DNA from: Pontiella desulfatans
Lineage (GTDB): Bacteria > Verrucomicrobiota > Kiritimatiellia > Kiritimatiellales > Pontiellaceae
Direction of reading: 5' to 3'
DNA: 64,000 nucleotides
Assembly (NCBI RefSeq): GCF_900890425.1
Contig: NZ_CAAHFG010000003.1
Coordinates: forward strand, 806,001 to 870,000
Positions 1 through 64,000 of the stretch are shown here, piece by piece; positions within the stretch are counted from its first letter, which is position 1, and each line of letters begins with the position of its first letter. Position numbers and translations under genes: made by a program. The notes under the pieces were generated by a model. It saw nothing but the letters and a program-made list of their open reading frames with translations. It was not told the origin of the DNA and made no database searches.

Positions 1-2886
1 GCAACAAACGGCAGCGATGCCGCCGCCGGGACGATCGGCGCTCCGTTTGCAACGATCCAGCATGCGGTGTCGACCGCGGCAACCGGCGATACCTGCTTTG
101 TGCGGGCCGGCATCTACCATGAAGAGGTCAGTCTGTCCGACATTGAAAGCATTACGATTGCGGCCTGGTCGAACGAGGCGGTCACGCTTGACGGCTCGGT
201 CGCGGTTTCCAATGCCTGGGACCTGCATACCAACGGCATCTATAAAACGACGATGGGCGAGGAGGTCTGGCAGCTGTGGGTGGATGATGCCCCGATGACC
301 GTGGCGCGTTTTCCGAACACGGAGGTCTGGTCGGAGCACATGTGGGACCGGTATGCCGCCCGGCGTTACGAAGGAGCAACCGGAGTCAACGGAACCATGG
401 TGGATGATCCGGATGTCGGCGCGGATGTTTCGCTTGCGGAAGCCGGTGTGTCGTTCAACGACTGCGTGGCGGTCATGAATTTGCGCAACTGGAACACCTA
501 TGCCCGGTTGGTCGAAAACCATGTCGCCGGCTCAAACACCTTCACCTATGTTCCGGCCCCCGCCTACAAAAGCACACGCGCGGCCTATTTTATGGAAGGC
601 GGTGTGGGGGATGCCGAGCTGGTGATGCTCGACCAGCCGAATGAATGGGCCTTCGATGAAACGAGCGGGGTGCTCTATTTAAAAACGGAGGACGGCCTGT
701 CGCCGTCCGGCCGCGTGGTGCGCGCGCGCAACCAGGACTATTTCTTTTCCGGCACGGGCACATCGAAACATATTGTGATCGATGGGTTCGATTTTTTCGG
801 CACCACCTTCAGTTTTGTGAATTCGGAAGGCATCACCGTCAAAAACTGCAACTTCCGCTATCCGAGTTTTTCCAAGCGGGTGCTCGGGAGCACCGCGCCG
901 CCAAGCCCGACGCGATTTCAGAGCACGGTCGACTGCACGCTTTATAACTGCGACTTCCGCTACATTGACGGGCCGGCGCTCTACTATAAGTGGGCGGAAA
1001 ATACCGTCATCGACAACAACTATTTCTACATGGTGGATTACGGCTGCCTGGCCGAGGGCTATTCGCTCAACGGAAACTCGATCAAAGGCGTGGTCTATCG
1101 ACGCAACACACTGGAAATCACGGGGGGCTCCGAAGGCTGCCGCATCGGTAACGATCAGACCACCCACGCAATTGTTGAATATAACTACCACACCCGCTGC
1201 GGCTCGCAGCAGACCGATGGGTCGAGCGTCCAGTTTGCACCCAGCTCGGTTTCCAACTCGGTTGGCCGCTTCAACTGGTTCATCGATAACGAGCGCTATT
1301 CCTATCGTTGGGACGGCGATCCGGGGGGGCACCACGGGCAGTTTCACCGCAATGTGTCCCGTTGTCCTCTGAAAACGGCATTCCGCCTCAAAGGAGACCA
1401 CCACCAAATCCACAATAACACCTCCATCTATGCCTCGGGCGACATGAACATATCCATTGATAAGGGCGGCAATCCCAACTCTATTTCGCGCAACAACGCC
1501 GCCGACAAATTTACCACCTGGCCGATTCCGGGCACGGCCAGCCATAACTATAATGCCCATCTTGAAACCAATGCCCTGCATGATCTGCTGCGCGATCCCG
1601 ATAACTTCGATTTTCGTCCGAAATCCGGCGCGGTTATCGTCGATGCCGGAACGAACGTGGCGGGAGTGACGGAGGGTTTCCTAGGGGCTGCGCCCGACAT
1701 CGGGGCCTATGAACTGGGCGCTACGAACTATTTTATCCCCGGCCGCATCTGGCCGCAGGCATCGCGCCCGGTTCCGCCCGATGGTGCAGCGGATGTGAAG
1801 TCCGACGCCAGCCTGATGTGGTTGCTGGGCATGGACGCGGTTTCGCACAATATTTATCTGGGCCCGTCCGCCGACAGTCTGGTGCTGCAGACCAATCAGC
1901 AAAACAACATTTTCGAACCCGGTGAGTTGCTGAGCGGGAAGGATTATTTCTGGCGGGTGGATGCGGTGTTAGCTGACGGCATGGTGGTAACGGGCGACGT
2001 GTGGTCATACAGGGTGACGTCCATGCTTCTGTCTTCGACCACGTTCACCTTGCCGGCCGTTGCCGACAGCTATGTGGACAGCGTGTTCTCAAATAATAAT
2101 TATGGGGGCGCATCGGCGATCGACCTGAGGACACCTCTCTCGACCACTGTGATGCGCCACGGCTACCTGAAGTTTGAGCTTCCGGCCTTTGAGGGGACGG
2201 TTTCCGACGCCCGGCTGCGGCTCTATGCCGGAAACACGGTTTCGGGCGGGATCACGGTGTACGGCGTGGACGATACTGTGTGGGTCGAGGACCAGATTAC
2301 CTGGAGCAATCGCCCCCCCATGGGGGAAATGGCGCTGACCTCGGGCGGGGTCTCCGAAGGGTGGGGTGAATTTGACATCACCCAAGGGGTTCCGGCCGCT
2401 GGAAATGCATGGTCGCTCGGACTGGTTCGCGGTCCGAAGGATTCCAACCGTTCCGTTCAGAGTCGGGAGGGGGCGCATCCGCCGGAACTGGTGCTTACCG
2501 TGGTTGAATATGACGAGGACGGCGACCTCATGGGCGATGGGTGGGAAACGACGTATTTCGGCAGTATGACCCATAGCGACGGTTCCGCTGACGCGGACAC
2601 TGACGGCTTGAGCGACCTCGATGAATATAGAGCGGCCACGGATCCGACCAATGCGCTCTCGTCGTTCCTGATTACCGCCATTGCTCCTGACGGGGAGGCT
2701 CTGCTACTGGAATTTTCAACCGTTGGAAGCCGTTCCTATGCGATCGAGTCGACGGATCATCTGGTTTCCAATGTCTGGAACCAGATCACCAACGATATTT
2801 CCGGAACCGGCGGTCCGGTGTCCGTCGAGGTGCCGGAGGATGGAACCATCCGGTTCTACCGCGCCCGCGCGGAACGGAATGAGTGA
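1..2886 (+). CDS. Right-handed beta-helix exoprotein with CBM96/DNRLRE-like domain (5' partial)
   Basis: The reading frame is open from base 1, and its first residues (ATNGSDAAAGTIGAPFATIQ) match the mature N-terminus of the next gene, so only the signal peptide and a few residues lie outside the window; the first internal GTG at 67 is not the start. Counting from base 1, a beta-helix fold with many aromatic and Asn-rich turns fills about residues 1-580, then a Fn3-like segment (about 587-677), a DNRLRE/CBM96-like domain (about 680-835, starting ADSYVDS), a DxDxDG calcium-type repeat, and a C-terminal module ending FYRARAERNE. Beta-helix proteins of this layout are usually polysaccharide lyases or glycosidases; no catalytic set is recognisable, so the substrate is unknown. 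It is 87 bases upstream of a paralogue. Secreted location is inferred from that paralogue. Confidence 0.85.
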   Translation, partial: ATNGSDAAAGTIGAPFATIQHAVSTAATGDTCFVRAGIYHEEVSLSDIESITIAAWSNEAVTLDGSVAVSNAWDLHTNGIYKTTMGEEVWQLWVDDAPMTVARFPNTEVWSEHMWDRYAARRYEGATGVNGTMVDDPDVGADVSLAEAGVSFNDCVAVMNLRNWNTYARLVENHVAGSNTFTYVPAPAYKSTRAAYFMEGGVGDAELVMLDQPNEWAFDETSGVLYLKTEDGLSPSGRVVRARNQDYFFSGTGTSKHIVIDGFDFFGTTFSFVNSEGITVKNCNFRYPSFSKRVLGSTAPPSPTRFQSTVDCTLYNCDFRYIDGPALYYKWAENTVIDNNYFYMVDYGCLAEGYSLNGNSIKGVVYRRNTLEITGGSEGCRIGNDQTTHAIVEYNYHTRCGSQQTDGSSVQFAPSSVSNSVGRFNWFIDNERYSYRWDGDPGGHHGQFHRNVSRCPLKTAFRLKGDHHQIHNNTSIYASGDMNISIDKGGNPNSISRNNAADKFTTWPIPGTASHNYNAHLETNALHDLLRDPDNFDFRPKSGAVIVDAGTNVAGVTEGFLGAAPDIGAYELGATNYFIPGRIWPQASRPVPPDGAADVKSDASLMWLLGMDAVSHNIYLGPSADSLVLQTNQQNNIFEPGELLSGKDYFWRVDAVLADGMVVTGDVWSYRVTSMLLSSTTFTLPAVADSYVDSVFSNNNYGGASAIDLRTPLSTTVMRHGYLKFELPAFEGTVSDARLRLYAGNTVSGGITVYGVDDTVWVEDQITWSNRPPMGEMALTSGGVSEGWGEFDITQGVPAAGNAWSLGLVRGPKDSNRSVQSREGAHPPELVLTVVEYDEDGDLMGDGWETTYFGSMTHSDGSADADTDGLSDLDEYRAATDPTNALSSFLITAIAPDGEALLLEFSTVGSRSYAIESTDHLVSNVWNQITNDISGTGGPVSVEVPEDGTIRFYRARAERNE

Positions 2887-2973
2887 AACAATAGAACAAA
2901 CCGTCAAAATCTTCGCTGTTTATGGGATTTCCACGTTTTAGCAACGTTTGTAAGTATACGAAGAGGGGCTTAA

Positions 2974-5900
2974 ATGAAATTGATTTACAGGATGGGCAGC
3001 CTGTTGCTCGGGATCAGCGCACTAAATGCGAATGCAGCCACCTATTATGTGGCCACGAACGGGGTGGATATCCTTTCGGGCGGAGCAAGCAACACGCCGT
3101 TTGCCACCATTCAGTATGCCGCGGACCAAATGAATGCGGGCGATACGTGTTATATTCGTGGCGGTAGCTACCATGAGGATGTCGTAGTTGATGGGCTGGT
3201 CGGCTCCGCCGGGGCACCGATCACCTTTTCGGCATATCCGGATGAACGGGTGGTCATGGATGGAACCAAGTCGCTTGCCGACCTGGGTTCGACGGGCTGG
3301 GTGCAGCATGCCGAGAATATTTACAAGACGACCCTGACGCAGGATGTGTGGCAGGTGATCGCGGATAACGAAATGATGATTCCCTCCCGCTGGCCCAATG
3401 GCTTCCTGCATGATGATACGATCTACGACCGCGACGTGAGCTGGTCGGAATGGGACGTTGGTTCGGTCAACGGAGCCGCGACCGATACGGACTTGGACGC
3501 GGCGGGCATCGACGCCACCGGCGCGATCGGCATCTTTAATTCCGGTAGCTGGAAAAGCTGGGCGCGGGTCATCACCAACCACAACACGACGACCGGCGTG
3601 CTTGAATTCGAACCCCTCAACAGCTTCGGCTCGAAGGACTATTATCTGGAGGGCTCGCTCGCCCTGCTCGACGCCGAGCGCGAATGGTATTTTGATCCTT
3701 CCACGAAGGAGCTTTATCTGCGGGCGGTTGGCGGCGGCGTGCCGACCGGCGACATCCGCGGCAAGGTGCAGTCGTATGCCTTTACTGTCACCAATTCCAG
3801 CCATGTTGTTATCGACGGAATCGACTTTTTCGGCACGACGTTCAATCTTTACGACAGCCCGTATTCGACCGTCCAAAACTGCGATCTTCTCTATCCGAGC
3901 TGTTCACTGCGTATGCTTGGCGTCGTCGGGCGGCCACCGACCTCCAGCATGAAAATGCCCAGCAAAGGCAATACGGCAAATTATACGCTCTTCAACTGTT
4001 CGTTCCAGTATGCCGACAGCGACGCCATCCATATGAAGGGAGCGGGGTGCACGCTGGAAAACAACGAGTTCCGATACATCGATTTTAGTTGCGCCAATCT
4101 GCCGGGATTGATGGTGACCATTACCGTCGATGGCGACGATGCCGATATCCTGCACAACACGATTGAGAAGACCGGTGCATCCGCCATGTTCAAGATCGGT
4201 AAAGGCACGGTGCAGTACAATCGCATCACTGATACCGGACACCTTCAGCATGACGGATCGATGACGCAGTATACGGTCAAGGAAGCCAATGGATCGGTAG
4301 TGGCCTACAACTGGTACCATGACGGTGAAAAATCCGGCGCGCGCTTCGACTCGCCCAACCCGCCGACGCAGTGGGGTACGAACGGCACCATGCGTTTTAA
4401 TGTCTGCATCAATACGGGTACAGGCCTGCTGCCCAAAGGCAATTCCCACTTTATCTATTCCAACACCGCGCTTGATTGCGGGGGGCAGGATATCGCCATA
4501 CACAACTATGCCGACGGCAGCGGCGCCAGCAACGACCTGACCATTGTTCGCAACAATGCCGCCGAAAAATTGTCCGGAGAAAAAGGCAACAGCGGCTATG
4601 TGCCGCTGCCCGGTCCCAACAGCCACAATTGGAACGGATACCTGACCGGACAGGACCTGCGTAGCCAGCTGCGCGATCCCGATAACTGGGATTTCCGCCC
4701 GAAGCCCGGCTCGGATCTGGTGGACGCGGGAACCGTTGTTCCGGGTATTACCGATGGCTATGTCGGTGCGGCCCCCGATATCGGTGCTTATGAGTCCGGT
4801 GCCGCCAATTACTGGATCGCGGGGCGCAAGCTGGACCGGGCATCCTCCCCGATCCCGCCGGATGGCGCCGGCGGGGTGAAAACGGATGCCGACCTGATGT
4901 GGCTGCCGGCGCTTGAGGGCATATCCTACGACATATACGTTGGAACAAATGGTTCGCCCCTGATCTTTCAGGGCAACCAGACCAACAACATTTTTGATCC
5001 AGGCACGCTTTCCGCGAATATCGACTATAGCTGGCGAATCGATGCCGTCACGCCTTCGGGCACCGTGACCGGTGAAGTGTGGGGCTTTGCCCTGGGCAGT
5101 CCGCCGGAGTTTCTTTCCGATCCGGTCGATAAACCATTTGCGATCGTGGGCCAGACCTATGCGGAAAGCCTCTCCGGAGATGTGACGGATGCGGACGGTG
5201 ATTCGATCATGTTTACGAAGCTGGACGGGCCGGCATGGTTGAATATCTTTACCAACGGAGCCCTTTACGGTGTGCCGGCGGCTTCCAATATTGGTGTGAA
5301 CGCTTTCACCGTGATGGTTGCCGACGGGGCGGATGGCTCGAACTCGGCGGTGGTTCGGGTTGAAGTTGTAGCATCGGATGCGATCGTATTCACCGAGCAT
5401 GCCGATCCGCCCCTCGATCATGCGGTGGCCTGGAGTACGAATGCCAATACGGTCTGGAACAGCATCACCGTGGGGAACAATAATGGTGTCAGTAATGAAA
5501 ACATGTATGGCCAAACCTTTATTGCGGCGCAGGATTTCGCTCTGTCGGCGGTATCCTTCCGCACGGCTTCCGATACCAAATCCTATGGAACAAACCAGGT
5601 GATTGCCCTGGCCCTGCTCGAAGACACCAACAGCAACAATGTGCCCGACACCCTGATGGGCAGTGTGTTTGAAACCTATTTTCAAGCGATTGACGGCTCC
5701 AAACCATGGAAAAAGCTGAGTCTGGTTCAGCCGGTCTTCATGGAAAGAGGTAGAACATATGCGTTTGTCTATACCCTCATCGGTCCCATATCCAACAACC
5801 TGCGCGCCTCGACTGACAACACCGGCTCGGGCTATGCCGGTGGCAGTCCAATCAATACGACCTATACGGCAGGGGCGTTTCCAAATCCTTTACCCCCATC

Positions 5901-6327
5901 GCTGTCGGGACGGGATCTGATCTTTACCGTGCAGGCCGCCTCCGGCGCAGCGCTGTATCAGAATTGGGCAAGCGGGTATCCCATTTCAGAGGAGAATGGC
6001 TATGGCGACGACCCGGATAACGATGCTTTCGATAACCTGAGCGAATATGCTCTCGGAGGCAATCCCTCCGAACCTGTGGATTCTCCGTCCATTACACCGG
6101 CCTTTGAAAATCTGGAATACATCTACCGCCGTCGCACCGATCGTGAAGCAAGGGGATTGGGCTATCTGCTGGAGCTGAACACCAATCTCATTACCGGCAT
6201 TTGGGGCACCAACGGCTACACCGAGTCCGGCACCGCACCGCTCGAATCCGGTTTCGAGGCCGTCACCAACCAAATCCCAACGGCGGTCAGCAACCAGTTT
6301 ATTAGGTTGCGTATTTCGACCGAGTAA
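2974..6327 (+). CDS. Secreted right-handed beta-helix protein with Ig-like domain
   Basis: Signal peptide about 1-21 (ends ALNANA before ATYYVATNG). The beta-helix region covers about 22-600 and parallels the preceding gene closely (same PFATIQ, RGGSYHEDV-like and IDGIDFFGTTF segments), so the two are tandem paralogues. It continues with a Fn3-like segment (about 622-705), a He_PIG/cadherin-like Ig domain (about 709-800), a beta-sandwich of unknown type (about 830-980) and a C-terminal module (about 989-1117) containing YIYRRRTD and ending FIRLRISTE. The start is supported by a strong AGAGGGG ribosome site 7-8 bases upstream. It is probably an extracellular polysaccharide-active or binding protein; no catalytic residues can be assigned by eye. 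A terminator-like hairpin follows. Confidence 0.88.
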   Translation: MKLIYRMGSLLLGISALNANAATYYVATNGVDILSGGASNTPFATIQYAADQMNAGDTCYIRGGSYHEDVVVDGLVGSAGAPITFSAYPDERVVMDGTKSLADLGSTGWVQHAENIYKTTLTQDVWQVIADNEMMIPSRWPNGFLHDDTIYDRDVSWSEWDVGSVNGAATDTDLDAAGIDATGAIGIFNSGSWKSWARVITNHNTTTGVLEFEPLNSFGSKDYYLEGSLALLDAEREWYFDPSTKELYLRAVGGGVPTGDIRGKVQSYAFTVTNSSHVVIDGIDFFGTTFNLYDSPYSTVQNCDLLYPSCSLRMLGVVGRPPTSSMKMPSKGNTANYTLFNCSFQYADSDAIHMKGAGCTLENNEFRYIDFSCANLPGLMVTITVDGDDADILHNTIEKTGASAMFKIGKGTVQYNRITDTGHLQHDGSMTQYTVKEANGSVVAYNWYHDGEKSGARFDSPNPPTQWGTNGTMRFNVCINTGTGLLPKGNSHFIYSNTALDCGGQDIAIHNYADGSGASNDLTIVRNNAAEKLSGEKGNSGYVPLPGPNSHNWNGYLTGQDLRSQLRDPDNWDFRPKPGSDLVDAGTVVPGITDGYVGAAPDIGAYESGAANYWIAGRKLDRASSPIPPDGAGGVKTDADLMWLPALEGISYDIYVGTNGSPLIFQGNQTNNIFDPGTLSANIDYSWRIDAVTPSGTVTGEVWGFALGSPPEFLSDPVDKPFAIVGQTYAESLSGDVTDADGDSIMFTKLDGPAWLNIFTNGALYGVPAASNIGVNAFTVMVADGADGSNSAVVRVEVVASDAIVFTEHADPPLDHAVAWSTNANTVWNSITVGNNNGVSNENMYGQTFIAAQDFALSAVSFRTASDTKSYGTNQVIALALLEDTNSNNVPDTLMGSVFETYFQAIDGSKPWKKLSLVQPVFMERGRTYAFVYTLIGPISNNLRASTDNTGSGYAGGSPINTTYTAGAFPNPLPPSLSGRDLIFTVQAASGAALYQNWASGYPISEENGYGDDPDNDAFDNLSEYALGGNPSEPVDSPSITPAFENLEYIYRRRTDREARGLGYLLELNTNLITGIWGTNGYTESGTAPLESGFEAVTNQIPTAVSNQFIRLRISTE

Positions 6328-6361
6328 GCTGTTCCAACGGGTTTGGGTGGCATGAGGAGCG

Positions 6362-6392
6362 ATCCGGGACTGGGTAGTCTCGGATTTGATTT
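6362..6392 (+). terminator. Probable intrinsic terminator after beta-helix gene
   Basis: A 10-bp stem ATCCGGGACT / AGTCTCGGAT (one G-T pair) closes on a GGGT loop and is followed by a T-rich stretch (TTGATTTCG). It lies 35 bases after the stop codon. The T-tract is imperfect, so efficiency is uncertain. Confidence 0.45.
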
Positions 6393-6575
6393 CGATCTAA
6401 ATAGTCGGTTCGTGCGGATGCTCCGCTCTTTTCTGCTCCACGCTTTAATTATGCGGGGAATCTCCCTAGATCCTATTCACCATTATCCCTGAATTGCTTT
6501 GTTTCATCTTGAACAAGCAGTTAAAGTCTCGAACCATTCTTAGGTTGTGCGTTTTTCTGGGTGGTCGGGGTTTTT

Positions 6576-6983
6576 ATGAAGGTTGCGGAAGTGGCGGAAA
6601 ATGTGAAGCGGTTGGTGGGGAACCCGCCTTCGCACGATGAATTTATCTATGAGCTGCTGCTGGCGTACAATACGCCGGAGAATACGGTTGCCCGCCTGAA
6701 GAACGGCCAGTTGAATCTGGCGAAGGTTCCGGGCGAAGTCCTGCTGAAGAAAAAGGTCTGGTTTACGAATGTATCGCAGGCTTCCAGCCTGCCTTGTGCC
6801 GTACCGCAGGCGTCTCGCCTGCCCGGTGGAGCGGAAAGCCCACAAGATGTGGGCGGTACAGAGCCGAACGACGGGAAGCAAGCGGGACGCTCGCTCTACG
6901 ATCCCGATAAAATGCCCGAAGGCCTCCGCGCCGCGCACCACAACCACATGGTCGACCGCCTCTACCTTATACCGACATCATGA
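6576..6983 (+). pseudogene. Relic of a class I SAM-dependent DNA methyltransferase (N- and C-terminus joined)
   Basis: From ATG 6576 the first ~60 residues (SHDEFIYELLLAYNTPENTV, RLKNGQLNLAKVPGEVLLKK) match, from memory, the N-terminal segment of large DNA methyltransferases of the type IIG/restriction-linked kind. The last ~25 residues (YDPDKMPEGLRAAHHNH then MVDRLY) resemble the C-terminal end of the same proteins. The catalytic middle, including any NPPY motif, is missing; in its place is a short low-complexity stretch encoded by two GCAGGC...GCCTGC palindromes. At about 136 residues it cannot be an active methyltransferase. The frame is open but the gene is a deletion relic. Its downstream neighbour in another frame is a KilA-N fragment. 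Family assignment rests on recognition, not on a search. Confidence 0.6.
6776..6822. repeat. Two GCAGGC-spacer-GCCTGC palindromes
   Basis: Two adjacent inverted repeats, 6776-6792 (GCAGGCTTCCAGCCTGC) and 6806-6822 (GCAGGCGTCTCGCCTGC), sit exactly where the methyltransferase relic has lost its middle. Similar palindromes occur at 11302-11318, 20530-20546 and 32953-32969. The 11302 copy is nearly the reverse complement of the 6806 copy, including the flanking GTACC. They look like a dispersed small palindromic repeat family. Confidence 0.6.
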
Positions 6984-7180
6984 AGAGGATTTTATCTCGC
7001 TGACGGATATCGCGCGCCATCGCGATGCAAAGCGGGGCGATTATATTATCCAAAACTGGATGCGAACCCGGAATACGATTGAGTTTCTCGGGATTTGGGA
7101 GCAGCTGAATAACCCGGATTTTAATTCCATCGAATTCGATGGAATTAGAAATCAGGCCGGACTGAATAGGAAAAAGCGTT
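6970..7180 (+). pseudogene. KilA-N domain fragment
   Basis: In the frame of position 6970 the sequence reads YRHHEEDFISLTDIARHRDA, followed by NWMRTRNTIEFLGIWEQLNN and then FNSIEFDGIRNQAGLNR. This matches the first half of KilA-N (phage/virus DNA-binding) domain proteins, which are often found with restriction and abortive-infection genes. There is no plausible start codon with a ribosome site; the frame begins inside the methyltransferase relic, and the domain stops before its conserved second half. It is therefore a fragment. Confidence 0.65.
7122..7147. repeat. 26-nt perfect palindrome
   Basis: The half-site TAATTCCATCGAA is followed immediately by its exact reverse complement, giving a perfect dyad with no spacer, centred on an EcoRI-like GAATTC. 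It lies in the KilA-N relic, 75 bases upstream of the small RHH-like ORF and 190 bases upstream of the reverse transcriptase. It could be an operator, a hairpin in an RNA, or a deletion scar. Confidence 0.7.
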
Positions 7181-7221
7181 GGTCCCGTAATAACGTAATC
7201 AGCACAACGAAAGGTGAAATC

Positions 7222-7335
7222 ATGGCAACAAATCCAATCGGTAAGGATACAAAAACAATCGGAATCAACATGAGTAAAAAGATGTCGGATGATCTGGAGG
7301 AACGAGCCAACTCGATGCATCTGGAGAGGGAGTAG
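7222..7335 (+). CDS. Small ribbon-helix-helix-like protein (37 aa)
   Basis: A 37-residue ORF beginning MATNPIGKDTKTIGINMSKK with ribosome site AAGGTG 6 bases upstream. The pattern (GINMSKKMSDDLEERANSMHLERE) resembles the beta-strand and first helix of CopG/Arc-type ribbon-helix-helix proteins, which are usually 50-80 residues; the second helix is missing, so it may be truncated. It ends one base before the reverse-transcriptase ATG, and the sequence around its end supplies the purine-rich ribosome site (GGAGAGGGAG) for that gene, so the two are probably translationally coupled. It may be a remnant of the regulator of the reverse-transcriptase module. Confidence 0.5.
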   Translation: MATNPIGKDTKTIGINMSKKMSDDLEERANSMHLERE

Positions 7336-7336
7336 C

Positions 7337-8884
7337 ATGACACTACACGCATCTTCAATTGAGTGGGCGATCGACTTCGTAGCAGATCATTCAGATGGTG
7401 ATCTATTCCCGAAGGTGCCAGAAATGGAAGCCATCCGAGCTCGAAGAGGTGAATTCGTTTCACTTCTAGAAGGAAAGCAACTCTCCTCCTTCAAGCCTGG
7501 GCCATCCAGGCGCTTCATTGTCCCTAAAGACGAGATATCGTATAGGCAGGCAACTCAACTTGATCCGCAAGATTCTCTTATTTTATCTGCGCTCATTCAT
7601 CAGTTCGGCGCGGGCATAGAACGAAGGCGCAAGTCGAGCCGCCATGTTCATAGCTACCGTTTTTCTCCAACAGTAGAAGGAGGACTCTATGGTGCAGATT
7701 CCGCTTGGAACGACTTTTGGTGCCAAGCGCACGAATCGAGCAAAGCACATCCTATCATTCTGTACTGTGACATCGCTGACTTCTACAACCAAGTTTACCA
7801 CCACGATGTTGAGAACCAGCTGATTGAGTCTGGATTCCCGAATCAGGCAGTCAAGTGGCTCATCTCACTTCTCGAATCCACCACAGCCGGCGTGTCAAGA
7901 GGGGTGCCCGTAGGCCCCCACGGCATCCACCTTATAGCAGAGGCGAGTCTAATACCGATCGATGATAGTATTTCCCATAATGGTCTCAACTGCATCCGCT
8001 ATGCGGACGATATTGTTGTGTTCTGTGACACGATGAAAGAAGCTAAATTAGCTCTCGCTACCATTGCTGGCGTTTTAGATAAGCAGCAAAGGCTGATGCT
8101 CCAGAAGCACAAGACCCGCTTCTACGAAGCCCCTAAGTTTCAAGCATTATGCCGTACCATGATCGAAGATCGTCCAATTAGCCCAGATGAAGCAGGGCTC
8201 TTAAAGCTTATCAAGAAGTACTCTGGTGGAAATCGCTATAAAACTATCTTATATAGTCAGATTTCGAAAAAGGACTGGGAGTCCATATCGGAAAACACAA
8301 TTCGCGGAATTATTGAGGACTACATCTCCGCAGAGCCAATTGACTTCATCCGGCTGAGATGGTTCTACAGGAGACTAACGCAAATAGGACATCCGGGAGC
8401 GGTTCATGTGTCATTGCATTGCCTTGATCAACTAGCACCGTGTTTCGCTAATATCTGCTTGTACCTCGCATCTGTTCAATCCATTGAGCCAAAACAATGG
8501 GAAGATATTGGCACCAGGCTCATTAAGTTGCTCGACTCTGAAGAGGTAAAGAGCAACGAGTACTTTTCGTTGTCAATTCTGAGTCTGTTTTCAAAGAACA
8601 AAAAGATAAACCACTTTGCGTCACTTGCGGGTTCATTCCAATCATCACCTTCATTTGTCCGTCGCGAGATTTTTTTAGCTGCTATGACCAACTCCGCGTA
8701 TCCATGGATCAGGGAACATAAGGAGTCGTTCATTAACATGGATCCATGGCAGAAGATGGCCTTTATATACTGTTGTTCGGGTCTTCCTCGTGACGAGAAG
8801 AAATACTTCATTAACAGGTGGGAATTCGACAGGCCTTTCGAAAAGGTTCTTGCGAAGTGGAGTAGAGCAGAGGGTAGTTCGTGA
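7337..8884 (+). CDS. Reverse transcriptase of unknown-group/antiviral (DRT/Abi-like) type
   Basis: 515 residues from ATG 7337, which follows GGAGAGGGAG and lies one base after the preceding stop; an upstream in-frame start at 7289 would overlap that ORF. Recognisable reverse-transcriptase blocks: motif A YCDIADFYNQVYHH with Asp145, motif B RGVPVGPHGIHLIAE (about 187-201), and motif C YADD at 222-225 with Asp224 and Asp225. All catalytic aspartates are present. Residues about 290-515 form a helix-rich C-terminal region with no recognisable nuclease, maturase or integrase domain. The short domain, the PIGPH-like motif B and the helical tail fit the unknown-group reverse transcriptases, several of which are phage-defence proteins; the exact group cannot be assigned by eye. 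Composition is visibly more AT-rich than the surrounding exoenzyme genes, suggesting transfer. Neighbours are all relics of defence genes. No template/variable repeat pair and no retron-like RNA was seen. Confidence 0.85.
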   Translation: MTLHASSIEWAIDFVADHSDGDLFPKVPEMEAIRARRGEFVSLLEGKQLSSFKPGPSRRFIVPKDEISYRQATQLDPQDSLILSALIHQFGAGIERRRKSSRHVHSYRFSPTVEGGLYGADSAWNDFWCQAHESSKAHPIILYCDIADFYNQVYHHDVENQLIESGFPNQAVKWLISLLESTTAGVSRGVPVGPHGIHLIAEASLIPIDDSISHNGLNCIRYADDIVVFCDTMKEAKLALATIAGVLDKQQRLMLQKHKTRFYEAPKFQALCRTMIEDRPISPDEAGLLKLIKKYSGGNRYKTILYSQISKKDWESISENTIRGIIEDYISAEPIDFIRLRWFYRRLTQIGHPGAVHVSLHCLDQLAPCFANICLYLASVQSIEPKQWEDIGTRLIKLLDSEEVKSNEYFSLSILSLFSKNKKINHFASLAGSFQSSPSFVRREIFLAAMTNSAYPWIREHKESFINMDPWQKMAFIYCCSGLPRDEKKYFINRWEFDRPFEKVLAKWSRAEGSS

Positions 8885-9223
8885 GTCGGGATTTGGTCAA
8901 TTGGACAGATGCCATGTCTATGAAATGATGTTTTTCCAAGGATTGGAAATCGGAAATACAAATTTAAACAATCTGACACATAATCCATTTCTAAAAGGAG
9001 TAAATGAAATGTCTAATCCTGTACTAATTCTCAGCCATACGCCCTTACTGTTTGAAAATGGGTCAGTGAAAATGGGTCAGTCCTCGGATTTAAGTAAAGC
9101 GTAAAATGTGAGTTTGGATTCGAGTGGCTGGAAGAATTTGTTCCAGAGGTGAACCACTCCCTGTCGGTACGCAGGATTTGATCTGTGGTTATCGGCGTTA
9201 TCTGCGGTTAAGGAACGAGTAGT
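8885..9223. other. Gene-free debris downstream of the reverse transcriptase
   Basis: No credible ORF. It holds the palindrome TTTCCAAGGATTGGAAA (8933-8949), the string TATGAAATGATGTTTT that recurs at 11224-11239, two GGGTCAGT strings near 9059 and 9074 that recall the ends of the IS110-containing segment, and an imperfect tandem GGTTATCGGCGTTATCTGCGG just before the BRO-N fragment. It is probably accumulated mobile-element remnants. Confidence 0.5.
8933..8949. repeat. TTTCCAA-GGA-TTGGAAA palindrome
   Basis: Seven-base arms around a 3-base centre. The same palindrome with other centres occurs at 11325-11342 and 41777-41795. Confidence 0.55.
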
Positions 9224-9421
9224 ATGACACAAAGCGAAGCAATCAAGATTTTCGAGGAGCGCAATATTCGTTCGCTCTGGGATGACGAGGCGGAAAAATG
9301 GTTTTTCTCCATCGTGGATGTGGTGGCTGTTTTGACCGAAAGTCCTAATCCCCGCAAATACTGGAGTGTGCTGAAGGGGCTGGGGTCAGAGTCCCAGCCA
9401 AAGTCAACCGGTAATTTGTGA
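9224..9421 (+). pseudogene. BRO-N (phage antirepressor-type) domain fragment
   Basis: It starts MTQSEAIKIFEERNIRSLWD and continues FFSIVDVVAVLTESPNPRKY then WSVLK, which is the beginning of BRO-N/antirepressor-like proteins usually over 100 residues long. The family similarity stops at codon ~51, exactly where the direct repeat GGGGCTGGGGTCAG of the IS110-containing segment begins (9376), and the ORF then runs 14 foreign codons to a stop. A ribosome site AAGGAACGAG precedes ATG 9224. Truncation by the IS110 insertion or a later rearrangement is the simplest reading. BRO-N and KilA-N proteins commonly sit beside restriction and abortive-infection genes. Confidence 0.7.
9376..9389 (+). repeat. 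Direct repeat, left end of IS110 segment
   Basis: GGGGCTGGGGTCAG, identical to 11208-11221. Confidence 0.7.
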
Positions 9422-9774
9422 GATTGTTTTAGGCATGGCGGTAGGGTCTCCGCTGAAGAGCGGTTTTTAAAAAGAGCATCATATTTGCGTGGATTCTGGC
9501 GTTGGCTGGCGTTTGAATTTATCGGCTAGAAGTTGCGGTGACAGACCGGGCTCAAGTGGCTCCGCTCGCTGCAGACTGGTTTGACGAGATATCGCTTCTC
9601 CGTTTCCGGAGCCGTATCAGAGTCCCTTGGAGCAGTATCCTCCCCGAGTGCGGGGGAGCGGAGCGGCCCGGAAGCATTCTGACCCAAGCCATCGCATATG
9701 CGTGGCAGTCCGTAAGAGCCATCCGGACGTTCCGCCGCTAAATTCTTTTGTCTGCCGCTACCGAGAAAAAACGG
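9422..9774 (-). other. Non-coding end of the IS110 element; candidate bridge-RNA region
   Basis: There is no credible gene in these ~350 bases between the BRO-N stop and the 3' end of the transposase gene. IS110-family elements carry a structured bridge RNA in one of their non-coding ends; for the IS1111 branch it is on the 3' side of the transposase gene. This is the only long non-coding stretch of the element, so it is the place to look. I did not fold it. Confidence 0.3.
9450..9468 (+). terminator. Weak hairpin plus T-tract
   Basis: CCGCT-GAAG-AGCGG followed by TTTTT: a 5-bp stem with a 4-base loop. It could terminate + strand transcription or be part of the structured IS110 end. Confidence 0.3.
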
Positions 9775-11115
9775 CTACTTTTTCTTGGGTAGGGGCAGTT
9801 CTATTTCATAGATATCCTGTATGCGTTCGCGCCATTGGCCGAGGGGATTTTCGGGATGAAAGGCCGTGTGGACGGCTCCGGCTTTCACCCATTTGTCGAG
9901 CAGCTTGGGCCAGAGGTCGAGATACCAGGCGCGCAGTTCCTCCACGGTAGCGTTGTCGCGGATCTCCGGCGGGACGTAGCTTTCGCCGGTGCGCATCAGG
10001 CGCATCGCCATGCGTAGAAAGCGCCGGGCCATTCCGAAATCGGCATGCTGACCGTTGGCTCCGCGCCGTCGATGGTCTTCGTGCAGGTCGGCGGGTCCAT
10101 GCTGGCCGAGATGATTCCCACATTGCACGACGTAGTCCTTGAGAATGCGATTGCAGCGCTTGGAGACACTGCCGATGACAGGGCTTTTTTCGGGGCCGCC
10201 AGTCTGTTTGGTGCGCGGGATGATCCCGGCATAGGAACTAAGTCGCCGCAGGGAAGGCTGGGCTTCGGGAGGACCGATTTCTGCGGCGACGCCTGAAGCC
10301 AGAGTAATGCCGATCCCGCGAATGGTGGTGAGCATGGCGGCCGGTGTTTGTGCCAGCTGTTGTGCAATCTCACGATGCATTTGGGCGATGTTGTCATTGA
10401 TACAGCGATGCAGGCGGATTTCACTGGCCAGTGCCGTTTGCAGGAGCCCGGTAAGTTCCGGCGGATGGTGGAGCACCTGTTTTGCGTATGCTTTCAGCTT
10501 GGCCAAAGCTTTTTCTGCGTGCTGCAGTCCTTTGGCGTGAAATTGGCGTAACAGCGCCTTGTCCCGACGTCGGGCGATATCAGCTGCCGAAAAGCGGTCC
10601 TCCATGAGATAGAGAGACGTCTCGGAAAAGGGAGGAATACCACTATTCTTTTCATCCAGAAAACCGGGGAATAACTGATCTACAATCTGGTGAATCCGAT
10701 TCTTTCCGGCGGTCTGAAGCTGCACCTGCTTTCTTCGATGCCGGGTTAGTGACCGCAATGCCCGCAACGCACCGATCTCGCCTCCCGCAGCTCCCCCGCG
10801 CATATTAATCAGCATATTGGCAATGCCCAGCAGATCCAGTCCATCTGTGCTGGCCTGCACATTCTCCCGCAGCTTCTTGGCATCGCCCGCATTCACTCCA
10901 ATGACGGGGAATCCCTGCTCCCTCAGGTTATATGCAAAGTTAAGCGAGAAGGTTCCGCAATCCTCTCCGCCAAAGAAAACATGCTGCTTGTTTATATGAT
11001 GCTTCCTGCACATTTTTTCGACTACAGACAGGGTGAAATCGATCCCGTCTGGCGTGTTTTTTATTGGAAATGCGTTTTTCAGCACGCGGCCCGTACCATC
11101 ACAGCAGAGTCCCAC
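9775..11115 (-). CDS. IS110-family transposase (DEDD/serine type)
   Basis: 446 residues from GTG 11115. An N-terminal RuvC-like DEDD domain (GGEDCGTFSLNFAYNLREQG; VIGVNAGDAKKLRENVQAST), a coiled helical middle and a C-terminal transposase_20 domain (LTTIRGIGITLASGVAAEIG; SLRRLSSYAGIIPRTKQTGG) are all present. The frame is open upstream to a stop at 11218-11220 and encodes VLCIPIDYAKLTHVGLCC, which contains the expected first Asp of DEDD (PIDYAK), so GTG 11115 is probably too late; yet no ATG, GTG or TTG exists between 11217 and 11115. Either a non-canonical start is used or the 5' end was lost at the direct repeat, leaving the copy impaired. Where many family members show a Ser next to Gly in the C-terminal domain, this one reads QTGG; an alignment is needed to say whether the nucleophile is altered. 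Confidence 0.88.
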   Translation of the reverse strand: MGLCCDGTGRVLKNAFPIKNTPDGIDFTLSVVEKMCRKHHINKQHVFFGGEDCGTFSLNFAYNLREQGFPVIGVNAGDAKKLRENVQASTDGLDLLGIANMLINMRGGAAGGEIGALRALRSLTRHRRKQVQLQTAGKNRIHQIVDQLFPGFLDEKNSGIPPFSETSLYLMEDRFSAADIARRRDKALLRQFHAKGLQHAEKALAKLKAYAKQVLHHPPELTGLLQTALASEIRLHRCINDNIAQMHREIAQQLAQTPAAMLTTIRGIGITLASGVAAEIGPPEAQPSLRRLSSYAGIIPRTKQTGGPEKSPVIGSVSKRCNRILKDYVVQCGNHLGQHGPADLHEDHRRRGANGQHADFGMARRFLRMAMRLMRTGESYVPPEIRDNATVEELRAWYLDLWPKLLDKWVKAGAVHTAFHPENPLGQWRERIQDIYEIELPLPKKK

Positions 11116-11207
11116 ATGCGTAAGCTTTGCATAGTCGATCGGAATACAAAGTACCTTCTCGGGATGTCCTGCATCGTGGAACAGATCGATGATGAGTTGA
11201 TTCTGAC

Positions 11208-11221
11208 GGGGCTGGGGTCAG
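11208..11221 (+). repeat. Direct repeat, right end of IS110 segment
   Basis: GGGGCTGGGGTCAG, identical to 9376-9389. It is followed by TCCTATGAAATGATGTTTTT, whose TATGAAATGATGTTTT part also occurs at about 8920-8935. Confidence 0.7.
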
Positions 11222-11301
11222 TCCTATGAAATGATGTTTTTGGTTTTTCAGAGGTTGAAAGAATTGAGGAGATCAGAGGGCCGCGGTCAGATGTTGGAAG
11301 T

Positions 11302-11342
11302 GCAGGCGGGACGCCTGCGGTACGTTTTCCAAGCATTGGAAG
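11302..11342. repeat. GCAGGC palindrome and TTTTCCAA-GCA-TTGGAA palindrome side by side
   Basis: GCAGGCGGGACGCCTGC (11302-11318) is followed by GGTACG and then TTTTCCAAGCATTGGAA (11325-11341). Each belongs to a family seen elsewhere in the window. The rest of 11222-11367 holds no gene. Confidence 0.55.
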
Positions 11343-11367
11343 GATAACGAGTGTAGGGAAATAAATA

Positions 11368-11579
11368 ATGCCAAACCTAGTTGAAGTGGCATACGGACAA
11401 ACAGGACAGAGCACGAATACGGATGTGCTGGGGATCCACCTTCGCCAAGGCTCCGGCGCGACAAGTGCGGGAGATGCAGGCGCGGGCGTCGATGTTTCTG
11501 GCGTTGGGCAAGATGCATAATCAGGGCGTTGCGAAAATGATTGTGGCGGTGTCACATGAGCCGTGCTGTAAACACAATT
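11368..11579 (+). pseudogene. Decayed N-terminus of a DEAD/DEAH-box helicase
   Basis: The frame from ATG 11368 reads MPNLVEVAYGQTGQSTNTDV then LG. A second frame (about 11466-11579) reads REMQARASMFLALGKMHNQG then VAKMIVAVS. Together these match, from memory, the start of a restriction-linked DEAD/DEAH helicase (YGQTGQST...LGMREMQARA...MFLALDKL.NQG..K.IVAVPE), but the Walker A segment between REMQARA and MFLAL is deleted and at least one frameshift is present. No further helicase sequence follows. It is a relic, in keeping with the methyltransferase, KilA-N and BRO-N fragments upstream. Confidence 0.6.
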
Positions 11580-11734
11580 GAACCATTCTTGCGGGCGACC
11601 GCCTTTCAATCTGAAAAAAATGCAGTTGCTGAATAGCGTACTTCTTTTTTAAGAAAAGATGCGGGAATGATGGCTTTGCCCTGTATCTAAGTACGAGATA
11701 TTGCTGACCAATCCCTCTTTAATTTGGAGAAATT

Positions 11735-14700
11735 ATGAGTTTATTTAAGAAAGTCGTGATTCTGTTGAGTGTGATCGGCGGATTGCTGACGGTTTCCAGT
11801 CAGGCATCGACCGCTGTTTGGCAGGGGAATGCGGGCAACTGGTCGGATTCCAACTGGCTGGTTGCCGGAGTGTCGAACCAGACTCTTTCCTCCACCATTT
11901 CCGATCAGGTAAGCATCGGCATCGGCAGCGTCACGAATGCCGGCGATCTCATTGCGGCGGTGGGCGGAACGCTTGCCGGCCAGAACCTGACGGTCGCTGG
12001 AAACGCCGTGCTGAATATAGGCGGCGTCCTTGATTTCGGGGCGGGCAACGGCAATACCCGAACGCTGGACTTCACCATAACCAATTCAGCGCAGGTGACC
12101 ATGAGCTACCTCCAACTGAAAACCAAGAATCTGAACCTCTCCGATTTGGAGTTTGCCGGCGGCTCGCTGGTGCTGACCGATTCCAACTCGATCCGCGGGG
12201 GGAATTTCCCGGCCCAGAATGTCAACATAACGGCGGGGGTCGGTGAATTCACCATTACCGCCAACTCAACGCTGGCCGGGAAGGAACTCTCGACCAAGAT
12301 CGGCTCCGACCTGTTCAAGCTCGACGGCACACGGATTACGGTCGCCGCAACCGGCAGCGATGTTGCGGCGCTGAATGCCGAGCTGACCACCATGGTGGTC
12401 AATGGAAAGTATCTTCAGGTTTCGGAAGGTGCGGGCACCCAGACCCTGAATATCCTTGCGGCAGTAGACGGTTTGGTCACCACCGTCATTACCAACTTTC
12501 CCTCCTCAACGCTTGCTGAAAATCCCAATGCCGGAGGTGTCGATAGCACGGCGGTCAGCGCGACCGCTACGAAGGGGCAGAGCTTTACGCTGCCGTCAAG
12601 TGCATCGATCGATAGCTTTGTCTTCGAGGTTGGAAGTGTGACCACGACCGGAAGCTATACGCTTGCCGTATACCGGTCGATGGACGGGCTTCCGTGGATG
12701 CTCGATTCCATCTATTCGGAAACCGGCACGTTGCCCGACGGACTCGCAGGCGGCGACCTGGTCCAGATCGACCTGCCTTCGGCGTTCGATGTTGTGCGCG
12801 GTTCTTACACGGTTGCGCTGAGCGGGGTGGGCGGCACGGATATCAGCCTGAACTATTCCACAAACGCGGTCTATCCGGCTGGTGCGGCGTCGCGCGAAAC
12901 GCCGGCCACCAACGGATGGGAGCCCTTGGCCAATCCGGACGGCGATCTGATTTTTGCCGTGCTTGGGTCGCAGGATGCGCCGTTGCCTGATGCGCCGACC
13001 AATGCGCCCAACATTGTATTCATCCTGACCGACGACCTCGGCTGGACCGACATCCAGACCGGCACCAACGGGCCTAACGCCCTGGCGGGCGTGAATTATG
13101 GTTCCGACTTTTACCAGACGCCCAACCTGGCGCGACTGGCGGCGGAAGGACTCTCCTTTACACACTGCTTCGCCCAGCCCAACTGCGCGCCGACCCGTGC
13201 GGCCATTCTTTCGGGGCAATATCCTGCCCGTTCAGGAAACGGTGTCTATGTGGTTGATCAGCTGGCCCGCCCGGATAACAGTGAAAAACCCACCCGGTTT
13301 GTTCCGCCGGCCCAGCGCGAGGATATTCCGGCCGGCCATGTCATTTCCGCCGAAGTCCTGCAGACCGGAGGATATTTGACGGCGCATCTCGGGAAATATC
13401 ACGTTGGCAACCATGAGGGCGGTCAGTCAACCATGCCGGAAAACCAGGGCTATGATTTTAATTTTGGCGGCAACAGCAACGGTGGGCCGGGCGCCTACCA
13501 TGCCAGCGGTCAACTGTTTGGAACAAGAATAGGCCCGGGCATGGATGCCTATGCCAAAGATTATTCGGCGGCATATATTGATAATGTGCTTGCTCCGATG
13601 ACGAATTTTAATGATCCGAGTGTGCTGGAGGATGGCAATAAACATGTGGAAGACAGTCTCGGTGACGCCGCAATCGCCTTCATGGATGATCATCGCAAGG
13701 GCGCCATGTCTGCGCGGCCGTTCTATCTGCAGCTGCACAACTATGCCGTGCACAGTCCGACCGACAACGTGCAGGCGCGCGCCGACCTGCTGGCAAAATA
13801 TGCAGGACTGCCGGATGGCACCTATCACGGGGGTAATTCCTACGCCGCCATTGTTGAAAATATGGACCAGACGATCGGCCGCGTTCTCAACTATCTCGAC
13901 GATCCGAACGGGGACGGCAACACGTCGGATTCGATCGCCGCCAACACGCTCGTGATCTTCACCTCTGACAACGGCGGCTATATCGGCCCCACGGACAACG
14001 ACCCGTTGCGCCACCATAAAGGCTCGTTCTACAACGGCGGTCTGCGCGTTCCGCTGATTGCCCGTCAGCCGGGCACCATTCCCGCGGGCGTGCAAACGGA
14101 TACGCTGGTGCATTCCGTCGATTTCTATCCGACGCTCATTGAGGCAGCCGGGATGGCCATGCCGGGGGGCATCACGTTTGACGGGACTTCGTTTGCGTCG
14201 CACATACAGAATCCGGAAGCGAATCCGCGTGACCGCGAACCGATCTTCTACCATTTTCCCGGCTACCTCGATCAGCGCGCCCGGCCCTGCGATGTCATTA
14301 TCAAGCGGGTGGACGATGTGGACTACAAACTCATCTATACCTACGACCCGGACTATACCGGCAACCCCACCGCCACCGAAGATGTGGAGGAGGGACTCGA
14401 TGCGCTGGCCAATCCATGGGAACTCTACCGCTATTCCGATGATCTTTCGGAAACGAACGACCTGTTGAACAGCTCCTATTCAAACTGGCTGCTCTATGGC
14501 GATATCGCCTATGCGATGGCCGGTGAGCTGTTCACGTGGCTCGATCAGGATACGCCGGACTGGAATGCCAGGAAGCTGAAGGATCGCGATACCAACCTCG
14601 ATATCGGCTATCCCGACAGCAGCTCGCTGCCGACGGTTGTGCCGTCGCCCGGCGAGGAATTCAAGGTGACCGATTTTACCGTTGATACCGGCGCAGGGGA

Positions 14701-14875
14701 AACCACGGTAATCTTCAATTCGGAAGCTGGATTCAGCTATAGGGTCCAGGCCTCCGCCAATCTGGTGGCCTGGGAAACGCTGCAGACGCTTATGGCGACT
14801 GCTTCCGAAACGGTTGAGGTGGTGGTGGCTGAAACGGATGGAAAACGCTTTTTTCGTGTGGTGCTTTTTGATTAG
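11735..14875 (+). CDS. Multidomain secreted S1 sulfatase with N-terminal beta-solenoid-like module
   Basis: 1046 residues; ribosome site TTTGGAG 6 bases before ATG. Signal peptide about 1-25. Residues about 27-250 are a module shared with the stand-alone proteins at 46598 and 47402 (LQLKTKNL, SIRGG, QNVNITAG, VVNGK segments). Residues about 255-415 form a beta-sandwich. The alkaline-phosphatase-like sulfatase domain starts at APNIVFILTDDLGWTDIQ (about 424) with the formylglycine motif CAPTR at Cys484, DNGG in the core, and runs to about 900. A C-terminal module ends FFRVVLFD. It hydrolyses sulfate esters, probably on an extracellular polysaccharide, after Cys-to-formylglycine maturation. It is 10 bases upstream of a second sulfatase. 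The part from about 13670 on is duplicated at 24257-25463. Confidence 0.92.
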   Translation: MSLFKKVVILLSVIGGLLTVSSQASTAVWQGNAGNWSDSNWLVAGVSNQTLSSTISDQVSIGIGSVTNAGDLIAAVGGTLAGQNLTVAGNAVLNIGGVLDFGAGNGNTRTLDFTITNSAQVTMSYLQLKTKNLNLSDLEFAGGSLVLTDSNSIRGGNFPAQNVNITAGVGEFTITANSTLAGKELSTKIGSDLFKLDGTRITVAATGSDVAALNAELTTMVVNGKYLQVSEGAGTQTLNILAAVDGLVTTVITNFPSSTLAENPNAGGVDSTAVSATATKGQSFTLPSSASIDSFVFEVGSVTTTGSYTLAVYRSMDGLPWMLDSIYSETGTLPDGLAGGDLVQIDLPSAFDVVRGSYTVALSGVGGTDISLNYSTNAVYPAGAASRETPATNGWEPLANPDGDLIFAVLGSQDAPLPDAPTNAPNIVFILTDDLGWTDIQTGTNGPNALAGVNYGSDFYQTPNLARLAAEGLSFTHCFAQPNCAPTRAAILSGQYPARSGNGVYVVDQLARPDNSEKPTRFVPPAQREDIPAGHVISAEVLQTGGYLTAHLGKYHVGNHEGGQSTMPENQGYDFNFGGNSNGGPGAYHASGQLFGTRIGPGMDAYAKDYSAAYIDNVLAPMTNFNDPSVLEDGNKHVEDSLGDAAIAFMDDHRKGAMSARPFYLQLHNYAVHSPTDNVQARADLLAKYAGLPDGTYHGGNSYAAIVENMDQTIGRVLNYLDDPNGDGNTSDSIAANTLVIFTSDNGGYIGPTDNDPLRHHKGSFYNGGLRVPLIARQPGTIPAGVQTDTLVHSVDFYPTLIEAAGMAMPGGITFDGTSFASHIQNPEANPRDREPIFYHFPGYLDQRARPCDVIIKRVDDVDYKLIYTYDPDYTGNPTATEDVEEGLDALANPWELYRYSDDLSETNDLLNSSYSNWLLYGDIAYAMAGELFTWLDQDTPDWNARKLKDRDTNLDIGYPDSSSLPTVVPSPGEEFKVTDFTVDTGAGETTVIFNSEAGFSYRVQASANLVAWETLQTLMATASETVEVVVAETDGKRFFRVVLFD

Positions 14876-17800
14876 AGGTTTTTCTATGTTACGTAAGCTC
14901 ACCTTTATTTTTCTGGCTTCCGTCGCTGCCGTTTCGGCGCAGCCCAACATTATCTTCATTCTGACCGACGACCTTGGCTATGGGGATTTAGGCGTGCTTT
15001 ATCAAAATACAAAGAGCGGCACGAAGAAGGTCGTTACACCGAGTTTGGACCGCATGGCCGGGGAGGGGATGATTCTCGATCGACACTACTGCCCGGCACC
15101 GGTTTGTGCGCCCTCGCGCGGGTCTCTGCTCAGCGGGCAGCATCAGGGACACGCCAATGTGCGCGACCGCCAGTTTGATAAGGCGATCGACGATAACCAT
15201 ACCCTCGCCAGCACCCTGAAAGCCGCGGGATACTATACTGCGATAATCGGCAAATACGGATTGCAGGGTAGCGGGAGCTCACCCGCCACCTGGCCGGCTT
15301 ATCCCACTAAGCGCGGTTTCGATTATTTCTACGGCTATCCCGATCATGCCGCTGGTCACCAGCACTATCCGGCGAATTCATGGCCTATCGGAAACTCGTC
15401 GGCCCACCGCAGCCCGAAGAAGCTTTATGAAAATGATGCGGAGATTTCTGCGCAACTCGATAAATGCTACACGACCGATCTCTTTACCGCGCGTGCCAAA
15501 AAGATGATTGTCGACGAGACAACCGGAAACCCGTCGCGGCCCTTCTTTCTTTACCTGGCCTACGATACCCCGCACGCTGCACTCCAGCTGCCTACCGTGG
15601 AATATCCGACAGGAAAAGGGGTTGGCGGCGGTCTCCAGTGGAATGGTATTTCCAATAATATGATCAATACGGCGACCGGAACGATCGACAGCTATGTTGA
15701 CCCGCTCTATTCCGGTCGGGACTGGCCCGATACCCATGAACGTATTGCCACGATGGTGACCCGCATCGATCACTGCGTCGGGGATATTCTCCAGACCCTG
15801 GAAGATTTAAATATCGCGGATAATACCATTGTCGTATTCAGTTCGGATAATGGGCCGCATAAGGAAAGTTATATCAGCGGGGCCAATTATGCTCCCACCG
15901 CCTTCCAATCCTATGGTCCGTTCGAGGGCATCAAGGAGGATTGCTATGAAGGTGGAAGCCGGATGCCGACCTTTGCCTGGGGGCCTTCCAATGTGGTTGG
16001 CGGTGTCGTCAATCATGCGCCCTCCCAGTTTCACGACTGGATGCCCACCTTTTGCGACTATGCCGGCATCACTGCGCCGGCCCGCACCGACGGGGTGTCG
16101 CTGGTGCCCACCCTGAGCGGCAGCGGTACACAGCAGGTAAGCACGGTTTACATTGAATATAATCCATCCGGCAGTATGCCGACCTATGCGGACTTTCCGA
16201 ATCATGGCGGCACCTCGCGCAAGCAATCACAGGCCATCTATCTCGACGGCTACAAAGGCATCCGCAACAACATTGGTTCGCATGCGGCGGATTTCAGAAT
16301 TTACGACACGCTCACCGATCTGGCGGAAGGAACCAATCTGGCCGGAACCACGGCCTATTTTATTGATCTTCAGCAACGCATGAAGGACAAGGTGCTGCGT
16401 ATCCGCCAGCCGAACTCATCGGCTTCCCGACCTTATGATAGCGAACTGGTTCCGCCCGTTGCAGCTGCGGTGGAAAACGGGCTGGAGGTAAAGACCTATG
16501 AAGGGAGCTGGAGCTGGGTACCCGAGTTTGAAGAGATGGTGCATACGGGCACGAATGCCGTGACTGGAATTTCTACCGCTCACCTCAGCCGGAGCACCGA
16601 CGCCGGGCTGCTCTATACCGGTTTCATCAAGGTGCCCGCCGACGGCACCTGGACGTTTTACAATACATCGGACGAAGGCATCATCCTGCGCATTCACGAC
16701 AGTCTGGTGAATGACGACGACTTCAATCACACCGGCGCCGAAAAATCGGGCACCATTAAGCTTAAGGCAGGATTGCATCCATTTCGTCTCTACTATCGCA
16801 CGGCCGCATCCGCGCCGGTGCTGAATTTTAAGTGGGAAGGGCCGGGAACGGCCAAGGCCGAAATTCCGGACAGTGCGCTGTTCCGGCCGGGTAACCTTCC
16901 GCCGGGGCCACCGGTGGCCACGGACGATTCAGCCGTCACGGCCGGATCCACTTCGGTTCTGATCAATGCGTTGGCCAACGACTTTGATGACGGTACGCCT
17001 GCGGTCCTATCCATCACTGAGCCGGGCCATCCGTTGGCCGGTACGGCGGTGCTCGAATCCGGACAGATCCGCTATACCCCGAATGCGGGATTCTTCGGCA
17101 CCGACCGTTTTCCCTATACCATCAGCGACGGGCAGGACAGCACCAGTGGAACCATTGCGGTGGAGGTCTATGTCGCCCCGGTTGAACCCTGGTTCCCGCT
17201 CAACGAATCCAGCGGTCGCACCGTGGCCGAAGCGGGCGGTTTCGTTGCAGGTACTCATTCCGGATTTGCCGACAGTGAAGCCGCACATATTGTTGGGCAA
17301 TATGGCAATGCGCTGACGTTCGACGGCGTGGATGATCAGGTCAATCTCTCCGGCATCACCCTGCCTTCCGGCAGCAGCGCCCGCACGGTCAGCGCCTGGG
17401 TCCGGGTGTCCGCCACCAGCGGTGTGGAGCTGCAGACCTTTTTCGGCTATGGTCAGAATAATACCGGGCAGCGCTTCAGCTGCCGTCTCGACACGGCGAC
17501 TCCCGCCAATCAACGACTTCGTCTGGAAGTGTCAGGCGGATTCATTACCGGTACCACCACCATCAATGACGGTAGCTGGCATCATGTTGCGGTGGTGGTT
17601 GACGACTTTAACGGTGACGATTCGGTGAACGTCAATGAGGCCAGGCTCTATGTCGATGGGCTGCTGGAACCCATCAGCAGTGCCGGGGCGCGGGTGATCA
17701 ATACCAGTGCGTCAGGGATTCCGGTCATCGGCGGTTCCAGTCATGCCGATAATCACAATTTTAAAGGTGATATCGATGAGGTTCAAATCTTCAACAGCGC

Positions 17801-18236
17801 GAAGACCGGTCCAGAGATTGCAGCACTTGCTGGCCGAACGGTTGCACAGGCCGATGGATCCCTCTGGTTTTATCGGAATCTGGGTAATGCTGAACCGACG
17901 GTGAACGATTGGAATACGGATGGAAACGGCGATGGCTATAGCCATTATCTTGTCTATGCCCTCGGTGGATCACCTCATTGGTTTGAGTCCTCCATGCTTC
18001 CGTATTTAGAATCGGGGCCGGGCCGACTCGACTATTACTATAACCGTCGTCTTGCACTGGATCCGACCGGTTACGTGCCGGAGAGCACAACCAATCTGGT
18101 CGATCCGGCCTGGTTGCCGGTCGCAGGTGCAATTGCGGCCCCTCATCCGGAACTTGATGACTACGAAGTGGTCGTTACCGAAATCTCAACGACGGAGACC
18201 AACCGGTTCATTCGGTTGCGCATTTCAATGGATTAA
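13670..18236 (+). repeat. Segmental duplication block 1, copy A
   Basis: The C-terminal half of the first sulfatase, the short spacer (AGAGGTTTTT) and the whole second sulfatase match 24257-28804 closely in order, spacing and sequence. Many stretches are identical or differ only at silent positions, e.g. around 13770-13850 against 24357-24437. Confidence 0.85.
14886..18236 (+). CDS. Secreted S1 sulfatase with PA14, cadherin-like and LamG domains
   Basis: 1116 residues from ATG 14886, chosen over an in-frame start at 14814 because AGAGG precedes it and a signal peptide (MLRKLTFIFLASVAAVSA) follows directly. The sulfatase domain covers about 19-500 with TDDLGYGDLG metal ligands, CAPSR (Cys74) and SSDNGPH. 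Then come a PA14-like domain (about 518-670, FIKVPADGTWTFYNTSDEG), a cadherin-like/VCBS domain (about 674-765), a LamG/ConA-like domain (about 767-980, LTFDGVDDQVNLSG) and a C-terminal module ending FIRLRISMD. The lectin-like modules suggest attachment to polymeric glycan. It forms a pair with the preceding sulfatase. A near-copy lies at 25475-28804. Confidence 0.93.
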   Translation: MLRKLTFIFLASVAAVSAQPNIIFILTDDLGYGDLGVLYQNTKSGTKKVVTPSLDRMAGEGMILDRHYCPAPVCAPSRGSLLSGQHQGHANVRDRQFDKAIDDNHTLASTLKAAGYYTAIIGKYGLQGSGSSPATWPAYPTKRGFDYFYGYPDHAAGHQHYPANSWPIGNSSAHRSPKKLYENDAEISAQLDKCYTTDLFTARAKKMIVDETTGNPSRPFFLYLAYDTPHAALQLPTVEYPTGKGVGGGLQWNGISNNMINTATGTIDSYVDPLYSGRDWPDTHERIATMVTRIDHCVGDILQTLEDLNIADNTIVVFSSDNGPHKESYISGANYAPTAFQSYGPFEGIKEDCYEGGSRMPTFAWGPSNVVGGVVNHAPSQFHDWMPTFCDYAGITAPARTDGVSLVPTLSGSGTQQVSTVYIEYNPSGSMPTYADFPNHGGTSRKQSQAIYLDGYKGIRNNIGSHAADFRIYDTLTDLAEGTNLAGTTAYFIDLQQRMKDKVLRIRQPNSSASRPYDSELVPPVAAAVENGLEVKTYEGSWSWVPEFEEMVHTGTNAVTGISTAHLSRSTDAGLLYTGFIKVPADGTWTFYNTSDEGIILRIHDSLVNDDDFNHTGAEKSGTIKLKAGLHPFRLYYRTAASAPVLNFKWEGPGTAKAEIPDSALFRPGNLPPGPPVATDDSAVTAGSTSVLINALANDFDDGTPAVLSITEPGHPLAGTAVLESGQIRYTPNAGFFGTDRFPYTISDGQDSTSGTIAVEVYVAPVEPWFPLNESSGRTVAEAGGFVAGTHSGFADSEAAHIVGQYGNALTFDGVDDQVNLSGITLPSGSSARTVSAWVRVSATSGVELQTFFGYGQNNTGQRFSCRLDTATPANQRLRLEVSGGFITGTTTINDGSWHHVAVVVDDFNGDDSVNVNEARLYVDGLLEPISSAGARVINTSASGIPVIGGSSHADNHNFKGDIDEVQIFNSAKTGPEIAALAGRTVAQADGSLWFYRNLGNAEPTVNDWNTDGNGDGYSHYLVYALGGSPHWFESSMLPYLESGPGRLDYYYNRRLALDPTGYVPESTTNLVDPAWLPVAGAIAAPHPELDDYEVVVTEISTTETNRFIRLRISMD

Positions 18237-18570
18237 AAAAAAACGGTTAGTTTGGCTGCGCGACTCTGTATGTGGAGATAAGACGAGTTGCATCTTGTGC
18301 GTAAAAAAATATGCACGCGGGCTCCGCAACGAGCCGTTGTTTGAGAAAATAAATAGGGATAAAAAGGATAATTGCGCTCTCTGTAGCAATTGTTGCCGTT
18401 TCCGCGCAGGCGGCTGTTATCTATGAGAGGCAGTCCTGATTCGCCGTTTGCAGTTCAATGACTAATGCTGACGAAAATCAAACAAAGAGAGGGTCTGCGC
18501 CTTTTTTCGGGCGTTTTTTTACTTAGCGCTTTTGTCAAAATCGCGGGGCATTGCTGGATTGATGGTTACT
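18237..18570. other. Gene-free stretch upstream of the nuclease; contains a signal-peptide relic
   Basis: Bases 18243-18352 are shared with the leader of the second nuclease copy and include a small hairpin (GGCTC-CGCAAC-GAGCC). From about 18363 one frame reads IKRIIALSVAIVAVSAQAAV then IYERQS and stops at 18436. This looks like the signal peptide of a lost exoprotein gene, without a start codon. A weak terminator-like hairpin with seven Ts is at 18498-18520. Confidence 0.5.
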
Positions 18571-20520
18571 ATGAAAACAAAAAAAATGATTATTTTGGCC
18601 GTGCTGGGTGCGCTATCGGCCGGGCCGGCTTTTGGTCAGGCAACGGAACTGAAGGTGATGACTTTCAATATTCTGCAATCGGGTAAGAAATGTGATGAAA
18701 TCGGTAGCACGTCGCCGTTGCTCAACAAGAATCGCTATCAGGACATCGCGAACGTAATCATTGAGTCGGGCGCGGATGTTGTGGGGATAACAGAACCCAA
18801 TACCGCCAATCCTGATCCGATTCTCGGATTTTTGCAGGCGACGAATTCCGATTGGCAGAAGCTCGGTAAGGTGTACGCCAAGTATCCGATCACACCCGAC
18901 CCGCTGAATCCAAACACCGGAGATGATGATTCGTATGCCTATCAGGTGAAAGTCGGGGTGAATCGTTATGTGTATATCCATGTAGCGCACTGGCACCCGA
19001 AACATGAGGGCATCCGCGAAATCCAGGAGCGTATGATTGCGGGCACGGTTCCAAGCGATCTGGAGGTTTTTGAGCAGGAGATTCTGGGCAAGGTCAGTAC
19101 GCAGAGCGCGTATAACCACACGCTCGCCCGCGCGCAGCCGCACATTGATGCGGGGCGTCCGGTTTTTGTGATGGGCGATTTTAATGCGTCATCGCACGAG
19201 GACTGGACCGCGGATTATGTTGCGAACGGGATGGATCGCTGGTGCGGGAATCCGACGAATAATCCGCCGCTTAATTTTGAGATTGAATGGCGCGGCTCCA
19301 GGACGCTGGTTGATGGCGGCCTTTCGGATGCGTACCGCGCTGTCTGGCCCGATCCGGTCACCAAGCCGGGCTTCACGTGGACGCCGCCGTACGCCAACGA
19401 CACGGGCGGACGCCGGCCTTACGATGATTACGCAAGCAATCCAAAATGTAATATGCTCGACCGGATCGACTGGCTGCTGTTTGCGGGTAGTAATGTGGCG
19501 GTTTCTGCGGCGGCGGTGGTCGGCGAAAATCCAGCGAATCCGGAACACGATGGTAAATCAAAAATTGTTCCGGAAATTCAGTATTCCGGTTCGTGGCCGT
19601 CGGACCATCGCGCCGTACTCGGCGTTTTCAGTATTCCGGAAGATACCGGCCCGGCTATTGAACTGACTGAGCCCGTGATTCCGACGCGCCTGTCGACGGA
19701 CTTTATCAGCGATATTGCGCAGATTGAAGGGGATGCCGATCCGGCGACGCTGGGTTCGTGGAGTGCGGATTCGGGCACGTTCGATGCGGGGCAGCTGGTG
19801 TTAAACAGCAACGGAACGTTTACGGTTTCGTTTAATGACGCGCAGTTTGATCGCTGGGCGCATACGGGCGTGCTCGACGGCGACACGGGGTGGACGATTG
19901 AGGCGTGCATTCGTATCGATGATGAGGGTTCGACCGGTGGCGATGTCGGCGTGTTCGATATTCAGTCGCGCTCGTCAGACGGCGGAACGTCGCCGTGGAT
20001 TTATCTGCGCCCGGACGGGATCGGGCATCGTGTGAGCGGTAACGATGCCGGCCTGCTTTATGCGACGAATCTAATGGACGGCGCTTTTCACACGTTTCGC
20101 GTGGCGACGCGGGCGGAGGTCGGGCATATGCTTTGGCTGGACGGAGAGGTGGTGGCGGAGTGGACGGGGAATGATGTCGTGAATAATAAACGCTTTTTCC
20201 TCGGCCGCAACGGCGGCAATACGGTGGATGATGGAACGGTGACGGTTGATTATGTCCGTGTTGATTCGACCGGGTTCTATGCGCCGCCGTTCGTGCCGTA
20301 CATCACCTCGATTGCGCGGGATGGGCAGCACATGGTTCTTCGCTGGCGCGCAAAAATGGGACACCGTTTTAACCTGCAATATACCGACCGCTTGATTGAT
20401 CCGGCATGGAGCAATGCCGTGAGCATCTTGTCCGAAACAAACGGAGTGATTGAGGGGATCGACAGCAACTTCACCGGCTCGGCCCGCTTTTATCGGGTTG
20501 GTTCGATTCCGGAGGAGTGA
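18571..20520 (+). CDS. Secreted endonuclease/exonuclease/phosphatase-family protein with LamG-like domain
   Basis: 649 residues from ATG 18571; an upstream in-frame ATG at 18532 would bury the signal peptide. Signal peptide about 1-22. The EEP fold covers about 24-355: MTFNIL (Asn), VVGITEP (Glu), HVAHWHP, VMGDFNA, DRIDWLLF and SDHRAVLGVF, i.e. all metal and catalytic motifs of the DNase I/phosphatase superfamily. A LamG/ConA-like domain follows (about 385-580) and a C-terminal module ends FYRVGSIPEE. The family covers nucleases, phosphodiesterases and lipid phosphatases, so the substrate here is open; extracellular DNA or a phosphorylated glycan are options. An almost identical copy at 30994 carries a premature stop. 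Confidence 0.88.
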   Translation: MKTKKMIILAVLGALSAGPAFGQATELKVMTFNILQSGKKCDEIGSTSPLLNKNRYQDIANVIIESGADVVGITEPNTANPDPILGFLQATNSDWQKLGKVYAKYPITPDPLNPNTGDDDSYAYQVKVGVNRYVYIHVAHWHPKHEGIREIQERMIAGTVPSDLEVFEQEILGKVSTQSAYNHTLARAQPHIDAGRPVFVMGDFNASSHEDWTADYVANGMDRWCGNPTNNPPLNFEIEWRGSRTLVDGGLSDAYRAVWPDPVTKPGFTWTPPYANDTGGRRPYDDYASNPKCNMLDRIDWLLFAGSNVAVSAAAVVGENPANPEHDGKSKIVPEIQYSGSWPSDHRAVLGVFSIPEDTGPAIELTEPVIPTRLSTDFISDIAQIEGDADPATLGSWSADSGTFDAGQLVLNSNGTFTVSFNDAQFDRWAHTGVLDGDTGWTIEACIRIDDEGSTGGDVGVFDIQSRSSDGGTSPWIYLRPDGIGHRVSGNDAGLLYATNLMDGAFHTFRVATRAEVGHMLWLDGEVVAEWTGNDVVNNKRFFLGRNGGNTVDDGTVTVDYVRVDSTGFYAPPFVPYITSIARDGQHMVLRWRAKMGHRFNLQYTDRLIDPAWSNAVSILSETNGVIEGIDSNFTGSARFYRVGSIPEE

Positions 20521-20568
20521 GAAGGTGGGGCAGGCATCTTGCCTGTTTACCCCGCATCGTTTCCACGG

Positions 20569-20945
20569 GGCGGAGCTTTGTATGCCGATTGGGTGGCTGG
20601 ATATGATATTGCGGGAGAAGAGGGCTTTGCCGAGAATCCCGACCATGTTGCACTCGACAATCTACCGAATATGGACTCGGCGGCGCGCCCGATATTTTTG
20701 ATCACAGCCCGTTGCCGACCTTCGAAAACCTGAACTATATCTATCGTCGCCGAACCGATGCCGTAGCGCGTGGTCTGGCCTATACGTTTGAGGAGAGCAG
20801 CAACCTGCTTTCCAATGATTGGAACTTGGTAACGAATCCACCATCGGGCACCGCCCCGCTCGAAACCGGATTCGAGGCCGTCACCAACCAGGTTCCGACC
20901 ACGGAACCCAACCGCTTTATCCGTCTCAGGCTGTCTATTCAGTAA
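20569..20945 (+). pseudogene. Orphan C-terminal module of a beta-helix-type exoprotein
   Basis: In two frames the sequence reads GALYADWVAGYDIAGEEGFA, then after a one-base loss near 20660 EYGLGGAPDIFDHSPLPTFE, NLNYIYRRRTDAVARG and finally NRFIRLRLSIQ with a stop. This parallels residues ~989-1117 of the protein at 2974-6327. No upstream gene body exists: the nuclease gene stops at 20520 and a GCAGGC palindrome lies between. It is a fragment, probably left by recombination between homologous 3' ends. Confidence 0.75.
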
Positions 20946-21127
20946 CCAGGATTAAGTAGGTTTTAAGTTGTTCATCGCCGTTGCCGCATTCGCCGCGGTG
21001 CGTATTTCTTGTGCGATTTTGCACGATCGTTCTTGTTCCCCTGTATGGTGAAGATAGAGGACTGGTTCCTTATGAGATGACCCGACCTTCGAGCCGATGA
21101 AATAATATTTAAAACAAGGAAACGACG

Positions 21128-22705
21128 ATGATTAGAACTGCGTTGGTAGCCGGTGCGCTGGCCGTGGCAAGCATGGGGCTTGCCGAAAAATATGAGCCGA
21201 ACTGGGACTCTCTGCGCGAGCACCATGTGCCGCAATGGGCGAAGGATGCCAAGTTCGGGGTCTATGCCCACTGGGGACTCTATTCCGTCGTCGGCGGCTG
21301 GGACGTGAATAAAAACTGGGCCAACAGTATCGCCTGCGCCTACCAGGCCATCTACCGCCCGGGGATGACCGACAAGAAGCGCGAGTTCGAGAAGCACGTA
21401 GGCAAGGTGGAGCAAGGCGTCGGCTACATCGATTTGGCAAAGCAGTTCAAGGCCGAAAACTTCGATCCGGCCGCCTGGGCGGATCTGATGAAGCGTTCCG
21501 GCGCGCGTTACGCCGGCATCTGCGCGATCCACCACGACGGCTATGCCATGTGGGACAGCGATGTAATGGATTTCTGCGCGGGCAAGCTGGGCCCGCGCCG
21601 CGACCTGCTCGGCGAAATCATGAAAGAGATCGAAAAGCGCGGCATGAAAACCATGACTTCGTTCCATCATGGGCGCACCTACCGGCAGTTTTCCAGCATT
21701 CGGAAAAATCTGGAAAGCTCGCCGGAACAGGCGAAGGCCGACCTGCTCGACCCAAGCCTGCGGAACTATTACTGGTTCATGGGCGAAGAGGACTATTTCG
21801 CGAAAGCCCGCTACGACATGACCAAGGAGGTGATTGATAAGTATAAGCCCGACGTCCTTTGGTTCGATGGCGGCGGAGGTGGCTATGGCACAGAGCGCAT
21901 ACTCGCGGACTTCTTCAATATGGCCGAAAAAGAAGGCAAAGATGTTTGCGTCCACAACAAAGGTAACTTCGGGAAAAACTTCGGGCTCTATTCCTACGAA
22001 AACGGCTACAAGCGCCCGCTCTTCGTCAACTGGCCGTGGGAAGACGACACCCCGTCGGCCGTGGGCTGGTGCGACTGGCCATGGCAGAAGGGCATGGAAT
22101 ACAAGAAGCCGCGCGATCTTGTTGTTCGGTTGTGCGACCTCGTGGCGCGCAACGGCGGCCTGCTGGTTTCCATGAACCCGCGTCCCGACGGCACGCTCGA
22201 CCAGGGGCAGGTCGACCTGCTCGAAGGCATCGGGAAATGGCTCGGCCAGAACGGCGACGCCATCTACGACACCGTGCCGTGGAAGATCTTCGCGGAAGGC
22301 CACACGGAAATGTTGGAATATTTCCAATATACCGATAAAGGCGCTCCTTCCCGCGGCATTCAGCCGGATCCGAAAAAACTGGATCACACCGATGTCCGCT
22401 TCACCCGCAACGGCGACAAGCTCTACGCCACCGTGCTCGGCGTTCCGCCTTCCGGCACCGCGACGATCAAGTCGCTTTCGACCGCGACGGAAATTTCGAC
22501 CGTCAACAAAATAAAATCCATCAGGCTCCTCGGTTCCGATGCAAAGCTGGAGTGGGAGCGCACGGCCGACGCGCTGGAAATCAAATTGCCGAAGAAAGCG
22601 CCGAACGAGTGGGCGCTGGCCTTCGAGATCCAGGCCGAGGGCGAACTCGACAAGAGCGAACCGCCCTACGACGAAAAGCTGATGACGCTTCCAAAGCAAA
22701 CCTAG
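21128..22705 (+). CDS. GH29 alpha-L-fucosidase-like glycosidase
   Basis: 525 residues with a signal peptide (about 1-19, ending GLA before EKYEPNWDSL) and ribosome site AAGGAA. GH29 features: KFGVYAHWGLYSV near the N-terminus, HHDGYAMW, and VLWFDGGGGG whose Asp247 is the expected retaining nucleophile; the acid/base residue is not fixed in this family and was not assigned. The beta-sandwich domain of the family follows at about 420-525. It removes terminal alpha-L-fucose (some members act on galactose-like analogues), probably outside the cytoplasm. Related in sequence to the GH29 gene at 43675, less so to that at 28904. It sits among sulfatases, consistent with a sulfated fucan target. Confidence 0.93.
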   Translation: MIRTALVAGALAVASMGLAEKYEPNWDSLREHHVPQWAKDAKFGVYAHWGLYSVVGGWDVNKNWANSIACAYQAIYRPGMTDKKREFEKHVGKVEQGVGYIDLAKQFKAENFDPAAWADLMKRSGARYAGICAIHHDGYAMWDSDVMDFCAGKLGPRRDLLGEIMKEIEKRGMKTMTSFHHGRTYRQFSSIRKNLESSPEQAKADLLDPSLRNYYWFMGEEDYFAKARYDMTKEVIDKYKPDVLWFDGGGGGYGTERILADFFNMAEKEGKDVCVHNKGNFGKNFGLYSYENGYKRPLFVNWPWEDDTPSAVGWCDWPWQKGMEYKKPRDLVVRLCDLVARNGGLLVSMNPRPDGTLDQGQVDLLEGIGKWLGQNGDAIYDTVPWKIFAEGHTEMLEYFQYTDKGAPSRGIQPDPKKLDHTDVRFTRNGDKLYATVLGVPPSGTATIKSLSTATEISTVNKIKSIRLLGSDAKLEWERTADALEIKLPKKAPNEWALAFEIQAEGELDKSEPPYDEKLMTLPKQT

Positions 22706-22723
22706 AGTTAAGTGGGAGCTGAA

Positions 22724-24328
22724 ATGAACAAGATATACGGAATTGTATTGTGTGCTTTTTGGGTGGGAGCCGTGCAGTCGGCAACGATCAACTGGGGGAC
22801 GGGCGTCGATGTTGCTACTGTTTCGGATGTAATAACCAGCGATACGCTGGTCGAGGCGTTCAACGCCGGGGCCAGCGGTGTTGCCGACCAGACCGTGAAC
22901 GGAGTGCTTTTTACCGGAACCGGTAGCCTGCTTCCTTCGAATACAGGCGCGGATGGGTTTACGGGAGATACCGGAAACGCGTCGTATAACGTGCTGCTCA
23001 GCAACATCGACTTCGGTGGCGGCATCGATGAAACCATATCCGTCGGTGGTGGAAACCTCGCGGCTGGCGGAAGCTACCTGATCCAGGTTTGGTTTGTGGA
23101 CACCCGCTATATTCGCGATCAGTATTTTGGTGACGGTGATGCCGATCAGTCGAATGATGTTCATTTGAACTGTAAACCGGGGCAGTACGCCATTGGAACC
23201 TTCACAGCCGATGGGACAGGATATCAGGATTTGGAGATCCGCTCTGGAAACAGCAACCACGGCAATGTACACATCACCGCTTACCAGATTCGGACAGCAT
23301 CATCAGTTCCTGAACCAACCCTCTCCACTGCGACGAACCGTGTTTCGGCTCCTTTTGTGGTTAATATCGAATTTTCGGAAGCGATAACCGGGCTGGAGGA
23401 ATCCGATTTCGCGGTGAGTAACGGTGCCGTGGCCGCATCCAGTCTTTCCGGAAGCGGAAATGCCTTTTCCGTGGAAATCACACCTGCAGTCAACGGCAGC
23501 ATCAGAGTTGAGCTGCCCGCCGGCTCCGTCAGCGATACGGATGGGGATAATAATACAAACCCGGCCTCGGATGCGTTAAGCGTATTCTACATTGCTCCGG
23601 GCGGCGATCAGCCTTCGGTAGTACTCTCGACGGCCTCTACGAATGTCATCGGAACTTTTGCTGTGGATGTCGTGTTCGACGAACCCGTAACGGGTCTGAT
23701 ACTGGATGATTTTGTGGTGGAAAACGGGATGGTATCGAACCTGACGGGTTCCGGCTCGGCCTATACCGTGCTGGTCATTCCCGATGTCGAAGATCTTGTG
23801 AGCGTCAGCCTGCCGGAGGGCGTTGTGACAGATCTTGATGGGGACGGTCTTTGGAATACCGCCTCGGAGACACTGGCCGTTACATCCCGGCCAATTGATG
23901 TGCCCTCGGCAACCCTTTATGGAAACTTGAGCACCGATGGTTCCGAGTACAGTCTGTATGTCAGTTTTTCCGAAGCGGTATCCGGCTTGACAGCCGATGA
24001 TTTTATTGTGGTGAACGGGGAGGTTACCTCTATCCGGCAGCAAGGGCGCCGTTATTCCCTGTCCGGTTACTACTATTCCTCCAACGCACAATATTACGCG
24101 GTGAGTATTACCGGTGCCTCGCCCGGTACCGTGGAGGTCACCCTTCCGGCGGGAGCCGTCGTTGATATCGATGGTGACGGCTTGACCAATACAGGTTCCA
24201 ATACGCTGAGTTTTGAATGCACCGGGGACTTCGGCGAGCAATGGGTTGTGGACGGGGGCGATCGCCTTTATGGAAGACCATCGCACGGGAGCCATGTCCG
24301 CGCGGCCGTTTTACCTGCAGCTGCATAA
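22724..24328 (+). CDS. Secreted protein with three Big-type Ig-like repeats, 3' end chimeric
   Basis: ATG 22724 is preceded by GGGAG and followed by a signal peptide (MNKIYGIVLCAFWVGAVQS). Residues about 20-190 form a beta-rich N-terminal domain. Three Big_12-like repeats follow (about 195-295, 300-390, 395-500), each with FSEAITGLEESDFAVSNG-like and LPAGSVSDTDGD-like segments. At about 24257 the DNA switches to the inside of a sulfatase gene that is in another frame, so the last ~24 residues are out-of-frame sulfatase sequence and the protein has lost its own C-terminus. It may still be secreted but is a product of a rearrangement. Confidence 0.75.
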   Translation: MNKIYGIVLCAFWVGAVQSATINWGTGVDVATVSDVITSDTLVEAFNAGASGVADQTVNGVLFTGTGSLLPSNTGADGFTGDTGNASYNVLLSNIDFGGGIDETISVGGGNLAAGGSYLIQVWFVDTRYIRDQYFGDGDADQSNDVHLNCKPGQYAIGTFTADGTGYQDLEIRSGNSNHGNVHITAYQIRTASSVPEPTLSTATNRVSAPFVVNIEFSEAITGLEESDFAVSNGAVAASSLSGSGNAFSVEITPAVNGSIRVELPAGSVSDTDGDNNTNPASDALSVFYIAPGGDQPSVVLSTASTNVIGTFAVDVVFDEPVTGLILDDFVVENGMVSNLTGSGSAYTVLVIPDVEDLVSVSLPEGVVTDLDGDGLWNTASETLAVTSRPIDVPSATLYGNLSTDGSEYSLYVSFSEAVSGLTADDFIVVNGEVTSIRQQGRRYSLSGYYYSSNAQYYAVSITGASPGTVEVTLPAGAVVDIDGDGLTNTGSNTLSFECTGDFGEQWVVDGGDRLYGRPSHGSHVRAAVLPAAA

Positions 24329-25463
24329 CTATGCTGTGCACAGCCCGACCGACAACGTGCAGGCGCGCGCCGACCTGCTGGCAAAATATGCAGGACTGCC
24401 GGATGGCACCTATCACGGGGGTAATTCCTACGCCGCCATTGTGGAAAACATGGACCAGACCATCGGGCGTGTTCTCAATTATATCGATGACCCGAACGGG
24501 GACGGCAACTCGGCGGACTCCATTGCCGCCAATACGCTCGTGATCTTTACCTCCGACAACGGCGGCTATATCGGCCCCACGGACAACGACCCGTTGCGCC
24601 ACCATAAAGGCTCGTTCTACAACGGCGGTCTGCGTGTTCCACTGATTGCCCGCCAGCCGGGCACCATTCCGGCGGGGGTGCAGACTGATACGTTGGTGCA
24701 TTCCGTCGATTTTTATCCGACGCTCATTGAGGCCGCCGGGCTGGCCATGCCGGGGGGAATCACGTTTGACGGGACTTCGTTTGTTTCGCACATGCAGAAT
24801 CCGGGGGCGAATGCGCGTGACCGCGAACCGATCTTCTACCATTTCCCCGGCTACCTCGATCAGCGCGCCCGGCCGTGCGATGTCATTATCAAGCGGGTGG
24901 ACGGCGTGGACTACAAGCTGATCTATACCTACGACCCGGACTATACCGGCAACCCCTCCGACACCGAAGATGTGGAGGAGGGACTCGAAGCGCTGGCCAA
25001 TCCATGGGAACTCTACCGCTATTCCGATGATCTTTCGGAAACGAACGATCTGCTGAACAGCTCCTATTCAAACTGGCTGCTCTACGGCGACACCGCCAAC
25101 ACCATGGCCGGTGAACTTTTTGCATGGCTCGATCAGGGGGGAACGGACTGGAACGCCAAGAAGCTGAAGGATCGCGATACCAACCTCGAGATCGACTATC
25201 CCGACGACAGCTCGCTGCCGACCGTGGTGCCGGCTCCCGGTGAGGAGTTCAAGATGACCGATTTCGACGTCGATGCCGGCGCAGGGGAAACCGCGATCAC
25301 CTTCAACTCGGAAGCCGGGTTCAGTTATCGGATCCAGGCCTCCACCAATCTCGTGGCCTGGGAAACGCTGCAAACGGTTTCGGCGGACGCGGCGGAAACC
25401 ATCGAGGTGGTGGTGGCCGAAACTGATGATCAACGCTTCTTCCGCATCGTGCTTTTTGAATAG
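24257..25463 (+). pseudogene. C-terminal half of an S1 sulfatase, 5' truncated
   Basis: From about 24257 the frame reads AIAFMEDHRTGAMSARPFYL and continues collinear with residues ~647-1046 of the sulfatase at 11735, ending FFRIVLFE. The N-terminal module, the metal-binding DD and the CxPxR formylglycine motif are all absent, so it cannot be a working sulfatase. An open frame starts at 24213 but those first 15 codons are Big-protein sequence in the wrong frame. It is followed after 11 bases by the intact partner at 25475. Confidence 0.85.
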
Positions 25464-25474
25464 AGGTTTTTCCC

Positions 25475-28400
25475 ATGTTTCGTAAGCTAGTTTTCCTTTT
25501 TCTGGTTGCCGCAGGTGTCGCTTCGGCGCAACCGAATATTATCTTTATCCTGACCGACGACCTTGGGTGGGGGGATCTGGGGTGTTTCTACCAGAACAGC
25601 ATTGTCGGCACCAAAAAGCACGCTACGCCGCAGTTGGATGCTTTTGCGAGTGAAGGCGTGCAGTTGCGGCAGCACTATTGCGGAGCACCCGTTTGCGCCC
25701 CGTCGCGGGCATCGTTCCTGCTCGGTGTTCACCAGGGGCATGCCAACGTTCGCGACAACCAGTTCGACAAGGCGATCGAGGACAACCATAACGTAGCCAC
25801 CGTGCTCAAATCGGCGGGCTATTCCACGGCGTTGATTGGAAAGTATGGATTGCAAGGCAGCGGATCAAGCCCGGCCACGTGGTCGGCCTATCCCACGAAA
25901 CGCGGCTTCGATTATTTCTACGGCTATGTACGTCATTCCGATGGGCATCAGCATTATCCGGGCAACAGCTGGCCGCTTGGAAACAGCAGTGCCCACCGTT
26001 CGCCCAAGGAACTCTATGAAAACGGAAGCGAAGTGTCCGGCGATCTCGACAAGTGCTACACCACCGACCTTTTCACGGCGCGTGCGAAGCAATGGATTGT
26101 GGATCATCGCGCGGCTACGACAAACCAGCCGTTCTTCATGTTCCTGGCTTATGATACGCCGCACGCGGCATTGCAGTTGCCGACCCAGGCCTATCCGGCC
26201 GGAGGCGGTTTGGGTGGGGGGATCCAGTGGATCGGTACACCCAGCAATATGATCAATACCGCCTCCGGAACCATCGATTCCTTCCGGCATCCCGACTATA
26301 CCGGCAAGGGGTGGTCGGATGTCTCCGAACGCTTTGCCACCGGTGTAAGGCGCATCGACGATGGTGTTGGTGACCTGGTGTTGACGTTGCAGGATCTGAA
26401 TATCGATACCAACACACTGGTGGTGTTCTCGTCGGACAACGGTCCGCATACTGAATCCTATATGTCCAGCGCATCCTATACGCCGCAGGCGTTCGATTCG
26501 TACGGTCCGTTCGACGGCGTCAAACGCGACTGCTGGGAAGGGGGCATCCGTGTTCCGACGCTGGTGCGATGGCCGGGAATGGTCAGTTCGAACGCGGTGG
26601 TGGAACAACCCTCGCAGTTCCATGACTGGTTGACCACCTTTGCCGCTGCGGCCGGAATTCCAACACCGGCTCGGCTGGACGGGGTTTCGCTGCTTCCGAC
26701 GCTGACCGGAAGCGGAATGCAAAAGGAGCCGTTGACCTACATTGAGTACGACAGTTCGCAATCCACGCCTAACTATTCCGATTTCGATCCGTCGCACCGA
26801 AAGCGGGCCCGCAACCAGATGCAGGTGGTTTTTCAAGGAGGCTACAAAGGAGTGCGGGTCAATATTGGGTCGCATTCGGACGATTTTGAAATCTACGACC
26901 TTTCCTCAGACCCCAAGGAAACCAACAACCTGGCATCGGTTATGACCAGTCTGCAGACCGAAATGAAAAACCGCGTATTACAGGTGCGTCAGTCAAACAC
27001 ATCCGCGTCCCGCCCTTACGATAGCGAGCTGGTTCCGCCCGTCGCGGCCACCGTTGAAAACGGGCTGGAGGTCAAGACCTATGAAGGGAGCTGGAGCTGG
27101 GTTCCCGAATTCGAGGATCTCGTGCATGTCGGCACCCATGCCGTGGACGGCATTTCAACCGCGCACCTCAGCCGGAGCGCCGATGCCGGACTGCTCTATA
27201 CCGGCTATATCAAAGTGCCCGCCGACGGTACCTGGACCTTCTACAATACCTCTGACGAAGGAACCATCCTGCGCATTCACGACAGTCTCGTGATTGACGA
27301 CGATTTTAACCACATCGGCGCAGAGGAATCCGGCACCATCAAGTTGAAGACCGGATTCCATCCGTTCCGCCTCTACTACCGCACGGCGGCTTCCTCGCCG
27401 GTGCTGAACATGAAGTGGGAGGGGCCGGGCACGGCCAAGACCGATATTCCGGACACGGCGCTTTTCCGTCCGGGCAACCTTCCGCCGGGACCGCCGACAG
27501 CCATCGGCGATGCCGCCACCACGGCCGGAGCCACTTCCGTTCTGATCAATGCGCTGGCCAACGATTTTGATGATGGTACTCCCGCGGTTCTATCCATCAC
27601 CGATCCGGGCAGTCCGTTGGCCGGCACGGCGGTGCTCGAATCCGGGCAGATCCGCTATACCCCGAATCCAGGGTTTTTCGGCATCGACCGTTTCCCCTAT
27701 ACCATCAGCGATGGGCTGGACAGCACCGGCGCAACCATTTCGGTGGAGGTCTATGTTGAACCATCGGAGCCCTGGTTTCCGCTCGATGAATCCAGCGGGA
27801 GTACTGTGGCCGAAGCCGGCGGTTTTGTGGCGAGCAGTCATTCCGGATTCGCCGATAGCGAGGCGGCGCACATTGCCGGGAAGCACGGTAACGCCCTCAC
27901 GTTTGACGGGGTGGACGACCAGGTAAACCTTTCCGGCATCCCCTTGCCTTCCGGCAGCAGTGCCCGGACGATTTGTGCCTGGGTGCGCGTCTCCGCCACC
28001 AGCGGCGTGGAGCTGCAGACCTTCTTTAACTATGGGCAGAATAATTCGGGGCAGCGTTTCAGTTTCCGGCTCGATACCGCCACTCCTGCCGATCAGCGCC
28101 TCCGCCTCGAAGTGTCGGGTGGCTATATCGTGGGTTCAACGACGGTCAACAATGGGGCGTGGCACCATGTGGCTGTTGTGGTCGATGATTTTAACGATGA
28201 TGGTTCTGTAAACGTCAATGAAGCCAGACTCTATGTCGATGGTGCGCTGGAGACTGTCAGCAGTTCCGGGGCGAAGGTGATCAATACCAGCTCATCCGGC
28301 GTTCCGGCCATTGGCGGCTCCAATCATGCTGATAATCATAATTTCAAAGGCGATATTGATGAGGTGCGGATCTTTAATTCCGCGAAGACGGGAGCCGAGA

Positions 28401-28804
28401 TTGCCGAACTGGCAACCCGCAGCGCGGCGGAGGTCGATGCCAACCTCTGGTTTTACCGCAACCTCGGGAATCCGGAACCTACGCCCGCCGACTGGAATGC
28501 CGGCAGCCGCACCCTGGCCTATGCCCTGGGCGGTTCGCCTCATTGGAACGATGCATCGGTGATGCCGCAGCTGGAAACGACTGCGGGGGGGGGGGTAGAA
28601 TATCTTTACAATCGGCGACGGGTGCTTGATACGGCGGCTTATGTTGTTGAAAGTACTACCAACCTGATCGGCGGGGCATGGGAATCGATAACTGGCGGTA
28701 CGGCAGTTGCGCACCTGGAGATGGCCGAATACGATGTGGTTTCCTCTGATATTCCGACCAACGAGTCCAGTCGGTTTATTCGCCTGCGTATTTCCGTCGA
28801 TTAA
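25475..28804 (+). CDS. Secreted S1 sulfatase with PA14, cadherin-like and LamG domains (copy B)
   Basis: 1109 residues; AGAGG precedes the start and a signal peptide (about 1-18, ending GVASA) follows. The sulfatase domain has TDDLGWGDLG, CAPSR (Cys74) and SSDNGPH. Domain order is the same as in the protein at 14886: PA14 (about 520-668), cadherin-like (about 670-762), LamG (about 764-975), C-terminal module ending FIRLRISVD. The catalytic domains of the two copies differ more than the accessory domains, which are almost identical over long stretches, suggesting either gene conversion of the 3' half or divergence of substrate range. A run of nine Gs at about 28587-28595 within the C-terminal module could be frameshift-prone. 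Confidence 0.93.
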   Translation: MFRKLVFLFLVAAGVASAQPNIIFILTDDLGWGDLGCFYQNSIVGTKKHATPQLDAFASEGVQLRQHYCGAPVCAPSRASFLLGVHQGHANVRDNQFDKAIEDNHNVATVLKSAGYSTALIGKYGLQGSGSSPATWSAYPTKRGFDYFYGYVRHSDGHQHYPGNSWPLGNSSAHRSPKELYENGSEVSGDLDKCYTTDLFTARAKQWIVDHRAATTNQPFFMFLAYDTPHAALQLPTQAYPAGGGLGGGIQWIGTPSNMINTASGTIDSFRHPDYTGKGWSDVSERFATGVRRIDDGVGDLVLTLQDLNIDTNTLVVFSSDNGPHTESYMSSASYTPQAFDSYGPFDGVKRDCWEGGIRVPTLVRWPGMVSSNAVVEQPSQFHDWLTTFAAAAGIPTPARLDGVSLLPTLTGSGMQKEPLTYIEYDSSQSTPNYSDFDPSHRKRARNQMQVVFQGGYKGVRVNIGSHSDDFEIYDLSSDPKETNNLASVMTSLQTEMKNRVLQVRQSNTSASRPYDSELVPPVAATVENGLEVKTYEGSWSWVPEFEDLVHVGTHAVDGISTAHLSRSADAGLLYTGYIKVPADGTWTFYNTSDEGTILRIHDSLVIDDDFNHIGAEESGTIKLKTGFHPFRLYYRTAASSPVLNMKWEGPGTAKTDIPDTALFRPGNLPPGPPTAIGDAATTAGATSVLINALANDFDDGTPAVLSITDPGSPLAGTAVLESGQIRYTPNPGFFGIDRFPYTISDGLDSTGATISVEVYVEPSEPWFPLDESSGSTVAEAGGFVASSHSGFADSEAAHIAGKHGNALTFDGVDDQVNLSGIPLPSGSSARTICAWVRVSATSGVELQTFFNYGQNNSGQRFSFRLDTATPADQRLRLEVSGGYIVGSTTVNNGAWHHVAVVVDDFNDDGSVNVNEARLYVDGALETVSSSGAKVINTSSSGVPAIGGSNHADNHNFKGDIDEVRIFNSAKTGAEIAELATRSAAEVDANLWFYRNLGNPEPTPADWNAGSRTLAYALGGSPHWNDASVMPQLETTAGGGVEYLYNRRRVLDTAAYVVESTTNLIGGAWESITGGTAVAHLEMAEYDVVSSDIPTNESSRFIRLRISVD

Positions 28805-28903
28805 GGTGTTTTGTGAAATTGATGTCCTTATCCATTAGAGCTGTTTAAACCAAGCAGAGCTATCCCCGTGGGCCGGACGTGGACGAAATAAAAGGAAGAT
28901 ACG

Positions 28904-30739
28904 ATGAACATAAAAACAGGTATACGAGCAACTTTAACGATCGCCATGGGATGGGGAGCGTTTACGGCACCGGCGGGTACCGCCACCGATCAGTCCATCA
29001 TTTCGATCATGAGCGATCCAGCCTATCCCCGGAATGTCTGCGCGCTTCCGTCTCCCGAGAACCCGGCCGATAAAGAACATCTGGAGGAATGGACGAACGC
29101 GAAGTTCGGACTCTTTATTCATTGGGGCATCTATTCCGTGCTGGAAGGCATGTGGAAAGGCGAACAGATCCCCGATCTCGGTGAGCAGATTCAGCGCCAC
29201 GCGAAAATTCCCGGTCGCGAATATGTGGAGGTTGCGAAGCAGTTCAATCCGGTAAAATTCGATGGCCGGGCCTATGCGAAGCTGGCGAAAGAGGCCGGTA
29301 TGACCTATATGATCCTGACCAGCCGACATCACGACGGATTCTCCATGTTCGATACGGCATACTCCGATTTTGATATCATGGATGCCACGCCCTATAAGAG
29401 GGATATCGTGAAAGGTTTGGCGGAAGGGTGCCGGGCGGAGGGGATTCGGCTCGGACTGTACTATTCCAATCCCGACTGGCATTTTCAGGTGGATCCGGAT
29501 GCCGATAGCTTTGGTGTCGGCCAGAAATACTCGCCTGCTCTGCTTGAATTCCAGCAAAACCAACTCACCGAGCTGCTGACGAATTACGGTCCGATCATGG
29601 AAATTTTCTTTGATATGGGGAAGCCGTCGATTGCTGATAGTCAGGCCTTGGCCAAGACCGTTAGAGATCTTCAACCGGAGTGTCTTGTCAGTGGTCGAGT
29701 GATGAACAACCAAGGAGATTTCTATACGTTGAGCGATAATTCGGAGGCCACGGAGGTTCTCGATCTTCCGTGGGAAGCCCCATCCACATTCCACAGCGAG
29801 CCTGGGCATACCTGGGGGTGGAAATCCTGGGTGGTTGATCCGCCGATGGAAAAAGAGGTCGCGCGTTGCGTGCAGAAACTATCACGGGTAACATCACGGG
29901 GAGGAAACTTTCTTCTTAACATCGGGCCGAAACCGGACGGTACGGTTTCTGAATACCAAACCGAAGCGTTGCAGTCGATCGGCGTGTGGGTTGACGCGCA
30001 CCGGGAAACCATCTTCGATGTTCACACGACCCCGTTCAAGCGCTCGCCATGGGGAGCGTCCACGTGGAAAGAGAATGAACTCTATCTGCATGTCGCCAAG
30101 TGGCCGAAGGATGGAAAGATCCGTCTGCCGGATTTATTTTCCTCCGTTGAGGAGGTTCGACTTTTTACCGATGCTTCGGTGAACTATTCCTTTGAGGCGC
30201 TGGAACAGGGCGGAGTCGTGATCCATGTTCCCCGGACTGCGCCGGAAAAATATCAAACCGTGATTACGGTGCAGTGCGGGGGTGAAATCAAAACGCGTGT
30301 ACCTCTGGTGACTCAGACGAATCCCGATAAGATCGACCTCGGAAAGGACAGCTTGGTCACGCGGGATTTTATCCATGGGATGAGCTATGCCTGCAGGGTG
30401 AAGAATGTGCAGGGTTCCTGGAAATTCAACCCGGTGAAATCGGGAAAATATAAGGTCACGCTGGGTGCCGATGTCAAAAAGATGAAGCTGAAGAAGAACC
30501 AGCAACCCGACATGGAAGCGCGTCCGGTTCTGATTTCGATTGGCGAGAACCTCTTCCGGGTAAACATTCCCGTAGCGCTGGGCAAGATCGAGATTGAGGT
30601 CGGCGAGGTTGAGCTCAAGGCCGGATCCTGTCAGACCGTTATGATTGTCAAGGATACCGGAATGAACGGGGAGGGCGACCCGTCGCGTTTCTCGTTGGAA
30701 CCCATCTGGCCGGAACGGCTGGTCCTAATCCGCCAGTGA
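28904..30739 (+). CDS. GH29 alpha-L-fucosidase with C-terminal extension
   Basis: 611 residues; ribosome site AAAAGGAAG 7 bases before ATG; signal peptide about 1-27. Classical GH29 blocks: EEWTNAKFGLFIHWGIYSV, SRHHDGFSMFDT, LGLYYSNPDWHF and EIFFDMGKPS with Asp237 as the likely nucleophile (FFD instead of the common WFD). GNFLLNIGPKPDG marks the end of the barrel, and about 200 residues of beta-rich sequence follow, longer than in the other two GH29 genes here. It resembles the broad-specificity branch of GH29 more than the genes at 21128 and 43675. It lies between copy B of the sulfatase pair and copy B of the nuclease, so it interrupts what is contiguous in copy A. Confidence 0.93.
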   Translation: MNIKTGIRATLTIAMGWGAFTAPAGTATDQSIISIMSDPAYPRNVCALPSPENPADKEHLEEWTNAKFGLFIHWGIYSVLEGMWKGEQIPDLGEQIQRHAKIPGREYVEVAKQFNPVKFDGRAYAKLAKEAGMTYMILTSRHHDGFSMFDTAYSDFDIMDATPYKRDIVKGLAEGCRAEGIRLGLYYSNPDWHFQVDPDADSFGVGQKYSPALLEFQQNQLTELLTNYGPIMEIFFDMGKPSIADSQALAKTVRDLQPECLVSGRVMNNQGDFYTLSDNSEATEVLDLPWEAPSTFHSEPGHTWGWKSWVVDPPMEKEVARCVQKLSRVTSRGGNFLLNIGPKPDGTVSEYQTEALQSIGVWVDAHRETIFDVHTTPFKRSPWGASTWKENELYLHVAKWPKDGKIRLPDLFSSVEEVRLFTDASVNYSFEALEQGGVVIHVPRTAPEKYQTVITVQCGGEIKTRVPLVTQTNPDKIDLGKDSLVTRDFIHGMSYACRVKNVQGSWKFNPVKSGKYKVTLGADVKKMKLKKNQQPDMEARPVLISIGENLFRVNIPVALGKIEIEVGEVELKAGSCQTVMIVKDTGMNGEGDPSRFSLEPIWPERLVLIRQ

Positions 30740-30744
30740 GCTAG

Positions 30745-30874
30745 AGGAGCGTCCCATTGGAACGTTGAGTCCGTGACGCCGCACCCCGAGCTGGCGGCGT
30801 ACGATGTGGTTTCCGCGGAGATCTCAACCGAGGAAACCAACCGGTTCATTCGGTTGCACATTTCAATGGATTAA
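30745..30874 (+). pseudogene. Scar: last ~40 codons of a sulfatase C-terminal module
   Basis: Right after the GH29 stop, one frame reads HPELAAYDVVSAEISTEETN then RFIRLHISMD and stops at 30874, matching the end of the sulfatase at 14886-18236 (TETNRFIRLRISMD) better than that at 25475. There is no gene body in front of it. It marks the junction of duplication block 2. Confidence 0.8.
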
Positions 30875-30993
30875 AAAAAACGGTCAGTTTGGCTGCGCGA
30901 CTCTGTATGTGGAGATAAGACGAGTTGCATCTTGTGCGTAGAAAAAATATGCACGCGGGCTCCGCAACGAGCCGTTGTTTGAGAAAATAAATT

Positions 30994-32751
30994 ATGAACA
31001 CAAAAAAAATGATTATTTTGGCAGTGCTGGGTGCGCTATCGGCCGGGTCGGCTTTTGGTCAGGCGACGGAACTGAAGGTGATGACTTTCAATATTCTGCA
31101 ATCGGGTAAGAAATGTGATGAAATCGGCAGCACGTCGCCGTTGCTCAACACCGTGCGTTATGAGGACATCGCGAACGTAATCATTGAGTCGGGCGCGGAT
31201 GTTGTGGGGATAACAGAACCCAATACCGCCAATCCTGATCCGATTCTCGGATTTTTGCAGGCGACGAATTCCGATTGGCAGAAGCTCGGTAAGGTGTACG
31301 CCAAGTATCCGATCACACCCGACCCGCTGAATCCGAACACCGGAAACGATGATTCGTATGCCTATCAGGTGGAAGTCGGGTTGAATCGTTATGTGTATAT
31401 CCATGTGGCGCACTGGCACCCGAAACATGAGGGCATCCGCGAAATCCAGGAGCGCATGATTGCGGGCACGGTTCCAAGCGATCTGGAGGTTTTTGAGCAG
31501 GAGATTCAGGGCAAGGTCAGTACGCAGAGCGCGTATAACCACACGCTCGCTCGCGCGAAGCCGCACATTGATGCGGGGCGTCCGCTTTTTGTGATGGGCG
31601 ATTTTAATGCGTCATCGCACGAGGACTGGACCGCGGATTATGTTTCGAACGGGATGGATCGCTGGTGCGGGAATCCGACGAATAATCCGCCGCTTAATTT
31701 TGAGATTGAATGGCGCGGCTCCAGAACGCTGGTTGATGGCGGCCTTTCGGATGCGTACCGTGCCGTCTGGCCCGATCCGGTCACCAAGCCGGGCTTTACG
31801 TGGACGCCGCCGTACGCCAACGACACGGGCGGACGCCGGCCTTACGATGATTACGCAAGCAATCCAAAATGTAACATGCTCGACCGGATCGACTGGTTGC
31901 TGTTTGCGGGCAGTAATGTGGCGGTTTCTGCGGCGGCGGTGGTCGGCGAAAATCCAGCGAATCCGGAACACGATGGTAAATCAAAAATTATTCCTGAAAT
32001 TCAGTATTCCGGTTCGTGGCCGTCGGACCATCGCGCCGTACTCGGCGTTTTCAGTATTCCGGAAGATACCGGCCCGGCTATTGAACTGACTGAGCCCGTG
32101 ATTCCGACGCGCCAGTCGGCGGACTTTATCAGCGATATTGCGCAGATTGAAGGGGATGCCGATCCGGCGACGCTGGGTTCGTGGAGTGCGGATTCGGGCA
32201 CGTTCGATGCGGGGCAGCTGGTGTTAAACAGCAACGGAACGTTTACGGTTTCATTTAATGACGCGCAGTTTGATCGCTGGGCGCATACGGGCGTGCTCGA
32301 CGGCGACACGGGTTGGACGATAGAGGCGTGCATTCGTATCGACGATGAGGGTTCGACCGGCGGCGATGTCGGCGTGTTCGATATTCAGTCGCGCTCGTCA
32401 GACGGCGGAACGTCGCCGTGGATTTATCTGCGCCCGGACGGGATCGGGCATCGTGTGAGCGGTAACGATGCCGGCCTGCTTTATGCGACGAATCTAATGG
32501 ACGGCGCTTTTCACACGTTTCGCGTGGCGACGCAGGCGGAGGTCGGGCATATGCTTTGGCTGGACGGAGAGGTGGTGGCGGAGTGGACGGGGAATGATGT
32601 CGTGAATAATAAACGCTTTTTCCTCGGCCGCAACGGCGGCAATACGGTGGATGATGGAACGGTGACGGTTGATTATGTCCGTGTTGATTCGACCGGGTTC
32701 TATGCGCCGCCGTTCGTGCCGTACATCACCTCGATTGCGCGGGATGGGTAG
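30994..32751 (+). CDS. EEP-family secreted nuclease/phosphatase, second copy, truncated by a nonsense mutation
   Basis: 585 residues, nearly identical to the protein at 18571 through the signal peptide, the EEP motifs (MTFNIL, VVGITEP, VMGDFNA, SDHRAVLGVF) and the LamG-like domain. At 32749-32751 copy B reads TAG where copy A has CAG (GATGGGTAGCAC against GATGGGCAGCAC), so the last 64 residues, i.e. the C-terminal module, are lost. The catalytic domain is intact, so enzymatic activity is possible, but if the C-terminal module is needed for export or anchoring the product would be mislocalised. The ATG directly follows the shared leader; no strong ribosome site is visible. Confidence 0.85.
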   Translation: MNTKKMIILAVLGALSAGSAFGQATELKVMTFNILQSGKKCDEIGSTSPLLNTVRYEDIANVIIESGADVVGITEPNTANPDPILGFLQATNSDWQKLGKVYAKYPITPDPLNPNTGNDDSYAYQVEVGLNRYVYIHVAHWHPKHEGIREIQERMIAGTVPSDLEVFEQEIQGKVSTQSAYNHTLARAKPHIDAGRPLFVMGDFNASSHEDWTADYVSNGMDRWCGNPTNNPPLNFEIEWRGSRTLVDGGLSDAYRAVWPDPVTKPGFTWTPPYANDTGGRRPYDDYASNPKCNMLDRIDWLLFAGSNVAVSAAAVVGENPANPEHDGKSKIIPEIQYSGSWPSDHRAVLGVFSIPEDTGPAIELTEPVIPTRQSADFISDIAQIEGDADPATLGSWSADSGTFDAGQLVLNSNGTFTVSFNDAQFDRWAHTGVLDGDTGWTIEACIRIDDEGSTGGDVGVFDIQSRSSDGGTSPWIYLRPDGIGHRVSGNDAGLLYATNLMDGAFHTFRVATQAEVGHMLWLDGEVVAEWTGNDVVNNKRFFLGRNGGNTVDDGTVTVDYVRVDSTGFYAPPFVPYITSIARDG

Positions 32752-32754
32752 CAC

Positions 32755-32943
32755 ATGGTTCTTCGCTGGCGCGCAAAAATGGGACACCGTTTTAACCTGC
32801 AATATACCGACCGCTTGATTGATCCGGCATGGAGCAATGCCGTGAGCATCTTGTCCGAAACAAACGGAGTGATTGAGGGGATCGACAGCAACTTCACCGG
32901 CTCGGCCCGCTTTTATCGGGTTGGTTCGATTCCGGAGGAGTGA
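32755..32943 (+). pseudogene. Severed C-terminal module of the second nuclease copy
   Basis: The frame after the premature stop continues MVLRWRAKMGHRFNLQYTDR through FYRVGSIPEE to the same stop codon as copy A. There is no start signal of its own. Confidence 0.85.
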
Positions 32944-32991
32944 GAAGGTGGGGCAGGCATCTTGCCTGTTTACCCCGCATCGTTTCCACGG

Positions 32992-33284
32992 GGCGGAGCT
33001 TTGTATGCCGATTGGGTGGCTGGATATGATATTGCGGGAGAAGAGGGCTTTGCCGAGAATCCCGACAATGACGCGTTCGACAACTTGGCCGAATATGGAC
33101 TCGGTGGCGCGGCCTAGCCTATACGCTTGAAGAGGTCGGCAACCTGTTTTCCAATGATTGGAAGACGGTGACAATCCCGCCATCGGGCACCGCCCCGCTC
33201 GAACTCGATTTCGAGGCCGTCACCAAACAGATTCAGGCAGCGGAACCCAGCCAGTTCATTCGGCTTAAATTGACAATTGAGTAA
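32992..33284 (+). pseudogene. Orphan C-terminal module of a beta-helix-type exoprotein, copy B
   Basis: It reads GALYADWVAGYDIAGEEGFA and ENPDNDAFDNLAEYGLGGAA followed by a stop, then in another frame AYTLEEVGNLFSNDWKTVTI through FIRLKLTIE to 33284. Relative to the copy at 20569 it keeps the reading frame in the first part but has lost the YIYRRRTD segment. It is a non-functional fragment. Confidence 0.75.
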
Positions 33285-33408
33285 AATTTTTCTGCAATCC
33301 GGCAAGGTGGGCGATGTATATATAGATAAGAGCATTGCGCTATTGAAAACTGAGTCGGGCGCATTTTGTCTCGATTTGAACCTATTTGAGCCATTGGAAG
33401 GATATAGA

Positions 33409-36003
33409 ATGAAATTTTTGATGTTACTTTGTTTATTGCTGTCGATGTCGGTCACGGCGGCGGAGTTTTATGTGTCGCCGAACGGGAACGACTCGGATAC
33501 CGGATCGTTTGACGCCCCGTTCAAAACCGTTGTCCGGGCACGCGATGTCGCGCGTTCCACTTCGGAGTTGGTTACGGTTTATCTGCGCGAAGGCCGCTAT
33601 GTATTGGATGAGACGGTGGTGTTCGGGCTACAGGATGGAAATGCCACGTATACGGCATTTGAAGACGAAAAACCGGTTATCACCTCTGCCCGGCCTGTGA
33701 CGGGGTGGAAAAAGGCGAAGGGCAGCCTGTGGGTGGCTGACACGCCAGAGGGCGTCGAGGATTTCAAGGTCATGTTTGACGGCGATCGCATGCTGGAACG
33801 GGCTCGCAGCCGAGGCTTCCAAAGCCCTCAGCAAAAATTTAAAACCTTTGCCACGCGCAATACGGCACTGCCGGAAGATCGTCCGTTGTTGCGCCGTTTA
33901 GAGTTTCCGGCGGGTGAAATCAAGGCCTGGGACAATATCGGGGATGTGGAAGCCTTTTTCTGCGGTGTACCCTGGACGTTTAATATTTCGACGATTGAAA
34001 AGGTGGATGAGGAAAATAACATTGCCTGGTTGAAGTATGAAGGCAATACCCCGCCTTCCACCACGCCGAAGCCCTACAACCCGTCCTACATTGAAAATCA
34101 TATTTCCGTGCTGGATCAGCCGGGTGAATGGTGCGTCAACACGAAGACGCGCAAGATCCACTATTGGCCGGTCAACGGCGAACCGGGCGATAACATCTGC
34201 GTTCCAACGCTGACCGAGTTTTTCCGGGTCGAAGGCGGCATTGACTATGACGGTTCGAAGGATACGCCCGTCAAAGGCCTTGCCTTCAAAGGCCTGACCT
34301 TCACGCAGGGCAATCGCTATTCGTGGTGGGACGATCATAAGGGCTGGGGCATCCAGCACGACTGGGATAAGTTTGACCACGGCAATGCGTTGCTGCGTTT
34401 TCGCGGTGCGGAGGATTGTCTGGTGGAAAACTGCCGATTTATTAATTCAGGAAACTCGGCGATTCGCCTCGACCTGCATGCGCAGAATATCACCATCCAG
34501 AATAACCTGATCGACCGGGTGGGGCATATGGGCATCCTGCTGTGCGGCTATGGCCCGGGAACGAAAGATGTGAATAAGAACAACCGAATCGTGAATAACT
34601 TGATTCGCCGAACGGGGGAATTAATCTGGCATGGCCATGCCATCTTTGTCTGGCAGAGCGGTGAAAACGTTATTGCCAACAACCACATCCGCGAAGTGCC
34701 GCGCAAGGCGATCGGCCTCTGCGGGGTACGTGGTGCCATTTTCATGGAAGGCAAAAAAGTCGATTGGGATGAAGCCAGCAAGACGATTCGCTGGGACGAG
34801 CTGGGCTGTGAAATCTTTACCGACGAGGACGGCACATTGCAAAGCCGCCTACTGCCGTATCTGCACGCGCGGAATAACCTGGTGGAAGGTAACTATGTCT
34901 ACCGCGGTCGCACCAAGATCGGCGATGGCGCGTGTTTGAACGTGTCCGGTGCGGGAACGGGCAATGTGCTGCGTCGTAACATGCTCTCGATGGTGCTTGG
35001 AAACGGCATGCGCTGCGACGACTGGCAGCAGGGCACCACCTTTACTGAAAACCTGATTCTATCCGGCGGCGTGGTGCATAAAGGGAAGAATGATCTGATT
35101 AACAACATCTTTGTGAACAGCCGGATCAACTTTTCGCTCTATCCCGACCAGCAACCCGATCCCGGATCGAAGGTGCAGAACAATCTGTTTTATTTCACAC
35201 GCGACAATATCATCCCGTACACGGGGCGCGAATCGCAGAGCATCAAGACGCCGCAGTCGTTGGATGTTGAAAATAATCTCTACTTCTGTGAAAGCAAAAT
35301 CGACCACCTCGAAAAGTTTCTGGCCGGCTGGCAGGCCAAGGGCGTCGATGCAGGTTCAAAGGTGGCCGATCCGCTCTTTGCAAAGAAGGTCGATTTGACG
35401 GTCGAAGCTAGGCCCGATGACTATCTGCTGGCGAAAAATTCACCGGCCTTGAAGATGGGCTTCAAACAGATTGATACCTCGAAGATCGGGCTGACGGATG
35501 AATATCCGGCAACACTGCTTGCCGAAGTATTCCCGTCGAAGCGCGGCACGTGCGTTTCCGGCACCGCCAAGGTCGTGGCCAGCAGCAAGGCCAATGGCGA
35601 TACCTCAAAACTGGTCAAGCCTGCCGCAAACATGACGGCGGTCTTTGAGACGAAGGTGGAGGAACAGCCCTTCGTGGTGATTGAACTCGAAAAAGAAGTC
35701 CCGGTCGATGGACTCGAAATCGTGGCCGACCACAAGGATCGGCAGAATCACCTGCGCGGGCTTACCGTCTGGACTTCGTGCGATCAGAAGCATTGGGTTG
35801 AAATATGGCGTGCCGATCCCTACCATATCGCCATGGGCCGCGACTGGCTGGTCAAACCCTACGAGGTGCGCCCTGCAAAGTATGTGAAGATCGGCCTGCG
35901 CCCGAAAGCCGATCTGCCGTTTCAGCCTGAAGACGAGCGTATGAAGATGGGAAAATATACCCTGAAGCTCAATCACGTTGGCATTTATTCATCAGCGCTC
36001 TAA
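33409..36003 (+). CDS. Secreted right-handed beta-helix glycosidase candidate (GH141-like) with F5/8-type C-terminal domain
   Basis: 864 residues from ATG 33409, preceded by TTGGAAGGA and followed by a signal peptide (MKFLMLLCLLLSMSVTAA). The mature N-terminus (EFYVSPNGNDSDTGSFDAPF, then YLREGRYVLDETVVF and YTAFEDEKPVITSARPVTGW) is typical of the large beta-helix family containing GH141. The beta-helix extends to about residue 730 with many NN and GN turn residues. Residues about 760-860 look like an F5/8-type C (discoidin-like) binding domain. GH141 includes an alpha-L-fucosidase and a xylanase; with the GH29 and sulfatase neighbours a fucan-related role is plausible, but it is inference. 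It starts 125 bases after the orphan module. Confidence 0.75.
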   Translation: MKFLMLLCLLLSMSVTAAEFYVSPNGNDSDTGSFDAPFKTVVRARDVARSTSELVTVYLREGRYVLDETVVFGLQDGNATYTAFEDEKPVITSARPVTGWKKAKGSLWVADTPEGVEDFKVMFDGDRMLERARSRGFQSPQQKFKTFATRNTALPEDRPLLRRLEFPAGEIKAWDNIGDVEAFFCGVPWTFNISTIEKVDEENNIAWLKYEGNTPPSTTPKPYNPSYIENHISVLDQPGEWCVNTKTRKIHYWPVNGEPGDNICVPTLTEFFRVEGGIDYDGSKDTPVKGLAFKGLTFTQGNRYSWWDDHKGWGIQHDWDKFDHGNALLRFRGAEDCLVENCRFINSGNSAIRLDLHAQNITIQNNLIDRVGHMGILLCGYGPGTKDVNKNNRIVNNLIRRTGELIWHGHAIFVWQSGENVIANNHIREVPRKAIGLCGVRGAIFMEGKKVDWDEASKTIRWDELGCEIFTDEDGTLQSRLLPYLHARNNLVEGNYVYRGRTKIGDGACLNVSGAGTGNVLRRNMLSMVLGNGMRCDDWQQGTTFTENLILSGGVVHKGKNDLINNIFVNSRINFSLYPDQQPDPGSKVQNNLFYFTRDNIIPYTGRESQSIKTPQSLDVENNLYFCESKIDHLEKFLAGWQAKGVDAGSKVADPLFAKKVDLTVEARPDDYLLAKNSPALKMGFKQIDTSKIGLTDEYPATLLAEVFPSKRGTCVSGTAKVVASSKANGDTSKLVKPAANMTAVFETKVEEQPFVVIELEKEVPVDGLEIVADHKDRQNHLRGLTVWTSCDQKHWVEIWRADPYHIAMGRDWLVKPYEVRPAKYVKIGLRPKADLPFQPEDERMKMGKYTLKLNHVGIYSSAL

Positions 36004-36087
36004 AATAGTAGACTGAGTTTCGTCATAAATCGCATTCGGCGCGGTATCTGTTTTCATAGGAATTTTATTTGAAAACAGAGGGGTGAT

Positions 36088-39000
36088 ATGAGTCGTTTAC
36101 GCAAAGTCTGGACTGTTGGGTGTTTGGTTGTTTTGGTTTTACTCGGGTTTGTTGTCTCGCGACAAAATGAACCTGTGCAGGGTGGTTCGGTTGTTTCCAA
36201 TGCTCCAAATGCGCCACAGCGCAAAGTCGTCGAACCGATTTTTCCTGAAGTACAGGTTGAATCTGAAATCCTGAGGACGGAAGCGCTGAGCGATACACAG
36301 GCGCGGCTGAATCTGGATTTTCCGGTGGTATCGTTTTCTGATGTGACGCTGGAGGACGGAAACGCATATCAGACGGCGCATCTGCCGCAGACCGGTCTGC
36401 TGCCGATGGGCGAGGGGCGGCCGACCCTGCCGCTGAAGACGCTGATGGTCGCCATTCCGCCCGGTGCGGAGTTTGATGTGCAGCTGGCTGCGGGCGAAAC
36501 GACCGTGATGTCCGATGTGTTGCTCGCTCCGGCGGAGCGGCTGATCAAAATGAACGGCGACGACAAGGAGTCCACCTTTGCCATAGATGATGCCTTTTAT
36601 GCCGCGGATGAAAGCTTCCCGGCCGATCCGCTCTACAGTGCCCGCCGCGTGAGCCTGCGCGGCCGCGAGTTCATTGAGGTGCGTGTGGCGCCGCTGCGCT
36701 ACAATCCAGCCAAACGCGAGCTGGAAGTGGCCGAGACGGTTGCGGTCGAGGTCGAAATCTTCCCGACCGCTGGCGGCGTCGCCCCCGCGGAGGATCCGCT
36801 CTACAGTCCGGCTTTTGATTCTATGACGACCGAGGGCGACTACAGCTTCCCCGGTTACATGCCGACCAACGTGGTATTCCCCGGCGGAATCGGTCCGGAA
36901 AAATACATGATTATCTACAACGAAAAGTTTCAGGATAATCCCCATTTCCAGGAGTTCATCGAATGGAAGCGCCGCAAGGGCTATGAGGTGGTGCTGAAGA
37001 CGACCAAATCTATTGGGGGTTCGAACTGCAACGCATCGGAAATTAGCAATTATTTGAAGGGGCTGCCGGATGAGGACTGGCCGACTTACCTCTTGCTGGT
37101 GGGCCGGCACAACACCACAACCGGCGTGGCGATGCATAAGCGCTTTACCTCATATAGCAGCAGTTGTTGGAACGATCATTTTTATTCCTTGCGTACCAAG
37201 AACCAAGAAGTGAATGAGGAGTGGGGAACCCCATCAAAAGTGTGGGACTGGTCGAATGCTTCGACGAGTCCGGATGGACTGCAGCTGACGATCAGTGTGC
37301 CCTATGATAACTGGGGATTTATTTACAAAGAAGTGGAGCCCGGAGATGAAGTCTTGTTTGAGGGCGGAATCACCTCAACCGTGGCATCGGTGAATTCGTA
37401 TTCAAACCTCACGCTGACCAGCTCCGTCTATCCAGGCGCAAGCAACCTGACCTTCAGCATTGATGTTTTGGCCGATTTTAATCCCGCCGACTGGGTCGAT
37501 GAATACCCGGATCTTTTTGTCGGGCGCATTCCGGCCAATGACAACGGGATGCTCAGCAGTATGCTCGAAAAAATGATGCTGATGGACCGCAACCCGCCGC
37601 AGTCGGGCAGTCATTACGAACGCAATATCCTGGTGGGCGCTAAAGATGGTGCTTTGCAGGGGCCGGAACCGATGATTGATGCGCTGGGGGTTTACTTTGA
37701 GCGGGAGTATGGCGATGCCACTGTGGAACGCGCCTTCAATGGTGGCAATTACACACCGGGGCAGTGGCTGAATCCCGGGCATTCGATGTTCTGGCCGGAT
37801 AAGGATTGGCAGGTGAGCGATGGATTTGTGGCCAAAAACTGTTCCAGCAACACCGAAGCGAAGGAAAAACTGAAGCGTGAATGGGGGCAGGAAGAGGGCG
37901 CGGCGCTGGTGCACTATATCTGCCATGGTGGCGAGCAGGGCTGGTATTGGAACAACAAGGGGTCCACTTTTACTATCGACGAGCTGGCCGAATTAAACAC
38001 CCCCGAACGCTATGCCATGGTGATGGACTATTCCTGCGACACCGCCGGTTGGAACTCGTCCACCAACTTTACCCAGGTGGCGCTCTGCAACCCGAATGGC
38101 GGCGCCTACAGCATGATTTCGGCTTGTCAGCCGCAATGGGGCGGCATACAGGACTATCAGTTCTACGGCTATCTCTCTGGGGTGTTTACCAACTGGTTTG
38201 ACTTCTTCATCGATGCGTTTGAAGAGGGGGTTGACGATGACACGGTGACCTATCCCGCGTTTTCCGACCCGACCCTGCCGATCACCTATTCGCCTGGGCA
38301 CGCCCCGCGCATGGGGCAGATGTGGTGGTGCGGCAAGGTGTACACGCTGGAAAACTATCCGGCGGATGATCTGTTATGGGGAGCTGATAAACCCGATCAG
38401 CCGGTCGTGGGCAACCACGTCGCCTATGAAAATATGATCATGCAGAATCTGTTTGGTGATCCGGAGGCCTTCATGGTCTTTTCCGCGCCGACGCCGCTGG
38501 CCGCCACGCTGTCCGCTTCGGTTGGACCGGGCGCGAGCACGGTGCAGGTCACCACGGAAGAGGGCGCCCAAGTCGCGCTTTACAGCGATGCGCTGAACAT
38601 TCATCTCGTGGCGATCGCCGACACCAACGGCGTGGCTTCGTTTGATATCGCCCCGGTGCAGGCCGGTGCGGTGGCGGTCACCGCCTCCAAATTCGGCCGT
38701 GTCCCGTTCGAAGGCGGCTTTGCCGTCGGTGCCAACAATGCTCCTGTTTTCTCGCAATCCGATATTTTCCAGACCACGGTTAAAGCGGCGGAAGCCTGTG
38801 AAGATTCGCTGGCCGCCTTTGCGTCCGATCCGGATGGCGACGGTATAAAGTTTTCGATCACCGATGGTCCGGACTGGCTGAAGATGCTCGACAACGGCAC
38901 CTACTACGGCACGCCGGACTTTTCCGATATCGGCAGCAATGAATTCACGGTGCAGGTGGAAGATGATTCCGGCGCGTCCGACACCGCCGTTATGACCATC

Positions 39001-40368
39001 ATCGTCAACCCGAACGATGCCTTCAACACAGCGCCGTACGCCAACGAAGATCCGATCCAGCTGTCCGCCACGGTGGCTGGCGGCATTTCCGGTTCGCTCA
39101 CCAACCATGTGTTCGATGACGAAGGCGATGTGCTGTCCTTCTCCAAAACTGCAGGCGATGCCTGGTTGACGATTGCAACCAATGGAATGCTGAGCGGTTA
39201 TCCGCCAGCGGCAACGGTGGGTGATAATGCGTTTGATGTTACGGTTTCGGACGGCGTGAATCTCGCAATGATTCATCTCAATATTTCCGTCGCTCCGGCC
39301 TCGGAAATTACGGTGCTGGATATTGATTTCCAAGGTTCGGAAGCCGGGCGTACCAACTTGCTGGCAGCGACCGAGGCTGAACGGGGGACGATTCTGAGCA
39401 ACGGCACGCATGTCGGGGTCTGGAGCGATGTGGCGGCCACGCCGAATCTGGCCTATGAAATCCAGCAGGAAACCGACGGAACCAACAAGGTGCTGGCGTT
39501 CGCCAACGAAAATAATGGAACGAAAATGGTGGCGGATCTCCTTTTCGATTATACCGCAAACCTAGAGTCGGGCGAGGTCCTTGATTTGAGCTGGGAGTGG
39601 ATGCATACCGATGGTAAGGGCGGTGGATCGGGAGATGTTTTCCTTATTCTGCTGAATGACGCGATGGAAGAAGTCGCCACGTTGAAGTGGAATGATAGCT
39701 CACAGTTGAGCCTGAATGGCACCTCGTTTGCCGACCGGCTTCGCCAGTTGCCCATCGATCCGTATGTGGAAATCACGACCGCGCTCTGGAATCCGCTTGC
39801 CATGGACATGGAAATGAGCTCGACCAACATGGCGCTGTCGATTGACGGTGCGGTGGTGACCAACATGCCGTTCACCGCGGCGACCATCAAGGGGCTGCGT
39901 TTCAAGACCGCTTCCAATCGAACCTATTCAGAAGGCGGCGCGTGGATGGATAATATCCTGGCTACGGTCACGCCGCCGCTGCCGGTGTCGGCCGATGCCG
40001 ATGAGGACGGCATTCCCGATAACTGGGAAGCGCAGTTCGGCCTCAGCGGCGGAAATGCCGCGGACGCGGCGCTGGATATTGATGGTGATGGACTGACCGC
40101 GCTGCAGGAATATATCGCCGACACCAATCCGACCAATCCGGCCTCCTGCCTAGTGATCAATTCCCTGGTGTGGACCAACGGGCAGTTTTGGGTCGACTGG
40201 AACGGCGGCATAAATGCAACGCAGTATTTCGAATGCGCGGAAAATCTGGTATCCAATCACTGGACGGAACTGCGGACCTACGTGCCGCCGACGACAACCA
40301 ACCAATCGATGACGGTTACCAACGCCCCGTCGGCCGAGTGTTTCTTTCGCATTCGGTCCGCTCGATAA
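36088..40368 (+). CDS. Gingipain-like cysteine peptidase (family C25) with Ig-like and LamG-like tail
   Basis: 1426 residues; strong ribosome site GAGGGGTG. The N-terminus has a hydrophobic segment (about 8-24) serving as signal or anchor. About 30-270 is a C25-type propeptide. The C25 domain spans about 270-800 and includes YLLLVGRHN, DLFVGRIPA, LVHYICHGGEQGWYW with catalytic His613, and MVMDYSCDTAGWN with catalytic Cys650. Two He_PIG/cadherin-like domains follow (about 884-1070), then a LamG-like beta-sandwich, a DxDxDG calcium-type repeat (DIDGDGLTALQEY) and a C-terminal module ending CFFRIRSAR. It is an extracellular endopeptidase with Arg or Lys preference in known members; here it could act on proteoglycan cores or on competing exoproteins. 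Confidence 0.88.
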   Translation: MSRLRKVWTVGCLVVLVLLGFVVSRQNEPVQGGSVVSNAPNAPQRKVVEPIFPEVQVESEILRTEALSDTQARLNLDFPVVSFSDVTLEDGNAYQTAHLPQTGLLPMGEGRPTLPLKTLMVAIPPGAEFDVQLAAGETTVMSDVLLAPAERLIKMNGDDKESTFAIDDAFYAADESFPADPLYSARRVSLRGREFIEVRVAPLRYNPAKRELEVAETVAVEVEIFPTAGGVAPAEDPLYSPAFDSMTTEGDYSFPGYMPTNVVFPGGIGPEKYMIIYNEKFQDNPHFQEFIEWKRRKGYEVVLKTTKSIGGSNCNASEISNYLKGLPDEDWPTYLLLVGRHNTTTGVAMHKRFTSYSSSCWNDHFYSLRTKNQEVNEEWGTPSKVWDWSNASTSPDGLQLTISVPYDNWGFIYKEVEPGDEVLFEGGITSTVASVNSYSNLTLTSSVYPGASNLTFSIDVLADFNPADWVDEYPDLFVGRIPANDNGMLSSMLEKMMLMDRNPPQSGSHYERNILVGAKDGALQGPEPMIDALGVYFEREYGDATVERAFNGGNYTPGQWLNPGHSMFWPDKDWQVSDGFVAKNCSSNTEAKEKLKREWGQEEGAALVHYICHGGEQGWYWNNKGSTFTIDELAELNTPERYAMVMDYSCDTAGWNSSTNFTQVALCNPNGGAYSMISACQPQWGGIQDYQFYGYLSGVFTNWFDFFIDAFEEGVDDDTVTYPAFSDPTLPITYSPGHAPRMGQMWWCGKVYTLENYPADDLLWGADKPDQPVVGNHVAYENMIMQNLFGDPEAFMVFSAPTPLAATLSASVGPGASTVQVTTEEGAQVALYSDALNIHLVAIADTNGVASFDIAPVQAGAVAVTASKFGRVPFEGGFAVGANNAPVFSQSDIFQTTVKAAEACEDSLAAFASDPDGDGIKFSITDGPDWLKMLDNGTYYGTPDFSDIGSNEFTVQVEDDSGASDTAVMTIIVNPNDAFNTAPYANEDPIQLSATVAGGISGSLTNHVFDDEGDVLSFSKTAGDAWLTIATNGMLSGYPPAATVGDNAFDVTVSDGVNLAMIHLNISVAPASEITVLDIDFQGSEAGRTNLLAATEAERGTILSNGTHVGVWSDVAATPNLAYEIQQETDGTNKVLAFANENNGTKMVADLLFDYTANLESGEVLDLSWEWMHTDGKGGGSGDVFLILLNDAMEEVATLKWNDSSQLSLNGTSFADRLRQLPIDPYVEITTALWNPLAMDMEMSSTNMALSIDGAVVTNMPFTAATIKGLRFKTASNRTYSEGGAWMDNILATVTPPLPVSADADEDGIPDNWEAQFGLSGGNAADAALDIDGDGLTALQEYIADTNPTNPASCLVINSLVWTNGQFWVDWNGGINATQYFECAENLVSNHWTELRTYVPPTTTNQSMTVTNAPSAECFFRIRSAR

Positions 40369-40380
40369 GGAATGCGAACG

Positions 40381-41598
40381 ATGAATAAATTATCGCTCCG
40401 TTCATTGTTGATTTTCGTAGTAGCATCTTCCGTAAGCGTGTTTGCGGAGCGCCCCGGAACCAATGACACCTATATGGTGATTGATCTGTCGGCGGGGGCG
40501 TCGGCCACGGACTATCCGGTGAGTTACCTGACGGGTCTGCCGGACCCGATTCCCGATACGTATAAAACGACGCATCTGGTGTTTCGCCGTATTCCCAAGG
40601 GCATCTTCATGATGGGAGCGCCCACGAATGAAGCCGGATATTGGGGTGAAACACAGCATGAGGTAACCCTCACAGAAGATTTTTACGCCGGGGTGTTCGA
40701 GGTTACGCAGAAGCAGTGGGTGCTGGTGATGGGGAATAATCCATCTGCACACACAGGGGACCGCCGGCCTGTAGAAGATATTGAGTACAGGATGATCCGT
40801 GGAGACACCCTCGGTGCCGGCTGGCCGGAGAGTGATGCGGTGGATGCGGGATCTTTTCTGGGCGTGCTGCGTTCCCGCGCCGGTCTGAAACTGGATCTGC
40901 CGACCGAAGCTCAGTGGGAATATGCCTGCCGGGCCGGAACGACCCTCGGTTATAATGATCAGACCAAAAACAATGGGGCCGGCTCCGACTGCATTAAATA
41001 TAACAGTGGAGGTGTGGATGCCAATCTCGAACCGCTGGCCTGGTATGCAGGAAACAGCATTTCCGACCACCATCATGAGGTCGGTTTAAAGCAGGCGAAT
41101 GCCTGGGGCCTTTATGATATGACCGGCAATGTCTTCGAGTGGTGCCTGGACTGGTGGCAATATTATACATCCGATGCTGTGGTAGATCCGGTTGGTGCGG
41201 ATAACAGTGAGCAACGCTATATCCGTATCCTGCGTGGCGGTGCTCATTTTTATGATGCCTTTCAATGCAGGTCTGCAGCACGTTACTGGAGCCAACCACA
41301 TAATGAGATGCCCGATGGAGCCACAGCGGGGGGCGGGTATGTCGGGTTCCGGTTGAGTTACACGGTGCCGAATCCGGATCCGATCGGCCGTATCGCATAT
41401 TCCGCTTCCCAGGCAGGCGGGGCGGGGGTGTCGTGGGATACCACGCTGGATCAGAGCTACACCGTGGAAACCAACGCCAGTCTGCTGCACCCGAACTGGG
41501 GCATTTACGAAACCGTGACCGGCACCGGCGGCAGAGCCTCCGTGTTCGCGCCGGTCGACCAAGCCACCTTGTTCTACAAGGTCTCATCGGATCGGTAG
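40381..41598 (+). CDS. Secreted SUMF1/formylglycine-generating-enzyme-like domain protein
   Basis: 405 residues from ATG 40381, better spaced from AAGGA than the in-frame ATG at 40372; signal peptide MNKLSLRSLLIFVVASSVSVFA. The SUMF1 fold is clear: FRRIPKGIFMMGAPTNEAGY, FEVTQKQWVLVMGNNPS, LPTEAQWEYACRAGTT, WGLYDMTGNVFEWCLDWW and ILRGGAHFYDAFQCRSAARY. Aerobic formylglycine-generating enzymes use a Cys pair five residues apart just after RGGS; here only the second (FQC) is present and the first is replaced, so oxidase activity is unlikely. The export signal also argues against maturing sulfatases before secretion. About 55 C-terminal residues form a YTVET...W...FYKVSSDR module like that of the other exoproteins. 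The role is unknown; SUMF1 folds also serve as binding domains. Confidence 0.82.
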   Translation: MNKLSLRSLLIFVVASSVSVFAERPGTNDTYMVIDLSAGASATDYPVSYLTGLPDPIPDTYKTTHLVFRRIPKGIFMMGAPTNEAGYWGETQHEVTLTEDFYAGVFEVTQKQWVLVMGNNPSAHTGDRRPVEDIEYRMIRGDTLGAGWPESDAVDAGSFLGVLRSRAGLKLDLPTEAQWEYACRAGTTLGYNDQTKNNGAGSDCIKYNSGGVDANLEPLAWYAGNSISDHHHEVGLKQANAWGLYDMTGNVFEWCLDWWQYYTSDAVVDPVGADNSEQRYIRILRGGAHFYDAFQCRSAARYWSQPHNEMPDGATAGGGYVGFRLSYTVPNPDPIGRIAYSASQAGGAGVSWDTTLDQSYTVETNASLLHPNWGIYETVTGTGGRASVFAPVDQATLFYKVSSDR

Positions 41599-41713
41599 GG
41601 CGTACCGCGCCGCACGAGCGGTTAAGGTAGGGCGCGACCTCCGGGCGCGCCGCCACGGATGCAGAGCCAATCTAGCGAGGGTCGTTCGTCGGGCTCGGAG
41701 AGCCAACCCTACC
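41594..41713. repeat. Intergenic palindromic element bounded by GGTAGGG / CCCTACC
   Basis: GGTAGGG at 41594-41600 and 41626-41632 is mirrored by CCCTACC at 41707-41713. Between them are GC-rich self-complementary pieces (GGCGCGAC...GGGCGCGCC). It overlaps the stop codon of the SUMF1 gene and looks like a REP-type element. Confidence 0.5.
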
Positions 41714-42119
41714 TTATGTGTGGATACTCTAGACGGGGAGAGTCGAGGTTTTTAAGATTCATCAACTGTCCCCCATTTTCCAATCCTTGGAAAACGTAGC
41801 CGGATCCACGGCTTCGCTTGAGTCCGGGCCCTACTCTTTGCGGCTTACTTTCTTCGCGGTCAAAAACCTGATCCGCTTTTGAACACCAGAATCCGGGTTT
41901 TGGTCATGTTGATTACCCGATCGGATATGGGATGAGGGAACTTTTCTGATCGGTTGGGGGAATGGGGTGAAATAATCCGAACCTTAACGGCGAGATCGGC
42001 CGAGTGGTGCTGTATATATTGTACATAGTGGGGTGCAGTGATTTTCAATCGTCAATGTGCAGTTCTCAGAGGGCAGCCTGAAGGTTGTTTTAAGAATAGC
42101 CGATTTTATAGAGGTGTTT
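41714..42119. other. Gene-free region upstream of the TonB-like gene
   Basis: No credible ORF. The palindrome TTTTCCAATCCTTGGAAAA (41777-41795, perfect 8-base arms) is the clearest copy of the TTTTCCAA family. An AT-rich patch with TATATATTGTACAT (about 42011-42024) may be part of a promoter for the gene at 42120; not certain. Confidence 0.4.
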
Positions 42120-43655
42120 ATGAGCAAGCGATTTTTTGCAAAGCATGCCAAATCCAGCGCCATGATGGTGAGTCTGGCCATCCACGGGATTCTGCTGGTC
42201 GTGGCGTTGTCGTTTGTTGCCGTTACGGTGATTACGAAGGAGGACCAGATTTTCGAAGCCGTAAAGGTGAAGCGCCCGAAAATGGCGCTGAAGAAGCTTC
42301 AGGTGCCCGTGAACATCAAAAAGAAAAAGACCCAGAAACCGAAGCTGCGCAAGCGCATTGTGGTTAAGCCGACCTTGAATAAGGTTCCCGATATCAAGAT
42401 GCCGGAGATTACCGGTGTGAAGGGGGGCATGGCCGGAGCGGGCGACGGTTTCGGTGGTGCTGTCGGGATTGGCTTTACTCTGCCTGAACTCGACTTTTTC
42501 GGTGCCAAGGCCAAGGGGGAAAAGGTGGTCTTTGTGGTTCACTTCGGCCCCGCAACGATCGGCGGCACGCCGCTGAAGCGGATGACGGGCTATGTGATCC
42601 GAAAGCGGTTGGAGGATTTGGTCAACGGGTTGCCGGACTACACCCTGTTCAACGTGGCGTGTTACTGGATGCAGGATACCTGGGCGATGAACCCGGAGAT
42701 GATGCTGGCCTCCCCGGCGAACAAGCAGAAGGTGAGGGACTGGATGGCGCCGGTTAATCCACTGCAAGGGGATTATGGGCACTGTTTTGTGGTGCCCGGG
42801 AAGATGGGCCGCACGATTACACAGGCCGCCGGGAACTATCCTGAAAAAATTGATAGTGGTTTACCGTTCTATTCTCCGAAATGGGTTTACCCCTATGTGG
42901 TGCCCGGTGCGCAGGCGAAGAAATACCTTCCCGCTTCCAAGAAGGGATATGTGCATTGGAGCCGTGGGGTCTCCTGGGCCGTTCTTGAGCAGAAGGCCGA
43001 CACCATCTTTATTTTGACCACCAACTATATCGATGGCTTCGGCAGCGGGGACAAAGGGCGTCCCGAAGCGTTGGTTCAGAGTTACAAAAAGATGTTTGCC
43101 GATGTGTACGGGCCGGACAAGAAGCGGTGGCCCACGATCAATGTGGTGGTCCTGAAGCATACAAAGGATCCGGATGTGGTGCTGAACGCACAGTTCGGCC
43201 CGGTCTGGAAAGGCACGCGCGGCGACGGATCCGTGATTGATAACATCTCGAAGTTTATGAACGACGAGGAAAAAGAGCTCTACAAGCAGCTGGCAAGTGG
43301 TGATGCTTCCGCCCTTTCTCTTCCCGAGCCCGCTCCGACGATTGTGGAGCAACCGCCGACGAACGAAAAAGATCCTACCCCGACGGTGGCAGCGGAATCG
43401 GGCTTCCCGATGAATCCCATTCTTGGGAAATGGAAATTTAAGTTCGATGGGGCAAAGAAATACACGACCCGCCAATTTACTGCGGACGGCAAGTGTATTC
43501 AGCGGAACCAACGCGGAAAGATAGAGTGGGAATCCGGGTTCAGCATGAGGTCGGCGATCTCAGCGACTACGGTTCGCAACGATATGCTGCACGAGCTACA
43601 GTCCGATGGTACGTTGCGTTTATTAGACAACCTGATCGCGACCCGCGTGGAATAA
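42120..43655 (+). CDS. Membrane-anchored TonB-like protein with C-terminal domain of unknown function
   Basis: 511 residues from ATG 42120 (ribosome site AGAGGTG); an upstream in-frame start at 42057 adds no sensible sequence. One membrane segment near the N-terminus (about 15-38), followed by a Lys/Pro-rich linker (KRPKMALKKLQVPVNIKKKK) and a Gly-rich stretch, the arrangement of TonB-type energy transducers. A large domain follows (about 125-400) starting GEKVVFVVHFGPATIGGTPL, reminiscent of VWA-like domains found in such proteins in PVC bacteria but with no clear MIDAS. The last ~70 residues form a small WKFKFDGAKKYTTRQF domain. No exbB/exbD gene is nearby. It lies 19 bases before a GH29 gene, so it may be cotranscribed. 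Function not established. Confidence 0.55.
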   Translation: MSKRFFAKHAKSSAMMVSLAIHGILLVVALSFVAVTVITKEDQIFEAVKVKRPKMALKKLQVPVNIKKKKTQKPKLRKRIVVKPTLNKVPDIKMPEITGVKGGMAGAGDGFGGAVGIGFTLPELDFFGAKAKGEKVVFVVHFGPATIGGTPLKRMTGYVIRKRLEDLVNGLPDYTLFNVACYWMQDTWAMNPEMMLASPANKQKVRDWMAPVNPLQGDYGHCFVVPGKMGRTITQAAGNYPEKIDSGLPFYSPKWVYPYVVPGAQAKKYLPASKKGYVHWSRGVSWAVLEQKADTIFILTTNYIDGFGSGDKGRPEALVQSYKKMFADVYGPDKKRWPTINVVVLKHTKDPDVVLNAQFGPVWKGTRGDGSVIDNISKFMNDEEKELYKQLASGDASALSLPEPAPTIVEQPPTNEKDPTPTVAAESGFPMNPILGKWKFKFDGAKKYTTRQFTADGKCIQRNQRGKIEWESGFSMRSAISATTVRNDMLHELQSDGTLRLLDNLIATRVE

Positions 43656-43674
43656 GTTATAAAGGAGAATTGGA

Positions 43675-45147
43675 ATGTTGAGACATGGAATGATCGTGGC
43701 CGCAGTGTTGATGATGGGCCTTTCGGCCAAGGCGGAAAAATATGAACCCAGCTGGGAATCGCTGGCGAACCATAACGCGGAGCCGGAATGGCTGAAGGAT
43801 GCCAAGCTGGGGATCTATTTCCATTGGGGGCCCTATGCGGTGCCGGCCTTCAGCTCGGAGTGGTATCCGCGCGATATGTACCTGAAAAACAAGGTGAAGA
43901 AGTATCACGAAAAAAACTTCGGCTCGATCACGGAGTTCGGCTACCACGACTTTGTACCGATGTTTACCGGGGAACACTTTGATCCGGCAGAGTGGACGGA
44001 ACTCTTTGAAGAAGCCGGCGCCCGTTTTGCTGGCCCCGTGGCGGAGCATCACGATGGCTTTGCCATGTGGGCATCGAAGGCCACGCCATGGAACGCCAAG
44101 GATATGGGGCCGAAGCGGGATATTCTCGGGGAGCTTTTCCAGGAGTTGGAAAAACGCCAACTGAAAACCATCGCCACCTTTCATCACTCCCGCAACCTGC
44201 AGCGGAATACGTCGGGCAAGAAGGAAAGAAAACCCAATCCGAATAGCCATTATCCCTACCTTCCGGGGACGCATACCGCCTCCGACGATCCCATGCTTCA
44301 GACGCTCTATGGGAATATGCCCGAGCAAAAATGGCTGAATGAAATCTGGATGGCCAAGCTGGTGGAGGTGATCGATAACTACCAGCCCGACATTATCTGG
44401 TTCGACAGCTGGCTCGATACCATTCCGGAAAGCGACCGCAAAGCATTCTGTGCCTACTACCTGAATGCCGCCGAAAGGTGGGGCAAGGATGTGGTGATCG
44501 TGCGCAAGCAGCAAGACCTGCCGCTGGAAGTCAGCATCAACGACCACGAAAAGTCGCGCGAACCCAAGGCGTTGAAAGAGCTCTGGATGACTGACGACAC
44601 ACTGAGCACCGGCAGCTGGTGCTATACACAGGGTCTGGGGATTAAACCGCTGCATAAGATTGTTCACGCGCTGGTCGATACCGTCAGCAAAAACGGCGTG
44701 GTTTTATTGAATATTTCCCCTATGGCTGACGGCACCATTCCGCAGGACCAGCGCGATGTGCTGCACGGGCTGGGCCAGTGGCTCGAAGCCAACGGCGAGG
44801 CGATCTACAACACACGCCCCTGGATCAACGCGGCCGAAGGACCCACAGCGGAGCCGTCCGGCGGATTCAGCGATCATAAAAAATTCCTGTCTCTGGAATA
44901 TTCCGCCAAGGACATTCGCTACACGGTATCCAAAGACGGGAAAACGGTCTATGCCACCACGCTCGGAATTCCGGAAGCCGGTTACAATGTCCTTTTGACC
45001 ACCTTCGCGAAAGAGAATATCACCCCCGAGTCGGTCGCGTTAACGGACGGTTCCGACGTGGTGTGGAAGATGACGGAAGAGGGGGTGTCGATTCAGTCTC
45101 CGGAAACCAGCCAGACCAGCGCGCTGGTATTTAAGATCGAGCTGTAA
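43675..45147 (+). CDS. GH29 alpha-L-fucosidase-like glycosidase
   Basis: 490 residues; ribosome site AAAGGAGAA; signal peptide about 1-20 (ends SAKA). GH29 blocks: DAKLGIYFHWGPYAVP, AEHHDGFAMWASK, TIATFHHSRNLQRN and PDIIWFDSWLD with Asp244 as the likely nucleophile, then KNGVVLLNISPMADGTIPQD. Its N-terminus (AEKYEPSWESL) mirrors that of the GH29 at 21128, so both belong to one subgroup. It cleaves terminal alpha-L-fucose or a close analogue in the periplasm or outside. It follows the TonB-like gene by 19 bases and precedes a beta-propeller glycosidase. Confidence 0.93.
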   Translation: MLRHGMIVAAVLMMGLSAKAEKYEPSWESLANHNAEPEWLKDAKLGIYFHWGPYAVPAFSSEWYPRDMYLKNKVKKYHEKNFGSITEFGYHDFVPMFTGEHFDPAEWTELFEEAGARFAGPVAEHHDGFAMWASKATPWNAKDMGPKRDILGELFQELEKRQLKTIATFHHSRNLQRNTSGKKERKPNPNSHYPYLPGTHTASDDPMLQTLYGNMPEQKWLNEIWMAKLVEVIDNYQPDIIWFDSWLDTIPESDRKAFCAYYLNAAERWGKDVVIVRKQQDLPLEVSINDHEKSREPKALKELWMTDDTLSTGSWCYTQGLGIKPLHKIVHALVDTVSKNGVVLLNISPMADGTIPQDQRDVLHGLGQWLEANGEAIYNTRPWINAAEGPTAEPSGGFSDHKKFLSLEYSAKDIRYTVSKDGKTVYATTLGIPEAGYNVLLTTFAKENITPESVALTDGSDVVWKMTEEGVSIQSPETSQTSALVFKIEL

Positions 45148-45220
45148 GGATTGTTTTTCGATGCGTGCCAAGGCAACGTGCATTGGAGTACTGAGTCGAT
45201 CAAGTTAACCGGGAATTCCT

Positions 45221-46318
45221 ATGAAAATCATGAGAAAAACAGCCGTACTTTTTCTATCGGCACTTGTTTTGATGGCGAGCTCTATCGCGGCAAAGCCTGA
45301 AGCGGGCGCGCGTTTAAAATTTTCCCCGCTTCCCTTTGAAGTGAAGTCCACCTTTGCTGAGCGAAAAACCACGGCACATGTTTTTGCGGATCCCGGCTAT
45401 CGCATCTGGGGCATGGCGGTCATCCAATGGGCAGATGGTAAATACCATGGCTATTATGCACGCTGGCCCGAGGCGCTGGGGCATGACGGCTGGATGACCC
45501 ATTGTGAAATCGCGCACGCCGTTGCGGACCAGTCGGAAGGTCCGTTCCAATACGTGAATACGGTGCTGGAAAGCCGTAACCCCGACGGATGGGATGTGAA
45601 TAACGCGCATAATCCCGCCATCTGTGTAGTCGACGGAAAGATCTGTCTGTACTACATCGCAAATGATTTGCGCCCGCTGTACAAGGGGGATTTCAAGACG
45701 GACTATCCGGATATGGAATGGTTTCAGGCAAACCGGAAACTGGTCCGCAATGCCCAGCGCATTGGCGTGGCCATTGCGTCCGATCCGGCCGGCCCGTTCG
45801 TCCGCTCTAAAGAGCCTGTCGTTGTTCCTCATGGACGGTTCATTAATATCGCCGTTAATCCGGCGGTCTGTTACGTGGATGGGACGTACACGATGATTAT
45901 GAAAGGCGACGATGCCAATAAACCCGATACGTGGTTCCGCATTCAGTTGGTCGGTCACTCCCAATTCCCTGAGGGTCCTTTCACGTTCCAGCAGCAACCG
46001 GTCTATAGCAAAAAACAGACCGAAGATGCCGGGATCTGGTTTGACCAGAAAGCCGGTCGCTATTACATGGCCTGTCACGTGATGGGTAAAAGGGATCTGG
46101 CACTGTTCTCGTCCAACGACGGGAAATTATGGCAACCGGATCGGCAAAGGGTATTCATGAAAAAACAATTCCGACTGGCGGATGGCAGCGTTTGGAAGCC
46201 GGACCGTGTTGAGCGGCCGTTTATTTTAACCGACGACTCCGGCAAACCGGTTATGCTCTACCTGGCCGTCGCCGACAAAGACATCAACGGAAACATCGCC
46301 GTCAAGTTCAACAACTAG
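45221..46318 (+). CDS. Secreted five-bladed beta-propeller glycosidase candidate (GH43/GH117-like)
   Basis: 365 residues; signal peptide about 1-24 (ends SSIAA). Repeating blade motifs (WADGKYHGYYARWPE, NNAHNPAICVVDGKICLYYI, GVAIASDPAGPFVRSKEP, NIAVNPAVCYVDGTYTMIMK, DAGIWFDQKAGRYYMACHVM, NDGKLWQP) are those of GH43/GH117-clan propellers. Candidate acidic residues lie in these blades (the Asp of VNNAHNPA-adjacent GWD, the Asp/Glu in TEDAGIWF) but cannot be assigned with confidence. GH117 members remove 3,6-anhydro-L-galactose and GH43 members arabinose, xylose or galactose. It is the last gene before a clear terminator, so it probably closes the 42.1-46.3 kb transcription unit. Confidence 0.7.
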   Translation: MKIMRKTAVLFLSALVLMASSIAAKPEAGARLKFSPLPFEVKSTFAERKTTAHVFADPGYRIWGMAVIQWADGKYHGYYARWPEALGHDGWMTHCEIAHAVADQSEGPFQYVNTVLESRNPDGWDVNNAHNPAICVVDGKICLYYIANDLRPLYKGDFKTDYPDMEWFQANRKLVRNAQRIGVAIASDPAGPFVRSKEPVVVPHGRFINIAVNPAVCYVDGTYTMIMKGDDANKPDTWFRIQLVGHSQFPEGPFTFQQQPVYSKKQTEDAGIWFDQKAGRYYMACHVMGKRDLALFSSNDGKLWQPDRQRVFMKKQFRLADGSVWKPDRVERPFILTDDSGKPVMLYLAVADKDINGNIAVKFNN

Positions 46319-46482
46319 ACAGCCCCGGGAATCAGTAGAATGAACATCATATTGACCCGTAGCTTGCATTTTAAAAGGCGAGTTAGAGGGGGCGGGCTGG
46401 CACCCCCGATGATCTGAAACCGGGAGGATGAAGGTATTTTAATGCACGGCGGTTTGGGTGAATATGTTTCCGCTTTCTGTGA

Positions 46483-46512
46483 AAGCCGTCCTGTTGAACG
46501 GCTTTTTCTTTT
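46483..46512 (+). terminator. Intrinsic terminator
   Basis: Stem AAGCCGT / ACGGCTT with an 8-base loop, followed by TTTTTCTTTT. Placed 165 bases after the propeller glycosidase; the rest of 46319-46597 shows no gene. The next gene must have its own promoter between 46513 and 46590. Confidence 0.75.
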
Positions 46513-46597
46513 GTGTAAACGGTCAGTTTTTATTTTTTGTCCTGTATATGGAATTAATGCTGTTTTTTGTGATGGCTTAAGGAAAAGGAATGAACTG

Positions 46598-47389
46598 ATG
46601 AAAGTACTGAGAATACTGGGTTTTGTAATTGCTTCCGGGGTGATTTCCGAGGCCGCTCTGGTTACCTGGCAGGGTGGACCTGGAAACTGGACGAATGCGA
46701 ACTGGGCAGTGGATGGAATCAATGAACAGAGCATAGGGACTACGATTTCTGACCAGATCAGTATTACAAATGGCAGTGTCTCCGTTTCAGGGAATCTAAT
46801 TGCCGCGACGGGTGGCTCCGTTGCTGATCAATCTTTGCATATCAGTAATAGCGCGCAGTTAACAGTAGGCGGGATCATCGATTTTGGTTCGGGAAATAAT
46901 AATACGCAGACCCTTGGATTCCGCATGGAAGATGGTGCTTTGGTCTCGGCTTCATATTTACAATTAAAAACCAAGAATCTGGCCCGGACTAATATTGAAT
47001 TTGGTGGTGGTGTGTTGACATTGACGTCCGATAATTCGATACGGGGCGGTGATTTTCCGAATCAGAATGTAAATATAACCGCAGGGGCAGGAGAATTTTC
47101 CATAATTGCAACGGCAACGCCACAGGTCGGAAAATCACTCGCCACTAAAGTCGGATCCGACCTTTTTGCCATTGATGGCACCAAGATTGTCGTTGTGGCA
47201 GATGGTAGCGAGATCTCCATTCTAAATGCAGAGCTTGTAACGAAGGTTGTCAACGGGAAGTGGCTCAAAATTACAGGAACAAATGACGGTCCTCAGACGC
47301 TGGAAGTGATTCCGGAACCGGCGGTGATTGGATTGATATCGATTGCGGGTTGTGGATTTCTGGTCATCCGTCGATTTACAGCCGGTTAG
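46598..47389 (+). CDS. PEP-CTERM-anchored protein with the sulfatase-type N-terminal module
   Basis: 263 residues from ATG 46598, which follows AAGGAAAAGGA; the longer upstream frame from 46442 crosses the terminator and is not real. Signal peptide about 1-19. The body (about 20-235) is collinear with residues 27-250 of the sulfatase at 11735: ISDQISITNGSVSVSGNLIA, LQLKTKNL, NSIRGGDFPNQNVNITAGAG, KVVNGKW. The C-terminus VIPEPAVIGLISIAGCGFLV followed by IRRFTAG is a standard PEP-CTERM signal (PEP, hydrophobic stretch, RR), so an exosortase elsewhere in the genome should process it. The module's function is unknown; as a stand-alone surface protein it may bind glycan or scaffold sulfatases. Confidence 0.85.
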   Translation: MKVLRILGFVIASGVISEAALVTWQGGPGNWTNANWAVDGINEQSIGTTISDQISITNGSVSVSGNLIAATGGSVADQSLHISNSAQLTVGGIIDFGSGNNNTQTLGFRMEDGALVSASYLQLKTKNLARTNIEFGGGVLTLTSDNSIRGGDFPNQNVNITAGAGEFSIIATATPQVGKSLATKVGSDLFAIDGTKIVVVADGSEISILNAELVTKVVNGKWLKITGTNDGPQTLEVIPEPAVIGLISIAGCGFLVIRRFTAG

Positions 47390-47401
47390 CGCCTTCAACG
47401 T

Positions 47402-48283
47402 ATGTGTTTCATGAAACTCTGTTCCTCGCTCGTTTTTGTTATGCTGGTCGCATCGACCTATGCAGGCGACCTTGTATGGGATGGTTCGGATGGAATCTGG
47501 ACCCACTCCAAGTGGTTGAGTGAGGGGGCGCAATCCGGGCAGGCGATTCCGGCGGCCATTCATGATCGTCTGGAAATTACTTCCGGCAATGTGACTGTGG
47601 AGGGTGATCTGACCGGGGCACCCGGATCCCTGCAGGAAAATCATCTGACTCTAGGGGGTGACAGCAGGCTTGCCGTTCAGGGAGCATTGGATTTCGGAAC
47701 GGGAAAGGCGGAAAATGCCCATTCCTGGTCGATGTCTTTTTTGATGAAAGAATCGGCGTCCCTGTCTGCTACCCATATTCAGCTCAAGACGAAAAAGCTG
47801 GAGCGGTCTGCGCTGACGTTTGCAGGAGGGACACTGACTTTAACATCCGGGAACCCCATACTCGGCTGTAACTTTCCTGACCAGAACGTTAATATTAAAG
47901 CGTCGGCGGGTGGTTTTCGCCTGATTGCAACCGCGAATCCGTTTCCCGGGAAATCACTTGCTACAAAGGTGGGTTCTGATCTGTTTTCAATCGACGGGCG
48001 TAAAATCAACGTCGCGGAAAGCGGGCTCGATGTCGAGGCTTTGAATATGGAGTTAGCAGGTAAGGTCGTAAATGGAAAAATACTGCGGATCAAGGGTGAA
48101 AACAATGGCCCTCAGATCCTGGAAATTATTACTGCAGGCGATGAGCCGGCAGTGATCGAACTGCCCGAAGAACCCGTCGAAGAACCGGTTTCTCCCGTAA
48201 GAAAGAGAAAGCGGAACCGTCCTGAAGCCAACCTGCACGAGCCCGAACTTTCCGCCGAACCGCTGGGGCTGATTCTCAGCTGA
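47402..48283 (+). CDS. Secreted paralogue of the PEP-CTERM module protein, without anchor
   Basis: 293 residues from ATG 47402 (ATG 47411 is an equally good start: the signal peptide is MKLCSSLVFVMLVASTYA). The body repeats the same module as the gene 12 bases upstream (IQLKTKKL, NFPDQNVNIKASAG, SLATKVGSDLFSIDGRKINV, VVNGKILRIKG), so the two arose by tandem duplication. In place of a PEP-CTERM segment there is a charged tail with EEPVEEPVSPVRKRKRNR and no hydrophobic anchor. It is therefore secreted or periplasmic. No ribosome site of note; probably cotranscribed with 46598. Confidence 0.75.
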   Translation: MCFMKLCSSLVFVMLVASTYAGDLVWDGSDGIWTHSKWLSEGAQSGQAIPAAIHDRLEITSGNVTVEGDLTGAPGSLQENHLTLGGDSRLAVQGALDFGTGKAENAHSWSMSFLMKESASLSATHIQLKTKKLERSALTFAGGTLTLTSGNPILGCNFPDQNVNIKASAGGFRLIATANPFPGKSLATKVGSDLFSIDGRKINVAESGLDVEALNMELAGKVVNGKILRIKGENNGPQILEIITAGDEPAVIELPEEPVEEPVSPVRKRKRNRPEANLHEPELSAEPLGLILS

Positions 48284-48358
48284 CCGGGGAATGACTGTGT
48301 CACGTAATTAAATCACTGAAGAAACTTCAGCCTTCTGTACAACAGCAGGGATCATAAA

Positions 48359-49798
48359 ATGAACATTTTAAATATTTTTTTACTCTCAACGACTCTGGCG
48401 TGCCTGACGGCTGACGCAGTAAATATTATGCCTACGCCGTCCCGTATAGAATCCGGTTCCGGCGGGCTCGCGGTGGAAGGTGCTCATGATATTGTATATG
48501 AAGAGGCGACGGAACCGCTCGGCAGGGAAGGGTACGAACTCGAGGTTAAAATGCAGGGGATTACGATTCGTGCGGAAAACGATGCTGGTAAATATTATGC
48601 CCGGGTAACGCTGCGGCAACTGGTGGATCAATCGGAAAACGGAACTATTCCTTGTGTCAAAATTATCGACAAGCCGAAGTATGCCTGGCGGAGCTTCATG
48701 ATCGATTCCGGCCGGCAATACCAGAAGGTGGAAACGATTAAAGGATTGCTCGACCGGATGGCCATGCTGAAAATGAACGTTTTTCATTGGCATCTGACGG
48801 AAAACGACGGCTGGCGCATTGAAATTAAAAAGTATCCAAAACTGGGCGAGGTCGGAGGGTTCGTGGCCGATGGACCGGAACAGCAGGGGTTTTATACGCA
48901 GGAGGAAATTCGTGAAATTGTCGCCTATGCCGCCGAACGGCAGATTACCATTGTTCCGGAGATTGATGTGCCCGGTCATTCGGAAGCCGCATTGAAGGCC
49001 TATCCCGAACTGACCTGTAGCGGGGAATCTCCAAAACCCGTGAAAAAAGGTTTCAGTCCATATCTGTATTGCGGCGGGCGTGAAACAACGGTGGACTTTC
49101 TCTGTGATGTTCTCGATGAAGTCTGCGCGCTGTTTCCCTCTGAATATATTCATATCGGCGGCGATGAAGCCCCGAAGTCGGAGTGGAAAAAGTGCACGCA
49201 CTGCCAGGCGCGCATCAGGGAGCTTGGCCTTAAGGATGAGCATGAGCTGCAGATCGAACTGACCAACCGCTTGGCCCGTCACCTGGCTTCTAAAGGTCGG
49301 AAGGCTATCTGCTGGGGCGATGTGGTTACGCTGCCGGGACAGGAACTGGAAAAGAATATTGTGGTGCACTGGTGGAACTATCGAAAGGGAAAGGATAAGG
49401 CGTTGAAGGAAGGAATCCGGCGCGGGCTTCCCGTGATTGCCAACTCCAACTACTACACCTACCTCAATTTTCCGCAGAAGCATAAATGGAGGCAGTACAA
49501 CAAAAGCCGGACCTTTGATTTCCGTACCTGCTATGAAAAGAACCCTTCCGATATTCAGAATCCGACGGATAAGCAACGTGAGGTGTTGCTGGGTATGGGT
49601 TGCTGCCTCTGGACCGACCATGGTCTGACGGAAGAATGGCTGGACCGACGCCTCTACCCCCGGATTTTTGCCATGGCGGAACAGATGTGGTCGACGGCGG
49701 AGCGTTTACCCTATGCGGAGTTCAAGGCAGGGGTATATGCGAAGCGTCCCTTGCTGGAAGCCATGGGGGTTCATGGAGACTGGGACGAGGAATATTAA
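48359..49798 (+). CDS. GH20 beta-N-acetylhexosaminidase
   Basis: 479 residues; signal peptide about 1-20. Residues ~20-100 are a short GH20b-like domain, the barrel starts at KPKYAWRSFMIDSGRQYQ. Hallmarks: FHWHLTENDGWRIEIKKYPK, IVPEIDVPGHSEAALKAYPE and YIHIGGDEAPKSEW with the catalytic pair Asp269-Glu270 (substrate-assisted mechanism). It removes terminal beta-linked GlcNAc or GalNAc. First gene of an operon-like series with a CBM9-like protein, a symporter, sulfatases and GH2, which points to a sulfated N-acetylhexosamine-containing glycan. Confidence 0.95.
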   Translation: MNILNIFLLSTTLACLTADAVNIMPTPSRIESGSGGLAVEGAHDIVYEEATEPLGREGYELEVKMQGITIRAENDAGKYYARVTLRQLVDQSENGTIPCVKIIDKPKYAWRSFMIDSGRQYQKVETIKGLLDRMAMLKMNVFHWHLTENDGWRIEIKKYPKLGEVGGFVADGPEQQGFYTQEEIREIVAYAAERQITIVPEIDVPGHSEAALKAYPELTCSGESPKPVKKGFSPYLYCGGRETTVDFLCDVLDEVCALFPSEYIHIGGDEAPKSEWKKCTHCQARIRELGLKDEHELQIELTNRLARHLASKGRKAICWGDVVTLPGQELEKNIVVHWWNYRKGKDKALKEGIRRGLPVIANSNYYTYLNFPQKHKWRQYNKSRTFDFRTCYEKNPSDIQNPTDKQREVLLGMGCCLWTDHGLTEEWLDRRLYPRIFAMAEQMWSTAERLPYAEFKAGVYAKRPLLEAMGVHGDWDEEY

Positions 49799-49851
49799 TT
49801 TCATCTCGTAAAACGCGAGTTTACACCTGAAAGCCCTGTATAAAGAAGGAA

Positions 49852-50496
49852 ATGAAGAAAGAGAGTCCAAATCATATCGTAATCCCGTACGTCAATGGCG
49901 TTCCGGATCACTCGTTTTGGGGATGCGTCTCTGCGCAGGGCTTGGGGTATAGTGCCGATGTCAGCGGGGTGCCGCGTGAAACGGCGGAAGTACGGTTCGC
50001 TTGGAATGCCTGCGGTTTGTTTGTTCGTGCTGCGTTGGAGGATTCTTTTGTGGTTGCTTCGGATCGGCGCAACGAACAACTGCATTTTGAGACGGGCGAT
50101 GTATTCGAACTCTTTGTAAAACCGCCGAGCGACGACTATTATTGGGAAATGTACGCCACACCCTTCGGCAATAAATCCACCCTTTTCTTTCCTCGTGAGC
50201 GCGAGGGCATGACGGTGGAAAATTTTCTGCGGGATCACAGCTTCCATGGATTGGAAGTCGCTGCGGAAATTACGGACAGCGGATGGAGTGCGGAAATGTT
50301 GGTGCCGGCCCGTGAACTGACAACATTCGGTGCAGAATGGACTGCGGGCACCGAGTGGACAGTTTTGTGCGGACGCTATAATTATAACAATGATAAACGG
50401 ATGGACCCGGAGCTGAGTATGTGGCCGCGAGTCTCAAAAACGAATTATCACCTGACGGCGGAATATGCGCTGCTGGTGCTGGGGGAAGGAGAATAG
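49852..50496 (+). CDS. CBM9-like carbohydrate-binding protein without signal peptide
   Basis: 214 residues; ribosome site AGAAGGAA directly upstream. The sequence VRFAWNACGLFVRAALEDSF, then HFETGDVFELFVKPPSDDYY, EMYATPFGNK and WSAEMLVPARELTTFGAEW fits family 9-like carbohydrate-binding (DOMON-related) proteins. Unlike almost every other gene here there is no export signal, so it is predicted to be cytoplasmic. The gene ends one base before the symporter start, implying translational coupling, and it may help hold imported sugars; that role is inference. Confidence 0.75.
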   Translation: MKKESPNHIVIPYVNGVPDHSFWGCVSAQGLGYSADVSGVPRETAEVRFAWNACGLFVRAALEDSFVVASDRRNEQLHFETGDVFELFVKPPSDDYYWEMYATPFGNKSTLFFPREREGMTVENFLRDHSFHGLEVAAEITDSGWSAEMLVPARELTTFGAEWTAGTEWTVLCGRYNYNNDKRMDPELSMWPRVSKTNYHLTAEYALLVLGEGE

Positions 50497-50497
50497 G

Positions 50498-52393
50498 ATG
50501 GATGTTGTTGAACGGGTAGGGGTGCCAATGACCACGCTGGACTGGTCAATCATCGGTGTGTTTTTTGTGATCGTGATTGGAATCGGTGTATGGCAATCGC
50601 GACAGGCGGGCAAGAGCTCTGCCGATTTTTTCCTCGGAGGCCGTGGCATGCCCTGGTGGTTGCTGGGGGTGTCGATGGTGGCCTGCACTTTTTCTGCCGA
50701 CACACCGAATCTCGTTTGCGGACTCGTCCGCGAAGGGGGCGTTGCAAAAAACTGGTTCTGGTGGGCCTTTCTTATTACCGGTATGGTGACGGTGTTTATC
50801 TATGCCAAGCTTTGGCGCCGTTCCGGAGTGATGACGGACCTGGAATTCTACGAGTTGCGCTATGGCGGAAAACCAGCCTCTTTTCTGCGCGGCTTCCGGG
50901 CGGTTTATCTGGGGGTCTTTTTTAATGTGCTGATCATGGCGACCGTAACGCTGGCCATTATCAAATACGGCCAGCTCCTGTTTGGTATTCCGAAATGGCA
51001 GTGTGTGGTGTTCGGTTCGGTTGGCGTTGTCATTTATGCTACGCTAGGCGGCATCAAAGGCTGCATCTGGGCCGACTTTTTCCAGTATTCCATCGCGATG
51101 TTCGGGGCGGTCTGGGCGGCGATCCACTCCGTCAAGGAGGCTGGAATTGCCGCAACAGGTGCAGCCGAAGGTTTTGGTCTTGCCGGACTGCTGGAACATG
51201 CCAACGTTGCGGATAAACTGAATATTTTTCCGGACTTCAACGATCCCAATCTGTGGGTGCCGATGCTGCTGATGCCCCTGGCAGTGCAGTGGTGGGCGGC
51301 GTGGTATCCCGGTGCCGAGCCCGGTGGCGGGGGCTATATTGCCCAGCGTATGCTTTCAGCCAAGGATGAAAAGAATGCGGTGGGGGCAACGCTCTTCTTC
51401 AACTTCGCGCACTATGCCCTGCGCCCCTGGCCGTGGATCATCGTAGCGCTTGCATCGCTGGTGGTCTATCCCGAGGTGGCCGATATTTCCAGCACCTTCG
51501 GGCACGTCGATGAAAGCATCATCGGCCATGATATTGCCTATCCGGCGATGATCTCCAAGCTTAGTCCGGGCTTCCTCGGTCTTGTGATTGCATCAATTAT
51601 TGCGGCCTACATGTCGACCATCGGTACGCACCTGAACTGGGGTTCGTCCTATGCCGTGAATGATTTCTATAAACGTTTCGTAAATAAAGAAGCGACAGAA
51701 AAAGAGATGGTGCGTATGGGCCGCATCTGCACCGTTGCGCTGATGATCCTGGCAGGGGCTTTATCGCTTGCGCTGACCGATGCCACACAGGCGTTCAACC
51801 TGCTGCTGTTGTCCGGTGCCGGTTCGGGAGCGATTTATCTGTTGCGCTGGTTCTGGTGGCGTATTAATGCCTACAGTGAAATTTTTGCGATGGTCTTCAC
51901 GACCGTGGTGGCGGTCGTATTGACCTTTGCCTTTAACGGCGAGCGCGAGGCACTGCTGGATATTCAGTTCGGTGATTTTCTGCTGGCCGGCGGCAGTGTG
52001 AAATTCCTGATTGCGGTGCTTGGCACCACCATCGCCTGGATCGTCGGTACACTGGTGACGCCGCCGGAATCTGAGGATACATTACGCACGTTTTACCGTA
52101 AGTGCCAACCCGGCGGACCCGGTTGGAAAAAGCTGATTGATAAGGCGGTTTCCGAGGGAGACATGATCGACGGCGAAGAGCATGGCAAGGCCTGGGAAGT
52201 GCCGCTTGAAATTCTCTGTGTATTTATCGGCTGTGCATTTGTCTACTGCTCCCTGTTCTGTATCGGAAGTTTCATCTATGGAGCGACGGTTCGCGGCATT
52301 ATATTAGGTGCAGTGGCTGCCGGTTCGGCGATCTTCCTGTTTTCAGTATGGGGTCGACTCCATACGCATGAATCGAAATCGAACAACGTATGA
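50498..52393 (+). CDS. Sodium:solute symporter (SSS family)
   Basis: 631 residues from ATG 50498, with AAGGAGAATAGG upstream; an alternative start at 50528 (MTTLDWSI) also works. About 13-14 membrane segments. Typical family pieces: FFLGGRGMPWWLLGVSMVAC followed by TFSADTPN, ATLGGIKGCIWADFFQYSIA, and MSTIGTHLNWGSSYAVNDFY. SSS (2.A.21) proteins import sugars, amino acids or sialic acid with sodium. A C-terminal soluble part with PPESEDTLRTFYRKCQPGGP is common in PVC and Bacteroidetes members linked to carbohydrate use. It is the only transporter in the window and presumably imports the mono- or disaccharides made by the neighbouring GH20, GH2 and sulfatases. Confidence 0.93.
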   Translation: MDVVERVGVPMTTLDWSIIGVFFVIVIGIGVWQSRQAGKSSADFFLGGRGMPWWLLGVSMVACTFSADTPNLVCGLVREGGVAKNWFWWAFLITGMVTVFIYAKLWRRSGVMTDLEFYELRYGGKPASFLRGFRAVYLGVFFNVLIMATVTLAIIKYGQLLFGIPKWQCVVFGSVGVVIYATLGGIKGCIWADFFQYSIAMFGAVWAAIHSVKEAGIAATGAAEGFGLAGLLEHANVADKLNIFPDFNDPNLWVPMLLMPLAVQWWAAWYPGAEPGGGGYIAQRMLSAKDEKNAVGATLFFNFAHYALRPWPWIIVALASLVVYPEVADISSTFGHVDESIIGHDIAYPAMISKLSPGFLGLVIASIIAAYMSTIGTHLNWGSSYAVNDFYKRFVNKEATEKEMVRMGRICTVALMILAGALSLALTDATQAFNLLLLSGAGSGAIYLLRWFWWRINAYSEIFAMVFTTVVAVVLTFAFNGEREALLDIQFGDFLLAGGSVKFLIAVLGTTIAWIVGTLVTPPESEDTLRTFYRKCQPGGPGWKKLIDKAVSEGDMIDGEEHGKAWEVPLEILCVFIGCAFVYCSLFCIGSFIYGATVRGIILGAVAAGSAIFLFSVWGRLHTHESKSNNV

Positions 52394-52420
52394 ACTGTTC
52401 ATCGGCTCTAAGGAAATCTC

Positions 52421-57149
<4,729 letters not shown>

Positions 57150-57150
<1 letters not shown>

Positions 57151-58187
57151 TGAACAAGCGCGCTTTTTTCATATTCGCTGCAGCTGCCCTGCTGGTCGCC
57201 GGCGCGGTACAGGCCGGCGCCCCCAACATTGTCTGGATTATGCTGGAGGACTGGTGTCCGGATCTTTCCTGTTATGGAACCAAAGGGATTGAAACACCGG
57301 TCTGTGATCAACTGGCGGCCGAGGGGGTTCGTTACGAAAATGCCTTCTGTACGGCGCCGGTCTGTTCTACCTCACGTTCGGCCATGATGACCGGTTTTCA
57401 TCAGAATTATATCGGGGCGAACCAGCATCGGACAGCGCGGAAAATGCAGCGTCCGCTGCCGGAAGGAATCAAACCGCTTCCGGTTCGTTTAAAAGAGGCG
57501 GGTTATTATACCTGTCTGTTTAAAGGACGGAAAACCGACTGTAATTTCAAAACGCCGCTGGGCTTTGACTCCACGAAGGGTTGGGGCGGCCGCGCGAAGG
57601 ATCAGCCGTTCTTTGCGCAGATCACACTGGCCGGGACCCATCGTACCTGGCAGCGCGATCCGCAGCGTCCGATTGATCCGGCGGAGATCGAACTGCCGCC
57701 TTATTATGCCGATACGCCGCTGGCCCGGCGGGACTGGGCGAACGGCCTGGAGCAGATGCAGCTGTGCGACCGGGAGATCGGAGCGATTCTTAACCAACTG
57801 GAGAAGGAAGGCCTGTCGGAAAATACACTGGTGATCGTGATTGGAGACAACGGCCGCTGCCACATTCGAGGAAAGCAGTTTATGTATGATCCGGGATTGC
57901 AGGTACCGGTGATTATGCGCTGGCCGGGGGGGATTGAGCCGGGACAGATAAACCGCGGTTTAATTCAGACGATTGATATTTCCGCCACCATCCTGCAGGC
58001 AACCGGAGCGACGACCGAGACACCCCTGCACGGAAAGGACTTGCTAGGACCGGATCCGGTTAAACGAAAATATGTTTTTGCCGCACGCGACAAGATGGAT
58101 GATACCCACGATGCGATGCGCATGATTCGTTCTAAAGACTATAAGTTGATTCACATTCATCCCATAGGTGGTGCTGACGGAGAGTAA
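57150..58187 (+). pseudogene. S1 sulfatase, N-terminal part, disrupted by IS4-family insertion
   Basis: Signal peptide about 1-22, then APNIVWIMLEDWCPDLSCYG, the formylglycine motif CSTSR at Cys72 (Thr where Pro or Ala is usual), and IGDNGRCHIRGKQFMYDPGL. The authentic sequence runs through RMIRSKDYKLIH and is cut at 58153; ten codons of insertion-sequence DNA then lead to a stop at 58187. The missing 150-odd residues are found in frame after the element at 59609-60073. The start overlaps the GH2 stop by one base. The protein as encoded lacks the C-terminal subdomain and is presumably inactive; the insertion may also be polar on the downstream sulfatases. Confidence 0.9.
58143..58153 (+). repeat. 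Target-site duplication, left copy
   Basis: AAGTTGATTCA, identical to 59609-59619; both encode KLIH of the sulfatase. Confidence 0.85.
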
Positions 58188-59608
58188 AACCCCGTTTTTG
58201 TTAAGGTTTCTGATGTCCGATTCATTTAGTCAATTCCGATTTTTTGTTGAAGGTTAACCATGGTTCCGCGCTTTGTGCATATGGCTGTCCCACAGCTCTT
58301 AGACAAACCCCGGCAGATACGCCTGTTCCGGCGCACCCCGTATGCGGCCGGGCGGTTTGGCTGTCCCATAGGAATCCAGCAAGGCGGGCAGGTTCCACCG
58401 GCGCCAAAGCACCGCGCGCACAACAGTGAACTGCCGCTTGAAGCTGTGCTCCCATCCGTGCATGAACGCGAGGCAGCGCATCAGCAGGTGGACCAGCAGC
58501 CCCATCCAGATCTGCCAGCGCACGGCGTTGGCGCTGTAGCCCAGGAAGTCGGAGAGTTGGAGCGTCTGCTTGATCTCCTTGAAGAACACCTCGATGTCCC
58601 AGCGGCAACGGTAGAGTTCGGCGACCGTCCACGCGCTCCACTCCAGGTGATTGGTGATGAAGGCGATTTCGACATCCTTGCCGTTAATCTCGACCAGCGC
58701 CACGACCCGGCGCAACTCGCACGGATAGGCTTTCTTCGATGCTTCGACCACCATCTCGATGACCTCGTCGCGCAGGATGCGCTTGTGCCCGGTGGTTTCG
58801 AGGGTGCGCACCACCTTGTACTGCATGTTGTCCTTCGCCCGGCCAACCCACCAGACACCGTGCGTTGTTAGCTCGAAAAGAAGCTTGAACTTGTTGTAGG
58901 CCTTGTCGAACACGGCGATTTCACCGGGTTTGAGCTCGGCGCACAGGCTTTGGGTCATCGTGCTGTCATGGTGCTTCGCCGTGTCGATGATGGCGCACCG
59001 GGGCAGGAAGCTTTGCAGGTCGAGGCGCAGGTGGCACTTGGCCGCAGCCTTGCGGCGGCGATGCTTCGCCCAGTCCATGCAGTTGGCGACGAGCTGGATC
59101 GTGGTCGAGTCCAGCGCATGGATCGTCTTGCTGAAGCGCCGGAGGTATCCGCGCCGAACCTTGCCCTTCGCGAAGCCCGGGACTGTATCCATCAGATGCT
59201 TCATCATGCACCAGTAGAGCTCTTCGGCCATGTCCGCGTTGCGGATCTTGTTCGCGTGGCTCAGGTTGTTACGCGACGGAGGAACCGCGCCGCGGATGGT
59301 AGAGAGCGCCGCCGCGTTCATCTGGAGCGCGTCGCACACATCGTTGAGTCCGAGTGCATGGGAGAAGTGGGCGTACAGCAAAGAAACCACATGGCTCCAC
59401 GGCGTGTACGTCCGGCTTTGAATGTCCACGCCATGCTTCTGCGCAAGGCTCGACACCATGTGTCCGGGAATCAGATTGCACAATTGTTTCAAGGTTGTAT
59501 ACCTATGTCCGGCTGGCTTGTGTTTATGTTGTTTTTTCATACCCTCCGAGTGGAGGATTTCAACGGCACATGCCAGCCTTTTTTTTCAATATCTATGGGA
59601 TGACAATG
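58154..59608 (-). mobile_element. IS4-family insertion sequence (1455 bp)
   Basis: Bounded by an 11-bp target duplication. The ends are imperfect inverted repeats: the left begins CATTCATCCCATAG and the reverse complement of the right end begins CATTGTCATCCCATAG, sharing CATCCCATAG. One transposase gene fills the element on the - strand. Size, target duplication length and YREK transposase all agree with IS4 (ISPepr1-like or similar). The matching target duplication and full-length transposase indicate a recent insertion. Confidence 0.9.
58299..59540 (-). CDS. IS4-family transposase
   Basis: 413 residues. DDE catalytic residues are visible: HALDSTTIQLVANC (first Asp), EIAVFDKAYNKFKLLFEL (second Asp) and YRCRWDIEVFFKEIKQTL, which fits the IS4 signature Y-x2-R-x3-E-x6-K exactly. 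The N-terminal part (PWSHVVSLLYAHFSHALGLN, DVCDALQ) is a DUF4372-like helical region. The frame appears intact end to end, so the element may be active. It lies wholly inside the insertion element in opposite orientation to the sulfatase it splits. Confidence 0.93.
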   Translation of the reverse strand: MKKQHKHKPAGHRYTTLKQLCNLIPGHMVSSLAQKHGVDIQSRTYTPWSHVVSLLYAHFSHALGLNDVCDALQMNAAALSTIRGAVPPSRNNLSHANKIRNADMAEELYWCMMKHLMDTVPGFAKGKVRRGYLRRFSKTIHALDSTTIQLVANCMDWAKHRRRKAAAKCHLRLDLQSFLPRCAIIDTAKHHDSTMTQSLCAELKPGEIAVFDKAYNKFKLLFELTTHGVWWVGRAKDNMQYKVVRTLETTGHKRILRDEVIEMVVEASKKAYPCELRRVVALVEINGKDVEIAFITNHLEWSAWTVAELYRCRWDIEVFFKEIKQTLQLSDFLGYSANAVRWQIWMGLLVHLLMRCLAFMHGWEHSFKRQFTVVRAVLWRRWNLPALLDSYGTAKPPGRIRGAPEQAYLPGFV

Positions 59609-59619
59609 AAGTTGATTCA
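59609..59619 (+). repeat. Target-site duplication, right copy
   Basis: AAGTTGATTCA, identical to 58143-58153. Confidence 0.85.
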
Positions 59620-60073
59620 TAACCTGATGCCGGAGCGGGCCTATCTGCAGCTGAATGAATATAAGGAAAAGATGTATCCGATGCTGGCGGAGATGAATGT
59701 GTTGCATATGCAGGGTAAACTGAATCCGGCACAGGCGGCTTTCTTTGCACCGAATAAACCGGAATTCGAACTTTTCGATCTGCAGGCTGATCCGCATGAA
59801 ATCAGTAACCTGGCTGATCAACCGGCTTATGCAACCGTAAAAGAAGAGTTGCTGGATGAGCTGAACCGCTGGCGGGCGTCGATAAAGGATGAGGGCGTGA
59901 CAGACGCTTTTCGTAGCGGGGGGAGGCCAGCTGATTATCCGACGCGGAGCGAGGCGGAGTGGCAGGATGCCGTTACCAAGTGGGAACCGTGGGTATTCCG
60001 TGCGCCTGATGCCAAGGTGCCGCATCCCTTTTCGACGCATGGCGCCAAGAAGAACAAAGGAAAGAAACTCTGA
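59609..60073 (+). pseudogene. S1 sulfatase, C-terminal part, separated by IS4-family insertion
   Basis: The frame resumes KLIHNLMPERAYLQLNEYKE and carries the typical sulfatase ending FELFDLQADPHEISNLADQP, finishing HGAKKNKGKKL. Joined to 57150-58153 with one copy of the 11-bp duplication removed, it restores a sulfatase of about 490 residues. An ATG at 59600 inside the element is in frame but there is no convincing ribosome site. The lysine-rich tail matches those of neighbouring operon proteins. Confidence 0.88.
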
Positions 60074-60074
60074 T

Positions 60075-60872
60075 ATGAACGGCAAAATTCGAGTAAAACT
60101 TTTTCACGGTGTCGCGATGCTGCTGATGGCCGGGGGTGTTTATGCATTAAAGCCGAATGTGGTCATCATTTATGGGGATGATGTTGGGTACGGCGATGTG
60201 GGTGCGTATGGCAGTAAACTGATCCCGACGCCGAACATTGACCGGCTGGCGGCTGAAGGGCTGCGCTTTACCGATGGACATTGTTCAGCCGGCACCTGCA
60301 CCCCGTCGCGCTATTCGCTGCTGACCGGTGTGCACGGTTTCCGCCACGGTGTGGCGGTACTGCCTCCCAATGCGCCGCTGACGATTTCAACGGAAGCTTT
60401 TACGCTGCCTGAACTGTTCCGGCAGGCCGGCTATACCGCCGGGGTGGTAGGGAAATGGCATTTGGGGATTGGTGCCAAAGGAACACCGGTAGATTGGAAC
60501 GGCGAGGTGAAGCCGGGACCGCTGGAGATCGATTTTATTTCATCCTTTGCCGCCTTATTGGAGGAGGAGGTGCCTGCAGGTGAGGCGCTGGACAGTCGGA
60601 ATATGCTCGGCGCGCTGCTGGGCAAGGATCCGGACGGTCTGCCCTTTATGATTGAAGAGGCCGAAAAACGGCGGGCGCTGCGCCGGGGGGACTGGAAATA
60701 TATTTCGGCCTCGAAAGGGAAGAAAAATCGGGGTGGCGGGCCGGCAGAACTCTATAACCTTAAAAACGATCCCGGTGAAACCCGGAATGTAATTGCCGAT
60801 TTTCCGGAAAAAGCGGCCGCGATGCAGGCGGAACTGAGGCAGCTGATTGAGCAGAAGGGTATTCGGAAATGA
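60075..60872 (+). pseudogene. S1 sulfatase with large internal deletion
   Basis: 265 residues from ATG 60075; related proteins run about 450-520. The N-terminal third is normal: signal peptide to about 25, PNVVIIYGDDVGYGDVGAYG, CTPSR at Cys75, GYTAGVVGKWHLG. At about residue 155 (near 60540) the sequence jumps from KPGPLEIDFI to SFAALLEEEVPAGEALDSRN and ends with the usual DWKYI...ELYNLKNDPGETRNVI. The region with the second metal-binding DNG and the substrate His/Lys is missing, but the frame is kept. Activity is unlikely. It may be an in-frame deletion allele. It overlaps the next gene by four bases (ATGA). Confidence 0.8.
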
Positions 60873-62272
60873 AAACGTGGATGATGGTAATGCTCTGTTG
60901 TGTCGGGACGGCTTTCGGTCGGCCTAATATAATCTATATCAATGCGGATGATCTGGGGGTGATGGATGTGGGCTTTAACAGTTCCCGTTACCATACCCCG
61001 CATATTGACCGTTTACGGGCAGAGGGGATGCTGTTTACGGAAGCCTATGCACCGGCGGCCAACTGTGCGCCGAGCCGGGCCTGTGTCATGAGCGGGCAGT
61101 ATGCACCTCGGCACGGCGTCTATACCGTGGGCAATTCGGACCGGGGAAAATCGCAGCAGCGAAAGCTGGTGCCCGTCCGGAATACACTGCATTTGAATCC
61201 GGACAACCTGACCCTCGCCGGGGCGCTTCAGGCGGGGGGATATAAAACGATTCATCTGGGAAAATGGCATCTGGGTGAGGATCCGATACGGCAGGGCTTT
61301 GATGTCAATATCGGTGGAGATACCTCGGGCGGACCTTCCGGCGGCGGTTATTTTTCCCCGTTTAAAAGCGGCCCGATGAAGCCGTTCAGTGACCAATATC
61401 CAGAAGGTACCCACCGGGTGGACATTTTTTCCGACCAGGCGATCCGGTTTATGCGCGAAAATAAAGAGCATCCCTTTTTTATGCACATGGCCTATTATTC
61501 AGTGCATACCCGGCTTGAGGCAGTGCCGGAGTTTGTGGACAAGTATGAGGGCCGGCCGGTCCATGCGGTTTATGCCTCCATGATCGAAAAGATGGACGAA
61601 GGTATCGGCCGCATTCTCACGGAACTTGAAACGCTGGGGTTGAAGGAAAATACACTGGTACTGTTTTGTTCGGACAACGGGGGGATTTGCAAAATTTCCA
61701 AACAGACGCCGTTCCGGGCGGGCAAGGGGTCGTATTTTGAGGGGGGAATCCGCGAACCGCTTGTGGTTCGGTGGCCGGGAAAAGTGGCTGCGGATTCGAC
61801 CTGCTCGGTGCCGGTGATCGGGACCGATTTTTATCCTACATTTCTTGAAGCGGCGGGGCTTCCGGTTCCGAAGGGAAAGGTGCTGGACGGGATAAGCCTG
61901 CTCTCGTTGCTGACCGGTCAGGATGAATTTCCCGAACGAATGCTGTTCTGGCATTTTCCGGTTTACCTGCAGGCTTATTCCGGAGTCGAGGATGATTCGC
62001 ATGATCCGCTCTACCGCACCCGCCCCGGATCCGCCCTGCGCTTCGGGAAATGGAAGTTTCATGAATATTTTGAGGACGGGCGGATTGAGCTTTATGATCT
62101 GGAAGCCGATATCGGCGAGCGGAATAATCTGGCATCGCTTTATCCGGAAAAAGCCCGGGAACTTCATGCGGAGATGAAACGGTGGCGGGCGACGATGGAG
62201 GCACCGGTGCCGACGGAGTTGAACCCGAAGTATAAGCCCGGTGAGAATAAACGAAAAAAGAAGAATCAATGA
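60869..62272 (+). CDS. Secreted S1 sulfatase
   Basis: 467 residues; signal peptide about 1-17 (ends TAFG). RPNIIYINADDLGVMDVGFN, formylglycine motif CAPSR (Cys66), HLGKWHLGEDP, FFMHMAYYSVHTRLEAVPEF, LFCSDNGGICK and GSYFEGGIREPLVVRWPGK show a complete S1 fold. It ends KPGENKRKKKNQ, another lysine-rich tail. Starts and stops overlap both neighbours by four bases (ATGA), so it is part of one coupled operon. The sulfated position cannot be predicted from sequence alone. Confidence 0.93.
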   Translation: MKTWMMVMLCCVGTAFGRPNIIYINADDLGVMDVGFNSSRYHTPHIDRLRAEGMLFTEAYAPAANCAPSRACVMSGQYAPRHGVYTVGNSDRGKSQQRKLVPVRNTLHLNPDNLTLAGALQAGGYKTIHLGKWHLGEDPIRQGFDVNIGGDTSGGPSGGGYFSPFKSGPMKPFSDQYPEGTHRVDIFSDQAIRFMRENKEHPFFMHMAYYSVHTRLEAVPEFVDKYEGRPVHAVYASMIEKMDEGIGRILTELETLGLKENTLVLFCSDNGGICKISKQTPFRAGKGSYFEGGIREPLVVRWPGKVAADSTCSVPVIGTDFYPTFLEAAGLPVPKGKVLDGISLLSLLTGQDEFPERMLFWHFPVYLQAYSGVEDDSHDPLYRTRPGSALRFGKWKFHEYFEDGRIELYDLEADIGERNNLASLYPEKARELHAEMKRWRATMEAPVPTELNPKYKPGENKRKKKNQ

Positions 62273-63627
62273 AGACAATCCTTTTTACCTTATGGTGTGT
62301 CGCAACGGTCTGTTTTTCCGGCGACGTGCCGAATGTGCTGCTGATTGTGGCGGATGATCTGGGGTACAGTGACCTCTCGTGTTACGGCAATGATCGCGTG
62401 CAGACGCCCAATATCGACAAACTGGCGGAGCAGGGGATGCGCATGACCCAATTCTATGCGGCGGGGCCGGTCTGTACACCGACGCGCGCATCGATTGTTA
62501 CCGGAAAATATCCGCTGCGTTACAATATTGAATCGATTTTCCGGGACCGGGGTGAATACCTGCCCGCTGGACACTCGTTGCCGCAGTTAATGAAAGATGC
62601 CGGTTATACCACGGCCCTGGTCGGAAAGTGGCATCTGGGCGGTTTGCGCCTTAAAGACCGTGAACGGCGTGATGAGGTAGATGGTCCCCACGAGCATGGC
62701 TACGAGCACTATCTCTGTCAGATCGAGGAGCATCCGCTGCGTACGGAATATTTCAAACGGGGCGATCTCTATTCCCGCGGTGGAACCTGCCTGCTGGAAA
62801 ACGAGCAGCCGATGGATGAAAATCATCGATACTTTTCCATGTTCTTTACTGATATCATGGGGGAGGAAACGATTCGGCTGATTAACATCTTTAATGAACA
62901 GGATAAACCATTCTTTATTCATGCCAATTTCCAGGTTCCGCATCTGCCGCTGGAGCGCGCACCGGAACCGCACTGGAGTGCGACTGCGGAAGACGGACTT
63001 TCGGAAGAGCAACATCGGATCCGATCAATGCTGGCAAGGTTGGATTATCAGATCGGCCGCATTTTTGATGTGGTAGAGGATAACACGCTGATCATTTTCA
63101 CTTCCGATAACGGGGGGCACAAATTCTCCAACAATGGGCCGTGGCGCGGAATCAAGAGTGATCTTTACGAAGGTGGCATCCGTGTGCCGTTCATCGTCTG
63201 GTGGCCGGGACATATGGAGGCGGGCAGTATCTCGGATGAACGGGGGCATAGTAACGATATTCTTCCGACGCTCTGTGCGGCGGCGGGGATCGTGCTTCCG
63301 GCCGATGAAAATTTTGATGGTCAAAATCTTCTTCCGTTGCTTGAAGGCGATTTCCTCGACCGTTCCGCCCAGCCGGAATTCTGGTATTTTGATAAAAACC
63401 AGGGACGTAAAAAGAAGAAGCCTGGGACGCTCACGGGCGCAATACGCCTTGGCGACTGGAAGCTGCTGACGGCCTATGGAGAACCGAAGGAACTCTACAA
63501 CCTGACGGATGATCCGCAGGAAAAAATAAATCGTATGACCGATATGCCGGAAAAGACGGCCGAGCTGGCGGAACTGTTGGCCAACTGGCTGGCGGAGCCG
63601 CGTAACACATACAAAACCGCGAGATAG
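62269..63627 (+). CDS. Secreted S1 sulfatase
   Basis: 452 residues; signal peptide about 1-18. VPNVLLIVADDLGYSDLSCY, formylglycine motif CTPTR (Cys69), LVGKWHLGGLRL, FFIHANFQVPHLPLERAPEP, IFTSDNGGHKFSNNGPWRGI and LYEGGIRVPFIVWWPG are all present. An internal lysine patch (NQGRKKKKPGTL) sits near residue 385 rather than at the C-terminus. It overlaps the preceding gene by four bases and is followed four bases later by the next sulfatase start. Substrate position unknown; operon context suggests the same N-acetylhexosamine/galactose glycan. Confidence 0.93.
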   Translation: MKTILFTLWCVATVCFSGDVPNVLLIVADDLGYSDLSCYGNDRVQTPNIDKLAEQGMRMTQFYAAGPVCTPTRASIVTGKYPLRYNIESIFRDRGEYLPAGHSLPQLMKDAGYTTALVGKWHLGGLRLKDRERRDEVDGPHEHGYEHYLCQIEEHPLRTEYFKRGDLYSRGGTCLLENEQPMDENHRYFSMFFTDIMGEETIRLINIFNEQDKPFFIHANFQVPHLPLERAPEPHWSATAEDGLSEEQHRIRSMLARLDYQIGRIFDVVEDNTLIIFTSDNGGHKFSNNGPWRGIKSDLYEGGIRVPFIVWWPGHMEAGSISDERGHSNDILPTLCAAAGIVLPADENFDGQNLLPLLEGDFLDRSAQPEFWYFDKNQGRKKKKPGTLTGAIRLGDWKLLTAYGEPKELYNLTDDPQEKINRMTDMPEKTAELAELLANWLAEPRNTYKTAR

Positions 63628-63631
63628 AGAG

Positions 63632-64000
63632 ATGAAGCGAATAACATTTATCCTGCTGATGGTTTCGACTGCAATTTGCAGTCAGGCCCGGATGCCCAAT
63701 ATTATCTATATTCTGGCTGATGATCTGGGATACGGTGATTTAGGTTGCTACGGGCAGGAAAAGATTAAAACTCCGAATATTGATGCCCTGGCGACGCAGG
63801 GCATGCGTTTCACTCAGCACTACAGCGGACAGGCGGTTTGTGCTCCGTCGCGTTGCTCTTTCCTGACCGGGCTGCATCAGGGGCATGCCTATATCCGCAA
63901 CAACAAAGAACTTCCGCATGAGGGACAGGTTCCGATTCCTGCCGATAGCTTCACGATGGCCAAGATGCTGAAGACGAAAGGGTATGCGACGGCCTGCGTC
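63632..64000 (+). CDS. Secreted S1 sulfatase (3' partial)
   Basis: Starts ATG 63632, four bases after the previous stop, with GAGAGA upstream. Signal peptide MKRITFILLMVSTAICSQA, then MPNIIYILADDLGYGDLGCY, the formylglycine motif CAPSR (Cys70) and FLTGLHQGHAYIRNNKELPH. The frame runs off the end of the window after 123 codons. The HQGHA segment after the active site resembles the sulfatases at 14886 and 25475, so it may belong to the same subfamily. Confidence 0.9.
   Translation, partial: MKRITFILLMVSTAICSQARMPNIIYILADDLGYGDLGCYGQEKIKTPNIDALATQGMRFTQHYSGQAVCAPSRCSFLTGLHQGHAYIRNNKELPHEGQVPIPADSFTMAKMLKTKGYATACV

Follow-up and report, generated by a model that had tools for sequence, protein, structure and literature searches.

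Three ORFs sharing one module in a sulfated-polysaccharide cluster

The 64,000-bp stretch of Pontiella desulfatans DNA analyzed here (the window) contained a dense sulfated-polysaccharide cluster with ORFs annotated as sulfatases, alpha-L-fucosidases, GH20, and a GH2 beta-galactosidase, together with GH43- and GH141-like proteins, a sodium:solute symporter, and an FGE-like protein. Three ORFs in this cluster, designated A (positions 11735 to 14875), B (46598 to 47389), and C (47402 to 48283), had been described in an earlier note as carriers of one module of ~220 residues. All three were found at these positions and, like every feature described for them below, lie on the plus strand. BLASTP confirmed the common module, with 52% identity over 246 amino acids (aa) between A and B (E = 2e-81), 45% over 240 aa between A and C (E = 2e-55), and 48% over 253 aa between B and C (E = 4e-71).

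ORF A was predicted to encode a 1046-aa exported-type protein in which the module is fused to a sulfatase. As the earlier note had it, the module formed the N-terminus of this protein (11807 to 12463, delimited by BLASTP and alignment) after a signal-like segment; the signal-like N-termini of A, B, and C were recognized by eye. The sulfatase domain, PF00884, occupied residues 425 to 807 (13007 to 14155; Pfam, 130.8 bits). C-x-P-x-R is the formylglycine motif of S1 sulfatases, and A was assigned to S1 on the basis of PF00884 and of C-A-P-T-R at residue 484 (nucleotide 13184). The region between module and sulfatase (12470 to 12998, about 180 residues) corresponded to no named family; of 39 other genomes, a single one gave a match to it, which was weak (28%, E = 2e-4).

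ORF B was predicted to encode a 263-aa PEP-CTERM protein, with an ATG start inside a longer mechanical ORF running from 46442. Its module copy (46658 to 47311, by BLASTP and alignment) was directly followed by the PEP-CTERM sorting segment (47309 to 47374, residues 238 to 259), which scored 17.9 bits against the TIGR02595 cutoff of 16 bits and 22.2 bits in the whole-genome TIGR02595 search. ORF C, a short protein of 293 aa, started 12 bp past B and consisted of a module copy (47468 to 48142, by BLASTP and alignment) and a charged tail (48143 to 48280, by alignment with B). The module was thus the body of both a PEP-CTERM protein and a charged-tail protein, as had been claimed. Neither A nor C matched TIGR02595, and they are therefore not PEP-CTERM members. 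The tail of C began with EPAVIEL at the place of the PEP motif of B (EPAVIGL), kept a basic cluster (RKRKRNR), had no hydrophobic span, and ended in AEPLGLILS; from these residues we infer that C probably derives from a PEP-CTERM protein whose membrane segment was lost. The C-terminus LGL(L/I)(L/V)x was seen in three PEP-CTERM-free short module-sharers (C, C1:3621932-3622678, and L129:50-835) against 0.3 expected, for a pattern defined after these three had been seen, and is possibly a PEP-CTERM tail remnant or a short alternative. A terminator-like hairpin upstream of B (46481 to 46506; consensus match only, with a fold z of -1.9 on a 61-nt stretch) suggests that B and C form a transcription unit of their own.

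Each module copy showed the same order of a signal-like segment, W-x-G-x-x-G-x-W, a beta-rich stretch, and a half rich in invariant residues, the invariant segments of this second half being QLKTK, F-P-x-Q-N-V-N-I, TK-x-GSDLF-x-x-DG, and VVNGK. Among the segments quoted earlier as common to the three, QLKTK, QNVNI, and VVNGK were present in A, B, and C, whereas SIRGG was present in A and B only and was replaced by PILGC in C. Residues 122 to 221 of B were dense in invariant positions in the three-copy alignment, unlike the pure linker that the earlier note had named as an outcome against its proposal.

Two segmental duplications were found in the window, one pairing 13670 to 17900 with 24258 to 28483 (77% DNA identity) and the other pairing 18570 to 20690 with 30993 to 33114 (97.5% DNA identity). 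A truncated copy of A at 24213 to 25463, whose positions 24234 to 25460 are 88% identical to the C-terminal part of A, contained neither the module nor the active-site motif and ran into a Big_12 protein (22712 to 24328) in another frame. The two recent duplicated blocks between A and B may have driven these ORFs apart.

Distribution of the module and of its N-terminal cap

The three-copy profile found only three full copies in the 8.66-Mb genome, namely A, B, and C, and tblastn of each copy over the window gave only the same three at significant E values. One further genome match, weak and N-terminal, lay on another contig (E = 8.3e-5). The module matched no Pfam family, enzyme or carbohydrate binding (E up to 0.1), no NCBIfam family, and no PDB entry by sequence. 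The known enzyme that had been named as a second outcome against the proposal was not encountered. Profile searches of the genome contigs with B and the three-copy alignment yielded no confirmed relative, and viral contigs, plasmids, and phages contained none. Among 194 genomes of the phylum, module profile A1 gave two matches besides its own genome, both weak and partial. When single copies of the tail-free module were used in phmmer, no relative was found among the initial matches below an E value of 1e-3 except L031, which matched copy C (E = 2.5e-4).

Many initial matches were discarded because they were due to the PEP-CTERM tail alone. L040, L043 (which we take to be an aminoacyl-tRNA-synthetase-like sequence), and L036 (in which a short C-terminal stretch matched, the protein being otherwise of unrelated look) were dropped as chance matches after reading. 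The 30 best PEP-CTERM proteins of the genome were no nearer to the module than a reversed decoy was, which rules out that the module is a generic PEP-CTERM body.

The first 30 to 60 residues of the module (the "W-G-x-GNW" cap) recurred in related genomes, and the profile search for other fusions that had been proposed as a check returned both enzyme-fused and PEP-CTERM forms of the cap. The full-module profile matched 8 of 43 genomes in the forward direction and 0 of 43 with a reversed decoy at an E threshold of 0.05, and the best E values among the fetched ORFs were 1.8e-6 and 0.027, respectively. Within the order, cap profile A3 marked 31 places spread over 7 of 43 genomes; it was built from the earlier forward matches, and these 31 places are not independent of them.

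At the cap loci, a short protein shared its full-length module with the N-terminus of a large neighbor or, in two proteins, with a later part. A 282-aa PEP-CTERM protein lay between 840- and 1172-aa proteins at L122 (49 and 56% identity), and PEP-CTERM proteins of 348, 285, and 276 aa accompanied proteins of 726 aa at L123 (68%), 1185 aa at L124 (57%), and 935 and 996 aa at L125 (47 and 62%). At L126, a 273-aa protein without PEP-CTERM accompanied one of 1495 aa (46%). Across locus families, similarity was mostly limited to the cap, with a few weak full-length matches, such as those of B with the 276-aa protein of L125 (30%, E = 3e-8) and of C with the 984-aa protein of L131 (25%, E = 3e-6). 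Eight cap proteins were scanned against Pfam. The six large ones contained endonuclease/phosphatase (one), calcineurin-like phosphoesterase with PATR (one), Peptidase_S9-like (two), PKD (one), and LamG (one) domains, and the two short PEP-CTERM proteins had no Pfam match.

Predicted fold of the module

Structure prediction was the second check proposed earlier. AlphaFold2 on the three-sequence alignment returned a beta-solenoid as its best model, with moderate confidence (mean pLDDT, 73.3, against 47 to 56 for the other four models). A second prediction, with A first and the region before the sulfatase included, was too poor to define a fold (pLDDT, 47.8). Foldseek with the beta-solenoid model returned nothing at an E value of 0.001 or better in PDB or BFVD. 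The top VIA-align entries were Antigen 43, with Z = 8.8 and an rmsd of 3.8 over 155 residues, and pertactin, with Z = 8.3 and an rmsd of 3.4 over 134 residues; the highest rows were autotransporter passengers, with Z barely over the usual background of 7 to 8, and no family was marked as excluded. On the strength of the best model, the module is likely a beta-solenoid, a predicted fold compatible with a surface for binding or scaffolding, and the earlier suggestion of a scaffold or glycan-binding unit is a reasonable reading of it.

The predicted beta-solenoid, if correct, would resemble the right-handed beta-helix of autotransporter passengers and the PATR beta-helix proteins, and a PATR repeat is present in L086, a cap protein from another genome that lacks PEP-CTERM. 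Unlike autotransporters, A, B, and C had no C-terminal translocator barrel (Pfam, E up to 0.1), and unlike PATR proteins, the module matched neither PF12951 nor any other Pfam family.

Body sharing between PEP-CTERM proteins and their neighbors

The genome contained 98 TIGR02595 (PEP-CTERM) places and, over its whole length, one exosortase match (TIGR02602, 161.6 bits against a cutoff of 105.55). All 98 places were examined with 7 kb on each side, and a partner was defined as a non-PEP-CTERM subject at least 1.3 times longer, with a body coverage of at least 60% at an E value of 1e-5. By this strict count, 36 of 98 PEP-CTERM bodies had a larger non-PEP-CTERM homologue within 7 kb, whereas 2000 random assignments of regions averaged 0.21 and never exceeded 2. 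When non-overlapping ORFs were used and the 1.3-fold rule was applied to the mature body, the count was 38 of 98, two more, with the window pair entering via C; partners were found for 4 of 187 other ORFs of 200 to 400 aa and for 3 of 69 controls with a signal-like start. All 38 were among the 90 PEP-CTERM proteins of up to 400 aa (38/90 versus 3/69; Fisher P = 1.3e-8). The other 60 of the 98 had no such partner within 7 kb. "Larger" here means only 1.3-fold, and 6 of the 58 distinct partners were shorter than 420 aa.

The nearest partner was a median of 83.5 bp away, within 150 bp in 29 of 38 cases, and on the same strand in all 38. None of the 58 partners had a PEP-CTERM-like tail. The shared stretch was the whole mature body, ending no more than 15 residues from the PEP motif in 36 of 38, and was located at the N-terminus of the best partner in 26 of 38. 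A homologue of any kind inside the 98 regions was found for 42 PEP-CTERM bodies and was local for 36 of these, locality being gauged within the 98 stretches (about 1.4 Mb) and, for the module of the window, genome-wide. Body sharing was stated as a rule of this genome, in which one module is common to a short PEP-CTERM protein and a large, exported-type, PEP-CTERM-free neighbor. The "one module in three guises" of the earlier note is an instance of this wider pattern. Within the window itself, the enzyme copy A lies about 32 kb from B, and the strict local rule holds solely via C.

None of the 98 PEP-CTERM proteins matched a known Pfam carbohydrate-binding module (CBM) family; Pfam matches among them comprised two PATR, two FGE-sulfatase domain, and few others. 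The 55 partners scanned (the 58 minus those of L218, for size, and of L202 and window C, which are small) included seven sulfatases and two GH43 proteins, along with matches to polysaccharide deacetylase, GH32, GH141_M, and Ig-like families.

An F-(F/Y)-R-V-like tail was present in 34 of 58 large partners and in 67 of 269 other large ORFs, and also at 14875 in the window, the end of A. No family was named for it; a further domain for sorting or closing is one possibility. A PEP-CTERM protein and its neighbor at C1:1607528-1608478 and C1:1608550-1609305, 72 bp apart and 96% identical in the body, are a very recent case of body sharing.

Occurrence in other genomes and persistence of the copies

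Replication was sought at 60 of the 91 listed PEP-CTERM places in three other genomes (10/10 in G032, 23/23 in G024, and the first 27 of 58 in G021). A partner was found for 10 of the 60 sampled places versus 6 of 190 controls (P = 8e-4), with a permutation mean of 0.11 and maximum of 2. By genome, the counts were 6 of 27 (first 27 of 58 listed) versus 1 of 67 controls in G021, 2 of 23 versus 2 of 70 in G024, and 2 of 10 versus 3 of 53 in G032. For the genome of the window, the first 27 ranks gave 6 partners, and the other 71 gave 32. The rule was thus partially replicated, being strong in the genome of the window and in G021 and weak in G024 and G032.

At the L122, L124, and L125 loci, short and fused copies persisted across two genomes (G016 and G008). 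Short copies were 79 to 86% identical across genomes and 47 to 62% identical to their locus mates; because cross-genome likeness exceeds locus-mate likeness, the duplication predates the split, and both copies were kept. The dN/dS ratios between the two genomes were 0.11 to 0.15 for the short modules and 0.17 for the fused modules, values that support purifying selection on each copy, though not yet on the pair. The A, B, and C copies are too diverged for such ratios, their synonymous sites being saturated.

Possible role of the shared module

According to Haft et al. (2006, PMC1569441), the bodies of PEP-CTERM proteins are diverse, and most of them have no known domain. The system at hand resembles the PEP-CTERM/exosortase system of that account in that B has the sorting tail and the genome has an exosortase and 98 matches with diverse bodies; the sharing of a body with a large neighbor is a difference, not being mentioned in the available part of that text. 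Sulfatases fused to GH domains have been reported in Kiritimatiellales (van Vliet et al. 2019, PMC6388578), and the module fusions described here are absent from the accessible portion of that account, in which the terms PEP-CTERM and exosortase have 0 occurrences. No description of the body-sharing rule was found in the literature searched, to which subscription papers and preprints did not belong.

Surface glycan-binding proteins of Bacteroidetes polysaccharide utilization loci are lipoprotein-anchored binders encoded beside degrading enzymes. The PEP-CTERM protein would play the part of such an anchored binder, the binding role being putative; unlike in Bacteroidetes, anchoring here is by PEP-CTERM, and the putative binder shares a whole module with the enzyme. 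The reading that we favor, at a probability of about 50% and from sequence comparison, is that the shared module is a recognition unit holding the enzyme and the anchored protein at one target, either a glycan or a sister module. The PEP-CTERM copy would be sorted to the cell surface or exopolymer, the copy in the enzyme would take the unanchored enzyme to the same place, and C, as a once-anchored form that lost its membrane span, would be a released form. That the module copies bind the same glycan is a tentative proposal, held more likely than that two modules pair, which we doubt. A glycan target is the commoner design in polysaccharide clusters; a sister-module target is favored by the rarity of recognized binding families and by the modules being local.

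Pairing of sister modules would make the module self-associating and the PEP-CTERM protein a surface receptor onto which the unanchored enzyme docks. This is rather unlikely, although the absence of PEP-CTERM tails from the partners, the mostly local homologues of the PEP-CTERM bodies, the confinement of the window module to this cluster, the absence of CBM matches, and the exposed edges of the predicted beta-solenoid are all consistent with it; the enzyme and anchored copies in the window are merely 52% identical, and locality was gauged genome-wide for the window module and otherwise within about 1.4 Mb. An extension of such pairing, in which short exosortase-anchored proteins of Pontiella-type bacteria, each with a private module, recruit the neighboring unanchored sulfatase or glycoside hydrolase as a plug-in surface display, is slightly less probable still. 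Released forms such as C would then compete with or extend the assembly, which, if real, would parallel cohesin-dockerin in a locus-coded, many-to-many form.

More plausible than either, but clearly behind the recognition-unit reading, is that the sharing reflects origin, a domain of the neighbor having been copied before a PEP-CTERM tail, or the reverse fusion having occurred. Recent duplications abound in the cluster, one of them leaving the truncated sulfatase copy, and what was copied runs almost exactly from the signal to the PEP motif. Such a by-product would have to be reconciled with the near absence of sharing among other short ORFs of the same regions (4/187) and with the retention of both short and fused copies at L122, L124, and L125 in two genomes at dN/dS well under 1. 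That the beta-solenoid is a structural cap or spacer, merely stabilizing or extending exported proteins in the manner of autotransporter passenger repeats, is improbable, even with the solenoid model, its alignment with Antigen 43 and pertactin, and a W-cap common to several large exported-type proteins in its favor: Foldseek gave no match at the threshold used, partner modules elsewhere belong to many unrelated families, the invariant residues are concentrated in the second half and not in the cap, and B and C, which stand alone, make little sense as spacers.

If PEP-CTERM bodies copy a module of the neighboring enzyme, the partner gene tells the purpose of the anchored protein, and each PEP-CTERM/partner pair becomes a testable hypothesis for proteins mostly without a recognized domain. 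A shared recognition unit, if real, would also help to explain how enzyme and substrate are retained at the cell in PVC bacteria that secrete hundreds of sulfatases.

Other features of the window

At 6769 to 8884, an ORF annotated as a reverse transcriptase matched PADLOC Drt8 over its full length (520 bits, E = 2e-156), and the adjoining KilA-N protein partially matched PDC-S22 (100 bits). This pair, which borders the sulfatase cluster, is a candidate DRT locus for anti-phage defense. An ORF beside it on the minus strand (9775 to 11115) presumably encodes an IS110-type transposase-like protein, judging by its look. At 36088 to 41598, a gingipain-type C25 peptidase adjoined an FGE-like sulfatase-maturation protein.
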